Part shown: positions 1 to 64,000 of the stretch, one piece after another | Position numbering within the stretch: position 1 is the stretch's first letter | Layout: the number at the start of each line of letters is the position of its first letter | Source of the DNA: Diprion similis | Taxonomy: Eukaryota > Arthropoda > Insecta > Hymenoptera > Diprionidae | DNA length: 64,000 nucleotides | NCBI RefSeq assembly: GCF_021155765.1 | Contig: NC_060107.1 | Span: forward strand, 3,483,501 to 3,547,500 | Direction of reading: 5' to 3' | The notes under the pieces: generated by a model | Told to the model about the DNA's origin: nothing | The model's input: the letters and a program-made list of their open reading frames with translations, nothing else | Databases searched by the model: none | Position numbers and translations under genes: made by a program

Positions 1-213
1 TCGAAGTAAATGTCACATTTGAATTGCGTACTTGTGTAATAATCACAAACGAGATAGGCGTGAAACACGAATTACATTCGTTTCACATGTATTTTAACAA
101 ATCAGACGTCACACGGACGGAACTTGAATTTATCGGCGTAAAGAAATTTTTTGAATCCACATTTAGGACAAAAAACAAACCAAACAACAAAAAAAAAAAA
201 AAAACAAAAAACA

Positions 214-245
<32 letters not shown>

Positions 246-730
246 ATAAATAATAATTTAAGAATTTAAATAACACACTTGCAATGTGATATCTCGTGTC
301 TTGTCTGACGAGACGTTTTAAGATAGTTGGCGTTTGTTTTTCGTGTAAGTTAAGGTAATAGAGCAAAAAAAAAAAAAAATGAAAAAAATGAAAAAAAAAA
401 AAATAAGTAATAATAATTAATTAAAATTCCGTATGAACGAATGTTTACCGAAAAGAATCATTGTCATGGCTCAAATTGTGTGACTCGAGTTTGAGTGACT
501 TATTTATTTATTTTTAATTTTTTTTTTTTTTTTTTTCTATCTCTTGTTTGTCTAGGCCAATAATTTACACTCTGCTAATAGCAACAAAACTTTTCATATT
601 CAGAGTCGGTGGGTGATGATACGTATTGGTTAATAAAATGTTTTGCGGCTATTAGTGGTTCATAATAATCGATAGGATCTGACTCCACATGCCATTTTAG
701 CTTGTAAGCGTTTTGAATGAATTAGATGAC

Positions 731-773
731 GATTATTATTATTATTATTATTATTAATAATATTATTATTATT
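731..773. repeat. (ATT)n microsatellite, interrupted
   Basis: Trinucleotide ATT repeat with one short interruption (taata) in the middle. One of about ten ATT tracts scattered through the first 21 kb. Confidence 0.9.
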
Positions 774-3075
774 AAAATTATTAACAATATTATTATGATT
801 AAGAAATTTAATTTTTTCTTCCGTTTTTACTTTTATCCATCTTTATTATTGAGATTCGCGGTAGACTTCACCTCGAACATGACCAAATAGAAAAGCTAGT
901 AGCGGTGTAGGAAGACTAAAACTTAGTTAGCAGCATATATACTACTATATATAACATATGAATTACTATGGGTATACATTAGGCTTACTAACAATTCAAA
1001 TCCCCTGCCCTACTTATGTTCAATTGGCCATTCAAGCGAAATTATCTACACATGATTCGTCCGGTACAGTTAAACAATGGATTATAACTTCTTTTACAAG
1101 GTATCCACATTACTATTAATTTCAATCAGCTATATTTATGTGTACAAAAAAAAGTTGGCCGAATATCTTCTGCATAAAATTTTTGCGCTTAGAATTATGA
1201 GGGAAATAAAAAAAAAGAAATTGTTATTTCGTCCGCTGTAAGTATATCGTATGAAACAAATGGAAGAATTTTTGCTTCTCAACCCAGTAATAATTAACAG
1301 TTTTATGATACAGAGCATAGACTTAACTAGTAAATGAAGTATTCTCTTCGGAGTGTTCGTTCCGACTGTTGTCAGGGGTCAGCTAGTCTAAATACCCACT
1401 TCCCAGCGACACTCGGATCACGCTTCAAGAATTTTTCGTCTGTTTTTTTTTTCTCTCTCTTTCTACCCTGCCCCCTTATTTCATATGCTGCGACTAGCAT
1501 AATTATCCAGACAACAAAAAAAAATAAATAAACAAAAAAAAACAACACTTTAAGGATATATATATATATATATATAATATTCTCCATACGTAGGGTTTTT
1601 CTCATAATTTAAGGAATCGTTGCACAGTATAACAGAGAGCTCGTACCACTGATACAAGACAATGATGAATCCTTGTGTGAACTGAAATAGTCAATTTTTA
1701 AATATCTGATGAGTGAAAATTATAATCGATTTAAAAGGAAGCAGAAAGAAATAACGCACGAGACAAGGAGATGGAAATGAACGAATGTAGAATAAAAAAG
1801 ACTAAATACAGACTAACAAGAAGAAAAGAAAAACAAAACCAATAAGAAATAATCTTTGGACTGTGGAAACAACTGAGAGATCCTCAAAATTCTTTGCGAC
1901 TGATCGGATTTTAATAATTCCTAAATTATTATCTAAGATCCACTGACATTTCCACCGACATATCCGTCAACAGGAACGACCTCTTTGTATCGATCTGTGA
2001 TCTCTGAATAAATCAGTGAATAAGTCTGGTTCTGTGGCCACTGACTGTGCTATGTTATTGGTTGTACGCTGTACCTATGAGGCAGCACCTTAATAATTCC
2101 TTATTACTGCTCTTAATACCACTTATTATAATTAAATAATAAGATACTCTTATTAATTGTTTGTATTTTAATTTTTTATGAAACTTAACTTTCTTAGTCG
2201 AATGGATACTTACGGAGTCAGTGGACGAGATGTGTACGGATGATTCAAAATCACGTTCCAAGGCTCAAATTGACCAAAAATCTAATATTTATAAATTACT
2301 CAATTATCGTCTAATTTTTTTTTTTTTTCATCAATTTTCTGTTTTCTTTGTGTGAAATCATTTCACATTACACACGCATAACATATACAATTATTCCGTT
2401 CAAATTACGGAAAAGTAAGAAGCGTAGAGAAGCGAAGAAAGGTATCGGTTAAATTGATTAAAATCCTGTTTAAAATATGATCAAATTCATTCTCTTTATT
2501 ATAATTCGACATTGTTTTTAGTCTGTTTGAAATAATCAAGTCGATTCATCGTTGTAATAATATTCTACCTGTAAAACTGGACGTGTTTTTTTTCTCGTCT
2601 CTTTTCGTACCTCCTATCTTTGACATACCCAAGGATTATTTAGAATATGAAATATAACTGAATTAATTGTCTGTTGTAATCGTAAATTGGTCATTCATTA
2701 ACCGAGCCGTGGACGAATTAGCAATATGTGGTTACGTTACTTTATGTATTATGTGGCTTCTCGTTGTTCGGAACATACTATATGTATGTCCTTAGTAGCA
2801 CTTGAATGTCTCCTGAGGAGAATTAAAAATTTTACTCGCTACTTTTTCACTGTGGTTCGGGTAACTCAGACTTGCATTAAACTACTGAAGTTCAAAATAT
2901 TCATGTGTCCTAATTTATTCTCGATCCATATGCAAAAGTTTATTATGTTATACAGTATATTTACTTATTTTTTTTCAAACCTTGTTATATGTATTTTTGC
3001 AGAGTGTGAAAGAAAGCGCGAAAAAGCTGAACTTTAGAATGCGATTTAGTGGAAAATTAAATGAAAATCGAATGG

Positions 3076-3100
3076 TTTTTTTTTTTTTTTTTTTTTTTTT
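3076..3100. repeat. Poly(T) tract, 25 nt
   Basis: Uninterrupted T run followed by a short ATTT-rich tail. It could be the reverse complement of a retroposon or mRNA tail, but no element body is recognisable beside it. Confidence 0.9.
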
Positions 3101-3482
3101 ATTTATTTTTATTTCAGTATACAAAATCAGTTTTCTATTTTAAGATGTATCTGTAGTCTGTACTAAGGTTTATTTCTACCACGTTTACTGTTTTTGTTGG
3201 TTTTTTTTTTTCTCTTTTTCTTTTTCATGCTAGATTTTACCTCGAGTTTGTTAATTGAATTCTTACATATATATATATATATAGTATATTAAATAATCAC
3301 CCAATCATAGTCGGATAATTGCTAATCATTACTATCAACTTGTCGAAAGGTCAGACACCAGATTAGTCAGATAATGGATGAAATAAGAAGAGGGAGAAAT
3401 AAAATGAATAATAATGGAAGAAAATAAGAATGAGGAAAAATGAAACTGAAAAGAAATCAATAATTATTAATAATGAGAGGGA

Positions 3483-3494
3483 GGGGGGGGGGGG
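3483..3494. repeat. G12 homopolymer
   Basis: A run of twelve G inside a GAGGGAGGG context, very unusual in this AT-rich region. It may form a G-quadruplex-type structure and is prone to sequencing length errors. Confidence 0.9.
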
Positions 3495-4067
3495 CACATT
3501 TATGAATAAAAACAATAAGATTATTGACGATGGATAAACCCAGTTCAAATTTAGTATTATATGTGAAACACAACGTAAACATGTGCATCCTAGCTGTAAC
3601 TAGTGACTATATAAGGGTATTTATTTATATAATAGTAAAATTGATATCGATATGTTATGGCAAATGATACCTACATACATATATATTTGTGTAATGATAT
3701 ATATATATGTATGATGATAATATTAACACACTTGGATGTTTAGGATAGGACCATATGTATTTAGGGTGTTGTGTGTTCGGTGGTGTATGTTCATTCCAAC
3801 TGCTCCATTCATTATTCACTTTACGCGCACACTGCTGCCGATCTGATATTATAAACTGGCAAAACATTCTTTCGATTTCCTCGAAAGACGTAATTTGTTG
3901 GTAATTCGCTCGTCGTACGGTTTCCTAGGTTTACTTAAACGCCGCGGTAGGGTTCGAAGTTCTTATCTATTTTCTCTCTGACTATCTTTCTCTCTCTCTG
4001 TCTCCCTCTCTCTCACTCTCTTTTGGTAAACAAGAATGAGATAGAAACTAGGAACGTTGAGAAAAAG

Positions 4068-4100
4068 AAAAGAAAGAAAGAAAGAAAGAAAGAAAGAAGG
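4068..4100. repeat. (GAAA)n microsatellite
   Basis: Tetranucleotide GAAA/AAAG repeat of about eight units at the end of a purine-rich stretch; a CT-rich tract lies just upstream (about 3,970-4,020). Confidence 0.9.
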
Positions 4101-5004
4101 AGAAGAAAAAATAAAGTAAAACTAGTCATTTTTATTATAAAAATATCGAGACTCGCCGAAACAAGTCGCTTTAATAGAAAGTTTCAAAATGAGTTCTAAC
4201 GTACAATCGATAGTAATACTTTGTACTACCGAAACAACGAAAAAGAGGAAAGAAAGAAAAATTATTTCTCTTGAAAAAAAATCCGTCACTTTCAAGAATA
4301 TTTTGTCACATTCTATAAGACGGAAAGGCAGCGACGCAACACACATAAAACATGCCCCATACTACTCACTGCAACGTATTCACAAGACAACTACATTACT
4401 ATTATTATAAATATAATAATAACTATTATTATTATTATTATTATTATTACTACACATAAAAAATATATTGAAAAGTAACGCTGAAATAATAACTAAAACA
4501 TAAGGGATAAATAATAAATAACAAATATAAAATTTAACAAATAAATATCATAATTATTACACATAAAAATACGAATATCTATATGTTAATATAAAAGCAT
4601 ATATATGTAAAGAAAGATAAAAAGAAAGAAAGAAAGAAAGAAAAAAAAAAAAACATTCACACAAAAAATAATGATTCATATGTTGTTTGTAGTCTGATGT
4701 GTGCTCTGTAAAATTACACGGGGCCGTTTGTCGCGTTGAAACAATCGATTTATTGTTTATTTTTGAGAAGTCGTAACAACCTACAGTGCTCAATTGTGCG
4801 CAATGAATAGTTTGTACCACGTAAGAACTATATAAGAAGTCAGAAATATGAGAAATTGTACCAGAAACCAAAGGAACTTCATTCGTAATAATAGAAAACT
4901 GTTCGCACTTTTTTTATTTGAAAGTAAATACAAGTTTTGCATTGAGAAACGATTTATTATATACTCGTGGACGTTTATTATTGTCGTTTTACTAATTGCA
5001 TTGA

Positions 5005-5005
5005 G

Positions 5006-5041
<36 letters not shown>
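5005..5041. repeat. (ATT)n microsatellite
   Basis: Perfect ATT/TTA trinucleotide repeat of about twelve units. Confidence 0.9.
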
Positions 5042-5281
5042 TTTACGTTTCGTTGTCCTTCAAGCCATTCCTTCAAAAAATGTGCTTCATCGCGAATAAA
5101 TGAAAGCAAATTTGTGTTTGTTTGATTTTTGGTACTGTTTTTAACCAACTCTTAGGCACAAGTGAAAAACTCTTTCAACTTGTAAGCATCGAAAGATTTG
5201 ATCCCAGCGAGAAAAAAACACTACCACCCTTCACCCTCCCCCTCCCATTATAAACCTGTGATCTCAAATTCCTTATATCAA

Positions 5282-5282
<1 letters not shown>

Positions 5283-5310
<28 letters not shown>
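5283..5310. repeat. (AAT)n microsatellite
   Basis: Perfect AAT trinucleotide repeat of about nine units, the opposite orientation to the ATT tract 250 bp upstream. Confidence 0.9.
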
Positions 5311-5313
<3 letters not shown>

Positions 5314-6441
5314 TTAAATCTAAAGTAAAAAAAATGTTTAAATTTAAACGGGGGAGGAAGGGGAAAAAAGTTAATACAATATCATCGCTGATGAAAATGT
5401 GTCGTACCGAGCGAGAATAAAAGTATAAAAATACTTAGCCCACGTATCCAAGTATCAAATTTTGCTTGATAACGGAAACAAGGAATAATGAAAACAAATA
5501 AAATGATGATATGTTAACGATGATGATGATAATAACAATAACAACATTAATAATAATAATGATAATAATAACAATAATGGCAATTAGACATGACAACAAC
5601 GGTTGCAATAATACATCTGAAATTGAATAATGTTAAAATCGAATAATCTCTTGATCGAAGAGCGGCGTGCATCGCAAAAATATGAGTCAATGCCAACGAC
5701 GGCATGTTCTAGGACTTAGGAGCTTCGTATTTGAATCACAATCACTTTTGTACGCATAAACGTAAGTTTGAATGTTCGAGAGAAAAGAAACAAAAAAATA
5801 TATAAATAAAAATAAAGACGTAACGAAACAATGTCGCAAAGAAATACTGTAGTTAAAACACTGTTGTATGATATTGCGATAGACTGAGGAGATGTAGAGG
5901 CCAGGCGCCAAGTACCTGAGAAATGGCCCGCTGAGTCACGACCTCGTTGTAACCTAACTAGACAAATAATCTCTGTAACGATACTTAGTTTGATTTCTTC
6001 GTCGTACTAAATTGTTGGTTTTTTTTTTCCTCCTTTTTTTTTCTCTCCTCTACTTTACAAGATTGTTTTTTATCTCTTTGTGTGTATGTATGCAGCAAAT
6101 GTGTTTATCTATCAACGATCAAACTTTAGTTTAGTTGCGGTCTGTGCCTCCCGTTTGCTTGAAAAAAAAAAAAACCAGAAAGAAAGAATGAAGAGGAAAA
6201 GAAACAAAATTCAACAATGATGTGCAATAAAGTGTCAAGTGACGTACATGCATACAAATATATGCATAATTATTGAGTCGGTGTGTGATCGTTCAGTCTA
6301 ACTTGAAAGAAATTCAGCACACATACACATATGGACATTGTATTTACAAATGTTGATAGTTAGCCAGTTTCTAGAGCCTCGAAAGAATAAAAAAATAATA
6401 ATAACAAGTTATGGAAACTTTTTTCATACTCATCCGAAGCC

Positions 6442-6468
6442 AAAAAAAAAAAAAAAAAAAAAAAAAAA
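6442..6468. repeat. Poly(A) tract, 27 nt
   Basis: Uninterrupted A run. No retroposon body or target-site duplication was recognised around it. Confidence 0.9.
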
Positions 6469-7833
6469 CGGAAAGAAAGAAGCCTACGAGGGATCAATAT
6501 CTTGAAATAATATCAATACGAAACATATTTTTAGATTATATTCTAACAAATTGATGACTGTCTATTTTATCGCTACACTAGCTGCTGTAAATGTCACGGC
6601 TTTTTTTTTCATCCTATATTCTTTAGAAGGTTTTTTTCCCCCCTTCCTTTATTACTAATCATAAAAATAGTAAAAATATTGATTACGTTGTTTTAAAAAT
6701 TAAATTTATGATCTGGTGGAGGATAATAGGTTTTTTTTAGTCATTTTTTGTTTGTTTGTTTGGTTGTTTGTTGGTTTGTCAATTTTGTCACAAAGTGTGC
6801 TTGGATCTTTATTGCATATTACGGTTACGTTTATCACGTTAGGAATAATATTAGTAATAATATTGAAAAAAAAAAAAAAAACAGAAAGAAAGAAAGATAA
6901 CACCGTTGTAGATGCCATTGCAAGAGAGAAAATAAAATAAAATTATTAATTAAACTAAATCTTCAATAGAATGCATTTTGTTGAGGTGACAGAGAAAAGG
7001 ACATACGTATTAGCTAAAGAAGAATAAAAATAAGATAAAATAATTATAAAATAATGTAGATATGAAAGGAAAGAAACGCACCCAATGTGACTATACTAAT
7101 TGTGAGGAACTCTCGCATTATACGATATATTTGAAATAGAGAATATATACGTGTGTGTGTATATATATGTATATATATATATATATGTATATATACATAA
7201 GTATATGTATGTATAATCTGTAAGCTTATCTTAAATATGTAATAAGTAATTCCTAGGCATGTAAGATGACGCGCGTATCATTCGGTTTCAGTGCAATCTA
7301 TGTCACATAGATTAATATTGAGCTGCATCTTCGCAACAAAAAGAGAATTGAAAGAAAATCAAATCAATAAAAAAAAAAAAATAATAATAATAATAATAAT
7401 AATAAAATCATCTGTACATCCTTTCATCGAAGGCCTCTATCAAAATAATCTTGATTCTCATTTGGCCACTTTGTCTAGTTAGCAGCTGAGTATAAATTTT
7501 TGGCAAGTCCCTGCGACAAATCATTTATAATACAAAGAGCCAATCTTTGCACAAGGCAACGTTACACCGTCTTTCGATATACGTCCATACGATGTGTTTT
7601 ATTATGTGAATTTAATATCAATGCCAGATATCGAATATTCTCATTATTCCATTTATTTTTCAAGTTTCTTCAATTTCGTACTTTAATATAATATATATAT
7701 ATATACATACATATATATATATATATATGTACAACCCGCGTAACTGCTGATGAATACTTAATTATAGATACGGCTCAATTTTAGCTATAGTGGCAGTCTT
7801 AGATTAAAATTTACATTTCCCCGGAACGCGCAT

Positions 7834-7852
7834 GATTATTATTATTATTATT

Positions 7853-7884
<32 letters not shown>
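7834..7884. repeat. Compound (ATT)n-(GTT)n microsatellite
   Basis: About seven ATT units pass without interruption into about ten GTT units, with the reading phase of the triplet kept across the junction. This is what an A-to-G change spreading within a trinucleotide tract would give. Confidence 0.9.
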
Positions 7885-7998
7885 GAGATAAGAATCAACT
7901 CTTCCATTACGCAGATTATGCGGCAACTGGCGGAGGAAAATCTGTGAGACAAAAATAATAACCCTGCTGCTCTATATACGCTTAATTGTGTTGCCAAT

Positions 7999-8025
7999 CA
8001 TTATTATTATTATTATTATTATTAT
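7999..8025. repeat. (ATT)n microsatellite
   Basis: Perfect ATT repeat of about nine units. Confidence 0.9.
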
Positions 8026-9578
8026 ATTAAATAATTTTCAATTGTTATTTTTTGAAATATCACAATTGTTGGGGTGCATCATTACTCGGTTGTGCTCTCT
8101 ATGTACAATTGAACATTTATTCGGATATTGTAATTTAAATATATAATATTATCATTGATTTTATCTCCGGTAAAGATAATTTTTTGTTTTTATAATAGGA
8201 TATTAGGTAAAATATTATGGGTCAAAATGGAACAGGCAGTCATTTTGGGATTGATAATTGGCGATATGTTTAAATATTTTTTTCAACAACGATGATTAAT
8301 GAGATAAAAATCAGAAAAGCTTTGACCTCTTGAAAATGAAATTTCACCACACAATTGGGTTGGTGTGTATGTAATTGAGAAATAAAAACAAATAACAGAA
8401 AAAGAAAACATTCTGATACCCAATCGGTTATGTCGAATTGATAATCGTTACGTACTATCGATGTAACAAGAATTTACAATTATTGTTCGCTTAAATTCGA
8501 TAGAAAACAAAAGTAAAGTAAAAAAGAAACTCCACATTTTACAGCTATTGAAAATTGCATCTTGTAAACATTCTCGAAAGAGACTGCCTACCTGCTCCGG
8601 CCAGTAGCAAGTGATTATATTAAATTTCAAATTAATAAATAATTATATTTAAAGGGAAATTCCATATTTCAGTGCCTAAGTAACGAAGTAGCGTGTAATT
8701 TAAGAAAATGGGGTATCAGTGCGTATTTGTGGCCTTGCTTATGCATAATCTCCAGCTTTGATTCATTTTTAATATTTAATAGTCAATACTCGGACGGAGA
8801 AAAGGCTTTCGTCGTATGGTTCTTTTTTTCTTCCCATTTAAGACTGCTCATACCATATATATTTTATTTCTTATTAATTTAACTAACCGCTTTGGAACAG
8901 GGTTGATTTTCGAACAAGTCAATATTTCTCATTGTTCAATGTCTAAAGAGATCGGCACATACCTAGTTGCTCGTCACTTGGTAATATTGTTAGAGTGCGT
9001 CGAGCGAATCAGTTACTTTTTTAAAATAACTACCATTTTCATTTTATTATAACTTTTTTCATCCCGTGCACAGTGTTGAGAGTATTATTATCGGCGTCAC
9101 TTGATATCCGTTCATTTTAAATATTTTAAAAATGTATTTGAATAATCTTGAAATATTGACTATCAATATACGTATAATCAGTACTTCAATATTATTGTCT
9201 TATATATATATACATATAAAATGATATATGTAAATTTGACATGATTTAATGCCCCAAATTACCATTGCATGTTAGAAAGCCTGCCTGAATCTAGTCGTAA
9301 GAGCGTGCGCGGCATTGAATGTGTTCTGTTTGATTAAAAAAGTAAAGTGTGCGTCGATACTTAGATTATATATATATTTATATATATATATATGTATATG
9401 TATATATATATATAAAAGTGACCTTATTGCCTCGTTAGCTGCAAGTATGGTCTTTTCTCTGCCAACCTTTGCTAAGAAGAAAATGCAAGGTGAAATACCA
9501 ATGAATGATGATTTGATCGTTGGATGGTACGTTTTTGTTTCTTTAGTACTCTTTACAAACACATTAATGTATAACAAG

Positions 9579-9603
9579 AAAGAAAGAAAGAAAGAAAGAA
9601 AGA
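9579..9603. repeat. (GAAA)n microsatellite
   Basis: Perfect tetranucleotide repeat of about six units. Confidence 0.9.
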
Positions 9604-10902
9604 TAAAGAAAGCCTCAAAACTATTGATCGCAACAATGCATAGTTTTAGTTGCGATCAATTACTAACGAAGAGCAAGATAAAATTTCTGTGACCTTAGAG
9701 TATAAACTGTAGATCAAAGAGCTGGATATCATAAACAATAAGACGTAACGCTAATTACTATTAATAGGTCTGACGCTGAAATATCAAATAAATATGCCGT
9801 GCTGTCTGAAAATGACTATAACTTTCTTCGCAAATTAACTTCCCAGCTTGCCTTAACGTAACGTATACAGCTTTCGAAAAAAGATAAGAAAGAAAGAAAC
9901 AAGAAAAAAAAATATTTGTAATCAATTGAGTGGACCTGATTTTTCTTTTTTTTTTCTTTTTGTTTTTGTTTTACACCGATGTCGCAGTATTTTTAATTCT
10001 TATGTTTGGCGCATCTTCTTAATTATACATGTACACATTAAACAGGGTATATTACACCGTCTAAATGGCATTTAAGTATCTGCATAAATGAATTATTTAT
10101 CTACGTAAGCGGTATGGAAGGGAAAAATTTAAATAAGGGAAAAAAATAAATAAATAAATAAAATAAGAACAAAAGAAAGAATTGAAACAAAAGACGTCGT
10201 CGTACCACATAACGAAACGCTTGTGATAGGGGTGAGCTTCGAGCCAACACAGCTAGTCAAATTAGATCAGATTATTAATGCACGATGATTGTTCATTGAT
10301 TAACGAGTGTTTCCATGTCGCAATGACAAAACAAACAAAAAGAAAAAAAAAAAAAAAAAAACAAACATTTTCACCGAATCAAAAATAGTACGAAGTACGC
10401 ATGAGATACGGCAATGACTGTCGAAAATAAAGAAAAAGAAACAGAAGAAGAAATAAATAAAGTGCGAATGAAAAACAATGAAAAAATGTAGCATTTTGCG
10501 ATCTTACCCTCTTCAATTGACGATGCACGATTAGAAGATAGAAGATTTTTCCTTTCAACCACTTTATTTGTTTGTTGTTATTGTTATTTTTATTCTCGAC
10601 ATTTTTTTTTTTTTTTTTCCCCCTCAATGTTGTTATCCAGCACTTTTCTCTATAAATTATACTATTTGGGCATACACATGTACAATGTATACAGGCACAC
10701 CCACCGCACACGCCGTAGGTTTAAAAGCGTAAAGCTGTGACACGACGTGCGCGAAGAGATTAATACCGAAGGAATAAGCTAATGAAGTGTTCTTAAAAGA
10801 TTTGAAACTAATCTGTGAAAATTTTAACATCCCTCTGCAATACACTTTACATTTTAAACGATGTTCCACGATACATGTAACTTAAAGTATGAAGTGAATA
10901 CA

Positions 10903-10905
<3 letters not shown>

Positions 10906-10950
<45 letters not shown>
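10906..10950. repeat. (TA)n microsatellite
   Basis: Perfect TA dinucleotide repeat of about 22 units. Confidence 0.9.
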
Positions 10951-10956
<6 letters not shown>

Positions 10957-11101
10957 TATATAAAAATTGCAATCTTATGCCAATTATATACGCGAGTATT
11001 AAATAAAACTACAAAGCAGAACACTGACTAATGTCTCTACATGTATGCTATTTTTTTTAGCATTAAGATACTATTATCATTATTATCATTACTTTTATCA
11101 A

Positions 11102-11130
11102 TATTATTATTATTATTATTATTATTATTG
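11102..11130. repeat. (ATT)n microsatellite
   Basis: Perfect ATT repeat of about nine units, followed by a diverged continuation. Confidence 0.9.
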
Positions 11131-12440
11131 CTATTATTATTATTGTCCTTTTTTTTCTCTTATACTGGAATTAGAACTTAAGGTTTGAATGTGTTGTACT
11201 TGATTGTAAGTTTGAGCTGTATTTAGGAAACGGTGAGTAACGTGCTCATAATGCCAAGTAAATAAGTATAATAGAAATGAGAAGAAAAAATGAAAACAAA
11301 AACAGAGTAACAGAGACGTTCCAAGACGGGTGCGCTGTTGTCCGAAGGTTCAGAGATGTTCGCGATTTTCAACTGATCGTCATTAATAAAATCTTGTTTA
11401 CACGATGCGTAAAGTGAAAATAAGAAGAAAAAACAGAAACAAAACAAAGGAATCAATTTTCAATCGAAACGAACGAAAGATGAGATATATTTCACCGTTG
11501 CACATATTTTTAATTGATCGATCATACTATTGTATTTTTTTTTATTTCTTTTTTTTCTTTTTCGTTCAACCTGTTGTTTTCTCTATTAGTTTTTGTGAAA
11601 TATATTTTTTTCTTTGTTTGTCTTTTTTTTAATATTTTTTTTTATACTATAATTATCATGACTATTATCCTAGCGCGCACGTGAATGCTCATATTGTATA
11701 ATTCGTTAAATTTAAGACTGTGTTTTTAATAGCCATAGAACTGATATTATTGATCAAAATCAATGCAATCTGTGGGAAATGAATTTTATAATTAAAGAGT
11801 AGAAATAAATGTATTTAATTTATTACAAATAGGTTTTCACTGAATATAAAAAGGGGTTTTAAAAGTTTTTTGCATTGTTAGTTTATTATCACCAATATAC
11901 GCTGTGATGTTTGTCTTTGATTATTATTATTCAATCATTGAAATAACGAATGGCGATAAAAGATATCACAGATGTGAAGAAAAGTTGGCTATCCGATGCG
12001 AGAAGAATCAGGATAGAGAAAAATTAATAAGCAAAAATGCAGAGCCGACGGATAGATTGGAAAAAAAAACGTTGTAAGCTTTTAACTTGATTAATTGTGA
12101 ATAAATTAATAAACTGGTGCATTCGCTCTGTTTCAACCAAAAATTATAGGTACTTTTAAGTGCGAGAGGCAAACGATTTAAAGAATGAAAAAAAAAAATT
12201 CTTTTTTTTTTTTTTTCTTTTCTTTTCTTACCTTCTAATGGTATTTATTGTACGAGTAATCAAATATATACATTGTATATGTATATTGCCATTGCAGTAT
12301 GAATCTCGGAGTCAGTTGAAAATCGTGAACCCTCATCGCGTATTATACATGTATGTTCTCGATGAACCTCAACATAAGGCCTTAATAAATACACTTATCA
12401 TAGCGATAAAGATGCATATTGTTACAATTAGAGTAAATCA

Positions 12441-12530
12441 ATGAATGAATGAATAAATAAATAAATAAATAAATAAATACATACATACATACATACATTA
12501 CATACATTACATACATTACATACATAAATA
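12441..12530. repeat. Compound tetra/pentanucleotide microsatellite
   Basis: (ATGA)n passes into (ATAA)n, then (ATAC)n, then three copies of an ACATT-containing variant, then back to ACAT and ATAA. It is a stepwise mutated tetranucleotide tract. Short open frames over it are repeat artefacts. Confidence 0.9.
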
Positions 12531-13482
12531 GATACATGAATAAATAAATGAATAATAGGTGAATAATGATGATAATAATCATACCTTTGAAATAAAATTA
12601 TATTAAATGTAAAGTTACTCTTGAAAGAAATAAAGAAAGAAAGAAAGAAAAATAAGGTATATAGTGAAACTGTAAAATAAATTGAATGATAATTATTGAT
12701 ATCAGGATCCATCGACGCCGCGCAACAGTTTAAAATGATGAATTTGAAAAATAATCATAAACAAATATAATGATAATAATATAAATTATATATCAATTAT
12801 CTGGGGGTTTATTGAATTTTTATTTTTATTTATTTTTTATTTCTATTTTTTGTTTTTTGTTTCTTGTTCCGGGGACGAGGAATATTAACGAGCATCAATC
12901 AATTAAAATAATGAAAACGACAACTGGACGCGAAATGAAAAGAAAATAGGGATTAAACGGGAAAAAGGAGGATAAATAAAAATACGAGAAAAATACATCT
13001 ACAGAGAGAAGAAAGAAATAAAAAAAAAAATAGTAAAACGAGTTCCATGTACCAAATATACGCAGCAACCCTTAGCGTCAACTGATTTTACCTTATTAAA
13101 TATTAACATATTTAATGTGTAAGTTTCTAATGTTAAGTAACATTATTATGATAATTGCGCTTAGTGACGTAAGAACTCTATACTAGGATATTATTAATAC
13201 TGTTGATTATTTTAAGTACACGAGAAAAGAAAAAAATTAAGAAAAAAACACAGACACACACACGTACACACACTCTTAGTTTATTAAGGAATCACAGATT
13301 ATTTTTTATTCTAAAACTTTAAGACGAACCTTATTAAGATTAAAGACTTTCGCGCGCTCGGTGTTCTCAGTACAGAGCGGTTTCGAATTTGATCTAATTT
13401 CCAGAACATTAATCATCTATTCAGAAAGCAACAAAATACTTATTAATACTTCATACATGCATACGCACATACATAGATATAA

Positions 13483-13506
13483 CTGTGTGTGCTTGTGCGT
13501 GTGCGT

Positions 13507-13591
<85 letters not shown>
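13483..13591. repeat. (GT)n / (GTGTGC)n microsatellite
   Basis: About 110 bp of GT dinucleotides; the 5' part carries regular GTGTGC or GTGC variants and the 3' part is pure GT. It is the only long GT tract in the window. The open frame over it encodes only alternating V and C and is not a gene. Confidence 0.95.
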
Positions 13592-13592
<1 letters not shown>

Positions 13593-13792
13593 ATGTATGT
13601 ATTTACGTATTTATATTGGTAAATTTTAATTTACACCTCAAAGAAATTTTGAAATCCTTTCAATATTGACGATTAATGACGATTAAACAAAGTAAATGAA
13701 TAAATACATAATAATAATTGTAACAAAATACATATATTACATACGGAGACGGTCGAAAACATACCTAAATATTTGTAAGTAAACGTAAGGAT

Positions 13793-13797
<5 letters not shown>

Positions 13798-13825
<28 letters not shown>
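13798..13825. repeat. Poly(A) tract
   Basis: A run of 28 nt, followed within 50 bp by two further A tracts. Confidence 0.9.
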
Positions 13826-13827
<2 letters not shown>

Positions 13828-14258
13828 ACTAAAAATATATTTAAAAAAAGTAAAAAAAAAAAAAACTAAAAAAAAAAATGAAAAATTTAGTAAATAAGTT
13901 AATAAAAACCAACTAAAAAGTGCATTCTCTTATCTTGATACTAATATATTATATATATATATATACACACATATATATTGATATATTATTATGATTCTTA
14001 TTCTTCTTATTATTATTATATATTTGTTTTGATTGATTGAATTGCGGCTATTGTGTTTTGTAAGAAAAGAAAAAAAAAAGAAGATGTAGTTGTACTGCAT
14101 AGAGCCATGCGTGTGGTTACGACATATTTTGAAATGAGATATTTTTCGTGTGTGTTTATTCAGGATATTTCTTGCTACGACATACATGCATATACATATA
14201 TGTACATACATAAGTATAAAAACTCTTATGCAGTTTATAAGCTTATTTTTCTATATCC

Positions 14259-14284
14259 TTTTTTTTTTTTTTTTTTTTTTTTTT
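14259..14284. repeat. Poly(T) tract
   Basis: T run of about 26 nt. Confidence 0.9.
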
Positions 14285-14590
14285 CTTTATTATTATTTCA
14301 GCTTTGGTAATATTTATCAGGTATACATTATTATTCGATTATAAACATGAAATAATTATCTACATACACATACACATACAATCCGAATTGAAAATAATTG
14401 TTCAACGATGATCATACATATGTACATATAGACGATACGCGCACGTATCTCTCTGTAACAATAAACAGTTTTACTAAAAGTATCTCATTTTAAATAACAT
14501 TGAAATGAGTTTTTTTCGAGAGAGAGTGAGGGAGAAAGAGAGAGAGAAAGTATCAAGCAGCTGTACCTAAGTAGAATAATGATACCTATT

Positions 14591-14592
<2 letters not shown>

Positions 14593-14636
<44 letters not shown>
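14593..14636. repeat. (ATT)n microsatellite
   Basis: Perfect ATT repeat of about 14 units. Confidence 0.9.
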
Positions 14637-14638
<2 letters not shown>

Positions 14639-15563
14639 TAAAATAAAACAATTTAAAAAAATATTGGTAAATATTGTAACACCAAGGGTGTAATCTACCC
14701 CCCATTTCTGCTCAACAAATACGCTACAATCCTGATGACGCTAAGCTTCATGAAATAACACATGAATTTCAACCAAGTGAGTAGTCTTTTATATATCGAC
14801 GATGCGTTGAAATGCAAGAGAGAGGAAAAAAATTGAAAAAATATTAATATGGAAGACTGCAGGTCCAAATAAGTTGAACGTTTTCTTTTCTTTTTTTTTC
14901 TTTTCTTTTTTTCTTTTCTTTTATCTTAGTTTTTTCTTTTTCAATGTAATCGGTGGTATAACAGAAAAAGAAAATGAGAGCAAAAGTAAATAATACATAT
15001 TGTTGCGCAGCTGATTTCTGAAGACTAGATTCATCTTTTACCAGATACATTGATCTTTTACTAAAACAGTGTAACTCTTTTTCATTGTATATTTCACCTA
15101 ACTTATACATACATACATACATACATACATAATACAATTACTATATAGACGCAATATTTTGAAAATATATGAAATTGGACAAGATTTTTTTAAAAGATTA
15201 CAAAAAAAAATAAAAATAAAGAAGAAACAAAAAAAATATGTATCCGTAAAAAATCCGTTGATATGTATATATATATATCATATGAATTTGACTACAGTGC
15301 GAGGTAGAGTCAAGTACAATAATTAACAAAGAATTTAAGATGATTAACAGCGTATCGTAAATTGATGGACGATATTGTAATATTGGTGCGTTCGATTTTT
15401 GACGGTAAGAAACATCACCCCCGTGTTATTCCAATTTTTGAGGAAAAGAATTTTTTCACCTGTGATGAAAATGACAAAGAAAATTCGTTGTTCATTTTGT
15501 GTGCGAAATACCGAAGAATAAAATGAAGAAAAATTACTTGGATAAAAAAATAAATAAATGTAC

Positions 15564-15599
<36 letters not shown>

Positions 15600-17414
15600 T
15601 CACTAAGTCGATTGGTTGATCGGATTAAGGACGTATATTTAATAACGTTGCCGAGTATAAAGAATATCCTGTATATAGTATATCATTTCCTTAGATCTTC
15701 TTGTCGTATATATTATATATACCTATAAACATATACAAAGTAACAGATATATATATATACGTGTGTATATATATATATATACATACATGTATATGATGTG
15801 TATGTGTATGTATATGTTTAGGGAAAGTATACGTGTACGCCAAAGTGGTGATTAATGGAAAGTCCTGCTAAATGATGAATGATGCCAAGTGCGAGAATAT
15901 AATTTCACATACAGGATGGCATTGTCTGTAACGTTAGTTAAAAAGTTGCAAATTTCCAATTCGAGTCACGAAAGATAATCCAATGCGAAGAATTCGAACA
16001 TTAGGGTGAAAAAAAAAGGAAGAAACGAGAAACAAGAAGCAGACATAAAAAAAAAAAAATAAAAAATAAAAAAACAATAAACAGTAAGAGAAAAATTTAA
16101 GTAAAGTAATATTCAATAAATGAATAAGACATATTAATGTTTAGAAGAAAACTTAATTATATACATGTGTACTCTATCGTTATACATACACACAATCGGT
16201 TTTATCCGACGACGACTTGTTCGAGTTTAAAACACTCGAGCGTAATATAACATACTAAAGATCTCACGATGGGAAGAGTGCTGGATATCTAGAATCAAAA
16301 GAAAAGAAATGCAAAAAAAAAAAAAAAAAAAAAGATAAAGAATGGATGAAAAAAATTAAGCTAAAGACAAAAACGTACTGGGCCTAAAAATGTTAAATAG
16401 AAAGAGAAAAGGAGAAAGAGAGAGAGGAGGGGGAGGGATAGAAACAATTCGGAAAGGTCCATGAAAATGCAATTACTTAAGCACAAGTAATTGAAGAAAA
16501 AATTAGAAGCTTTAAAATATGAATATTTGTGATATTAATGTAGAAACATTCAATAATAATGAATACAATGCTTTGGCAATTCATAGTCTGAAGCTTCGAT
16601 TGGTACGGCATCAGGACAAATTATAGCCACGAGTAATGAATATTTTATAAATATATCTATTGACAGTATGAATATTATATATTACGGCATTATAACTGCT
16701 GATCCTTTAATATGGATAAATAATAAGTCCTCTCTTATCTACCTGTCGTCATCTTCTATTCTGATATGTGCTTTCCAGCACTCTTTCACCGAACATACTC
16801 CCCACAATTAATCACCGATGACCAGGCATTATCCTTTATAGTATAAGAAGACATTAAAACAATATATGTATTTGTAAGAAACGTAATTAACACAAATAGG
16901 TAATATATTTTTGGCGGTAAGTGTTGGTAATTACCACTTATATTGATATAATGATAATAATATAACTCTTAAGTATAATAAAATCAATATAATATATATA
17001 TATATATATATAATTATAAACGATGAAAGATAAAATAATACAAAAAAAAAAAAGGAAGAAAGAAAAAAGAAAAAGAAAAACAGGAAGTAGTTATCATCAA
17101 TGATTGCACGCATCTGATGAGAATTTGTATTCATATCCGCGTAATAATTGTGGACCTGTTACATACGTCACGAGTTAAATGAACATCTTTTATTTTAATA
17201 TATTTATCAGAGCTGTGTGCTTCTATGATTCGAGCTGTACTTTATAGCCAGAAATTTCTTTTGCTACAGAAAATCCGGAGATTTAATAACGATGACGGTG
17301 ACTCGATGAAATGATACATTGATTAGAAGGAAATGTTCATTCGTCATTTTTATGCAAGGATTTTGTCGTTGCACTCGAAATAATAATTAAGGTCTATTAT
17401 TATCATCATCATTC

Positions 17415-17449
<35 letters not shown>

Positions 17450-17450
17450 G
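17415..17450. repeat. (ATT)n microsatellite
   Basis: ATT repeat of about 12 units, preceded by three ATC units. Confidence 0.9.
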
Positions 17451-20377
17451 CAAGTGTATTAACTGAGGATTATAATATTTTTTTCGAACGTACCTCTTCT
17501 TAGTATTTCAAAGAGCTTAAACACGACACTGAGGAGAAGATAATAATCCTTAAACTGTTTGCCGTCATTGACTGGATTTTGTCAAGCTACAACAACTGAG
17601 GCACTCGTACAAGAATTTGTCCATAGTGTAATGTTTTATAATTGATAAAAGCGGATTGTAATTTATGAATTAACAAAAATCCATCGGTTAGACTAATCAT
17701 AGTGCCTAAACCAAAAATGGTCTGAGCCAAGTTCCAGTAATGTTGTGTTGATATTCGAAAAAGAAAAGGAAAAAAACGAAAAAAATCTAAATAAAGAAAC
17801 AATTACTGATGCCTGATGACTCGAGATTGCTAGCACAAAATTTTTGGGACGAAACAGCAATTCCCCAAAGTATTTTTCGTGTCTATGAATATCAATTTGA
17901 GATCTCGCAACGATTTCATCAATATCGTTAGGAGATAATTTTATTTACATGAATTTCAATAATACAATGCGGCGAAGATTGGGAATCGTAATTTCATTTG
18001 ATCAAAAATGCTGCAGTACATCTCGGCGGTTCAGCTACTTTTTATAATACTCAAAACAAACTTACAATAATCTGTCCTCCAAAAGTTCTGATCTGATCCG
18101 ATTTTCAAAAAAGTATATGTAATATACGTGTATCTATAGATAAGTTGTGGATGGTAATGGCCAGTTTTTCTTTAAAATAACGAATATAACACCTTATACA
18201 CATACTCCGACTAACTCAGTGAGCAATATTATTGTTATCGTGAATGAAGAAAGTCTGGTAATATGTAATAAGAAAGCAACACTTATATTTGTGAATATGT
18301 AAGTCGAATGAACAAGTTATATCATTAAGTTACTGCAAATTATTTCAATAACAAGCTATGGGACTATAAAAGAAAAAAAAAAAAAAAAAAAACGAAGAAA
18401 AAATAAACAAAAAAATAAATAAATGAAATCGATTCCATAATAAATGTGATCCTCGTAGGTTTTTCGAAGGTAAATATTTAATACTTAATAAGCGTGTAAC
18501 GTCTTTTAAATAGTAAAAATATTTCAGTATACATTCTTTAAAGCTCTATATACTATATACATAATAATGATGACAAAAAAAAAAATATTATATTTAGTCC
18601 TAAACAAATCCAATAAAAAAAAAAAACAAAAAAAAAACAAACAAACAAACAAAAACAAACTAAAAACATTTCTTCTGAAATACAGTAACGATGAGTAATT
18701 ATAAATAATTAGATTGGCACGAGTATAATTCTGGCTGTTGTTAATGTATTAATTTTTCTTTTATTCAATGGCGTTATACCAGTTTCTCCGATGTGCCATT
18801 GCCCTATAAATGCGATAAATGAAAAATCAGCGCCAGAATATGTTTAATTATTATTAGCTGATTTATTTTCTACTTTACTTTACTGATCTGTATTAAGCCT
18901 AAGCTCTTGAAACACTCAACTCGAGATATATTCTTAATCAGTAAAACTGATTACAGAAATCTCCAATGTGAGTATCTTATGCAGCTTATTGTTAGTGAAA
19001 ATTATGTTAAGGAAGACTTTTTGTATTCTGAGGAACTTTCTTATATGGTACCAAACTGTTGTTCAAAATAGATCTACACCTCTTTTACATCTTGCTAATT
19101 ATTATCTAAATATTTTACTTGAAAAGTTATCTGGCTGACAATGAGTTTGAAAATTTTTATTATATTTAAGTGACGCAGAATGCTAACACGCGTGTATGTT
19201 AATTAGTTAAATTATTACTTGAATACATGTTATTTCCACTTGGCAATTCGACAGCCGGGACAAGAGAATAATTATAGTATATAATACGTATAATTATAAC
19301 AAGGTGTTTGTGGAATGAGGAAAAAATCCTGCGGATTCCCTATCGAGGATAAAGACGAATTAACAAATAAGTATAAAATGCAAGCCAAAGTACATGGCTT
19401 ACTTCATGTCTTCGAAACTAGCTATTAAACTCGATTCAATAAGAATATAGGTATGAAGTAATTTTATATCTGTATATTAACACAGTTAATGTATACTGTG
19501 ATCTACACAATCATATTATGGCACACGAAAAAAATCACTCTACGTTAGATAATAATTGTGTACTCTATACATAAATGATGAATTTTTAATTAACATTTTA
19601 CTGATTAGCGGTTGAAAAGGTAAAAGTAAACCATCATATGAATGATCTTGTAACACTTAGTGCTTAGTACTAGATATATGTGTTACGCCAGCTTGATGTT
19701 CTTGTGTCGTAAACAATGTACGAGCACAGTGTAATTTAAGAATTTGGTATTTACAACATATTATTATTATACTCTGCATCGATGATAAAGAAAAGAAGAT
19801 GAGAAAAAAAAAAAAAAAAAATTAAAAAAATAAATATAAAACAAACACAAAAACAAGAGAATCCCTCTCACACACGGTACACGCATACACAAACACACAT
19901 CGTCTCTGCGATTTGTAAACGTAAATACTTACGGCGCATACAATGCGCAAGGATTGCGTTAAGTCGCATCACAGCTGGCAGGAAATATTACAATTTTAAG
20001 TATCAGCAATTTATTTTCATGTAATGGAATAATTGTCAAATCTAGCCAGATTCTCTCGCTGTGGTTTTGAGGCAAACTATATGTGGGGTTTGGAGAGATA
20101 CGTACAATAAATTGGAATATCAAAATGCTTCTTTGAGTAATTGAGAAAAGGACCATGCAGGCAGAAAAAGCGCAACATAATAATTATACGAAAAAAAAAA
20201 AAGTAAATGAACAAATTAAAAAAAAAAATAATAGAAATCAGAATGTGAGCAACCACAAACACATGTCTATCGACAAGGCGAATGAAGGATTGAAGCTTAA
20301 CTGCAAAATAATCAACTATACGTACGTGTGTATAAGATAGTCACGCAGCAAATTAAGGAGCAGTATATATATTGTAT

Positions 20378-20423
<46 letters not shown>

Positions 20424-20669
20424 ATAATATATTATATATGCATATACCTATATATTATGTAACAATAACGATAACAATTGATAGTCTGTAATGAAAATTA
20501 GTAAATAACATGGATCGATAATATATAAGCAACAAAAAGTGCTTTTATCAAATACAATATTATTTATACCATCCTGATGATATATATATATACAAATATA
20601 TATATCATATATTAAGAAGAAAAAAAAAAAAAAACATACTATAATAAACGTGTATTATCTACCAAGGTA

Positions 20670-20720
<51 letters not shown>
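20670..20720. repeat. (ATT)n microsatellite
   Basis: Perfect ATT repeat of about 17 units, the longest ATT tract in the window. Confidence 0.9.
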
Positions 20721-20721
<1 letters not shown>

Positions 20722-20739
20722 AATACATATATATCTATA

Positions 20740-20756
20740 TAAATATATGTATATAC

Positions 20757-20794
<38 letters not shown>

Positions 20795-20802
20795 GTATAT
20801 AC

Positions 20803-20891
<89 letters not shown>
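20740..20891. repeat. Duplicated ATGTATATACAT plus (TA)n tract
   Basis: A segment holding the palindrome ATGTATATACAT followed by (TA)n occurs twice in tandem; the second (TA)n is about 80 bp long. The tract is self-complementary and expected to extrude cruciforms. Its length may not be reliable in the assembly. Confidence 0.85.
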
Positions 20892-20893
<2 letters not shown>

Positions 20894-22109
20894 CGATTAT
20901 TACTATATTAATAATATTATACGTAATAACATTACATATTATGACCAGTAAAAGCAGTAAATAATAAAAGTTGTCCTAAATGTGAAGAGAAAAGTTTTCT
21001 GAATATCTATTTCTGTATAAATGTTGGGTAATTTTACAAACAATTTCTTGCGATTTTGTCACCTGATCCTAATTTGATTACGTTTTATTACAATGGGTGT
21101 AGATTTTGATTAATATTTTTTTCCCCCCCTTTTATTATACGCCGCTTAGTGTGTAAGTATATTTTTCTTCGCAACATTCTTATACCACGGACGTTTATCA
21201 TATAATAGGAATATGTTTTTTTTTTTTTTTTCTAGATTTATTTTCATCACTCGAGACTTCCCGAAAAATCCATTCATCTATGGATTTCCGATTCCCACTA
21301 ATTTGAAGAACATCCTATCATGAATTCCCAGAATCGTTGAAGATTTCACTGAAATAACAATCATTACAATATATGACCATTGTCTTTTATAGCGTACAAA
21401 ACAGATACACTACAACAGATTTTTATTTTTATACAATATATACATTATACGATTTTACTTATGAGTTTACTTACCAATCGACTGCAGCATCTTGCTGTTT
21501 ATTTGTTTATTTTTATTTTTTTTTGTTTTTATTGTGGAACCCAATTTGTATCAGTTTTTATAAACATTGATGTATGTACCAATTCAGTAATCATATTTAT
21601 TATTTGCGTACAAATAAATCTTACGTTATATTCATTTAGAATTACTATAGCCTTCGAACGAGAATCTTGAACACAGTTAAATCGTTTTTTTTTTCTTCTC
21701 TCTACTACTATTGTCAATACGCTCATGGATCGTCAGAATAATGCTGTAACAATCGTAAGTATAACAATGTGTGTATATTCATATATGGTATATCTTGTTG
21801 TAGCCTAATTAATTCAACGGGGAACGTTATTTATTCTTTTTTTTATGAATTACGCAGACATCAATAAACTTGTTGAACCAAACTTGATTTCGAAACTAAA
21901 AATAATATGTTGATAATGAAAATGAGTTGAAAAAGATAATTCGACGTCATATGAGTTTGTGCTGGAGATTGGATTTCAAATTTTCCGCTAATAAAACATG
22001 GCGATGTGAAAATGACTCGAAGTTCCTCTGCCCGTCATAGGTCTTGAGTTTTGTATTTATTTATTTTTTTTTGTTTTTTCAATAAACTACCCAGCACATT
22101 TTATCAACA

Positions 22110-23040
<931 letters not shown>

Positions 23041-23611
23041 TAGAATCTTTAGTTTCTGATTCATCGCCAACAATTAATTGTAATGTTTATCTTATATTCG
23101 ATCATCATTGGCGTAGGGAAAAGTAATTGAAGATATCATAGTTACCGGCAAACGTACCGCATCGTCTTCATTTACATTTGTACTACCTTCTTTTGACATT
23201 GATTCATTATTTAATTCCGACATGGTAAAATCTGAACTAAATTGATGTTGAAGATTAATATTCTTGGAATATGAATGCCTCCAAATATTGGGTATATTCA
23301 TTGTCATATGTTTTGTAGTTCACTAACAAATCGCCAGATGTAAAAAAGAAATATACAATTCCATGGAGAATGCTAACGTAATTGAATTTTTGAAAAGTGG
23401 AGATATTAGGGTAATGCATCGTTTCAATTCTTCAACACCTTTATAATATTTAAAAAAAATTTTGCACTAATTCTAGTATTATCTGTCTTCACATTTTTCA
23501 AAAAAGGAATGTATTATTTTGTGAAATTGATATTTATGGAAAATGTGAAGTAACGAGAGTCTTAGAAAATGAAAAATATTAACTGAACTAAAGATTTAGT
23601 CATGCTTACCT

Positions 23612-23617
23612 AATAAA
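23612..23617 (+). terminator. Candidate poly(A) signal AATAAA for the ARF gene
   Basis: Canonical AATAAA about 570 nt after the ARF stop codon. Others follow near 23,884-23,894, so several 3' ends are possible in this AT-rich DNA. Confidence 0.35.
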
Positions 23618-24618
23618 TAGTTTTAAGTCATATCTATGCATATATTTGATTAATTTTCCCTATGGCTGTGCAACTAAATAAGCCACAACCAATGTCTCCC
23701 TCAACAATACAGACTGTTTATAACGTCAAGTTGACAAGAAGAAAAAAAGAAGAGAACGAAAAATTGTAAAATTAGTCATGTTCATAGTTATGAGCTAATA
23801 ACTTAAATTGTGAGATATCCTGCTAAGATCTATTCATCATTGAAAATAGTGGTTTGTATTGTAAGAAATTAGTTGATAAGCGAATAATAAATAAATCAAA
23901 AAATAAAATCCCAATTGTCATGATGAATTTTCATAAAGAAATATCATATCACTTTGCTAACGCAAATCATTCCAAGTCTTTAGATTTCTTCTCTTTATTT
24001 TATAACTTCGTTATTGTACAAAACTTTTTACGGTACACATTCTGATACAGAACTACTTGGTAATCAAGTATCAAATATTCTTAACATTGGTGTTATCCTA
24101 TTTTTCTATGTTATTAATAATTACCGTATATATCTATATTATTTCATAATTACATAGGTAAACTCATCGTTCATAAGTATTTTATATATACATAGCAACA
24201 GCATACAAATCATACGTGATGACATGAACATTTGTTAAGAAAATGAATATATAAAGAAATTGCATTCTGTTCTTTGCTCAGAACTTTGTTAATTATTTAA
24301 CAGCAAAACGAAAACTTGACCAAATTAGAAAGAAAAAAATGCTTCATTTCGTAGATGATGGACATAGTCAACAATGTATTGACATAATATATTTCATTCA
24401 CTGGCAGTGTCCACGTCTATTTGTATTTCCTTGTATATTTTTTCCATCTATAGTTGTTGATTGAGCTTTTACTTAATATCTTGATAACGAAATTCTTATA
24501 GTTATTGCTAAAAGCTGCACAATGCTCAATGAACTTTCAATTAAATGTCGGCTCCGTGTATTTTCAGAACAAGTGAGAAAATATGAAATTTATCCATATT
24601 CCATGAACCATTTTCATT

Positions 24619-24624
24619 TTTATT
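24619..24624 (-). terminator. Candidate poly(A) signal for ZNF598
   Basis: TTTATT on the plus strand, that is AATAAA on the gene strand, about 200 nt beyond the ZNF598 stop codon. Confidence 0.4.
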
Positions 24625-24823
24625 GTATGAATATTTTAGAAAATTTGAGTAGTGCATCTTATGTATGGTGTTAAAATTTCGATAGACTAGAATTAGCAAT
24701 ATCCAAAAATCGAGCGCATGTTAAGATCAAATAAACTGCAGGGTTGTGCATTCATCTTTTAAACAATCTTACAATAATCTACAGGTTCTTTATGATGTTT
24801 GCACATATGAGATTTTCATTTTC

Positions 24824-27794
24824 TCATTTTCTCACCCAACTGTTACTTTGTTGGATAGGTGCTACTTTTCCAAGAACAGGGAAATGATTTTCCAGGGCGT
24901 GACTTGATAAGTGAGCTCTCAAGTCAGAGCCGCTTTTTACAACTTGGGCACAAGTTGCACACACGTCTAACCCTTTGAGTTTTGAACCAGATTCTTTTTT
25001 ATGTACCTTGAATAATTCTTGTTGTTTGCTAATATCTGGCAAAAGAACCAGAAGTTCGGGAAATATCGTTCCAAATGCTGACATACCCATCGAGTCGCGA
25101 CAACGACTGTAATAATCTTGAGCATTGCAAGTACCCTGTCTGAAGAGTCCGCTAAGATACCGAAACTCTTCTATCGCTTCTGAAACACCAAGTTCTTCGC
25201 CGACCTTGGCAACTAGATTTTTATTTCTCTTGGAAAAATCTGGAGGCGGTACATATTCGTAGTTTTTATCTTGCTGCTTGTCGTTGTTCGGTAAAATGGA
25301 ATAACTTTGACCTGAACTATTTGTGAAGGTCAAGCCATTACTTTGCGGACGTTGAACACTATTAAGTGTGACAAAGAATCCTGGCGGAGGTGGCGGAGCT
25401 GATCCAAAACCTGGGGGAGGTTCTGTAAACCCTGGGGGTCTAGTTGGAAAAGATCCTAAGGCTGGAAAATCCTCAAAATTGGTATTATTGTTTGTTGATT
25501 TCAGGCTATCAATTTTTAACTCCGATCGTTTTCTCTGGACCGTATTTGGCTGAGCATTAACTGTACTACTATTCCCATTTGCTGAATTGGCTGAGGCGAA
25601 TGTGTTGTCCATGGAGCTGGCATTGATTTGCGAAGCATTTTTCGATTTCTTTTTCTCTTTCTTACATTGCTCGTTATCTTTCTGAGGCACCTCTTCATCC
25701 TGCTTGAGTTCCTCAGAGACCATTGCCGATGCTGCTTTACTTTTCGACATTCCACCACCACGTTTAACTTCTTCAACTTTCTTAGGTTCACCGATCGAAT
25801 TTTTCAATGCTCCGTTTTCTCTTTTCACCATATCCTCTGCATTCTTAGATGATTCTCTATCTTTGTTTGAATTGGATTTTGAACTGCTAGATTCGTTGCC
25901 GCTAGAATTATTACTATTTGAGATCTGCTTAGCTTTTTTCTTTTTGGTTTTTCCTTTAGTAGAATCACTCATAGCCTTCGCACTGTTCGTTTCGGATGTC
26001 TGCGGTTGAACCCATGCAGGTGTCGATGGTACAACAGAAATACTTGATTGCTTTTTGGATTTCGATGATTTGGATAGACTTGGAAAATCTTTGCCGGATG
26101 CTATAGGAGGCGAAGGTGCCAGCGGTGGTGGTGCAACTTTTTTAGACTTGGGAACAACATTTTGTGGTGTCTTCGTACAGGTAACTTTCGTCCATTGCGC
26201 CGTGTTTAGGTTTGTACTAGGTTCAGGATTTCCCAATGCTGGAAAATCAGAATCTCGTGACAGTTGAGCGGGCCGAATTCTAATATTAGGTCCCGAGACT
26301 CTGGTAGTTACAGTACCATTTGGCTTATGATTGACATGAATGGATACGTTTGGAGTAGCGCTCTGTTGACGTTGCGGCGTACTTGGACCAGGCTTGTTCG
26401 AACTAGAGACACTCAGATTAACAGTTTTCGAAATAGTCCCGGTGGCACTAGAAGCCTCCGGACCCAGAGCAGGAAAGTTTTCGTCAGTTACATCCAAAGT
26501 CTTGGATCTCACTGTGCTTCGTATCGTGAGGTTTCCTCTGCCCTTTGTTTGACCTAGGCTCGGAACCACTGGTGTTGCGTTGCCCAACGTAGGAAACTCT
26601 TGAGTGCTTTGAACATCAACAGAAGGTTGCCTTACGTAGGTTGGTTCATTTGTGGTCAGAAAATAATCAACTCCACCAACTGCCCCAGCTTCCTGCTGAT
26701 AATCTCTGTTATTATATTCCCGATTATTGTAATCCCTGTTACTGTTGTGATCCCTGGAATTTCTAGTTGTTGACGAACTTCCCGGCATCCTTCGATTGTT
26801 TCTGCTATCACCTCGTGGTGCTAAAGTGAATTCCAGCTCCAAAGTCCTAGCCTGTTTAGCAGCTGCTTTTCCCATTTGTTTACCATGAATGCTAGCCTTG
26901 TGTGCTTTCAAATCAATATCGGATCTAAATACGCAGGTGAATTTTTCTTCCGCACAAGGACCCTCCTCGCACAGGAAATGCTCAAGCCTAAAGTGATCTC
27001 TGAGGTAGTCGTAGGAGCTGTAATACTGGTGCAATCCGTCGGCGTCGCAGAAATGACAGTACAAGTGATCTCTTCGTAAATGACGGAACAATTCGTCATT
27101 GTCCATATAACGCTGATCGCAAAACTCGCACAGCGGATGTCCCTTGTGACTTTTATCATCCACATCTCCTTTCCTTCGATGTTGGGCGAGGTCTGACCTT
27201 GTATAACACCGTCTCTCATGGGAGAAAATCTGTGAATAGAAACACGTAGGTATATAATTTAGATTCAAGTATTTTGCAGTCAGTTTCTTGAGTATATGAT
27301 TAAATATATTTTAAATTTCTTTTGAATATGAATTGAATTTGAAAGTTTGATATGAAAAAATTTTCTGGGAATAATACCTTCAAATTTTCAACACACAGAT
27401 CGCAATAATGTAATTCATGAAATCTCCTCATGTGATCCTTGAGGCTGTTGAAGTTACTGAATACTTGTCTCTCTTTGCAAATGTCACAAGAATGTGCGAG
27501 TAACTTGATGAATCTCTCTTGTATATCTTCATCGTCAAAATAAATGTTGTATCTTTTATCTAAAAGGTTTCCTTTTCGCAAGTGACGGAACGGCTTGACT
27601 TCTCTGGTAAATACAACCTTTGGCAAGTCTTGACGGCATATAGGACACTCATTCTGGCAACACAGAACTCTCATCCGAGTACTGCAATCGTGACAAACTG
27701 GATGTTCGCACATTCCAATGCTGTAAATCTCAACATTTTTAAAACATACAACGCAAGCGTTGTCTGTATTGCTGTTATCTAGTGATTTTGACAT
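24824..27794 (-). CDS. Znf598: E3 ubiquitin ligase ZNF598 (ribosome-collision sensor)
   Basis: Two coding exons: 27794-27378 (139 codons) and 27229-24824, joined in phase 0 across a GT-AG intron; the predicted protein is 940 residues, close to the family's usual size. ZNF598 binds collided ribosomes in the cytosol and ubiquitinates small-subunit proteins eS10 and uS10, starting ribosome-associated quality control. Exon 1 carries the N-terminal RING: C14, C17, C29, H31, C34, C37, C50, C53. The splice joins VENLK to IFSHERR, restoring the family's conserved zinc-finger block (residues about 105-265; FSHERRCYTRSDLAQHRR, HPLCEFCDQRYMDNDELFRH, RDHLYCHFCD, EHFLCEEGPC). A long low-complexity Ser/Asn/Lys-rich middle holds repeated phrases of the F-P-A/T-L-G type. 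Proline-rich PPPGF motifs lie at about 734-755, and a last C2H2 finger at about 894-914. The family is known to bind GIGYF proteins through such PPPGF-type motifs. The ATG at 27794 is the first before the RING. Confidence 0.95.
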
Positions 27795-28059
27795 CTTTGG
27801 CTCCAGTTTGACAATTTTATAATTATCTGTATCGGAATTGTACTTTCTTGTCTCAGATCAGTTACAATTTCGTTATTTTGTCATTTACATATGGGTTCAG
27901 TTCTTTTCAGAAGAGACAGTGACAAGACGTAGACGTTCAATATAACAGGATGAATTCTTTGACTTAAGGTTACGACGTTTGATATTTGCGCCAGAGAACC
28001 TTTCAATGAAATTGTTACAGATACGATGCAGCGTGTATAATGTATAGTAATAAGAAGTG
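27795..28059. other. Intergenic, ZNF598 5' flank (possibly a shared bidirectional promoter)
   Basis: About 265 bp between the ZNF598 start codon (minus strand) and the start of the candidate small gene on the plus strand. If that gene is real this is a short head-to-head promoter. No specific element is recognised. Confidence 0.3.
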
Positions 28060-28516
28060 ATGCTGGATCGGTTTGGCAGGCTGTACGATTTACAGAAGTT
28101 TCGAAATCGTACTGAAATTCACAATTTAGTGAACTATGTATTAGGTTCTTCGAATAATTCGTATCTCAAAATAGACACAGAGTTGACAAATTTTTGGAGG
28201 AAACAGATGGTAAGATGTCCCCAATGTAACAAGGTTATAACAGTTTGATGTATTACTCCTCGCAGGCCTTTCGCATTTCCGTAATTTGATATTTTTCAAA
28301 ATTTAGGAATTCTCCGAATTTCCCGCACAGTCTGGTGAGATTTTTTTTTTTCTTTTGATTTTTTTTTCCAACTAATTACTTTTGAAAATATACTTTTTTT
28401 CCACTCAAAAAGTAGATCCACGAATTGACCGTAATAAACCGGAAATGTGTAATGCATTTCTAGTCGTCGGTGGCGATCGTACTGCCGTTCGCGTGGCACA
28501 ATTCAAATCATTCTGA
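28060..28516 (+). CDS. Candidate small three-exon gene, unknown product (92 aa)
   Basis: I do not recognise this protein. A possible model has exon 1 28060-28209 (50 codons, ending in front of GTAAGA), exon 2 28307-28334 (28 nt, acceptor TTTAG, donor GTGAGA) and exon 3 28416-28516 (acceptor after a T-rich tract ending GTAG, stop TGA). Phases 0 and 1 match across the two joins and the total is 279 nt, 92 residues. The product would be soluble, without signal peptide or clear motif; it begins MLDRFGRLYDLQKF and ends VRVAQFKSF. It lies head-to-head with ZNF598, a common arrangement for small housekeeping genes. Against it: the 28-nt exon is unusual, the third acceptor is weak, and an antisense open frame (28499-28296) overlaps exons 2 and 3. 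It could be chance. Confidence 0.3.
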
Positions 28517-29304
28517 GTGGCCTTGAGTCATTATCCTTATCTTTTCTCTTGTATAACTCAACGAAATTCAAATCAAGATCTTAAAAAAACAACAAAGCTG
28601 AGCTGCGTTATTCCCCGCGTGTGTTATTTTTACTGACTACCCAATTAATCATTCTGAACATTACTCTATTTATAATACATAATTGTATGGTATTGTACGA
28701 TTAGCACTACTTGTTTGGGCGTTGACCAGAGATATTTGCAAAGACGGCAGACCCTAGATAAATCTTCTTAACAAATCCGTTGCAAGTCTGGAGTGATCCG
28801 CCAAATGGCTCTGAGGATAATTGCAGTTCCCGCACATACCGACTCGTTCGACAGGATCATGACAATTGCACCCAAATGAGTTGATTTATTTTTTAATCGT
28901 TTTTTGGTTATCTTTTGGTGTTTGACAGTGATATGCAAAATAGTTTGCTGCTCATTTTTTGGTGTTCAATGGACATACATACAACTTTTAGTAGACTCTG
29001 AATTATCTGTAAAAATTTTCGAAAAGAATACAGAAAAACCAATAAAACGAGTGTAGTTAGGCCATAGATTTCTATATATACACACATAGAAATCTGTGAG
29101 TTAGGCACTAGTTCCAGAAGTTTGTCTAGTCCGTATTAGAGATCACTGATGTAGGCTCTGCAGATACTGTTCTCTCCGTCGGTAACAGTTGTTTATCATT
29201 CATATATTATATTATTCGCCTGACCGGCTAGTTAGGTACCTAATTCCTAAAGTTGATTTCTTATAAATTGGACCCTCTCTTATTGAGGGAATTTAATTAA
29301 AAAA
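28517..29304. other. Intergenic region upstream of mRpL9
   Basis: AT-rich DNA with no coding signal that I can support. It contains one perfect hairpin (listed separately) and the mRpL9 5' flank. Confidence 0.5.
29063..29098. repeat. Inverted repeat, 13-bp stem with 10-nt loop
   Basis: Arms at 29063-29075 and 29086-29098 pair over 13 bp, with ten perfect pairs (AGATTTCTAT against ATAGAAATCT) next to the loop and one G-T pair beyond. It is too short for a typical microRNA precursor. It may be a small palindrome of no function. Confidence 0.7.
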
Positions 29305-30188
29305 ATGTGGAATAGTTCGGTGAACTTGTCAAAGAATCTTCATTACTTGTCTTCCCCATTTTTGGCCGCGTATAATGGTTTTCTATCACAACAAACACGG
29401 GTAAGAAATGCGTATCGTAACCTCAAACGTTAGATTTGTTCACATTACGTATATATAACATGTATGTGAAATTGTGATTACTTCAGAACACATTTATACT
29501 GAAGAGGAGAACGCCTCCTGGCCTCGCAAAGAAAAATGGTCCAGCGAAAGTCCTCAGAGGAAGACACTTTGTTTATGACCTTATCGAGGATACCAATACC
29601 CGCAAGAAGCCAGATTTGCAATTGATTTTGACATCGTACGTCGAAGGCCTGGGTGACAAAGGAGACTTAGTTACAATTCCACGTAATAAAGCTTATAACA
29701 AGCTTTTATTGCCAGGATTAGCATCATATGCGACTCCGGAAAATATTGATTCGATTAAAGCGACTGCAGATGATCAGGACCGTAAATACAGCAGTCCTTA
29801 TGTGGAACGTCTGATTAAAGTTTTTTCGACTAGGATAGTGCCTGTTCTAATGTCAAATACCAATGCATGGGTGTTGGAAAAATGGCATATCAGAACATGG
29901 CTTCGCAGATCTGGATTTCACCTGCAAGATGAATCTATAACACTTCCCGATAAACCAATTTCAGGACCAAATCCTTCAATAGAGGGAAAAGACTTTTACA
30001 TTACCGTTACAATAAATAAAAAAGAACAGGTCAAAGTAAAATGTAGATTATATCAAATTGATAAAAAGAAGTTCACAGTGCCTGATGAGTATTACAAAGA
30101 TACTGCAGAACCCATTTTTCCTGAAGATAAAGCTATCTTAGATACAATACCAGGAATCTTCTTTAAGGAATCTAAAAGTCGTATTTAG
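29305..30188 (+). CDS. mRpL9: Mitochondrial ribosomal protein L9 (bL9m)
   Basis: Two exons, 29305-29400 and 29487-30188, phase 0, with donor GTAAGA and acceptor TTCAG; 265 residues, the usual metazoan length. The protein is a component of the large subunit of the mitochondrial ribosome. The N-terminus (about residues 1-35) is rich in N, S, L and basic residues with few acids, as expected for a mitochondrial presequence. Then comes the bL9 N-terminal domain: a basic GRHFVYDLIED segment, LQLILTSYVEGLGDKGDLVTI (about 75-95), a conserved glycine/lysine-rich binding loop, NKLLLPGLASYATPENI, and the family's C-terminal part. Exon 1 is short and non-conserved; the ATG at 29305 is the first in frame after a stop. 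PPP1R36 follows on the same strand about 680 bp downstream. Confidence 0.95.
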
Positions 30189-30214
30189 TCTATTGTGAGA
30201 ATCCCGTAATTGTT

Positions 30215-30220
30215 AATAAA
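30215..30220 (+). terminator. Poly(A) signal AATAAA of mRpL9
   Basis: Canonical signal 27 nt after the mRpL9 stop codon, giving a very short 3' UTR typical of ribosomal-protein genes. Confidence 0.7.
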
Positions 30221-30868
30221 AGTATGAAGTCTAAACATATTTGATCATTCATTTCTTATTCATTATTATTTCCCAAATCATATGATGTCCAATAATAATA
30301 TTATTTCAATATTTGGTATCACTTTATACGAACACGTGCGATTACGTGAGGTTGAAGTTCATACTATTCACACAACTAAATGTGAACATAAAGTCCAGTT
30401 ACTTCAAGTATTACATTTTTTAGGAGAGAGCGAATGAAAAATAAAGTATTCAAATATTTAATGTTACGATTGAAACTAGTTTTCTACATCCCCTAAATCT
30501 TGAACAGTTGGAAGTAACTGCATTTTGATCTTATATATTGTTTTACCATGTTACGAGTTACTCAATCTCATTCGAGTTCACATGAATATGCTTTAAAGGA
30601 AGCAAGCAGCGAGGTATTATATTATATTCTTCTTCTACACTATTCCACAAATCAAACTTACCTTTGTAAGGTATCATTTCATACAACAAAACAGAATTCA
30701 TTATATCATGATAGTGCTGTAGCTCAAATTCAGGGCGACTATTATTTGATCAATACTCAGTGCAGTTCATGCTCTACAGTGTGATGTTTTCTTTTCAGCT
30801 TCATTCAAACAGAATTTTTCATTCGTGTTAATTTTTAACTAGATTCGAACGTATATAAAACATTAACT
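30221..30868. other. Intergenic, mRpL9 to PPP1R36
   Basis: AT-rich spacer. A 78-codon open frame at 30548 shows no family resemblance and is not called. Nothing else is seen. Confidence 0.5.
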
Positions 30869-33800
30869 ATGCAGGCGGCTGTTATTCCATGTGAAAAAAG
30901 ATTTGTATGGGACGAAGGCAACTACTGCTTGTATTTATTGGGGTTTGTTCCGAAGTCAAATTGATTACCATTACTTAGCCCAGCTTCTACATAAATTGAA
31001 TTCAGCAATTTCAATATTGTCAAACAGAATAAATGAATTCACAAATCGTGTGATATTTTTAAAGTATCCACTAGTATAACTGGTTCACAAATTAGCTAAT
31101 GACTCAACGTTAAGATATGATCTTATTAGTACAAATTAGATCGATCTTGCCTATGGCATATATTCTTGTTACGATTTTTATGCACATTGATAATATCACA
31201 GCAGAGCACCGAAACAAGAGAGTGAACAAGCAGGCAATGGTCACAGAAAACATCCTCAAAAATCGAAAAAATCCGATGTCTACTGTCCACATACCTATCT
31301 AGAATTGAAATTTGCTGAAACTTTAAGTCCGGACGATAAGGTAAAAATAGTCAAAATGGTCTTAAAAGGAAACATGTTAGTTGAACGACACAAGCCTTCT
31401 GACATTGCTTGAATCGCTGTGCTAGATCCATGATCATTCACTATATGATATTTTAACAGATGCAATTTAGGAGGAACTTCATGAGAAAAGTTGCACCTAC
31501 CGAACCAAATGTGATTACTCTTCAAGATATTAAAGATATTGTGATATTCCTGGCGATAAATCCCATCAGTTTAGAGTTTATCAACTTCTTTCATGAGCCG
31601 GTGGTGGATCGATTTTTGAGGTCTCTTATAATCTATTTCCAACATTACATAGAAGTATGGGAAGATTTGTGCCAGAAGCGAGCAGCCACAGCAAAAAAAG
31701 CTCCAAATCCTCTAGCATCGGGTGGGCAGTTGAGGCAGAGCGATGAAATGCAGAATTTGCGATCTCTGGTCGGTCGAGAATATTGCGATATATTGATTGG
31801 AGCCAAGGACAGTCTCCCGTACCACCACATGGTTGTTAATAAAAAATCACCCAGTGAAGAACCGTCTGGACAGTCGCAAGGAGAAAAAGATCTGAGAATT
31901 TTTGAAACTCTAATCAGGATGTCGCATAAAGTCGTCTGGATTGCTCTACAAAGAAAACACTCATGTCTCATTGGTTGGTCACTACTTTTTGCGATGAAAA
32001 ATATTCTTTTCTTCAAACAATTTCTCTTTAGTTATTGTACTATCCCAAAAATTTGGAATAGAGATTTTCAATTTCTGTTTTTTACAGCCAAACTTAATGG
32101 TCAAATTAGTTGTTGTATTAAATTTCATAGGTCGGCCTGCACATGTAAATAAATGTGATTGAAGAGCACTTACTGTATGCAGTAGATTTTATGAAGCATT
32201 CTGTCACGCTCTCTATTGCCCGTGATACCTAATATGAATATTGTATATACTCATATTTCAGAAATAGAGATGCATCGATTGTTCAGAACAGATTCTTTCA
32301 ACACAGCAAAACGTTTGTGCGGCAGTTTAATTACAGATACTATGTCTGAGGATGAGATTCGCGTTTTGCAGGGGCCCAAAATACCTGCTAAGAGGACGCT
32401 CCTAAGAAACTCGCCCTTGCCTTATCAAATCATAAACACAATCTGTGACTATCGTGTCTTATCTATAGGTAATAGCGTTCACATTGCATATTACAGAACT
32501 TACGAAGCTCAAAAACTAAGAAACGTTAATCAGCATACCTAAATAAACTGACAAATATGAATATAGTTTAACTGACTTAAAATTCTATTTTTTTTTACAT
32601 CAAAATGACTGTTATGTCAAACGAGTGGAATTTTTTAAATGATGATGAAATATGTGTCGAATTATAGGAATTCCGTATTTTGAAACACATGACCCAAGAA
32701 TTGAATATTTAGAAAAAGCTTTACTGGCGGATGAAGCTGAGTTACGAGACTTAGGAATTGCAGTAGGTATCTTAGGTCAACCGCGTACGGATTATGATAT
32801 GATGCTTATACGTACGAACATGGATGAAGATAAGCCAGATGATCAGACGAACGTTGACTTGGAAAAAGAGAAATGGGAAAAGAGGGACTCTGAGGGAGTC
32901 CAAAAGAGAATTGTGAGTTGATACGAAACGTAGGTTTCATTCTGATTGCCAATATCCACAGCTATATTTTCATTCTAATGTACTACATACTCCACAATTT
33001 CACTTTAGACACAGTGAACAGAGTATGGATTTAAATATTATTTGTCGTGAAATCCATAGAATTCTAACTCCACATTTTCAGTTCCATGTTGGGAGATCTA
33101 AGAAGCTTTGTTCAAATCCTGTTTTTAATTACTCGTGTTTATTTCTCTATGCATATTAATAATAATTAGATGAATAATTTATACATGAATACCTTATAAT
33201 ATTAACTTGTTTAATGAATGAAGAATTTTTATCGAATCTAAACTAGCGTAGGTACTGTAACAGGTAATATTCTATTACTGTTTTCATCGTATTTGGCAGT
33301 GACTTAGAGATCCACGTTTAAAAATTAGGAATGAAAAGCTGAAATCATTAATGAACAAAATCTTGCAACGTTATAGCATACAATTTTAATTTCTAGTAAC
33401 TTCTTCAAAGATTTCGTCGACCATTTGATGTTGCTATTCGTGGGAACTTTTCTCTGTCTCTGTAGCAAGTGGTCATAGGATACAATTATGAGGCTGCTTA
33501 ATTGACATCTATTCAATTTATCAACGAATAGTAGGTGACGATTACGTATTTCAGTATGACTTTCATAATTGGAGAAAAAATAAATCGAGAAACAAGATGA
33601 GAAACGTGATACAATTTCACGCATGGACAAAAAATAAAACCTTTTAACGTTTCTTAGCAGGGAGTGAAGATATATAAAATCTTAACTGTATAATCGATAC
33701 ATAATTTGATCGAGTGTCCCATTGTTCAATTCAACTAATTAAAATTGGAGTTAGGACTCTGTGGCTTTCAGGTACATATTTCGATGCTACTGCGAAAAAC

Positions 33801-34040
33801 GTAACTCGAGAATGTTAATGTTTTCAGCAATTACATGAGCTGCACGAAATTATAAGTATGCCAACGTTTGGAGATGATCCAGAATTAATTGCTGAGTATC
33901 CAGTTGAACCTGGCTCGGTGAAATGTGGGGGTAGTCAGGCAGCAAGAGAAGTTGCGCGGAAAAAGTGGATTGCCAGAGCTGTCAACTGCTCCAATAAGAA
34001 TTATACCGATATTGCCTCTATAGAAGCCAACGAACAATAA
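30869..34040 (+). CDS. PPP1R36: Protein phosphatase 1 regulatory subunit 36-like
   Basis: Six exons by my reconstruction: 30869-30942, 31202-31340, 31460-31973, 32262-32468, 32668-32912 and 33828-34040. All phases agree (2, 0, 1, 1, 0) and total 1,392 nt, 463 residues. Vertebrate PPP1R36 is a testis-expressed protein that binds and inhibits protein phosphatase 1. Recognition rests on a chain of conserved blocks in order: a FL..LI.YF.HY.E segment in exon 3, a REYC..LIGAKD...HHM block, KVVWIAL, the exon 3-4 junction restoring EIEMHRLFRTDSFN, and VGILGQPR in exon 5. The KVVW at about residue 228 fits the loose RVxF-type PP1 docking pattern but is inference. Exon 1 has a non-consensus donor (GTTTGT) and is the least certain part; further 5' exons are possible. 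The last exon, with a long intron before it, is Ala/Arg/Lys-rich and less conserved. Confidence 0.8.
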
Positions 34041-36250
34041 TTCCAAATAGTTTTATAAAAATCGTATCAATACCGCAGCGGTATGAACTGGGGCATTTCC
34101 TACGTATTTTTTGCTTCAAATTTACAATGTGAGTTTTCTTGCCTCTAAATCCATTGAATTATCTACCGTAACAGCATATGCAATTGTTTATTGTCAGAAT
34201 CGAATCAATTTTCATCTTTAGACAGGAAAGCTTAAATCATTATTGTATACAGTTCATAAGCGATTCTTGGTTTTGAATGAAAAATATGTCAAAGTCAATT
34301 TAAGACATTCAGTTTCAAGAGATCCATACCTCATAAAAATCACAAGTATCATTGTAAACTTGATTACGATAAGTTTGATATAATCATGTTTTCAACATTC
34401 AATTCAATACTATGAAAAATATCATGTGAAAATTGTTCTAGTCTTCTGATGATTTTGTCATTTGACTAATACGTACATTGTTAAAAGTTTCAGTGATTCT
34501 GCATTACTTATTCAAAGTTACGAACTTTGGCCTCACTTGCTCACCTATTTTGTCACAATCAGGGCGCGAATTACTATAAATTTTAGCTATCGAGCCGTGT
34601 AACGTTCGGATCCTGAACTTGCACCAGAATAATTAGCCTCTGTAGCATTTAATAACGAGTTTTTTTTTGAGTATGGAAATCAGTTGATGAAAATATGGTC
34701 GGTAATTGTTGAAGCAAAAAATTAATTTGAACTTTGTTGCATATGAATGATAGAACCGATGAGTCAGAAATGGGATTGTCAATGTGCGGAGATAATCAAT
34801 TAGCTTTATGAAAATGCGCTGTTAGTTTTTCTTTCTCTTTTTTTCTTTGTATAAAATAAATGTGTGAAATGGGGAAAGATATGACTAAGTGCTATGAGGC
34901 AATGTAAAAAATATGCTTATTATAATTGGTACTGCCTAATCAGAGTAGTAATTATAATATGTTACAAGACATAAACATATAGGTACATTGGAGCAGCGGA
35001 CAATGGTGCTACGTTCGTGTGTGACATTCTTATTTCCCATTAATGATAATATAACTGCCAACTATTCAATTAAATATAGCTGTAACCGTTAACAGTAAGG
35101 ATACAACAGTATTGAACCTCCAATATGGAGTCTCACTGGTTACTAGTTTTACTTTCGCTTGCACGCAACATATATTTAATTCGTATAACAAATTTATTTT
35201 GATGCACCTTGTGGTGTTGCACTACCGCAATCATATCTGGAGGAACGATCTTTCAAAACTGTGAAATTTTATTCAATTTTCCTTACACTGTTTTTTTTTT
35301 TTACACAAAACCTCCCGACGTAGCGCCAGTGTAGTTTTAATCAAATAATTTACACCAATATTTGATTTGCAGTGTTTCAATAAATAAATAGCGACTATCT
35401 AACAATTCTGAAAGTTTGATCCCCATTCAAAATAATGAAACTAGAAAAGAAATACCCATTCTTTCGTTTAAACGGGTGAGAAAGACTTTGCGCGGACGTT
35501 AGCAAAGGTTGCAATTTACAATTCTTGCAACTTGACACTCCATTTGAATTTCTCATTGTTATACTATTGTTTAATTGTAACTAACAAATAATTAATAATT
35601 GTCTAGATGAATATAATACAGCGTGGATCTGGCGAAAATATCGATCGTTATGCGTTCATATTAATATTATTAATTATAACATTTTGATGCATGAATCACG
35701 ATTGATAAAACAGATGTGTTATGTGTATGAGGTACGCTTCTTATCAATTCAGTCGTGTGTCTGTGCAACGGTGCAGCTGATCCGATTCCATAATGATTAT
35801 AAGATGAAGAATTATTACTTCTAAAGAAGGAAAATTAGAAAATATCTCCTTGCTGATTAACCATCAGGTATAATGAGAACAAAAGGGCATCTTAGTCATA
35901 TTTTGAATAAAAAATTTCGTACAATATTACCAAGTTCGTAAACTTAAGATTGGAAACGAAATTTTTATCACTAACTGTAATTATTGGTATAATCAAACAT
36001 CCTCAAAATATGATAAAACACTTATCCTCTTGTTCGCACTACTCCGACTGAGCTTAGTTATACTCATCCAATATAGATACCACTCTTTAACAATATTCAG
36101 AAATTGTAATAACTATACATCCACAGTTAGTAGTACAACATTTCATTTTTCGAGCACAGACACAAACAGCATTTTTTCTACGTTATAAGGAACACGGGCG
36201 AACCTAATCATTTCAGGGTTGCATTAATGAGGTGCGAGGGGTGGAGGGGG
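34041..36250. other. Convergent 3' regions, PPP1R36 and INO80D
   Basis: About 2.2 kb of AT-rich DNA between two convergent stop codons. It should hold both 3' UTRs; AATAAA at 34855-34860 is a possible PPP1R36 signal and TTTATT at 35193-35198 a possible INO80D signal. No conserved frame is seen. Confidence 0.5.
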
Positions 36251-38988
36251 CTACGAAGCAATGTCGGACATGAGCTGGGCAAGCAAAGCAGGCTCTAATA
36301 GACCGTGACTTTGACCCATGCGCTCTAAATTGCGAACATCTTTATCCACTGCTTCCAAAGCCCGCTCCAGCTCTTCTTCCTCTTCTCTTGAAGGCTCGTA
36401 CTCCCCATTTCTGCTCTCTGGAACAAAACATTGCCGAAAGTTTTATCAGACACACGCTTTTTACTTTCATTCGTATTTTTCTTCTATTAGTTAACATTAA
36501 CTATTGAGAATTGCAGCAACACCATGATCCGCTACAGATAAAGAGACCAAAAAAGTGAGAGAAAGAAAGAAAGAGAGAATTTATCAAATACTATCTGACC
36601 TTTATTTATTGATACACAATAAGGACGTTCAGCACAGTATTTACTACTAGCGTGCTTCAGAAAAGGTATTTACCATTCTTATTACCTTTAATCACCCAAA
36701 TCTACTGTGCCTAAGTTTTTAAGATTACATCTTTCGGAAGTATCTGTATATTTTTTGTCCCAGTTATACGAGACGATTGTGTTGTACATTAATTAAATGA
36801 TATTAAAGAATAAGTTGACTTAGGCACGACTTCAAAATCATTTCACTCTAGCTCAGATTTTGGTGGGATTAACGTTAGACTAAAAAAGGCAAATTATTTT
36901 TTGTTAAATTTTCTACATGCACCTCCAAAGTTAAAACATAGACTGCATGCTCTTCATGAGATCGTTAAAATAATGACGACTAAAGGCTTTTTATCCCTGA
37001 TTCCTTTACACATTCATTTCCAACATTCAGTTCATCATAGCAGGATACGTAAATAACATAGCATTGCACATTTTTGCTTCTGCAGAAATATTCTTAGACA
37101 ACTTTCTCGGTTTCTTAATGGCCGCAGCATTTTGTTTCATTTTGCTACCAATCTTGTTTCGACTACACATGCAGGCTACTAAAGTAACAATTCCTTAGAA
37201 TTCGAATTTTCTCATGTCCATTGTGATGCGTGTCCAGAATGACTAGAAGATTGTTAGACAATTATTCTTCGACAGTTCTTGGAGTCTTTAGCAACAGCAA
37301 TTAAAAAAAATATATATTTCATTTGACCAATTTGCTTATTTTGAAGTTGTATTGTATGCACTAAGTAATGCAAAATTGTGATTTCAATTGATTTCAAAGA
37401 ATTACTTGAAGATATCAACAGAGAATGACTTATTAACAGTCCTTGAAATATTTTATCCGATAACTGTATAAATAAATACCAAAATTGTTGCAAACAAATT
37501 GAAAAGATACCGATAAATAAATATTAGATTAAAACCGCTTCACAGATATAGAAAAAACAATCTGTTTCTATAAATAAACGTAACTTGAACACATAGCATA
37601 AACGAAAGAAATGATTTCATTTGTTGTATTATTTATTAACATGTATTACCAATAAATAAGTCATTGAACGCGTCGGCGGGCAAGTTATTGAGAACGTTGC
37701 CAAAATCATGTTCGGCCGGATCGAGGGAGGCGAATACTTCATGATCACCGAGATCAGCCTTGAGCGCTGTCCCAAGACCAAGGGATCCAAGACCAAGGCC
37801 CAAATTGAGGCCCGAAGAGTGCGAAGTACCTTGAGGGGCATTTAAATTGTTCAAAGTCTTTGTGTGATTATCGCTGGTACCGATCTGGTTCACGAAATGA
37901 TTCTGATCTTGAATAACGCCGCAATTTTTAGTCTCGGATCTACTACATGACGGTCTCTTTCGTTTCTTAGGTCTGGCTTTAGGCTTCGGTCTCGATATAG
38001 TTGGAGATGTGGGTTTTTTCCTTGCTTTTTTGGGTTTCGATTCTTGAGCTTTGCGGTGATAATTGTCCCTCTTTCTCGCGTGTTCAGGGCAAAGGGGTAG
38101 TTCGTGTGCTACGTCAAATACCGGTATACAGCACTGCGTGTTGTCGCTAAACTTTGCCGTGCAATGCTCGAACAGAAGTTGATCCCCATTGATCATTATG
38201 TGACGCGAACAGTGGCGCGTGCACGGCAATGATATCTGGCAGCAGCCTTCAACGCCGCACAAAGTGCCGACCAGAAGAGGACTATCGACCGCTTTACTGC
38301 TCCCCGGTGAATCATACAAGGCTCGGGCTGTTGCTTCAGGATCTCTCCAAGCAGCCTCCAGCAAACACTGCGCCTTCTCTTGCAACTGGCTTTCGGATTC
38401 GGGTCTACTCTTCTGTAGCTGAGCCAGTCGTCGTCTGAGCTGAGACCGTAGCTGCGATAATCGGGCAGATCTGTTCACGCCGCTTGTATTTTCGACCGAG
38501 AACCAGTGCCGCTGATATACTGCAGTTTCATCCCCGCTCGAGTCGCTGTCTGACATCTCGTCTCCAGCTCTAGGATAGTAAAGAAGCATGTGGTCTCGTC
38601 TGTGTCTTTTCGGCTTCAACCTAAGCAGGTTTTCAAGGTGTCTTTGCTTCCTATGGATAGAATTCGAAAACCTGAGCTCGAGACCCTGTTCTGTTCCCTC
38701 GACGTCGACCTCGGATTCTTTGTCTCTGTTCTCTATTCTTGAGACAGCCACCGATCCGGACTCAGGTTTGACCCTCTGTTTTGTACATTTGCCTTTGGCC
38801 CTGTGGTTCTTAACTATTTTATGGTTTAGACTGGGCTTGGAATTCTTGGAAGATTGGTTTTTGACATTCCTACTGTTTATAGCGGCGAGGGGCTCTGGCT
38901 CGTTAAATACGTAGGGATCGACTTCTTGGCGAGCCTCAGTTTTGAGCAGAGCCTTCAGCCGGTCTGAAAACTTCAACTTATTGTCCAT
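36251..38988 (-). CDS. INO80D: INO80 complex subunit D-like protein
   Basis: Two coding exons, 38988-37650 and 36417-36251, joined in phase 1; 501 residues. INO80D is a metazoan-specific subunit of the INO80 chromatin-remodelling complex in the nucleus. The key evidence is the Cys/His-rich zinc-binding domain at about 238-305: a C...C pair, PCTRHCSRH, LFEHCTAKFSDNTQC, IPVFDVAHELPLCPEHA, followed by a Lys/Arg/Pro-rich nuclear-localisation-like tract (KPKKARKK; KPKARPKKRKR). The short last exon supplies an acidic helix with EEEEELERALEAV, also seen in vertebrate INO80D; its junction with exon 1 restores an unbroken frame. KANSL2 is a related alternative, but the CTAKFSD and PVFDVAHE blocks favour INO80D. 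I start at the ATG at 38988; the frame is open further upstream to a GTG, so a 5' exon joining there is possible. The N-terminal zinc domain of the vertebrate protein is not seen. Confidence 0.85.
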
Positions 38989-39948
38989 GATTGAGCACAG
39001 GAGGCGAGGTAACTTCGCCGAATGCTTCGTCTGCTTTCCTCCGTTCCACCTGCATCCCCAAATGATCAAAAAATTCACCCGCACTCCTCGGGATAAGACT
39101 TGGATTACGCCGTATGTGTAGTGCCTTTTGTATGCACAACGAACACGTTATCAGCATTGGCTATCCACGCCGATCCATGCAACATCTTCGTTCCTTGTCT
39201 TGAGTTTCCTACACCCTGAGGATATCCAATATTAATTACGATAGTTTCATGCGATGCATTTTATACTTTACTGTGCAAGTAAACCAAGATCAACTCAATC
39301 TATGATCACAGTACTTGAAAACGTGAGCCTAGCCAATCTGTCTTCGGTTTAAATACACATTTTGTATCTTTGATATTATGTCGGTTGTTTTTTTACAAAC
39401 ACAAGTTGGGGTACCAGAATAAATGGAGATTATCAAGCGCACAGAAAGACGGAATCATTATTTAGTCAAGATTAAGCGTTGCCTCTGGGTTGACATCTCG
39501 ATTAAAACTTTTGACGTTGGGGCAGGTCACTGATTTTTGGTTATGTTCACTTTTTTTTTCATTCTTCATACAAATTATAAATGCAAGGCACTTTAACACC
39601 AGTGGATGATCGATCCAAGTTAAAGCTCTGACACGGTTTGAAAAGTATCTCTATTTTTTACTCATCAAAATTTAGGCTCCAAAATATTGCTGGTGTGTGT
39701 GTTGTGTGTGCGTGTGTGAATAATTCAACTGGATACTCGAGTGTGGTATATTTATTTACTGTACGCTTCGCCAAGGTCGTGAGTCAAACAGATTTCATCG
39801 GGCCTCGCTTCCGCCGTATGAAATGATCAAAAACACTCGATACTTAGTCCGAATGCACAATTTTTAATAAGAATTATAGAGGCATAAGCACAAAACCCAG
39901 TATGCATCGATAATAACATTAGAAAGACATGTCAGATGTGAAGGCAGC

Positions 39949-39959
39949 AAAATGGCCGC
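39949..39959 (+). promoter_or_regulatory. Candidate YY1/Pho-type site (AAAATGGCCGC)
   Basis: Matches the YY1/Pleiohomeotic consensus core AANATGGCNGC, in a locally GC-richer stretch about 960 bp upstream of the INO80D start codon, where its promoter could lie. One short match by eye; it could be chance. Confidence 0.3.
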
Positions 39960-42154
39960 TGCTGACAGTAGTCGCCATGCGGGCTTAAAATTCCCTGAGC
40001 TTTGCCTATAAGGGCGGAAAAAACAAATTTTTCAATAAACTACATTATTTTATTACGATTTACGATTCATTTGGTTTATTCTCATTCGTTAACATTATGA
40101 CCGCCGACGACTAGTCTCCAAATTGTATCTATCATGACGCGTTAAATGCAGACTGAATTTAATAATATTAGGATTTCAACGCCGGGTGAGGATGTTTAAT
40201 CATTACGCCAACTCGTTCTCGTGTTCATAATTATTATTAATACTATTTTCGATATAGGTGATAACTTCGAACGATTCTTATATAATTTTTGATATGCACG
40301 AATTTTAATATTAATTCACTCAATTTTAAAGTATCTTATTAACGAGAATTATTGAGCAAGGTGGCACCCACGTGTTTATTGTGTATTTTTAACTAGGAGA
40401 AACATTTACGCAGTGACTAGAAATTTTTTTCTTAGTATTGCTCACTCTGCCATAAGGTTACAGTGATGCCAATAACGAATCAGCTGATTTTGACAGTTGG
40501 GGAAACATAACCTATATCGATTAACAACATCGTTACGAAGGATACTATAAAAATTATGGTAATTGTTTTTGTGAATGTAGATCTTGCAGTAGATTCGTCG
40601 GATGAAAATGTGACGAGGTATAATTTGCAATATAATCATTCAGATCCGTATGTCTATGCCATGATGAATTCATCTTTTGTATGCCTACATACATGCACCG
40701 ATATTTATTCACTGCGTAGTAATAACACTTTATGGCATGCAGTTGTTTATCAGTAAAATGACATAATAGCATGATAATAAGTCACAAATATCTCACTCAC
40801 GGCAGTCACATCAAAAGACTTGCATATTTGTTGGTCAAATTGTGATACAGCCAAGTCCCGGTCTGAAACTTTTGGACCAAATTACATACTTAATAACGTT
40901 ATCTGTTATATGATACATCCAGTTTAGTGAAAGTTACAAACGAAATGTTATCAAATTTATATTCAATCATTAGTCATTGATTTTATCATTCAAATATCTT
41001 CTATTTGAATTTTATAAAAATACTAGTTCTCATCTAATAACATTGTTTTCGATTGAGTCTATCATTAGTAATTTCACGTGTAAGATTTTACGACTTCACA
41101 AATTTTTGAATACGGTCTTTTATAAAAATAAATAATCTACTATCTGATTCGAGTTTTCTTTTTAGAATGGAGTTCACTAGTTCAACAGCTGAAAACTGGA
41201 AAAAAGTTGTGGTATAATATTCTATTATATTATAATTATAGTATGTAAAATAAGCTATTTTTAGTTTGATTACATTAAAACTCGATATCAACCGTGACAA
41301 ACCTTTCGAGATAAAAAAACATTTCCCGATATACTGTAAATTTAAAGAGACTACAGCTAGAGGTAATGATTAATTTTGGGGAGAAATAACAGATTAATAC
41401 AAAAAGAGAATCTTAATCAATTGTATTTCTGATCTACTAACCATATTGAAATGGCAAAATATACACTCGCAAATCTGTCATATGACCGTATTGTTATCAC
41501 AAACACAATTATTTTTTCAACTGAGAACACATGTATACATATACTATAATACGTGAATACAAAGTCAGCAACATGCCACCTCACGCGTACAACATTAATA
41601 CATAGAAAATAATAACCAGCCTGAAAACAATTAAAATCAATGTTTAAAGATATTTGAAGATTTTTGGCGATTAAGTATTTCAGAAGTAAGCATTTTGCAA
41701 ATAATACTTCAATCAGTTAATGAAGCAGGATCCTATTGAATTAGATTTTTATTCATTCATAATAAACTAACTTGACATCATTTCTCGATTCAGATTGAAT
41801 TGCAATAGTTTCATGTTAATTAAAAATACAAACTTCTGTGATGGTTAAAGTTATTATGATATGATCAATATTGTCAATAAATCAATCGTATGTTGTATCC
41901 ATCTACTTTCAGTTCGTATATTTCTTCTACAGAAAATGTTGGTGGCATGATACGACTAAGCAAATTAATCTTCGATGTCGAATTTACAATGTTACATTAG
42001 CAAGTATAAATAAATACAATTCGTAACACGTGATGAAAAGAGTTCATTAATTGATAGTTACACCACAATTCATTCTGTACTTTTCTCTCTCTCACTCTAT
42101 CTCTCTTTCTCGCTCGTTTTTCTTCTCTTTTAATTTTGCGTTACACAGTAGTCT

Positions 42155-42160
42155 TTTATT
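42155..42160 (-). terminator. Poly(A) signal of STT3B
   Basis: AATAAA on the minus strand about 160 nt past the STT3B stop codon. Confidence 0.5.
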
Positions 42161-42321
42161 TCTCATGTACACCACTGGTCAGAATTATGCATAGAAAGGT
42201 GTTCAAACTCCTAATAAGTGAGGGGGACGGTGATGTTGGTTTGTTTGTTTTTTAAATTTTTTTATTATTTTCGAAATTATCGTCCAAGTTTGTTTGGGAA
42301 GAACTTCAGACGGTTATTGCG

Positions 42322-45300
42322 TTACGTAGTAGTTCTTTTCTGCGGCTTTTGCCCCTTTACAACGGTGGGTCGACCCTTGATCAGTCCCTTCTTGCGACGC
42401 GCTGTCTGTAACATCAATTTCCAGCCCCCCATAATTTCAACTACGCTTCTGGATCATCTGGTGTATTTGTTACAGAGAACCAAACGATACGACGGACATG
42501 TCAAAAAATGTCTCTGAAATCGTTTCTAAGAAACATAATGCTCACCTTTTTGCTGAGAAATGAACTCGTTCTTCGATTAATCGTGCGCTCTGCTATTGGG
42601 ATTCTGGGTCGATTAAACTCCTCTGGTTTCTTCACTCTGTGGAAAAAAACATAAAAAAATATACCAACTCAAATGAATATAGCAGAGGGAGTTTCAACAT
42701 ACGTAGCTGAAAATATGGAATAATCACCTGTAAATCCTAACAAGCCAATGCTCAGTGGTATATGCTTCGTCCAAATATGTGAGTTGAAAGTTTTTGTTGC
42801 CTATTTCCGCGTTACGAGTACGATCAAAGCCTGCGGGAGAGCGATAGTCGATCTTGACTTCTCCAAATCGATAATAACTCAGTTTGTACATAAGGGAATT
42901 GAGCAGAGTAGGAGAGCCCTCCGAATCAACTCTAAATTCTCCGCGCTCTGTAAAGTAGTCGCTTTCCCTAATATCTTGCGGATGTTCACCCTCGGCTATA
43001 CGAACCATCCATAAAAATTTATTTATGTCGTCGCCAGAGTAACCGATCATCCCACCAAATATAACCAGCACATAATCTACATCCAACGTTGTCATTATAT
43101 CGTAAGCAGCACTCTCATTCGAACTCATAGCCTTGCCCACTAAAGCTATGTGCGAGTTGTTCCATGTATTATTGTCCACAAGTGTTGTCCTGTTGGTGAA
43201 TATTATTGAATTTAACAATTACTGATCTTTCACAGCAACAAAGTTTAAATGGAGTAAAATATCATAGACCTGAACAGCGAATAGAAAAATTAATATCTTC
43301 ACCTATTGGCCATGCCCGCTATTTGATAGCCGTAATCCCACCAGCTCATTACTCTTGCGTCGTTTGGTGTATTTTGGGCAAGCCAGTAGTATGCCTCTCG
43401 GAAATCATCGAGTATTGATCGACCACCGTCATTGCTGTAGGATGCCAGAACTATAGAAGGACTAGAATATGCGTTACTCGTCACCCAGGTACAATGAACA
43501 GTGAACATCATTAGTAGCATCGAAATTCCAATGACGACACCGTTACGGAGATTTGCTCCGAGTCCGTCGCCTGAACCTTTTGGTCTCTCGTGTTTCATGC
43601 GCCGCAGTTTTCCCGCTTTATCATATAAGGCACGTCCAGGGCTTCGCTCTGTTTCTTCCTCGCTCTCCTCCTCGCTTCCCTCTCCACCTTCTCGATCACT
43701 TCCCTCTTTATCCTCCTCTTTTAAAAACAATTCCAGTAAACCGCTAAAAGCTACTCCAGCCAACATACATACGACCGGCGTCAGAGTAAGCATCAACCGT
43801 ACCATAACACCGGCAAAGTACACAGCGCTTATAGCATATAAAACCACTGTAACAAATTCAAGGGAATTCGTATTAGATTTAAAATATTCTGCACTCCCAG
43901 ATCATAGAGTTTAATTTTTGATAAACGATATTCAAGAGTGAAGACTCGAACCAACTTACCAAAAACGCGTTCGTCATTAATATGCTTGATACAGTACCAC
44001 AACCCAACGGGAAAGGTGGTAACCAAAATATGCAGGTCAAAGAAGAAGCTGAACCATGTGGTAGGTTGATGTTCAGAGACAGAGGCAATTATGGGAATAT
44101 GAATTTTAGCGTATCCTGTGTCCCATAGGGAGTAAAATCGTCCACTCCAAGGAGCAACGAGTCCCGAGTAAGTGAGAACAATTAGAATGAGCAGAAGGGC
44201 TGCTGCTGTAAGAGTTACAAAACCACCAAAGTACTTCATCTCAGACTTGGTCAGCATTGTTCGAAGATACCTGGAAGCGCAGCATATGATTAGCATGAGG
44301 TTTTTTGCAGTGTAAAATTATCGAGTTTTGTCTTTAATTTCTGTGACAAAACTGATTCAATTTGAAGTTCCTTGTTGATTGTATTACCTGAAAACTGCGA
44401 CAAAGATCAGTAGACCAAACACACCTCCAGCAGCCATGTGTTCGGAAGTTCTTATCGGTTGAAAGCCAACAAATGGTATTTGCATACTGAGCAGTAGACC
44501 AAGAATGTAGAATGTTGTATAGCTTGTGAAAAGCCGATTGCTGTACCGATTCATGACCAACAGTGCAAATACGTGAAGTGGGATTAAGTTTATGATAAAA
44601 ACATATCCTCCCCAGGCAGACACCATGTAAAAGTAGGATAGGGCAGTAAGAACAGCCCAAAATATCGAGCCAGTCTTAACCGACTTTACCCAAAGGTAGT
44701 AAGTGAATTGCAAGGCAAATATGGCAATGCCCTCATTGTCGTAACTGCCGGCTACGGACCTGGATATATATCCAGGAACGATAGCTATAAAGCAAGCGGC
44801 AAATAAACCGGCTCCAGCACTCCATAATTCTTTGGTCAAGAAGTAGGTTGATATGGCGGTTAGGCCGCTGAAAACTGGTGCCAAAAACACGCAAATGTCT
44901 CTTATGTGCACAGGAATGTTGAGGGAGTGGAGAATGTAGTGTATTGACCCAGATGTTATCATAAGACCTGGGTAGACCGTCCCACCAACGATACGACCCA
45001 GCGGGTACCATGCTCTTTCGTCAAACCAGTTCAGAAAATTATAAAATCCATGTTGTACCATGTATGCCGTTGCTCGATAATTGAACCTTTAACAAGAAAG
45101 ATAAATTTTATTAAAATACTGAATCCTGTGTGAAAAAAATATTTTTCAATCTACATGGTTATTTTTCTCATATTATCTTCATCAGATAACTCAAAATGAT
45201 TAGGGGGTTCACATAAACAATACCAGCTTTCAGAGTCAATGTTGTAAGAGCAAGAGATTTGAAGTGGTGAAAGGATCTGATAAGGTCAGCGATAAAAAGT

Positions 45301-45738
45301 TTCTTCTCACTTAATTGGTAAAGAAGGCAAGAACAATTGCTGAGTGAGGAGGTGTTGAAATGGAGAGTAATTTAATTACTTGAAATCAGTCTATAATAAC
45401 TGATATGGATATATATAACCTGATATAGAGTTGGTTATCGGGAGGCGACTGTTTCCATAGAATTTAGTGAAATGAGAGAGGTAGAAAGTGGAAATTATGT
45501 GATGAAGTTGTACGTACCATGGGTCAAACTCATGGATAATGCTCTCGAAACGAATAACAGCGAATAATCGGGAAGCGAATCCCGATATCCAAGCGAGGAG
45601 CAAAACGGTAAAGGTGATCAACGAACTTAGACCGAATTTAGTTAGCGTTGAACTCTTCACCTGTCGTGAATTAGTCGGCTGTTTGTCGGGGAACAGGACT
45701 TTCTTCGCGTACGGTGCGTTCGCCTTCGAAGGCAGCAT
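42322..45738 (-). CDS. Stt3B: Oligosaccharyltransferase catalytic subunit STT3B
   Basis: Seven exons: 45738-45518, 45086-44388, 44270-43960, 43846-43303, 43189-42728, 42636-42546 and 42405-42322. All phases match; total 2,412 nt, 803 residues. The enzyme sits in the ER membrane and transfers the dolichol-linked glycan to Asn in N-X-S/T sequons. Seen motifs: EFDPW with D72 (first acidic motif, split by intron 1), SYDNE with D190 and E192 (second), SVSE with E373 (external loop), WWDYG at 579-583, which reads the sequon, followed directly by a DNNTWNN block. Multiple membrane helices begin at about residue 36. It is STT3B and not STT3A because of IAGMANR, the block [18 protein letters not shown], and the acidic Ser/Glu-rich insert in exon 4. 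The basic Lys/Arg tail of exons 6-7 is also typical. ATG at 45738 is the first; a few bases upstream the frame is not conserved. No defects are seen. Confidence 0.97.
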
Positions 45739-46553
45739 TTTTTAACAACCTCGGTCACTCTCTTATCCTTAAAAATTTTACCTGAATACAAGACTTATCA
45801 CCAACACCGCCATACGCGCACAAAACACCGGTCCCCGCACGACACGCAAGCAAAGCAGACCACACGACGAAAGTAACGACACCACGAACGACACGTCAAC
45901 TATCCGCATGATGGCCAACGCTAAAAAACATCCCTAGATCAAGGCCTGCGAAATGTAAACAGAAGCTGAAAGGAAACTAGGCTAGTCCCGCTTTTACTTT
46001 GAAATCATAAAAAAAATTTCATAACATAAACTTCCGCATGCATAATACACATTCGTTTATCAAACTTGATACTTTTTATTTATTTATATATGTGAACGTA
46101 GAACAGATGTTAATTATTTATAGATCATTTTTTACCTAATCTTATTTTAATCATGGGTATACATTATATCAAGTAGAGTGTATAACATTGCATAACTTAC
46201 AATTAGCCTTGGGAGATAGGTTTGAGGTATGGGTTTTGAAATATTTTTTTTCATTATTAAATATAATAACATTTTTTATTATACAGAGTCAGATTATTTA
46301 TGTTAAATACAAAAATACAATTTATATACTAGTCTAGGACAGAATTTTTATATTGCCTCTTGCTATTCAATTAGAAAACTCTGATATTATGCTTGTTGTT
46401 GAATAGAATTATCAATTACACATACTTAGCTCAACGTATGTTACATAATTTGATACTATGCACTGCGAATGATATATGTAATACCATTTGCATCAAGGTA
46501 TGTACAAAATTTGCTCAACTTCGTGAGAGATTCAGAAACGTTTTAAAAGTACA
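45739..46553. other. Spacer between Idi and Stt3B
   Basis: About 815 bp between the Idi stop and the Stt3B start, both on the minus strand. It must contain the Idi 3' end (AATAAA on the minus strand at 46075-46080 or 46275-46280) and the Stt3B promoter. The part next to Stt3B (45,780-45,960) is locally GC-richer. Confidence 0.5.
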
Positions 46554-47400
46554 TCATTCAAAACGCTGTATGTGAGTATGATCCTGCAGTTTTTCAAGAG
46601 CCTGAAGATTGTCCCACCAAAGGGGTAGTCTATGTGTAAGGATAAGTTGAAACCACGGAGTGAGAGGGCAGTCCACGAGTTTCAAGAAATCTGGCATCTG
46701 TCGCCTGGAGACCCAACGAACTTCACTGACCTCATCAGCATTAGGATCAAGAGTTATGTTCGCCTTTTGAAGAAATAATATGTAGTCTATCTCATGCTCG
46801 CCCCAGTGACCGTCCCCAATATCGTGATAATGAATCCTGGTGAGGTACGTGAAGTCGTTCGGCTGAACCTGATTAGCGGGAATTCCCAATTCGTAAGAAA
46901 GCCGGCGTTGAGCAGCTTTTCGAATACCTAGTACATTTCGTTCCTCCATTTCTTCAGGTATCTCCGCCAGAGGATGACTGCAGCATGTGTTCGTATAATG
47001 AGCTGGGAAAGTGACCTGAAAAAAATTGATAGTGCAAATAAAAAGTAGACTGTTTAAATTATTGAATGAGAGGTTGGTAAAAATTTGATCAATCGTGAGT
47101 TTACTAAGAGCTGAAACTCACCTTGTTTGCCGATCGTTTTTGGAGTAACAAGTCCCCTTTTTGATTGAAAAGAAATATGCTGAACGCTCTGTGAAGAGGG
47201 ATACTACCGTCTTGACCGACGCGATGGCAATCTCTCTTGGAAGCTTCTCCAAGAGGACGATCTTGGCTATCGACTAGAATGCATCGTTCTTCGAGTGCAG
47301 CTTCTTGCAGAGTAGCTGTCTGCATTTTGGCATAACGTCGCAAGGTTCCAAAGAGTGTTTCCCTCGCTATACGACGAACTTCTCTACTTGTGGCAAGCAT
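46554..47400 (-). CDS. Idi: Isopentenyl-diphosphate Delta-isomerase, type I
   Basis: Two exons, 47400-47122 (93 codons) and 47015-46554, phase 0, with donor GTGAGT and acceptor TTTTTTCAG; 246 residues. It converts isopentenyl diphosphate to dimethylallyl diphosphate in the mevalonate pathway, feeding farnesyl diphosphate, dolichol and, in insects, juvenile hormone. Seen: CILVDSQD at the start of the domain, a metal-binding CHR (about residue 60), LHRAFSIFLFN, the catalytic-Cys block TNTCCSHP (101-108), the Nudix-like helix GIRKAAQRRLSYELGI (123-138), and WGEHEIDY (164-171) with the catalytic glutamate. The C-terminal WWDN motif is present. The N-terminal 27 residues are basic and amphipathic (MLATSREVRRIARETL), which suggests a mitochondrial presequence; no peroxisomal SKL-type tail is seen. 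The ATG at 47400 is the first in frame. Confidence 0.96.
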
Positions 47401-48223
47401 TACGTGTAAAATTTATAACACGATATTCTCTCGATATGTTCGTTTAAAGGATAGTAAAATTTCGTCACAGGTTATAGAAACGCACAGGGTTCGTTTCTTC
47501 CTATACTTTCAACGTTGTTTTGCGGTTTGCAGCGATAGATCGCGACTCGATAGCCTTTATACAATAATTCTACTTTCATGAATTCTTATCTACTTATTCA
47601 TATTTCTAAATGACGTCTTCAGTACACAATAAGAATGAATACGAATTGTTATGCATTGCGACACATTTGACAGTTTGACACGCATGCATCCATGTAGAAG
47701 GATGAAGTATATTACTAATAAGGGTACACGTATTGTACACACATTCATACAGTAACGTATTGTTAGATGGATTCTGACACGTTCGATATCCCTAGAAATC
47801 TTTCGACCCACAAGGCTCATCCAACCTAAGCGTCCAACACCGTTGGTCGTAAAATTTCTGGGGTTATCGGACGTATCAGAATCCTCAGAATCTATCTAAA
47901 AATGTATGTAGGTATATCGCTCTTCAGTCAACGGCTAACGTCGGCTACTTAGGCTACGTTCCGAAATAAACTTCCAGTATTGTCAACCATCTTTTATCTC
48001 TTTTGCGCTGTCAGGGTTGTGGGTAGCTTTGCCTCTGTCCTAGGGAGTTTGTAGCGTTGGCAGTTTGTTTCGGAACACACTTTTGGGCTACCACGGTGTT
48101 GCTATAGATAGGAGAGTTGATAAGGATAACGGACTGTGGCGGGATTTGTGCGTAGTGGCATGTTGTACGAACAATTGACTATCAACAAACGGTTCAAAGC
48201 ACCCGAATCGTGAGTATTTAGCA
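47401..48223. other. Idi 5' flank up to the satellite
   Basis: About 820 bp holding the Idi promoter. No conserved frame is seen. It ends at the first, degenerate satellite copy. Confidence 0.5.
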
Positions 48224-48399
48224 CCAATTCTGTCAGGCACTATTCCAACGTAATTTTGCGAGAGGAATCAATTGAGCGCAGTCCCAATACGCTGCGAGCA
48301 ATGGATCAAGAGATCAAAATAATTTTCGGCTCAAAAATTCACCAACAAGTGAGGCTAACCCCTCTGGATTTTGAACCAAAATTTCGACGAATTTGAAAA
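48224..48399. repeat. Degenerate, internally deleted left-edge satellite copy
   Basis: This copy follows the consensus but is more diverged than the inner ones, and 134 nt of the unit (between ATCAAGAG and AATTTTCGG) are replaced by 8 nt (48313-48320). A decayed edge copy is what unequal exchange theory predicts, since edges are rarely homogenised. Confidence 0.85.
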
Positions 48400-50547
48400 G
48401 TGCTGCAATTCATTCTGTGAGGCAATATTCCGACGTAATTTTGCGAGAGGAATCGATTAAGCGCAGTCCCAATACGCTGCGAGCAATGGATCAAGAGTTA
48501 CAGGCGAAAACCTGCTTATTTTCGTCCTCATTTCTCTGCTGTTGGTCCTACGCTCTTTGTCATGTGATTTTTGAGTTCGTGGGGGTCGATTTACTCCGGA
48601 AAGGGTCATACGAATCGATTCCGAGACGACAAATTTTCGGCTCAAAAATTCACCAAAAATTAAGGCTAACCCCTTTGGATTTTTGGCAAAATTTCGACGA
48701 CTTTGAAAAGTGCTGCAATTATTTCTGTGTGGCACTATTCCGACGTAATTTTGCGAGAGGAATCGATTAAGCGCAGTCCCAATACGCTGCGAGCAATGGA
48801 TCAAGAGTGACAGGCGAAAAACTGCTTATTTTCGTCCTCATTTCTCTGCTGTTGGTCCTACGCTCTTTTTCATGTGATTTTTGAGTTCCTGGGGGTCGAT
48901 TTACTCCGGAAAGGGTCATACGAATCGATTCCGAGACGACAAATTTTCGGCTCAAAAATTCACCAAAAAGTAAGGCTAACCCCTTTGGATTTTTGGCCAA
49001 AATTTTGACGACTTTGAAAAGTGCTGCAATTAATTCTGTGAGGCGCTATTCCGACGTAATTTTGCGAGAGGAATCGATTAAGCGCAGTCCCAATACGCTG
49101 CGAGCAATGGATCAAGAGTTACAGGCGAAAAACTGCTTATTTTCGTCCTAATTTCTCTGCTGTTGGTCCTACGCTCTTTTTCATGTGATTTTTGAGTTCC
49201 TGGGGGTCGATTTACTCCGGAAAGGGTCATACGAATCGATTCCGAGACGACAAATTTTCGGCTCAAAAATTCACCAAAAAGTAAGGCTAACCCCTTTGGA
49301 TTTTTGGCCAAAATTTTGACGACTTTGAAAAGTGCTGCAATTAATTCTGTGAGGCGCTATTCCGACGTAATTTTGCGAGAGGAATCGATTAAGCGCAGTC
49401 CCAATACGCTGCGAGCAATGGATCAAGAGTTACAGGCGAAAAACTGCTTATTTTCGTCCTAATTTCTCTGCTGTTGGTCCTACGCTCTTTTTCATGTGAT
49501 TTTTGAGTTCCTGGGGGTCGATTTACTCCGGAAAGGGTCATACGAATCGATTCCGAGACGACAAATTTTCGGCTCAAAAATTCACCAAAAAGTAAGGCTA
49601 ACCCCTTTGGATTTTTGGCCAAAATTTCGACGACTTTGAAAAGTGCTGCAATTAATTCTGTGAGGCGCTATTCCGACGTAATTTTGCGAGAGGAATCGAT
49701 TAAGCGCAGTCCCAATACGCTGCGAGCAATGGATCAAGAGTTACAGGCGAAAAACTGCTTATTTTCGTCCTCATTTCTCTGCTGTTGGTTCTACGCTCTT
49801 TTTCATGTGATTTTTGAGTTCCTGGGGGTCGATTTACTCCGGAAAGGGTCATACGAATCGATTCCGAGACGACAAATTTTCGGCTCAAAAATTCACCAAA
49901 AAGTAAGGCTAACCCCTTTGGATTTTTGGCCAAAATTTCGACGACTTTGAAAAGTGCTGCAATTAATTCTGTGAGGCACTATTCCGACGTAATTTTGCGA
50001 GAGGAATCGATTAAGCGTAGTCCCAATACGCTGCGAGCAATGGATCAAGAGTTACAGGCGAAAAACTGCTTATTTTCGTCCTAATTTCTCTGCTGTTGGT
50101 CCTACGCTCTTTTTCATGTGATTTTTGAGTTCCTGGGGGTCGATTTACTCCGGAAAGGGTCATACGAATCGATTCCGAGACGACAAATTTTCGGCTCAAA
50201 AATTCACCAAAAAGTAAGGCTAACCCCTTTGGATTTTTGGCCAAAATTTCGACGACTTTGAAAAGTGCTGCAATCAATTCTGTGAGGCACTATTCCGAAG
50301 TAATTTTGCGAGAGGAATCGATTAAGCGCAGTCCCAATACGCTGCGAGCAATGGATCAAGAGTTACAGGCGAAAAACTGCTTATTTTCGTCCTAATTTCT
50401 CTGCTGTTGGTCCTACGCCCTTTTTCATGTGATTTTTGAGTTCCTGGGGGTCGATTTACTCCGGAAAGGGTCATACGAATCGATTCCGAGACGACAAATT
50501 TTCGGCTCAAAAATTCACCAAAAAGTAAGGCTAACCCCTTTGGATTT

Positions 50548-53500
50548 TTGGCCAAAATTTCGACGACTTTGAAAAGTGCTGCAATTAATTCTGTGAGGCA
50601 CTATTCCGACGTAATTTTGCGAGAGGAATCGATTAAGCGCAGTCCCAATACGCTGCGAGCAATGGATCAAGAGTTACAGGCGAAAAACTGCTTATTTTCG
50701 TCCTCATTTCTCTGCTGTTGGTCCTACGCTCTTTTTCATGTGATTTTTGAGTTCCTGGGGGTCGATTCACTCCGGGAAGGGTCATACGAATCGATTCCGA
50801 GACGACAAATTTTCGGCTCAAAAATTCACCATAAAGTAAGGCTAACCCCTTTGGATTTTTGGCCAAAATTTCGACGACTTTGAAAAGTGCTGCAATTAAT
50901 TCTGTGAGGCGCTATTCCGACGTAATTTTGCGAGAGGAATCGATTAAGCGCAGTCCCAATACGCTGCGAGCAATGGATCAAGAGTTACAGGCAAAAAACT
51001 GCTTATTTTCGTCCTCATTTCTCTGCTGTTGGTTCTACGCTCTTTTTCATGTGATTTTTGAGTTCCTGGGGGTCGATTTACTCCGGAAAGGGTCATACGA
51101 ATCGATTCCGAGACGACAAATTTTTGGCTCAAAAATTCACCAAAAAGTAAGGCTAACCCCTTTGGATTTTTGGCCAAAATTTCGACGACTTTGAAAAGTG
51201 CTGCAATAAATTCTGTGAGGCACTATTCCGACGTAATTTTGCGAGAGGAATCGATTAAGCGCAGTCCCAATACGCTGCGAGCAATGGATCAAGAGTTACA
51301 GGCAAAAAACTGCTTATTTTCGTCCTCATTTCTCTGCTGTTGGTCCTACGCTCTTTTTAATGTGATTTTTGAGTTCCTGGGGGTCGATTTACTTCGGAAA
51401 GGGTCATACGAATCGATTCCGAGACAACAAATTTCCGGCTCAAAAATTCACCAAAAAGTAAGGCTAACCCCTTTGGATTTTTGGCCAAAATTTCGACGAC
51501 TTTGAAAAGTGCTGCAATCAATTCTGTGAGGCACTATTCCGACGTCATTTTGCGAGAGGAATCGATTAAGCGTAGTCCCAATACGCTGCGAGCAATGGAT
51601 CAAGAGTTACAGGCGAAAAACTGCTTATTTTCGTCCTAATTTCTCTGCTGTTGTTCCTACGCTCTTTTTCATGTGATTTTTGAGTTCCTGGGGGTCGATT
51701 TACTCCGGAAAGGGTCATACGAATCGATTCCGAGACGACAAATTTCCGGCTCAAAAATTCACCAAAAAGTGAGGCTAACCCCTTTGGATTTTTGGCCAAA
51801 ATTTCGACGACTTTGAAAAGTGCTGCAATTAATTCTGTGAGGCACTATTCCGACGTAATTTTGCGAGAGAAATCGATTAAGCGCAGTCCCAATACGCTGC
51901 GAGCAATGGATCAAGAGTTACAGGCGAAAAACTGCTTATTTTCGTCCTAATTTCTCTGCTGTTGGTCCTACGCTCTTTTTCATGTGATTTTTGAGTTCCT
52001 GGGGGTCGATTCCCTCCGGAAAGGGTCATACGAATCGATTCCGAGACGACAAATTTTCGGCTCAAAAATTCACCATAAAGTAAGGCTAACCCCTTTGGAT
52101 TTTTGGCCAAAATTTCGACGACTTTGAAAAGTGCTGCAATTAATTCTGTGAGGCGCTATTCCGACGTAATTTTGCGAGAGGAATCGATTAAGCGCAGTCC
52201 CAATACGCTGCGAGCAATGGATCAAGAGTTACAGGCAAAAAACTGCTTATTTTCGTCCTCATTTCTCTGCTGTTGGTTCTACGCTCTTTTTCATGTGATT
52301 TTTGAGTTCCTGGGGGTCGATTTACTCCGGAAAGGGTCATACGAATCGATTCCGAGACGACAAATTTTTGGCTCAAAAATTCACCAAAAAGTAAGGCTAA
52401 CCCCTTTGGATTTTTGGCCAAAATTTCGACGACTTTGAAAAGTGCTGCAATAAATTCTGTGAGGCACTATTCCGACGTAATTTTGCGAGAGGAATCGATT
52501 AAGCGCAGTCCCAATACGCTGCGAGCGATGGATCAAGAGTTACAGGCGAGAAACTGCTTATTTTCGTCCTCATTTCTCTGCTGTTGGTCCTACGCTCTTT
52601 TTCATGTGATTTTTGAGTTCCTGGGGGTCGATTTACTTCGGAAAGGGTCATACGAATCGATTCCGAGACGACAAATTTCCGGCTCAAAAATTAACCAAAA
52701 AGTAAGGCTAACCCCTTTGGATTTTTGGCCAAAATTTCGACGACTTTGAAAAGTGCTGCAATCAATTCTGTGAGGCACTATTCCGACGTCATTTTGCGAG
52801 AGGAATCGATTAAGCGTAGTCCCAATACGCTGCGAGCAATGGATCAAGAGTTACAGGCGAAAAACTGCTTATTTTCGTCCTAATTTCTCTGCTGTTGGTC
52901 CTACGCCCTTTTTCATGTGATTTTTGAGTTCCTGGGGGTCGATTTACTCCGGAAAGGGTCATACGAATCGATTCCGAGACGACAAATTTTCGGCTCAAAA
53001 ATTCACCAAAAAGTAAGGCTAACCCCTTTGGATTTTTGGCCAAAATTTCGACGACTTTGAAAAGTGCTGCAATTAATTCTGTGAGGCACTATTCCGACGT
53101 AATTTTGCGAGAGGAATCGATTAAGCGTAGTCCCAATACGCTGCGAGCAATGGATCAAGAGTTACAGGCGAAAAACTGCTTATTTTCGTCCTAATTTCTC
53201 TGCTGTTGGTCCTACGCTCTTTTTCATGTGATTTTTGAGTTCCTGGGGGTCGATTTACTCCGGAAAGGGTCATACGAATCGATTCCGAGACGACAAATTT
53301 TCGGCTCAAAAATTCACCAAAAAGTAAGGCTAACCCCTTTGGATTTTTGGCCAAAATTTCGACGACTTTGAAAAGTGCTGCAATTAATTCTGTGAGGCAC
53401 TATTCCGACGTAATTTTGCGAGAGGAATCGATTAAGCGCAGTCCCAATACGCTGCGAGCAATGGATCAAGAGTTACAGGCGAAAAACTGCTTATTTTCGT

Positions 53501-53968
53501 CCTAATTTCTCTGCTGTTGGTCCTACGCTCTTTTTCATGTGATTTTTGAGTTCCTGGGGGTCGATTTACTCCGGAAAGGGTCATACGAATCGATTCCGAG
53601 ACGACAAATTTTCGGCTCAAAAATTCACCAAAAAGTAAGGCTAACCCCTTTGGATTTTTGGCCAAAATTTCGACGACTTTGAAAAGTGCTGCAATTAATT
53701 CTGTGAGGCGCTATTCCGACGTAATTTTGCGAGAGGAATCGATTAAGCGCAGTCCCAATACGCTGCGAGCAATGGATCAAGAGTTACAGGCGAAAAACTG
53801 CTTATTTTCGTCCTAATTTCTCTGCTGTTGGTCCTACGCTCTTTTTCATGTGATTTTTGAGTTCCTGGGGGTCGATTTACTCCGGAAAGGGTCATATGAA
53901 TCGATTCCGAGACGACAAATTTTCGGCTCAAAAATTCACCAAAAAGTAAGGCTAACCCCTTTGGATTT
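50548..53968. repeat. Higher-order block A: 11 satellite units (3,421 bp)
   Basis: Array units 8-18. The combination of unit variants (TCACTCCGGGAAGG, CATAAAGT, a TTTTTGGCTC variant, TTTTTAATGTG, GACGTCATT, GTTGTTCC, GATTCCCTCCGG, GCGATGG with GCGAGAAAC, ATTAACC, GCCCTTTTTC, CATATGAATC) recurs in the same order 3,421 bp later. Borders are placed to within one unit. Within the block, units 8-11 resemble 12-15, a nested four-unit period. Confidence 0.85.
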
Positions 53969-56900
53969 TTGGCCAAAATTTCGACGACTTTGAAAAGTGC
54001 TGCAATTAATTCTGTGAGGCACTATTCCGACGTAATTTTGCGAGAGGAATCGATTAAGCGCAGTCCCAATACGCTGCGAGCAATGGATCAAGAGTTACAG
54101 GCGAAAAACTGCTTATTTTCGTCCTCATTTCTCTGCTGTTGGTCCTACGCTCTTTTTCATGTGATTTTTGAGTTCCTGGGGGTCGATTCACTCCGGGAAG
54201 GGTCATACGAATCGATTCCGAGACGACAAATTTTCGGCTCAAAAATTCACCATAAAGTAAGGCTAACCCCTTTGGATTTTTGGCCAAAATTTCGACGACT
54301 TTGAAAAGTGCTGCAATTAATTCTGTGAGGCGCTATTCCGACGTAATTTTGCGAGAGGAATCGATTAAGCGCAGTCCCAATACGCTGCGAGCAATGGATC
54401 AAGAGTTACAGGCAAAAAACTGCTTATTTTCGTCCTCATTTCTCTGCTGTTGGTTCTACGCTCTTTTTCATGTGATTTTTGAGTTCCTGGGGGTCGATTT
54501 ACTCCGGAAAGGGTCATACGAATCGATTCCGAGACGACAAATTTTCGGCTCAAAAATTCACCAAAAAGTAAGGCTAACCCCTTTGGATTTTTGGCCAAAA
54601 TTTCGACGACTTTGAAAAGTGCTGCAATAAATTCTGTGAGGCACTATTCCGACGTAATTTTGCGAGAGGAATCGATTAAGCGCAGTCCCAATACGCTGCG
54701 AGCAATGGATCAAGAGTTACAGGCAAAAAACTGCTTATTTTCGTCCTCATTTCTCTGCTGTTGGTCCTACGCTCTTTTTAATGTGATTTTTGAGTTCCTG
54801 GGGGTCGATTTACTTCGGAAAGGGTCATACGAATCGATTCCGAGACAACAAATTTCCGGCTCAAAAATTCACCAAAAAGTAAGGCTAACCCCTTTGGATT
54901 TTTGGCCAAAATTTCGACGACTTTGAAAAGTGCTGCAATCAATTCTGTGAGGCACTATTCCGACGTCATTTTGCGAGAGGAATCGATTAAGCGTAGTCCC
55001 AATACGCTGCGAGCAATGGATCAAGAGTTACAGGCGAAAAACTGCTTATTTTCGTCCTAATTTCTCTGCTGTTGTTCCTACGCTCTTTTTCATGTGATTT
55101 TTGAGTTCCTGGGGGTCGATTTACTCCGGAAAGGGTCATACGAATCGATTCCGAGACGACAAATTTCCGGCTCAAAAATTCACCAAAAAGTGAGGCTAAC
55201 CCCTTTGGATTTTTGGCCAAAATTTCGACGACTTTGAAAAGTGCTGCAATTAATTCTGTGAGGCACTATTCCGACGTAATTTTGCGAGAGAAATCGATTA
55301 AGCGCAGTCCCAATACGCTGCGAGCAATGGATCAAGAGTTACAGGCGAAAAACTGCTTATTTTCGTCCTAATTTCTCTGCTGTTGGTCCTACGCTCTTTT
55401 TCATGTGATTTTTGAGTTCCTGGGGGTCGATTCCCTCCGGAAAGGGTCATACGAATCGATTCCGAGACGACAAATTTTCGGCTCAAAAATTCACCATAAA
55501 GTAAGGCTAACCCCTTTGGATTTTTGGCCAAAATTTCGACGACTTTGAAAAGTGCTGCAATTAATTCTGTGAGGCGCTATTCCGACGTAATTTTGCGAGA
55601 GGAATCGATTAAGCGCAGTCCCAATACGCTGCGAGCAATGGATCAAGAGTTACAGGCAAAAAACTGCTTATTTTCGTCCTCATTTCTCTGCTGTTGGTTC
55701 TACGCTCTTTTTCATGTGATTTTTGAGTTCCTGGGGGTCGATTTACTCCGGAAAGGGTCATACGAATCGATTCCGAGACGACAAATTTTTGGCTCAAAAA
55801 TTCACCAAAAAGTAAGGCTAACCCCTTTGGATTTTTGGCCAAAATTTCGACGACTTTGAAAAGTGCTGCAATAAATTCTGTGAGGCACTATTCCGACGTA
55901 ATTTTGCGAGAGGAATCGATTAAGCGCAGTCCCAATACGCTGCGAGCGATGGATCAAGAGTTACAGGCGAGAAACTGCTTATTTTCGTCCTCATTTCTCT
56001 GCTGTTGGTCCTACGCTCTTTTTCATGTGATTTTTGAGTTCCTGGGGGTCGATTTACTTCGGAAAGGGTCATACGAATCGATTCCGAGACGACAAATTTC
56101 CGGCTCAAAAATTAACCAAAAAGTAAGGCTAACCCCTTTGGATTTTTGGCCAAAATTTCGACGACTTTGAAAAGTGCTGCAATCAATTCTGTGAGGCACT
56201 ATTCCGACGTCATTTTGCGAGAGGAATCGATTAAGCGTAGTCCCAATACGCTGCGAGCAATGGATCAAGAGTTACAGGCGAAAAACTGCTTATTTTCGTC
56301 CTAATTTCTCTGCTGTTGGTCCTACGCCCTTTTTCATGTGATTTTTGAGTTCCTGGGGGTCGATTTACTCCGGAAAGGGTCATACGAATCGATTCCGAGA
56401 CGACAAATTTTCGGCTCAAAAATTCACCAAAAAGTAAGGCTAACCCCTTTGGATTTTTGGCCAAAATTTCGACGACTTTGAAAAGTGCTGCAATTAATTC
56501 TGTGAGGCACTATTCCGACGTAATTTTGCGAGAGGAATCGATTAAGCGTAGTCCCAATACGCTGCGAGCAATGGATCAAGAGTTACAGGCGAAAAACTGC
56601 TTATTTTCGTCCTAATTTCTCTGCTGTTGGTCCTACGCTCTTTTTCATGTGATTTTTGAGTTCCTGGGGGTCGATTTACTCCGGAAAGGGTCATACGAAT
56701 CGATTCCGAGACGACAAATTTTCGGCTCAAAAATTCACCAAAAAGTAAGGCTAACCCCTTTGGATTTTTGGCCAAAATTTCGACGACTTTGAAAAGTGCT
56801 GCAATTAATTCTGTGAGGCACTATTCCGACGTAATTTTGCGAGAGGAATCGATTAAGCGCAGTCCCAATACGCTGCGAGCAATGGATCAAGAGTTACAGG

Positions 56901-57078
56901 CGAAAAACTGCTTATTTTCGTCCTAATTTCTCTGCTGTTGGTCCTACGCTCTTTTTCATGTGATTTTTGAGTTCCTGGGGGTCGATTTACTCCGGAAAGG
57001 GTCATATGAATCGATTCCGAGACGACAAATTTTCGGCTCAAAAATTCACCAAAAAGTAAGGCTAACCCCTTTGGATTT
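53969..57078. repeat. Higher-order block B: copy of block A lacking one unit
   Basis: Array units 19-28. Units 19-27 match block A units 8-16 in order at an offset of exactly 3,421 bp; unit 28 (CATATGAATC variant) matches unit 18, so the equivalent of unit 17 is missing. Differences are few, e.g. TTTTTGGCTC in unit 9 against TTTTCGGCTC in unit 20. Confidence 0.85.
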
Positions 57079-57389
57079 TTGGCCAAAATTTCGACGACTT
57101 TGAAAAGTGCTGCAATTAATTCTGTGAGGCACTATTCCGACGTAATTTTGCGAGAGGAATCGATTAAGCGCAGTCCCAATACGCTGCGAGCAATGGATCA
57201 AGAGTTACAGGCGAAAAACTGCTTATTTTCGTCCTAATTTCTCTGCTGTTGGTCCTACGCTCTTTTTCATGTGATTTTTGAGTTCCTGGGGGTCGATTTA
57301 CTCTGGAAAGGGTCATACGAATCGATTCCGAGACGACAAATTTCCGGCTCAAAAATTCACTAAAAAGTAAGGCTAACCCCTTTGGATTT

Positions 57390-59255
57390 TTGGCCAAAAT
57401 TTCGACGACTTTGAAAAGTGCTGCAATTAATTCTGTGAGGCACTATTCCGACGTAATTTTGCGAGAGGAATCGATTAAGCGCAGTCCCAATACGCTGCGA
57501 GCAATGGATCAAGAGTTACAGGCGAAAAACTGCTTATTTTCGTCCTCATTTCTCTGCTGTTGGTCCTACGCTCTTTTTCATGTGATTTTTGAGTTCCTGG
57601 GGGTCGATTTACTCCGGAAAGGGTCATACGAATCGATTCCGAGACGACAAATTTCCGGCTCAAAAATTCACCAAAAAGTAAGGCTAACCCCTTTGGATTT
57701 TTGGCCAAAATTTCGACGACTTTGAAAAGTGCTGCAATTAATTCTGTGAGGCACTATTCCGACGTAATTTTGCGAGAGGAATCGATTAAGCGCAGTCCCA
57801 ATACGCTGCGAGCAATGGATCAAGAGTTACAGGCGAAAAACTGCTTATTTTCGTCCTAATTTCTCTGCTGTTGGTCCTACGCTCTTTTTCATGTGATTTT
57901 TGAGTTCCTGGGGGTCGATTTACTCCGGAAAGGGTCATACGAATCGATTCCGAGACGACAAATTTTCGGCTCAAAAATTCACCATAAAGTAAGGCTAACC
58001 CCTTTGGATTTTTGGCCAAAATTTCGACGACTTTGAAAAGTGCTGCAATTAATTCTGTGAGGCGCTATTCCGACGTAATTTTGCGAGAGGAATCGATTAA
58101 GCGCAGTCCCAATACGCTGCGAGCAATGGATCAAGAGTTACAGGCAAAAAACTGCTTATTTTCGTCCTAATTTCTCTGCTGTTGGTCCTACGCTTTTTTT
58201 CATGTGATTTTTGAGTTCCTGGGGGTCGATTTACTCCGGAAAGGGTCATACGAATCGATTCCGAGACGACAAATTTCCGGCTCAAAAATTCACCAAAAAG
58301 TAAGGCTAACCCCTTTGGATTTTTGGCCAAAATTTCGACGACTTGGAAAAGTGCTGCAATTAATTCTGTGAGGCACTATTCCGACGTAATTTTGCGAGAG
58401 GAATCGATTAAGCGCAGTCCCAATACGCTGCGAGCAATGGATCAAGAGTTACAGGCGAAAAACTGCTTATTTTCGTCCTCATTTCTCTGCTGTTGGTCCT
58501 ACGCTCTTTTTCATGTGATTTTTGAGTTCCTGGGGGTCGATTTACTCCGGAAAGGGTCATACGAATCGATTCCGAGACGACAAATTTCCGGCTCAAAAAT
58601 TCACCAAAAAGTAAGGCTAACCCCTTTGGATTTTTGGCCAAAATTTCGACGACTTTGAAAAGTGCTGCAATTAATTCTGTGAGGCACTATTCCGACGTAA
58701 TTTTGCGAGAGGAATCGATTAAGCGCAGTCCCAATACGCTGCGAGCAATGGATCAAGAGTTACAGGCGAAAAACTGCTTATTTTCGTCCTAATTTCTCTG
58801 CTGTTGGTCCTACGCTCTTTTTCATGTGATTTTTGAGTTCCTGGGGGTCGATTTACTCCGGAAAGGGTCATACGAATCGATTCCGAGACGACAAATTTTC
58901 GGCTCAAAAATTCACCATAAAGTAAGGCTAACCCCTTTGGATTTTTGGCCAAAATTTCGACGACTTTGAAAAGTGCTGCAATTAATTCTGTGAGGCGCTA
59001 TTCCGACGTAATTTTGCGAGAGGAATCGATTAAGCGCAGTCCCAATACGCTGCGAGCAATGGATCAAGAGTTACAGGCAAAAAACTGCTTATTTTCGTCC
59101 TAATTTCTCTGCTGTTGGTCCTACGCTTTTTTTCATGTGATTTTTGAGTTCCTGGGGGTCGATTTACTCCGGAAAGGGTCATACGAATCGATTCCGAGAC
59201 GACAAATTTCCGGCTCAAAAATTCACCAAAAAGTAAGGCTAACCCCTTTGGATTT
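57390..59255. repeat. Trimer duplication within the satellite (2 x 933 bp)
   Basis: Array units 30-32 and 33-35 repeat with a 933-bp (three-unit) period. Shared rare variants include CATAAAGT, CGCTTTTTTTC and the T-to-G change in GACTTGGAAAAG (58,341 and 59,273). The exact block border is uncertain by part of a unit; the last shared variant lies just beyond 59,255. Confidence 0.8.
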
Positions 59256-61768
59256 TTGGCCAAAATTTCGACGACTTGGAAAAGTGCTGCAATTAATTCT
59301 GTGAGGCACTATTCCGACGTAATTTTGCGAGAGGAATCGATTAAGCGCAGTCCCAATACGCTGCGAGCAATGGATCAAGAGTTACAGGCGAAAAACTGCT
59401 TATTTTCGTCCTAATTTCTCTGCTGTTGGTCCTACGCTCTTTTTCATGTGATTTTTGAGTTCCTGGGGGTCGATTTACTCCGGAAAGGGTCATACGAATC
59501 GATTCCGAGACGACAAATTTTCGGCTCAAAAATTCACCAAAAAGTAAGGCTAACCCCTTTGGATTTTTGGCCAAAATTTCGACGACTTTGAAAAGTGCTG
59601 CAATTAATTCTGTGAGGCACTATTCCGACGTAATTTTGCGAGAGGAATCGATTAAGCGCAGTCCCAATACGCTGCGAGCAATGGATCAAGAGTTACAGGC
59701 GAATAACTGCTTATTTTCGTCCTCATTTCTCTGCTGTTGGTCCTACGCTCTTTTTCATGTGATTTTTGAGTTCCTGGGGGTCGATTTACTCCGGAAAGGG
59801 TCATACGAATCGATTCCGAGACGACAAATTTCCGGCTCAAAAATTCACCAAAAAGTAAGGCTAACCCCTTTGGATTTTTGGCCAAAATTTCGACGACTTT
59901 GAAAAGTGCTGCAATTAATTCTGTGAGGCACTATTCCGACGTAATTTTGCGAGAGGAATCGATTAAGCGCAGTCCCAATACGCTGCGAGCAATGGATCAA
60001 GAGTTACAGGCGAAAAACTGCTTATTTTCGTCCTAATTTCTCTGCTGTTGGTCCTACGCTCTTTTTCATGTGATTTTTGAGTTCCTGGGGGTCGATTTAC
60101 TCTGGAAAGGGTCATACGAATCGATTCCGAGACGACAAATTTCCGGCTCAAAAATTCACCAAAAAGTAAGGCTAACCCCTTTGGATTTTTGGCCAAAATT
60201 TCGACGACTTTGAAAAGTGCTGCAATTAATTCTGTGAGGCACTATTCCGACGTAATTTTGCGAGAGGAATCGATTAAGCGCAGTCCCAATACGCTGCGAG
60301 CAATGGATCAAGAGTTACAGGCGAAAAACTGCTTATTTTCGTCCTTTTTTCTCTGCTGTTGGTCCTACGCTCTTTTTCATGTGATTTTTGAGTTCCTGGG
60401 GGTCGATTTACTCCGGAAAGGGTCATACGAATCGATTCCGAGACGACAAATTTCCGGCTCAAAAATTCACCAAAAAGTAAGGCTAACCCCTTTGGATTTT
60501 TGGCCAAAATTTCGACGACTTTGAAAAGTGCTGCAATTAATTCTGTGAGGCACTATTCCGACGTAATTTTGCGAGAGGAATCGATTAAGCGCAGTCCCAA
60601 TACGCTGCGAGCAATGGATCAAGAGTTACAGGCGAAAAACTGCTTATTTTCGTCCTAATTTCTCTGCTGTTGGTCCTACGCTCTTTTTCATGTGATTTTT
60701 GAGTTCCTGGGGGTCGATTTACTCCGGAAAGGGTCATACGAATCGATTCCGAGACGACAAATTTTCGGCTCAAAAATTCACCAAAAAGTAAGGCTAACCC
60801 CTTTGGATTTTTGGCCAAAATTTCGACGACTTTGAAAAGTGCTGCAATAAATTCTGTGAGGCACTATTCCGACGTAATTTTGCGAGAGGAATCGATTAAG
60901 CGCAGTCCCAATACGCTGCGAGCAATGGATCAAGAGTTACAGGCGAAAAACTGCTTATTTTTGTCCTCATTTCTCTGCTGTTGGTCCTACGCTCTTTTTC
61001 ATGTGATTTTTGAGTTCCTGGGGGTCGATTTACTCCGGAAAGGGTCATACGAATCGATTCCGAGACGACAAATTTCCGGCTCAAAAATTCACCAAAAAGT
61101 AAGGCTAACCCCTTTGGATTTTTGGCCAAAATTTCGACGACTTTGAAAAGTGCTGCAATTAATTCTGTGAGGCACTATTCCGACGTAATTTTGCGAGAGG
61201 AATCGATTAAGCGCAGTCCCAATACGCTGCGAGCAATGGATCAAGAGTTACAGGCGAAAAACTGCTTATTTTCGTCCTAATTTCTCTGCTGTTGGTCCTA
61301 CGCTCTTTTTCATGTGATTTTTGAGTTCCTGGGGGTCGATTTACTCCGGAAAGGGTCATACGAATCGATTCCGAGACGACAAATTTCCGGCTCAAAAATT
61401 CACCAAAAAGTAAGGCTAACCCCTTTGGATTTTTGGCCAAAATTTCGACGACTTTGAAAAGTGCTGCAATTAATTCTGTGAGGCACTATTCCGACGTCAT
61501 TTTGCGAGAGGAATCGATTAAGCGTAGTCCCAATACGCTGCGAGCAATGGATCAAGAGTTACAGGCGATAAACTGCTTATTTTCGTCCTCATTTCTCTGC
61601 TGTTGGTCCTACGCTCTTTTTCATGTGATTTTCGAGTACCTGGGGGTCGATTTACTCCGGAAAGGGTCATACGAATCGATTCCGAGACGACAAATTTTCG
61701 GCTCAAAAATTCACCAAAAAGTAAGGCTAACCCCTTTGGATTTTTGGCCAAAATTTCGACGACTTTGA
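59256..61768. repeat. Dimer alternation at the right end of the satellite
   Basis: Units 37, 39, 41 and 43 carry C (or T in unit 39) and the intervening units carry A at the CCT[C/A]ATTTCTC site, giving a 622-bp period. Units 37, 39 and 41 are otherwise close to each other. The last unit ends abruptly at 61770 after GACTTTGAAA. Confidence 0.75.
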
Positions 61769-61770
61769 AA

Positions 61771-64000
61771 TGGGGCGGAATATCGACATGCTAAACGTAT
61801 GATTCTTCTAGTATAATTTGTCGTTTCCAACAAGAAAAAAAATGGGCAAGGTTATTGCAAATATTTTGTTTTATGATTCGAATTCGTTGTTTGCGGTGGG
61901 ACACTTGCGGTATATTGTATCAGTCGGCTGACACGGCGAATGTGTTCGAATCAAAATTCGCCGCTTAAATTTTCATCGTCAGTTGTTACATGGAAGCTGA
62001 ATGTATAAATTAATATTATGTCCTCAGTCAACGAGTCAACGATGAGTGGCATCGTTCATCCTTAAATTTTAATCATTTAAATTGTTCAATTGCATCTTGC
62101 GTTGGATTTAGTGCGTCTCAACTTTTGCACAAAAACTTTTATGCAAAACTTAATCATATCCTACCAACAAAATTCCAGCCTATAGCGTGGAAAGAGCACG
62201 TATCAGAAAACTACCATTTCTACCTAACCTCCTATTATTGTTCAGTTTGAGTATTATCTTGAGAATAGCAGACTACCATACATTCTGCAGAACCTGATAA
62301 GAATGATTACCGACCGAGTTTTTGCTGATAAGCCTCAAAAACAAAACCCAAAGTGACTTACTACACCCCCCTCTTGACCTTATCCTATGCAATAGGTAGC
62401 ACATTCACCAGCATTCTTCGTCTCGCATTTTACTAGGTTTTGAGCTCGTTTATTGGCCGGAAAATGGTTCTCGTTGATTAAATCATTGGTCATTACATTA
62501 CATTCTGAAGGAATTACCTTTCTTGCGAAAAATTACAGTTGTGACAAAACAAAAACGAGAACTACGAAATCGCGCCAATTTTTGAAAACTGACTCCTATA
62601 ATGAGACAAATGACTTATGGATATTATTTAATTGTTTTCACAGTAATATCTAAGAAAACTTAGGCAGGTATAGAATGACCGGTTATTTATAGGACATTTT
62701 TTTCCGTTGAACAGAAAAGAAAAAGGTAATAACAAATTCCACTTTATCTATTTACTTAATTGCTTAGTGACTTTTTATTGATTCAAAATCAAGATTACAT
62801 AATTTATTTATAATAATATATCAATGTAATATACATACCAAGTTATGAGTACTATTTTTTTTCTGTTTTTGTTATTTTTTCGTTACGGTATAACATAGGA
62901 CCAACTATTTGTTGGTATAGATAATGAATCATTTCTTCAACAGTATTATGATTAAAACATATACATATGTATAGCGAAAACGAAGCTTCATGCCTTACAA
63001 GTAATGTTTACAATAATATAAATAGCTGGCACATATACAAGGCATCCCAACATCACGTTCCAACGTTTTCGTATGTTCTCTTTTGTTCATGTATTATTCA
63101 CTTTATCTTCTATATATTCTCATTTTTATTTTACTTCTTCTTTCATATTTTTAATTTCTCTGTATTCAATATAAATCCGTCGTTTCGCAATAAAATGAAC
63201 GAAATTCTTTCCTTCTTCATCTTCTTTGTATTTTTTTTTTCAAAGTTTGTTTTTCCTTTTATCTTTTAATAAACAGCACCATCGATAGTTGACAGAAGTA
63301 GAAAAGTTTGACGCATCTTACAGAATTCTGTCCTTCTGTTTATAGATTCAAACAACCTAAGGGGGGCTTGAGTTACGATAAAGTAATAATTTTAGGATCT
63401 TTGGAATTGTGTGTAGTTCTTACATAATTTCGTTTAGAAAAACAAATGAACTGTCTTCAATTTGTTGTTGACATTCCTCTCGAAATACTAGATGAAAATA
63501 GTGATAATGTAGGAACACCACACCACCATGACACCTGACAAATAATAGTTATAGGAAAAGTACGTCTCTGAAGTACTGTAAAGCTGGGTGTGATATACAT
63601 TTATAAATAACTTTGTAGCAATTTTATAGCAAAAAAAAATTATTCCCCAGATCACAATATCCTTAAAAAGCATGATGTCCTTTAGTTTGCTGGAGTCGTA
63701 TAGTTCGTTTTCTTTCAATCTTTTTTTTTTGTTTCATCAACAACTTGCTCTGTACATATTTTCAATCTGATTTTTCCCTTAGGAGGGGCAAATCAGTGTT
63801 TAAACTGCTCTAAATTAAACATATATCTACAAATGCGAACGAATTTAATTACACTAAATTATATCCTAACTTGAAAATATAGTTTTCACTACTGAGCAGA
63901 AAGTTTTATCCTCTGAGACCATCTTATGTTGGACAATATTACGTTTCTGTATAATATAGTGTAATATAGGATTTATATCAACAGGAAATAAGTAGAAATA
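61771..64000. other. AT-rich DNA right of the satellite, no gene seen
   Basis: About 2.2 kb. Open frames at 62,453, 62,967 and 63,488 are short, low in complexity or match nothing I know. No RNA gene or mobile-element end is recognised. The right edge of the satellite shows no target-site duplication or terminal repeat. Confidence 0.6.

Follow-up and report, generated by a model that had tools for sequence, protein, structure and literature searches.

A 311-bp satellite array beside Idi in Diprion similis belongs to a genome-wide family that probably serves as a landing field for two LINE families

Introduction

What is a long and homogeneous satellite array doing in gene-rich DNA, within a kilobase of a conserved gene? 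The question is raised by a window of 64,000 bp from the genome of the sawfly Diprion similis (C3:3483501-3547500; the assembly comprises 269 Mb and 60 contigs). The 14 large contigs of this assembly (C1-C14) add up to 264.5 Mb and, among the matches listed, a TTAGG repeat lies at the start of C1; the 14 contigs are therefore probably 14 chromosomes. The analyses presented below indicate, with a probability of roughly 0.8, that the array is a locally amplified member of a satellite family making up about 4.7% of the assembly, and that this family is a landing field for at least two families of LINE retrotransposons. Taken alone, the array represents a known kind and is nothing out of the ordinary. 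The interesting result is the base-exact, genome-wide landing site that two LINE families find within the satellite unit.

The Array and Its Gene Neighbourhood

The 311-bp satellite runs head to tail over 13.5 kb (48226..61769, forward strand), which corresponds to approximately 44 unit-lengths when the deleted bases of the left partial unit are added back. Tandem Repeats Finder (TRF) reported a period of 311 between 48321 and 61770, with 43.3 copies and 98% matches, and the identity of the array to itself was 0.96 at a lag of 311, compared with around 0.35 at lags other than multiples of this period. A satellite profile compared with the whole window at E values up to 0.01 gave a sole match, at 48226-61778. 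Cutting on a conserved motif delimited 43 full units (48319..61691, forward strand) with 28 distinct sequences; 41 of them are 311 bp long, one is 310 bp, and the first is 312 bp as cut. Their pairwise identity averages 98.0%, with a minimum of 93.6%. The array opens with a partial unit (48226..48318, forward strand) whose first base is unit position 92 in the consensus and which has a 130-bp internal deletion, and it closes with a second one (61692..~61769, forward strand) that stops at unit position 79, so that the two end phases fall about 12 bp short of each other. TRF and unit cutting thus agree with the sequence-only reading, which had described a 13.5-kb satellite of 43 near-identical full units; the extent given there, 48224..61770, holds for the array as such, with a start misplaced by two bases.

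The internal variation of the array is ordered: a run of nine units (units 8-16, 50496..53294, forward strand) recurs at a lag of 11 units, or 3,421 bp, as units 19-27 (53917..56715, forward strand), with eight of the nine units identical between the two copies. Shorter repeats occur at lags of three and four units, including a two-unit run at a lag of three. Such repeated runs would point to local unequal exchange. A dimeric origin of the 311-bp unit itself was considered and dropped, since the best internal lag, 149, gave an identity of only 0.35 (p = 0.007 against 1,000 single-base shuffles), which is too weak. No known RNA family matched the window between 45000 and 64000.

The array begins about 0.8 kb upstream of the start of Idi, the gene for isopentenyl-diphosphate isomerase, at ~47412 on the minus strand. 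The coding pieces of Idi lie at 46557..47412 (minus strand); the 3' piece has a NUDIX match in Pfam, and the short 5' piece of the frame was without a match in the Pfam scan. The next gene in the block encodes an STT3 oligosaccharyl transferase (pieces within 42724..45741, minus strand; the piece at 44387-45088 was scanned). Altogether, seven of the eight scanned frames of the window contain Pfam families, namely Arf, ZNF598, ribosomal L9, PP1 inhibitor, zf-C3Hc3H, STT3 and NUDIX, and we read the zf-C3Hc3H frame as KANSL2-like. Rightward, the next gene is a candidate UBE2O-like frame, recognised by eye, which lies about 3.5 kb beyond the right end of the array and ends about 1.3 kb beyond the window. 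Satellite fills approximately 13.5 kb of the roughly 18-kb gap between Idi and the UBE2O-like frame, and the placement of the array in gene-rich DNA, 0.8 kb from Idi, was borne out.

A Satellite Family on All Large Contigs

A genome-wide search with the unit, which had been proposed from the sequence alone, found it widely dispersed. A core 34-mer of the unit has 40,976 sites in the assembly (21,145 forward and 19,831 reverse) at up to three mismatches, with a control count of 0. Multiplied by ~311 bp, these sites amount to around 12.7 Mb, about 4.7% of the 269 Mb assembled, a share that misses more diverged units. A 45-mer of the unit, less conserved than the 34-mer, gave 2,095 matches at up to three mismatches (control 0). 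The family is present on all 14 large contigs, each of which has satellite adjoining retrotransposons, and among the matches listed, tandem sites were directly seen on C1, C2, C3, C4, C6, C9, C10 and C12. Where ends or long stretches are visible, the arrays are between about 10 and more than 30 kb long, and they occur in both orientations. Hence, of the proposal that the array is a euchromatic member of a major satellite family, membership is upheld, "major" applies in the sense of abundance only, and "euchromatic" is a term that the array owes to its gene neighbours.

Major satellites often mark centromeres, and the abundance of this one fits the view that it is a centromeric or pericentromeric repeat and that the window is close to a centromere and not part of an ordinary chromosome arm. 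We consider this unlikely in view of how the family is distributed. Its sites fall at several places per contig, for example at 0.97, 1.18, 9.92, 10.35 and 12.83 Mb on C1 (among the matches listed), the individual arrays are of the modest sizes and mixed orientations given above, and the array of the window stands between genes. On C9, arrays between 0.8 and 5.2 Mb are separated by other DNA; a single giant array was ruled out there by 20 spot samples, 10 inside this span and 10 outside it, all of which were without satellite.

Array-Specific Types and a Private Variant

Consensus sequences were derived from 21 samples of about a dozen arrays, and they fall into array- and contig-specific types. 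Seven samples spread over 4.4 Mb of C9 are 99-100% alike in consensus, with a length of 304 bp. Two oppositely oriented arrays on C12 are 96-98% alike, and the arrays of C4 and C6 share 96%. The unit of the window array reaches 94.6% identity with its nearest sampled relative, on C12, and 92-94% with an array only ~0.18 Mb away on C3; it is at least 5.4% different from every other sampled array (range 5-10%). A diagnostic 28-mer matches the window array 40 times exactly and three times with one mismatch. Elsewhere in the assembly it has 17 one-mismatch places, on C8, C9 and C12, and not a single exact copy. As the exact 28-mer is found only there, the window array consists of a private variant of the genome-wide family that was amplified locally. 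The identity within the array is no sign of youth, as 20 other samples show within-array identities of 93.9-99.3% and the 98% of the window array is ordinary among them. The earlier suggestion of a recent local expansion therefore stands as regards "local", through the private 28-mer and the repeated runs, but not as regards "recent", given the ordinary identity and the distance of at least 5.4% from other arrays. Situated 0.8 kb upstream of a gene, such a private array also offers a clean place to test the local effect of a satellite on expression.

Long arrays of tandem repeats pose problems in assembly, and a misplaced or misjoined array would be one way to account for a satellite between genes. 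The array is, however, bordered by non-satellite sequence on both sides within a 19-Mb contig, and it has its own private variants and an ordered internal variation, which makes an assembly artefact extremely improbable.

Origin of the Array

Several other arrays are fringed by decayed older satellite, and arrays elsewhere end at other phases than that of the window. Around the window array, the profile found no decayed satellite within the window. These clean flanks are in line with a younger arrival of the array. The same clean flanks, together with a private variant confined to this array, would also be expected if the array had arisen in place from single-copy DNA and had seeded the family. 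This is highly improbable: the family counts ~40,976 core sites, other arrays are surrounded by old copies that have decayed, and those arrays differ from the window array by 5-10%, so that the latter is not a recent source of the whole family.

Our preferred reading of the array as a locally amplified member of the family would start from a founder of one or more units that arrived next to Idi. Integration of a circle would be the simplest route, as both array ends lie within ~12 bp of one unit position; this near-coincidence, the sole basis of the circle origin, has a chance of about 8%. Unequal crossing-over would then have enlarged and homogenised the array.

A further structure accompanies the family at other places. 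At six of them, the satellite starts at unit position ~235-256, directly downstream of a segment of ~430-460 bp, designated X. This common array end was first read as transposon ends with inverted repeats, and segment X was found there instead. Copies of X are 57-65% identical to one another, no coding match was seen in it, and its appearance suggests a relic of an earlier unit of greater length. Beside the window array, segment X was not found.

Two Retrotransposon Families Join the Satellite at One Base

Element A was recognised as an insert of ~4.5 kb in an array on C4, and element B as the left neighbour of an array on C9. Both are non-LTR retrotransposons, and both join the satellite at the identical unit position. 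Their open frames span 1,035 aa in A and 1,000 aa in B, and the ORF2 proteins are 44% identical over 1,000 aa. The domain assignment comes from B, in which a single frame contains Exo_endo_phos (1.1e-10), an AP-type endonuclease, together with RVT_1 (4.2e-39); ORF2 of A is linked to it through the 44% identity. The open frames and the near-identical copies make A and B young-looking families.

The insertion site lies in a constant stretch of the unit, AAGGCTAACCCCTTTG. A search with the 3' end of each element found 33 places; the 3' end is reached at 27 of them for A and at 30 for B, in a set that takes in relatives with identities as low as 75%. At 47 of these 57 ends, element and satellite meet at one identical base: 24 of the 27 ends of A and 23 of the 30 ends of B consist of the tail, then CTAACCCCTTTG or a close variant, and then satellite. 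Of the 57 junctions, 49 were read in sequence, and eight are exact pattern matches, known as far as CCCCTTTG. The insertion takes place at CTAA^CCCC, with tails of (AAATCT)n or (AAACT)n adjoining the CTAA of the target. Given that satellite makes up 4.7% of the genome and that the target is a single base per ~311, a random insertion would hit the landing base with a chance of only about 1 in 6,600. With most of their copies at one base of a repeated target, A and B are target-specific elements. Their targeting of the satellite is strong, not absolute, as 10 of the 57 3' ends lie outside satellite, three of them in A (L069, L072, L075) and seven in B (L085, L095, L096, L105, L108, L109, L110, with one flank common to L108-L110).

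The 5' junctions lead to the same place. Satellite was detected upstream by the profile in six of seven. In five, from A on C4 and C5 and from B on C12, the satellite stops at GGCTAAC(C), at satellite profile position 400-401; in the sixth, which comes from a relative on C2 with 72% identity, it stops at GTTAAC. At the seventh, L101, the upstream DNA is not satellite, yet the element starts after AAGGCTAACC. The insertions on C4 (A) and C12 (B) have CTAACC on either side, the pattern expected of a short target-site duplication.

A comparison of 15 array consensuses gave 83 variable columns out of 312, and the unit contains six invariant runs of 15 bp or more; AAGGCTAACCCCTTTG is one of these, not the longest. 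The longest invariant run, of 22 bp, is not significant (p = 0.08), so a constraint is only suggested. The window array offers 44 landing sites, AAGGCTAACCCCTTTGG, one in each of the 43 full units and one in the right partial unit (48351..61739, forward strand); the 17-mer is exact in 41, and 43 and 44 are reached at up to one and two mismatches, respectively. None of the 44 has a retrotransposon insertion: all are empty.

Independence of the Insertions

Might the retrotransposon copies have been carried along by the copying of satellite, with no homing to it? The DNA downstream of the elements is informative in this respect. The flank set comprises 34 of the satellite junctions minus one with a changed target base, with L104, L106 and L107 left out. 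Over 110 bp, 15 of 16 satellite flanks of A are distinct, with a mean identity of 0.90, and so are 13 of 17 flanks of B, with a mean of 0.925. Identical 110-bp flanks were found in pairs at 1.806/1.812 Mb on C5, 2.449/2.468 Mb on C9 and 7.796/7.804 Mb on C1, which are clearly local duplications of an element with its array; flanks of B on C5, C13 and C14 are identical despite the different contigs. Both observations speak for passive transport of some copies. As a general account it is very unlikely, since one base is used by two families with only 44% identity in ORF2 protein, flanks of closely related elements differ to the extent given above, and in all three insertions inside sampled arrays the flank best fits the local array type (L081 with C12, 1.00; L086 with C4, 0.97; L065 with C9, 0.99). 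We thus favour repeated homing of A and B, which presumably insert through target-primed reverse transcription, so that the satellite would act as their genome-wide landing field.

A bolder extension appears doubtful at present. It holds that AP-endonuclease LINEs outside the target-specific R1 and Tx1 lineages have specialised on the satellite, that its value as a harmless target helps to fix the landing stretch, and that the elements in turn help to spread the satellite, for instance by read-through transcripts that would carry downstream satellite.

Comparison with Known Systems

The X-linked 1.688 satellite of Drosophila forms local euchromatic arrays with a unit of some 300-360 bp. By this description, the Diprion satellite is similar in its local euchromatic arrays and unit length; it differs in being spread over all 14 large contigs. 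Euchromatic or dispersed satellites are well described, an example being the families near genes in the chromosome arms of Tribolium castaneum (PMC10048060). The likeness to that system is one of arrangement: both species have satellite among genes in the arms. As points of difference, the Diprion arrays are seen at 10 to over 30 kb and their family includes a LINE landing site. The literature searched contained no paper on a 311-bp insect satellite DNA, and nothing on point concerning sawfly satellites.

Among LINEs, R1 and R2 insert in rDNA, and TRAS and SART in telomere repeats, each at one base. A and B resemble them in using one base of a repeated target, and their target motif CTAACC resembles the TTAGG/CCTAA telomere repeat that is the target of TRAS and SART. 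They differ in their target, a satellite of 311 bp that lies in the arms of chromosomes. ORF1 of the R1 clade (R1, TRAS, SART) typically has CCHC zinc knuckles, whereas ORF1 of A, a 353-aa frame, has a PHD finger (1.4e-6) and Baculo_FP domains, and no CCHC family was listed for it up to E = 0.01. A PHD-type ORF1 occurs in the CR1 group (CR1/L2-like). The endonuclease of B gave a weak match to L1 (E = 0.015), and neither R1 nor TRAS was among the chain names matched up to E = 10. In a separate search of the PDB, L1 and R2 were the LINE chains named. An NCBIfam scan of ORF2 of B gave no match. ORF1 of A and the endonuclease of B do not look like those of R1/TRAS. The placement of A and B in a tree of reverse transcriptases matters here: within R1 they would represent a change of target in a known clade, and within the CR1 group a new target-specific lineage.

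Target-specific LINEs are described as belonging mostly to early-branched, Tx1 and R1 lineages, those with an AP-type endonuclease come mainly from two clades, and the targets include rRNA, tRNA, snRNA and spliced leader genes, microsatellites, transposons and telomere repeats (PMC4640811). The literature searched does not describe any LINE family that keeps to a single base of a satellite of this type; it includes parts of PMC4640811 and PMC3124438 and few subscription papers, and is therefore weak evidence for novelty. LINEs that home to a single base in a dispersed satellite would extend the known range of targets by a new kind, and they would give access to the question of what holds parts of a satellite unit constant. 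The closest parallel in the same source is YURE of Ciona, which inserts occasionally, with weak specificity, in a U2-derived satellite and is placed in a group with Utopia and NeSL, whose endonuclease is of the restriction type (PMC4640811). Like YURE, A and B are non-LTR elements in a satellite; unlike YURE as described there, with its target derived from the U2 gene and its weak specificity, B has an AP-type endonuclease according to Pfam.

Retrotransposons in and outside the satellite

The non-LTR retrotransposon A lies within a satellite array on contig C4 (C4:21797342-21801834, from 7342 of stretch L023 to 1834 of L024), where its ORF1 carries PHD/Baculo_FP and the frame of its ORF2 is open over 1,035 aa; near-identical copies of this element are carried by C5. 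A copy of A located outside the satellite (L101, C12:10707533-10707713) still starts after AAGGCTAACC, as if a few target bases had been carried in the A RNA or, alternatively, as if the element had picked a chance match to its landing site. Three relatives of the second family, B (L108, L109 and L110, on C10, C7 and C1, respectively; 75% identity), have one identical non-satellite flank in common and are probably part of another duplicated repeat.

Sequences bordering the arrays and array homogeneity

The old segment X, 430-460 bp long (at 1398-1859 of L023 and within L019, L020, L021, L028 and L029), was found in six places, each time upstream of the satellite at one unit position, and is perhaps a remnant of a longer ancestral satellite unit. 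The C6 array is bordered on both sides by a separate repeat of ~190 bp (L020, about 2957-3617; matching stretch in L019, 7222-7414).

The left third of the window (1-22000) is AT-rich (GC 25-31%) and dense in short simple repeats, and no gene was recognised by eye among the frames listed there.

Arrays of a 304-bp unit are clustered at C9:0.8-5.2 Mb, and their consensus is nearly identical across these 4.4 Mb, which suggests strong intrachromosomal exchange or copying.
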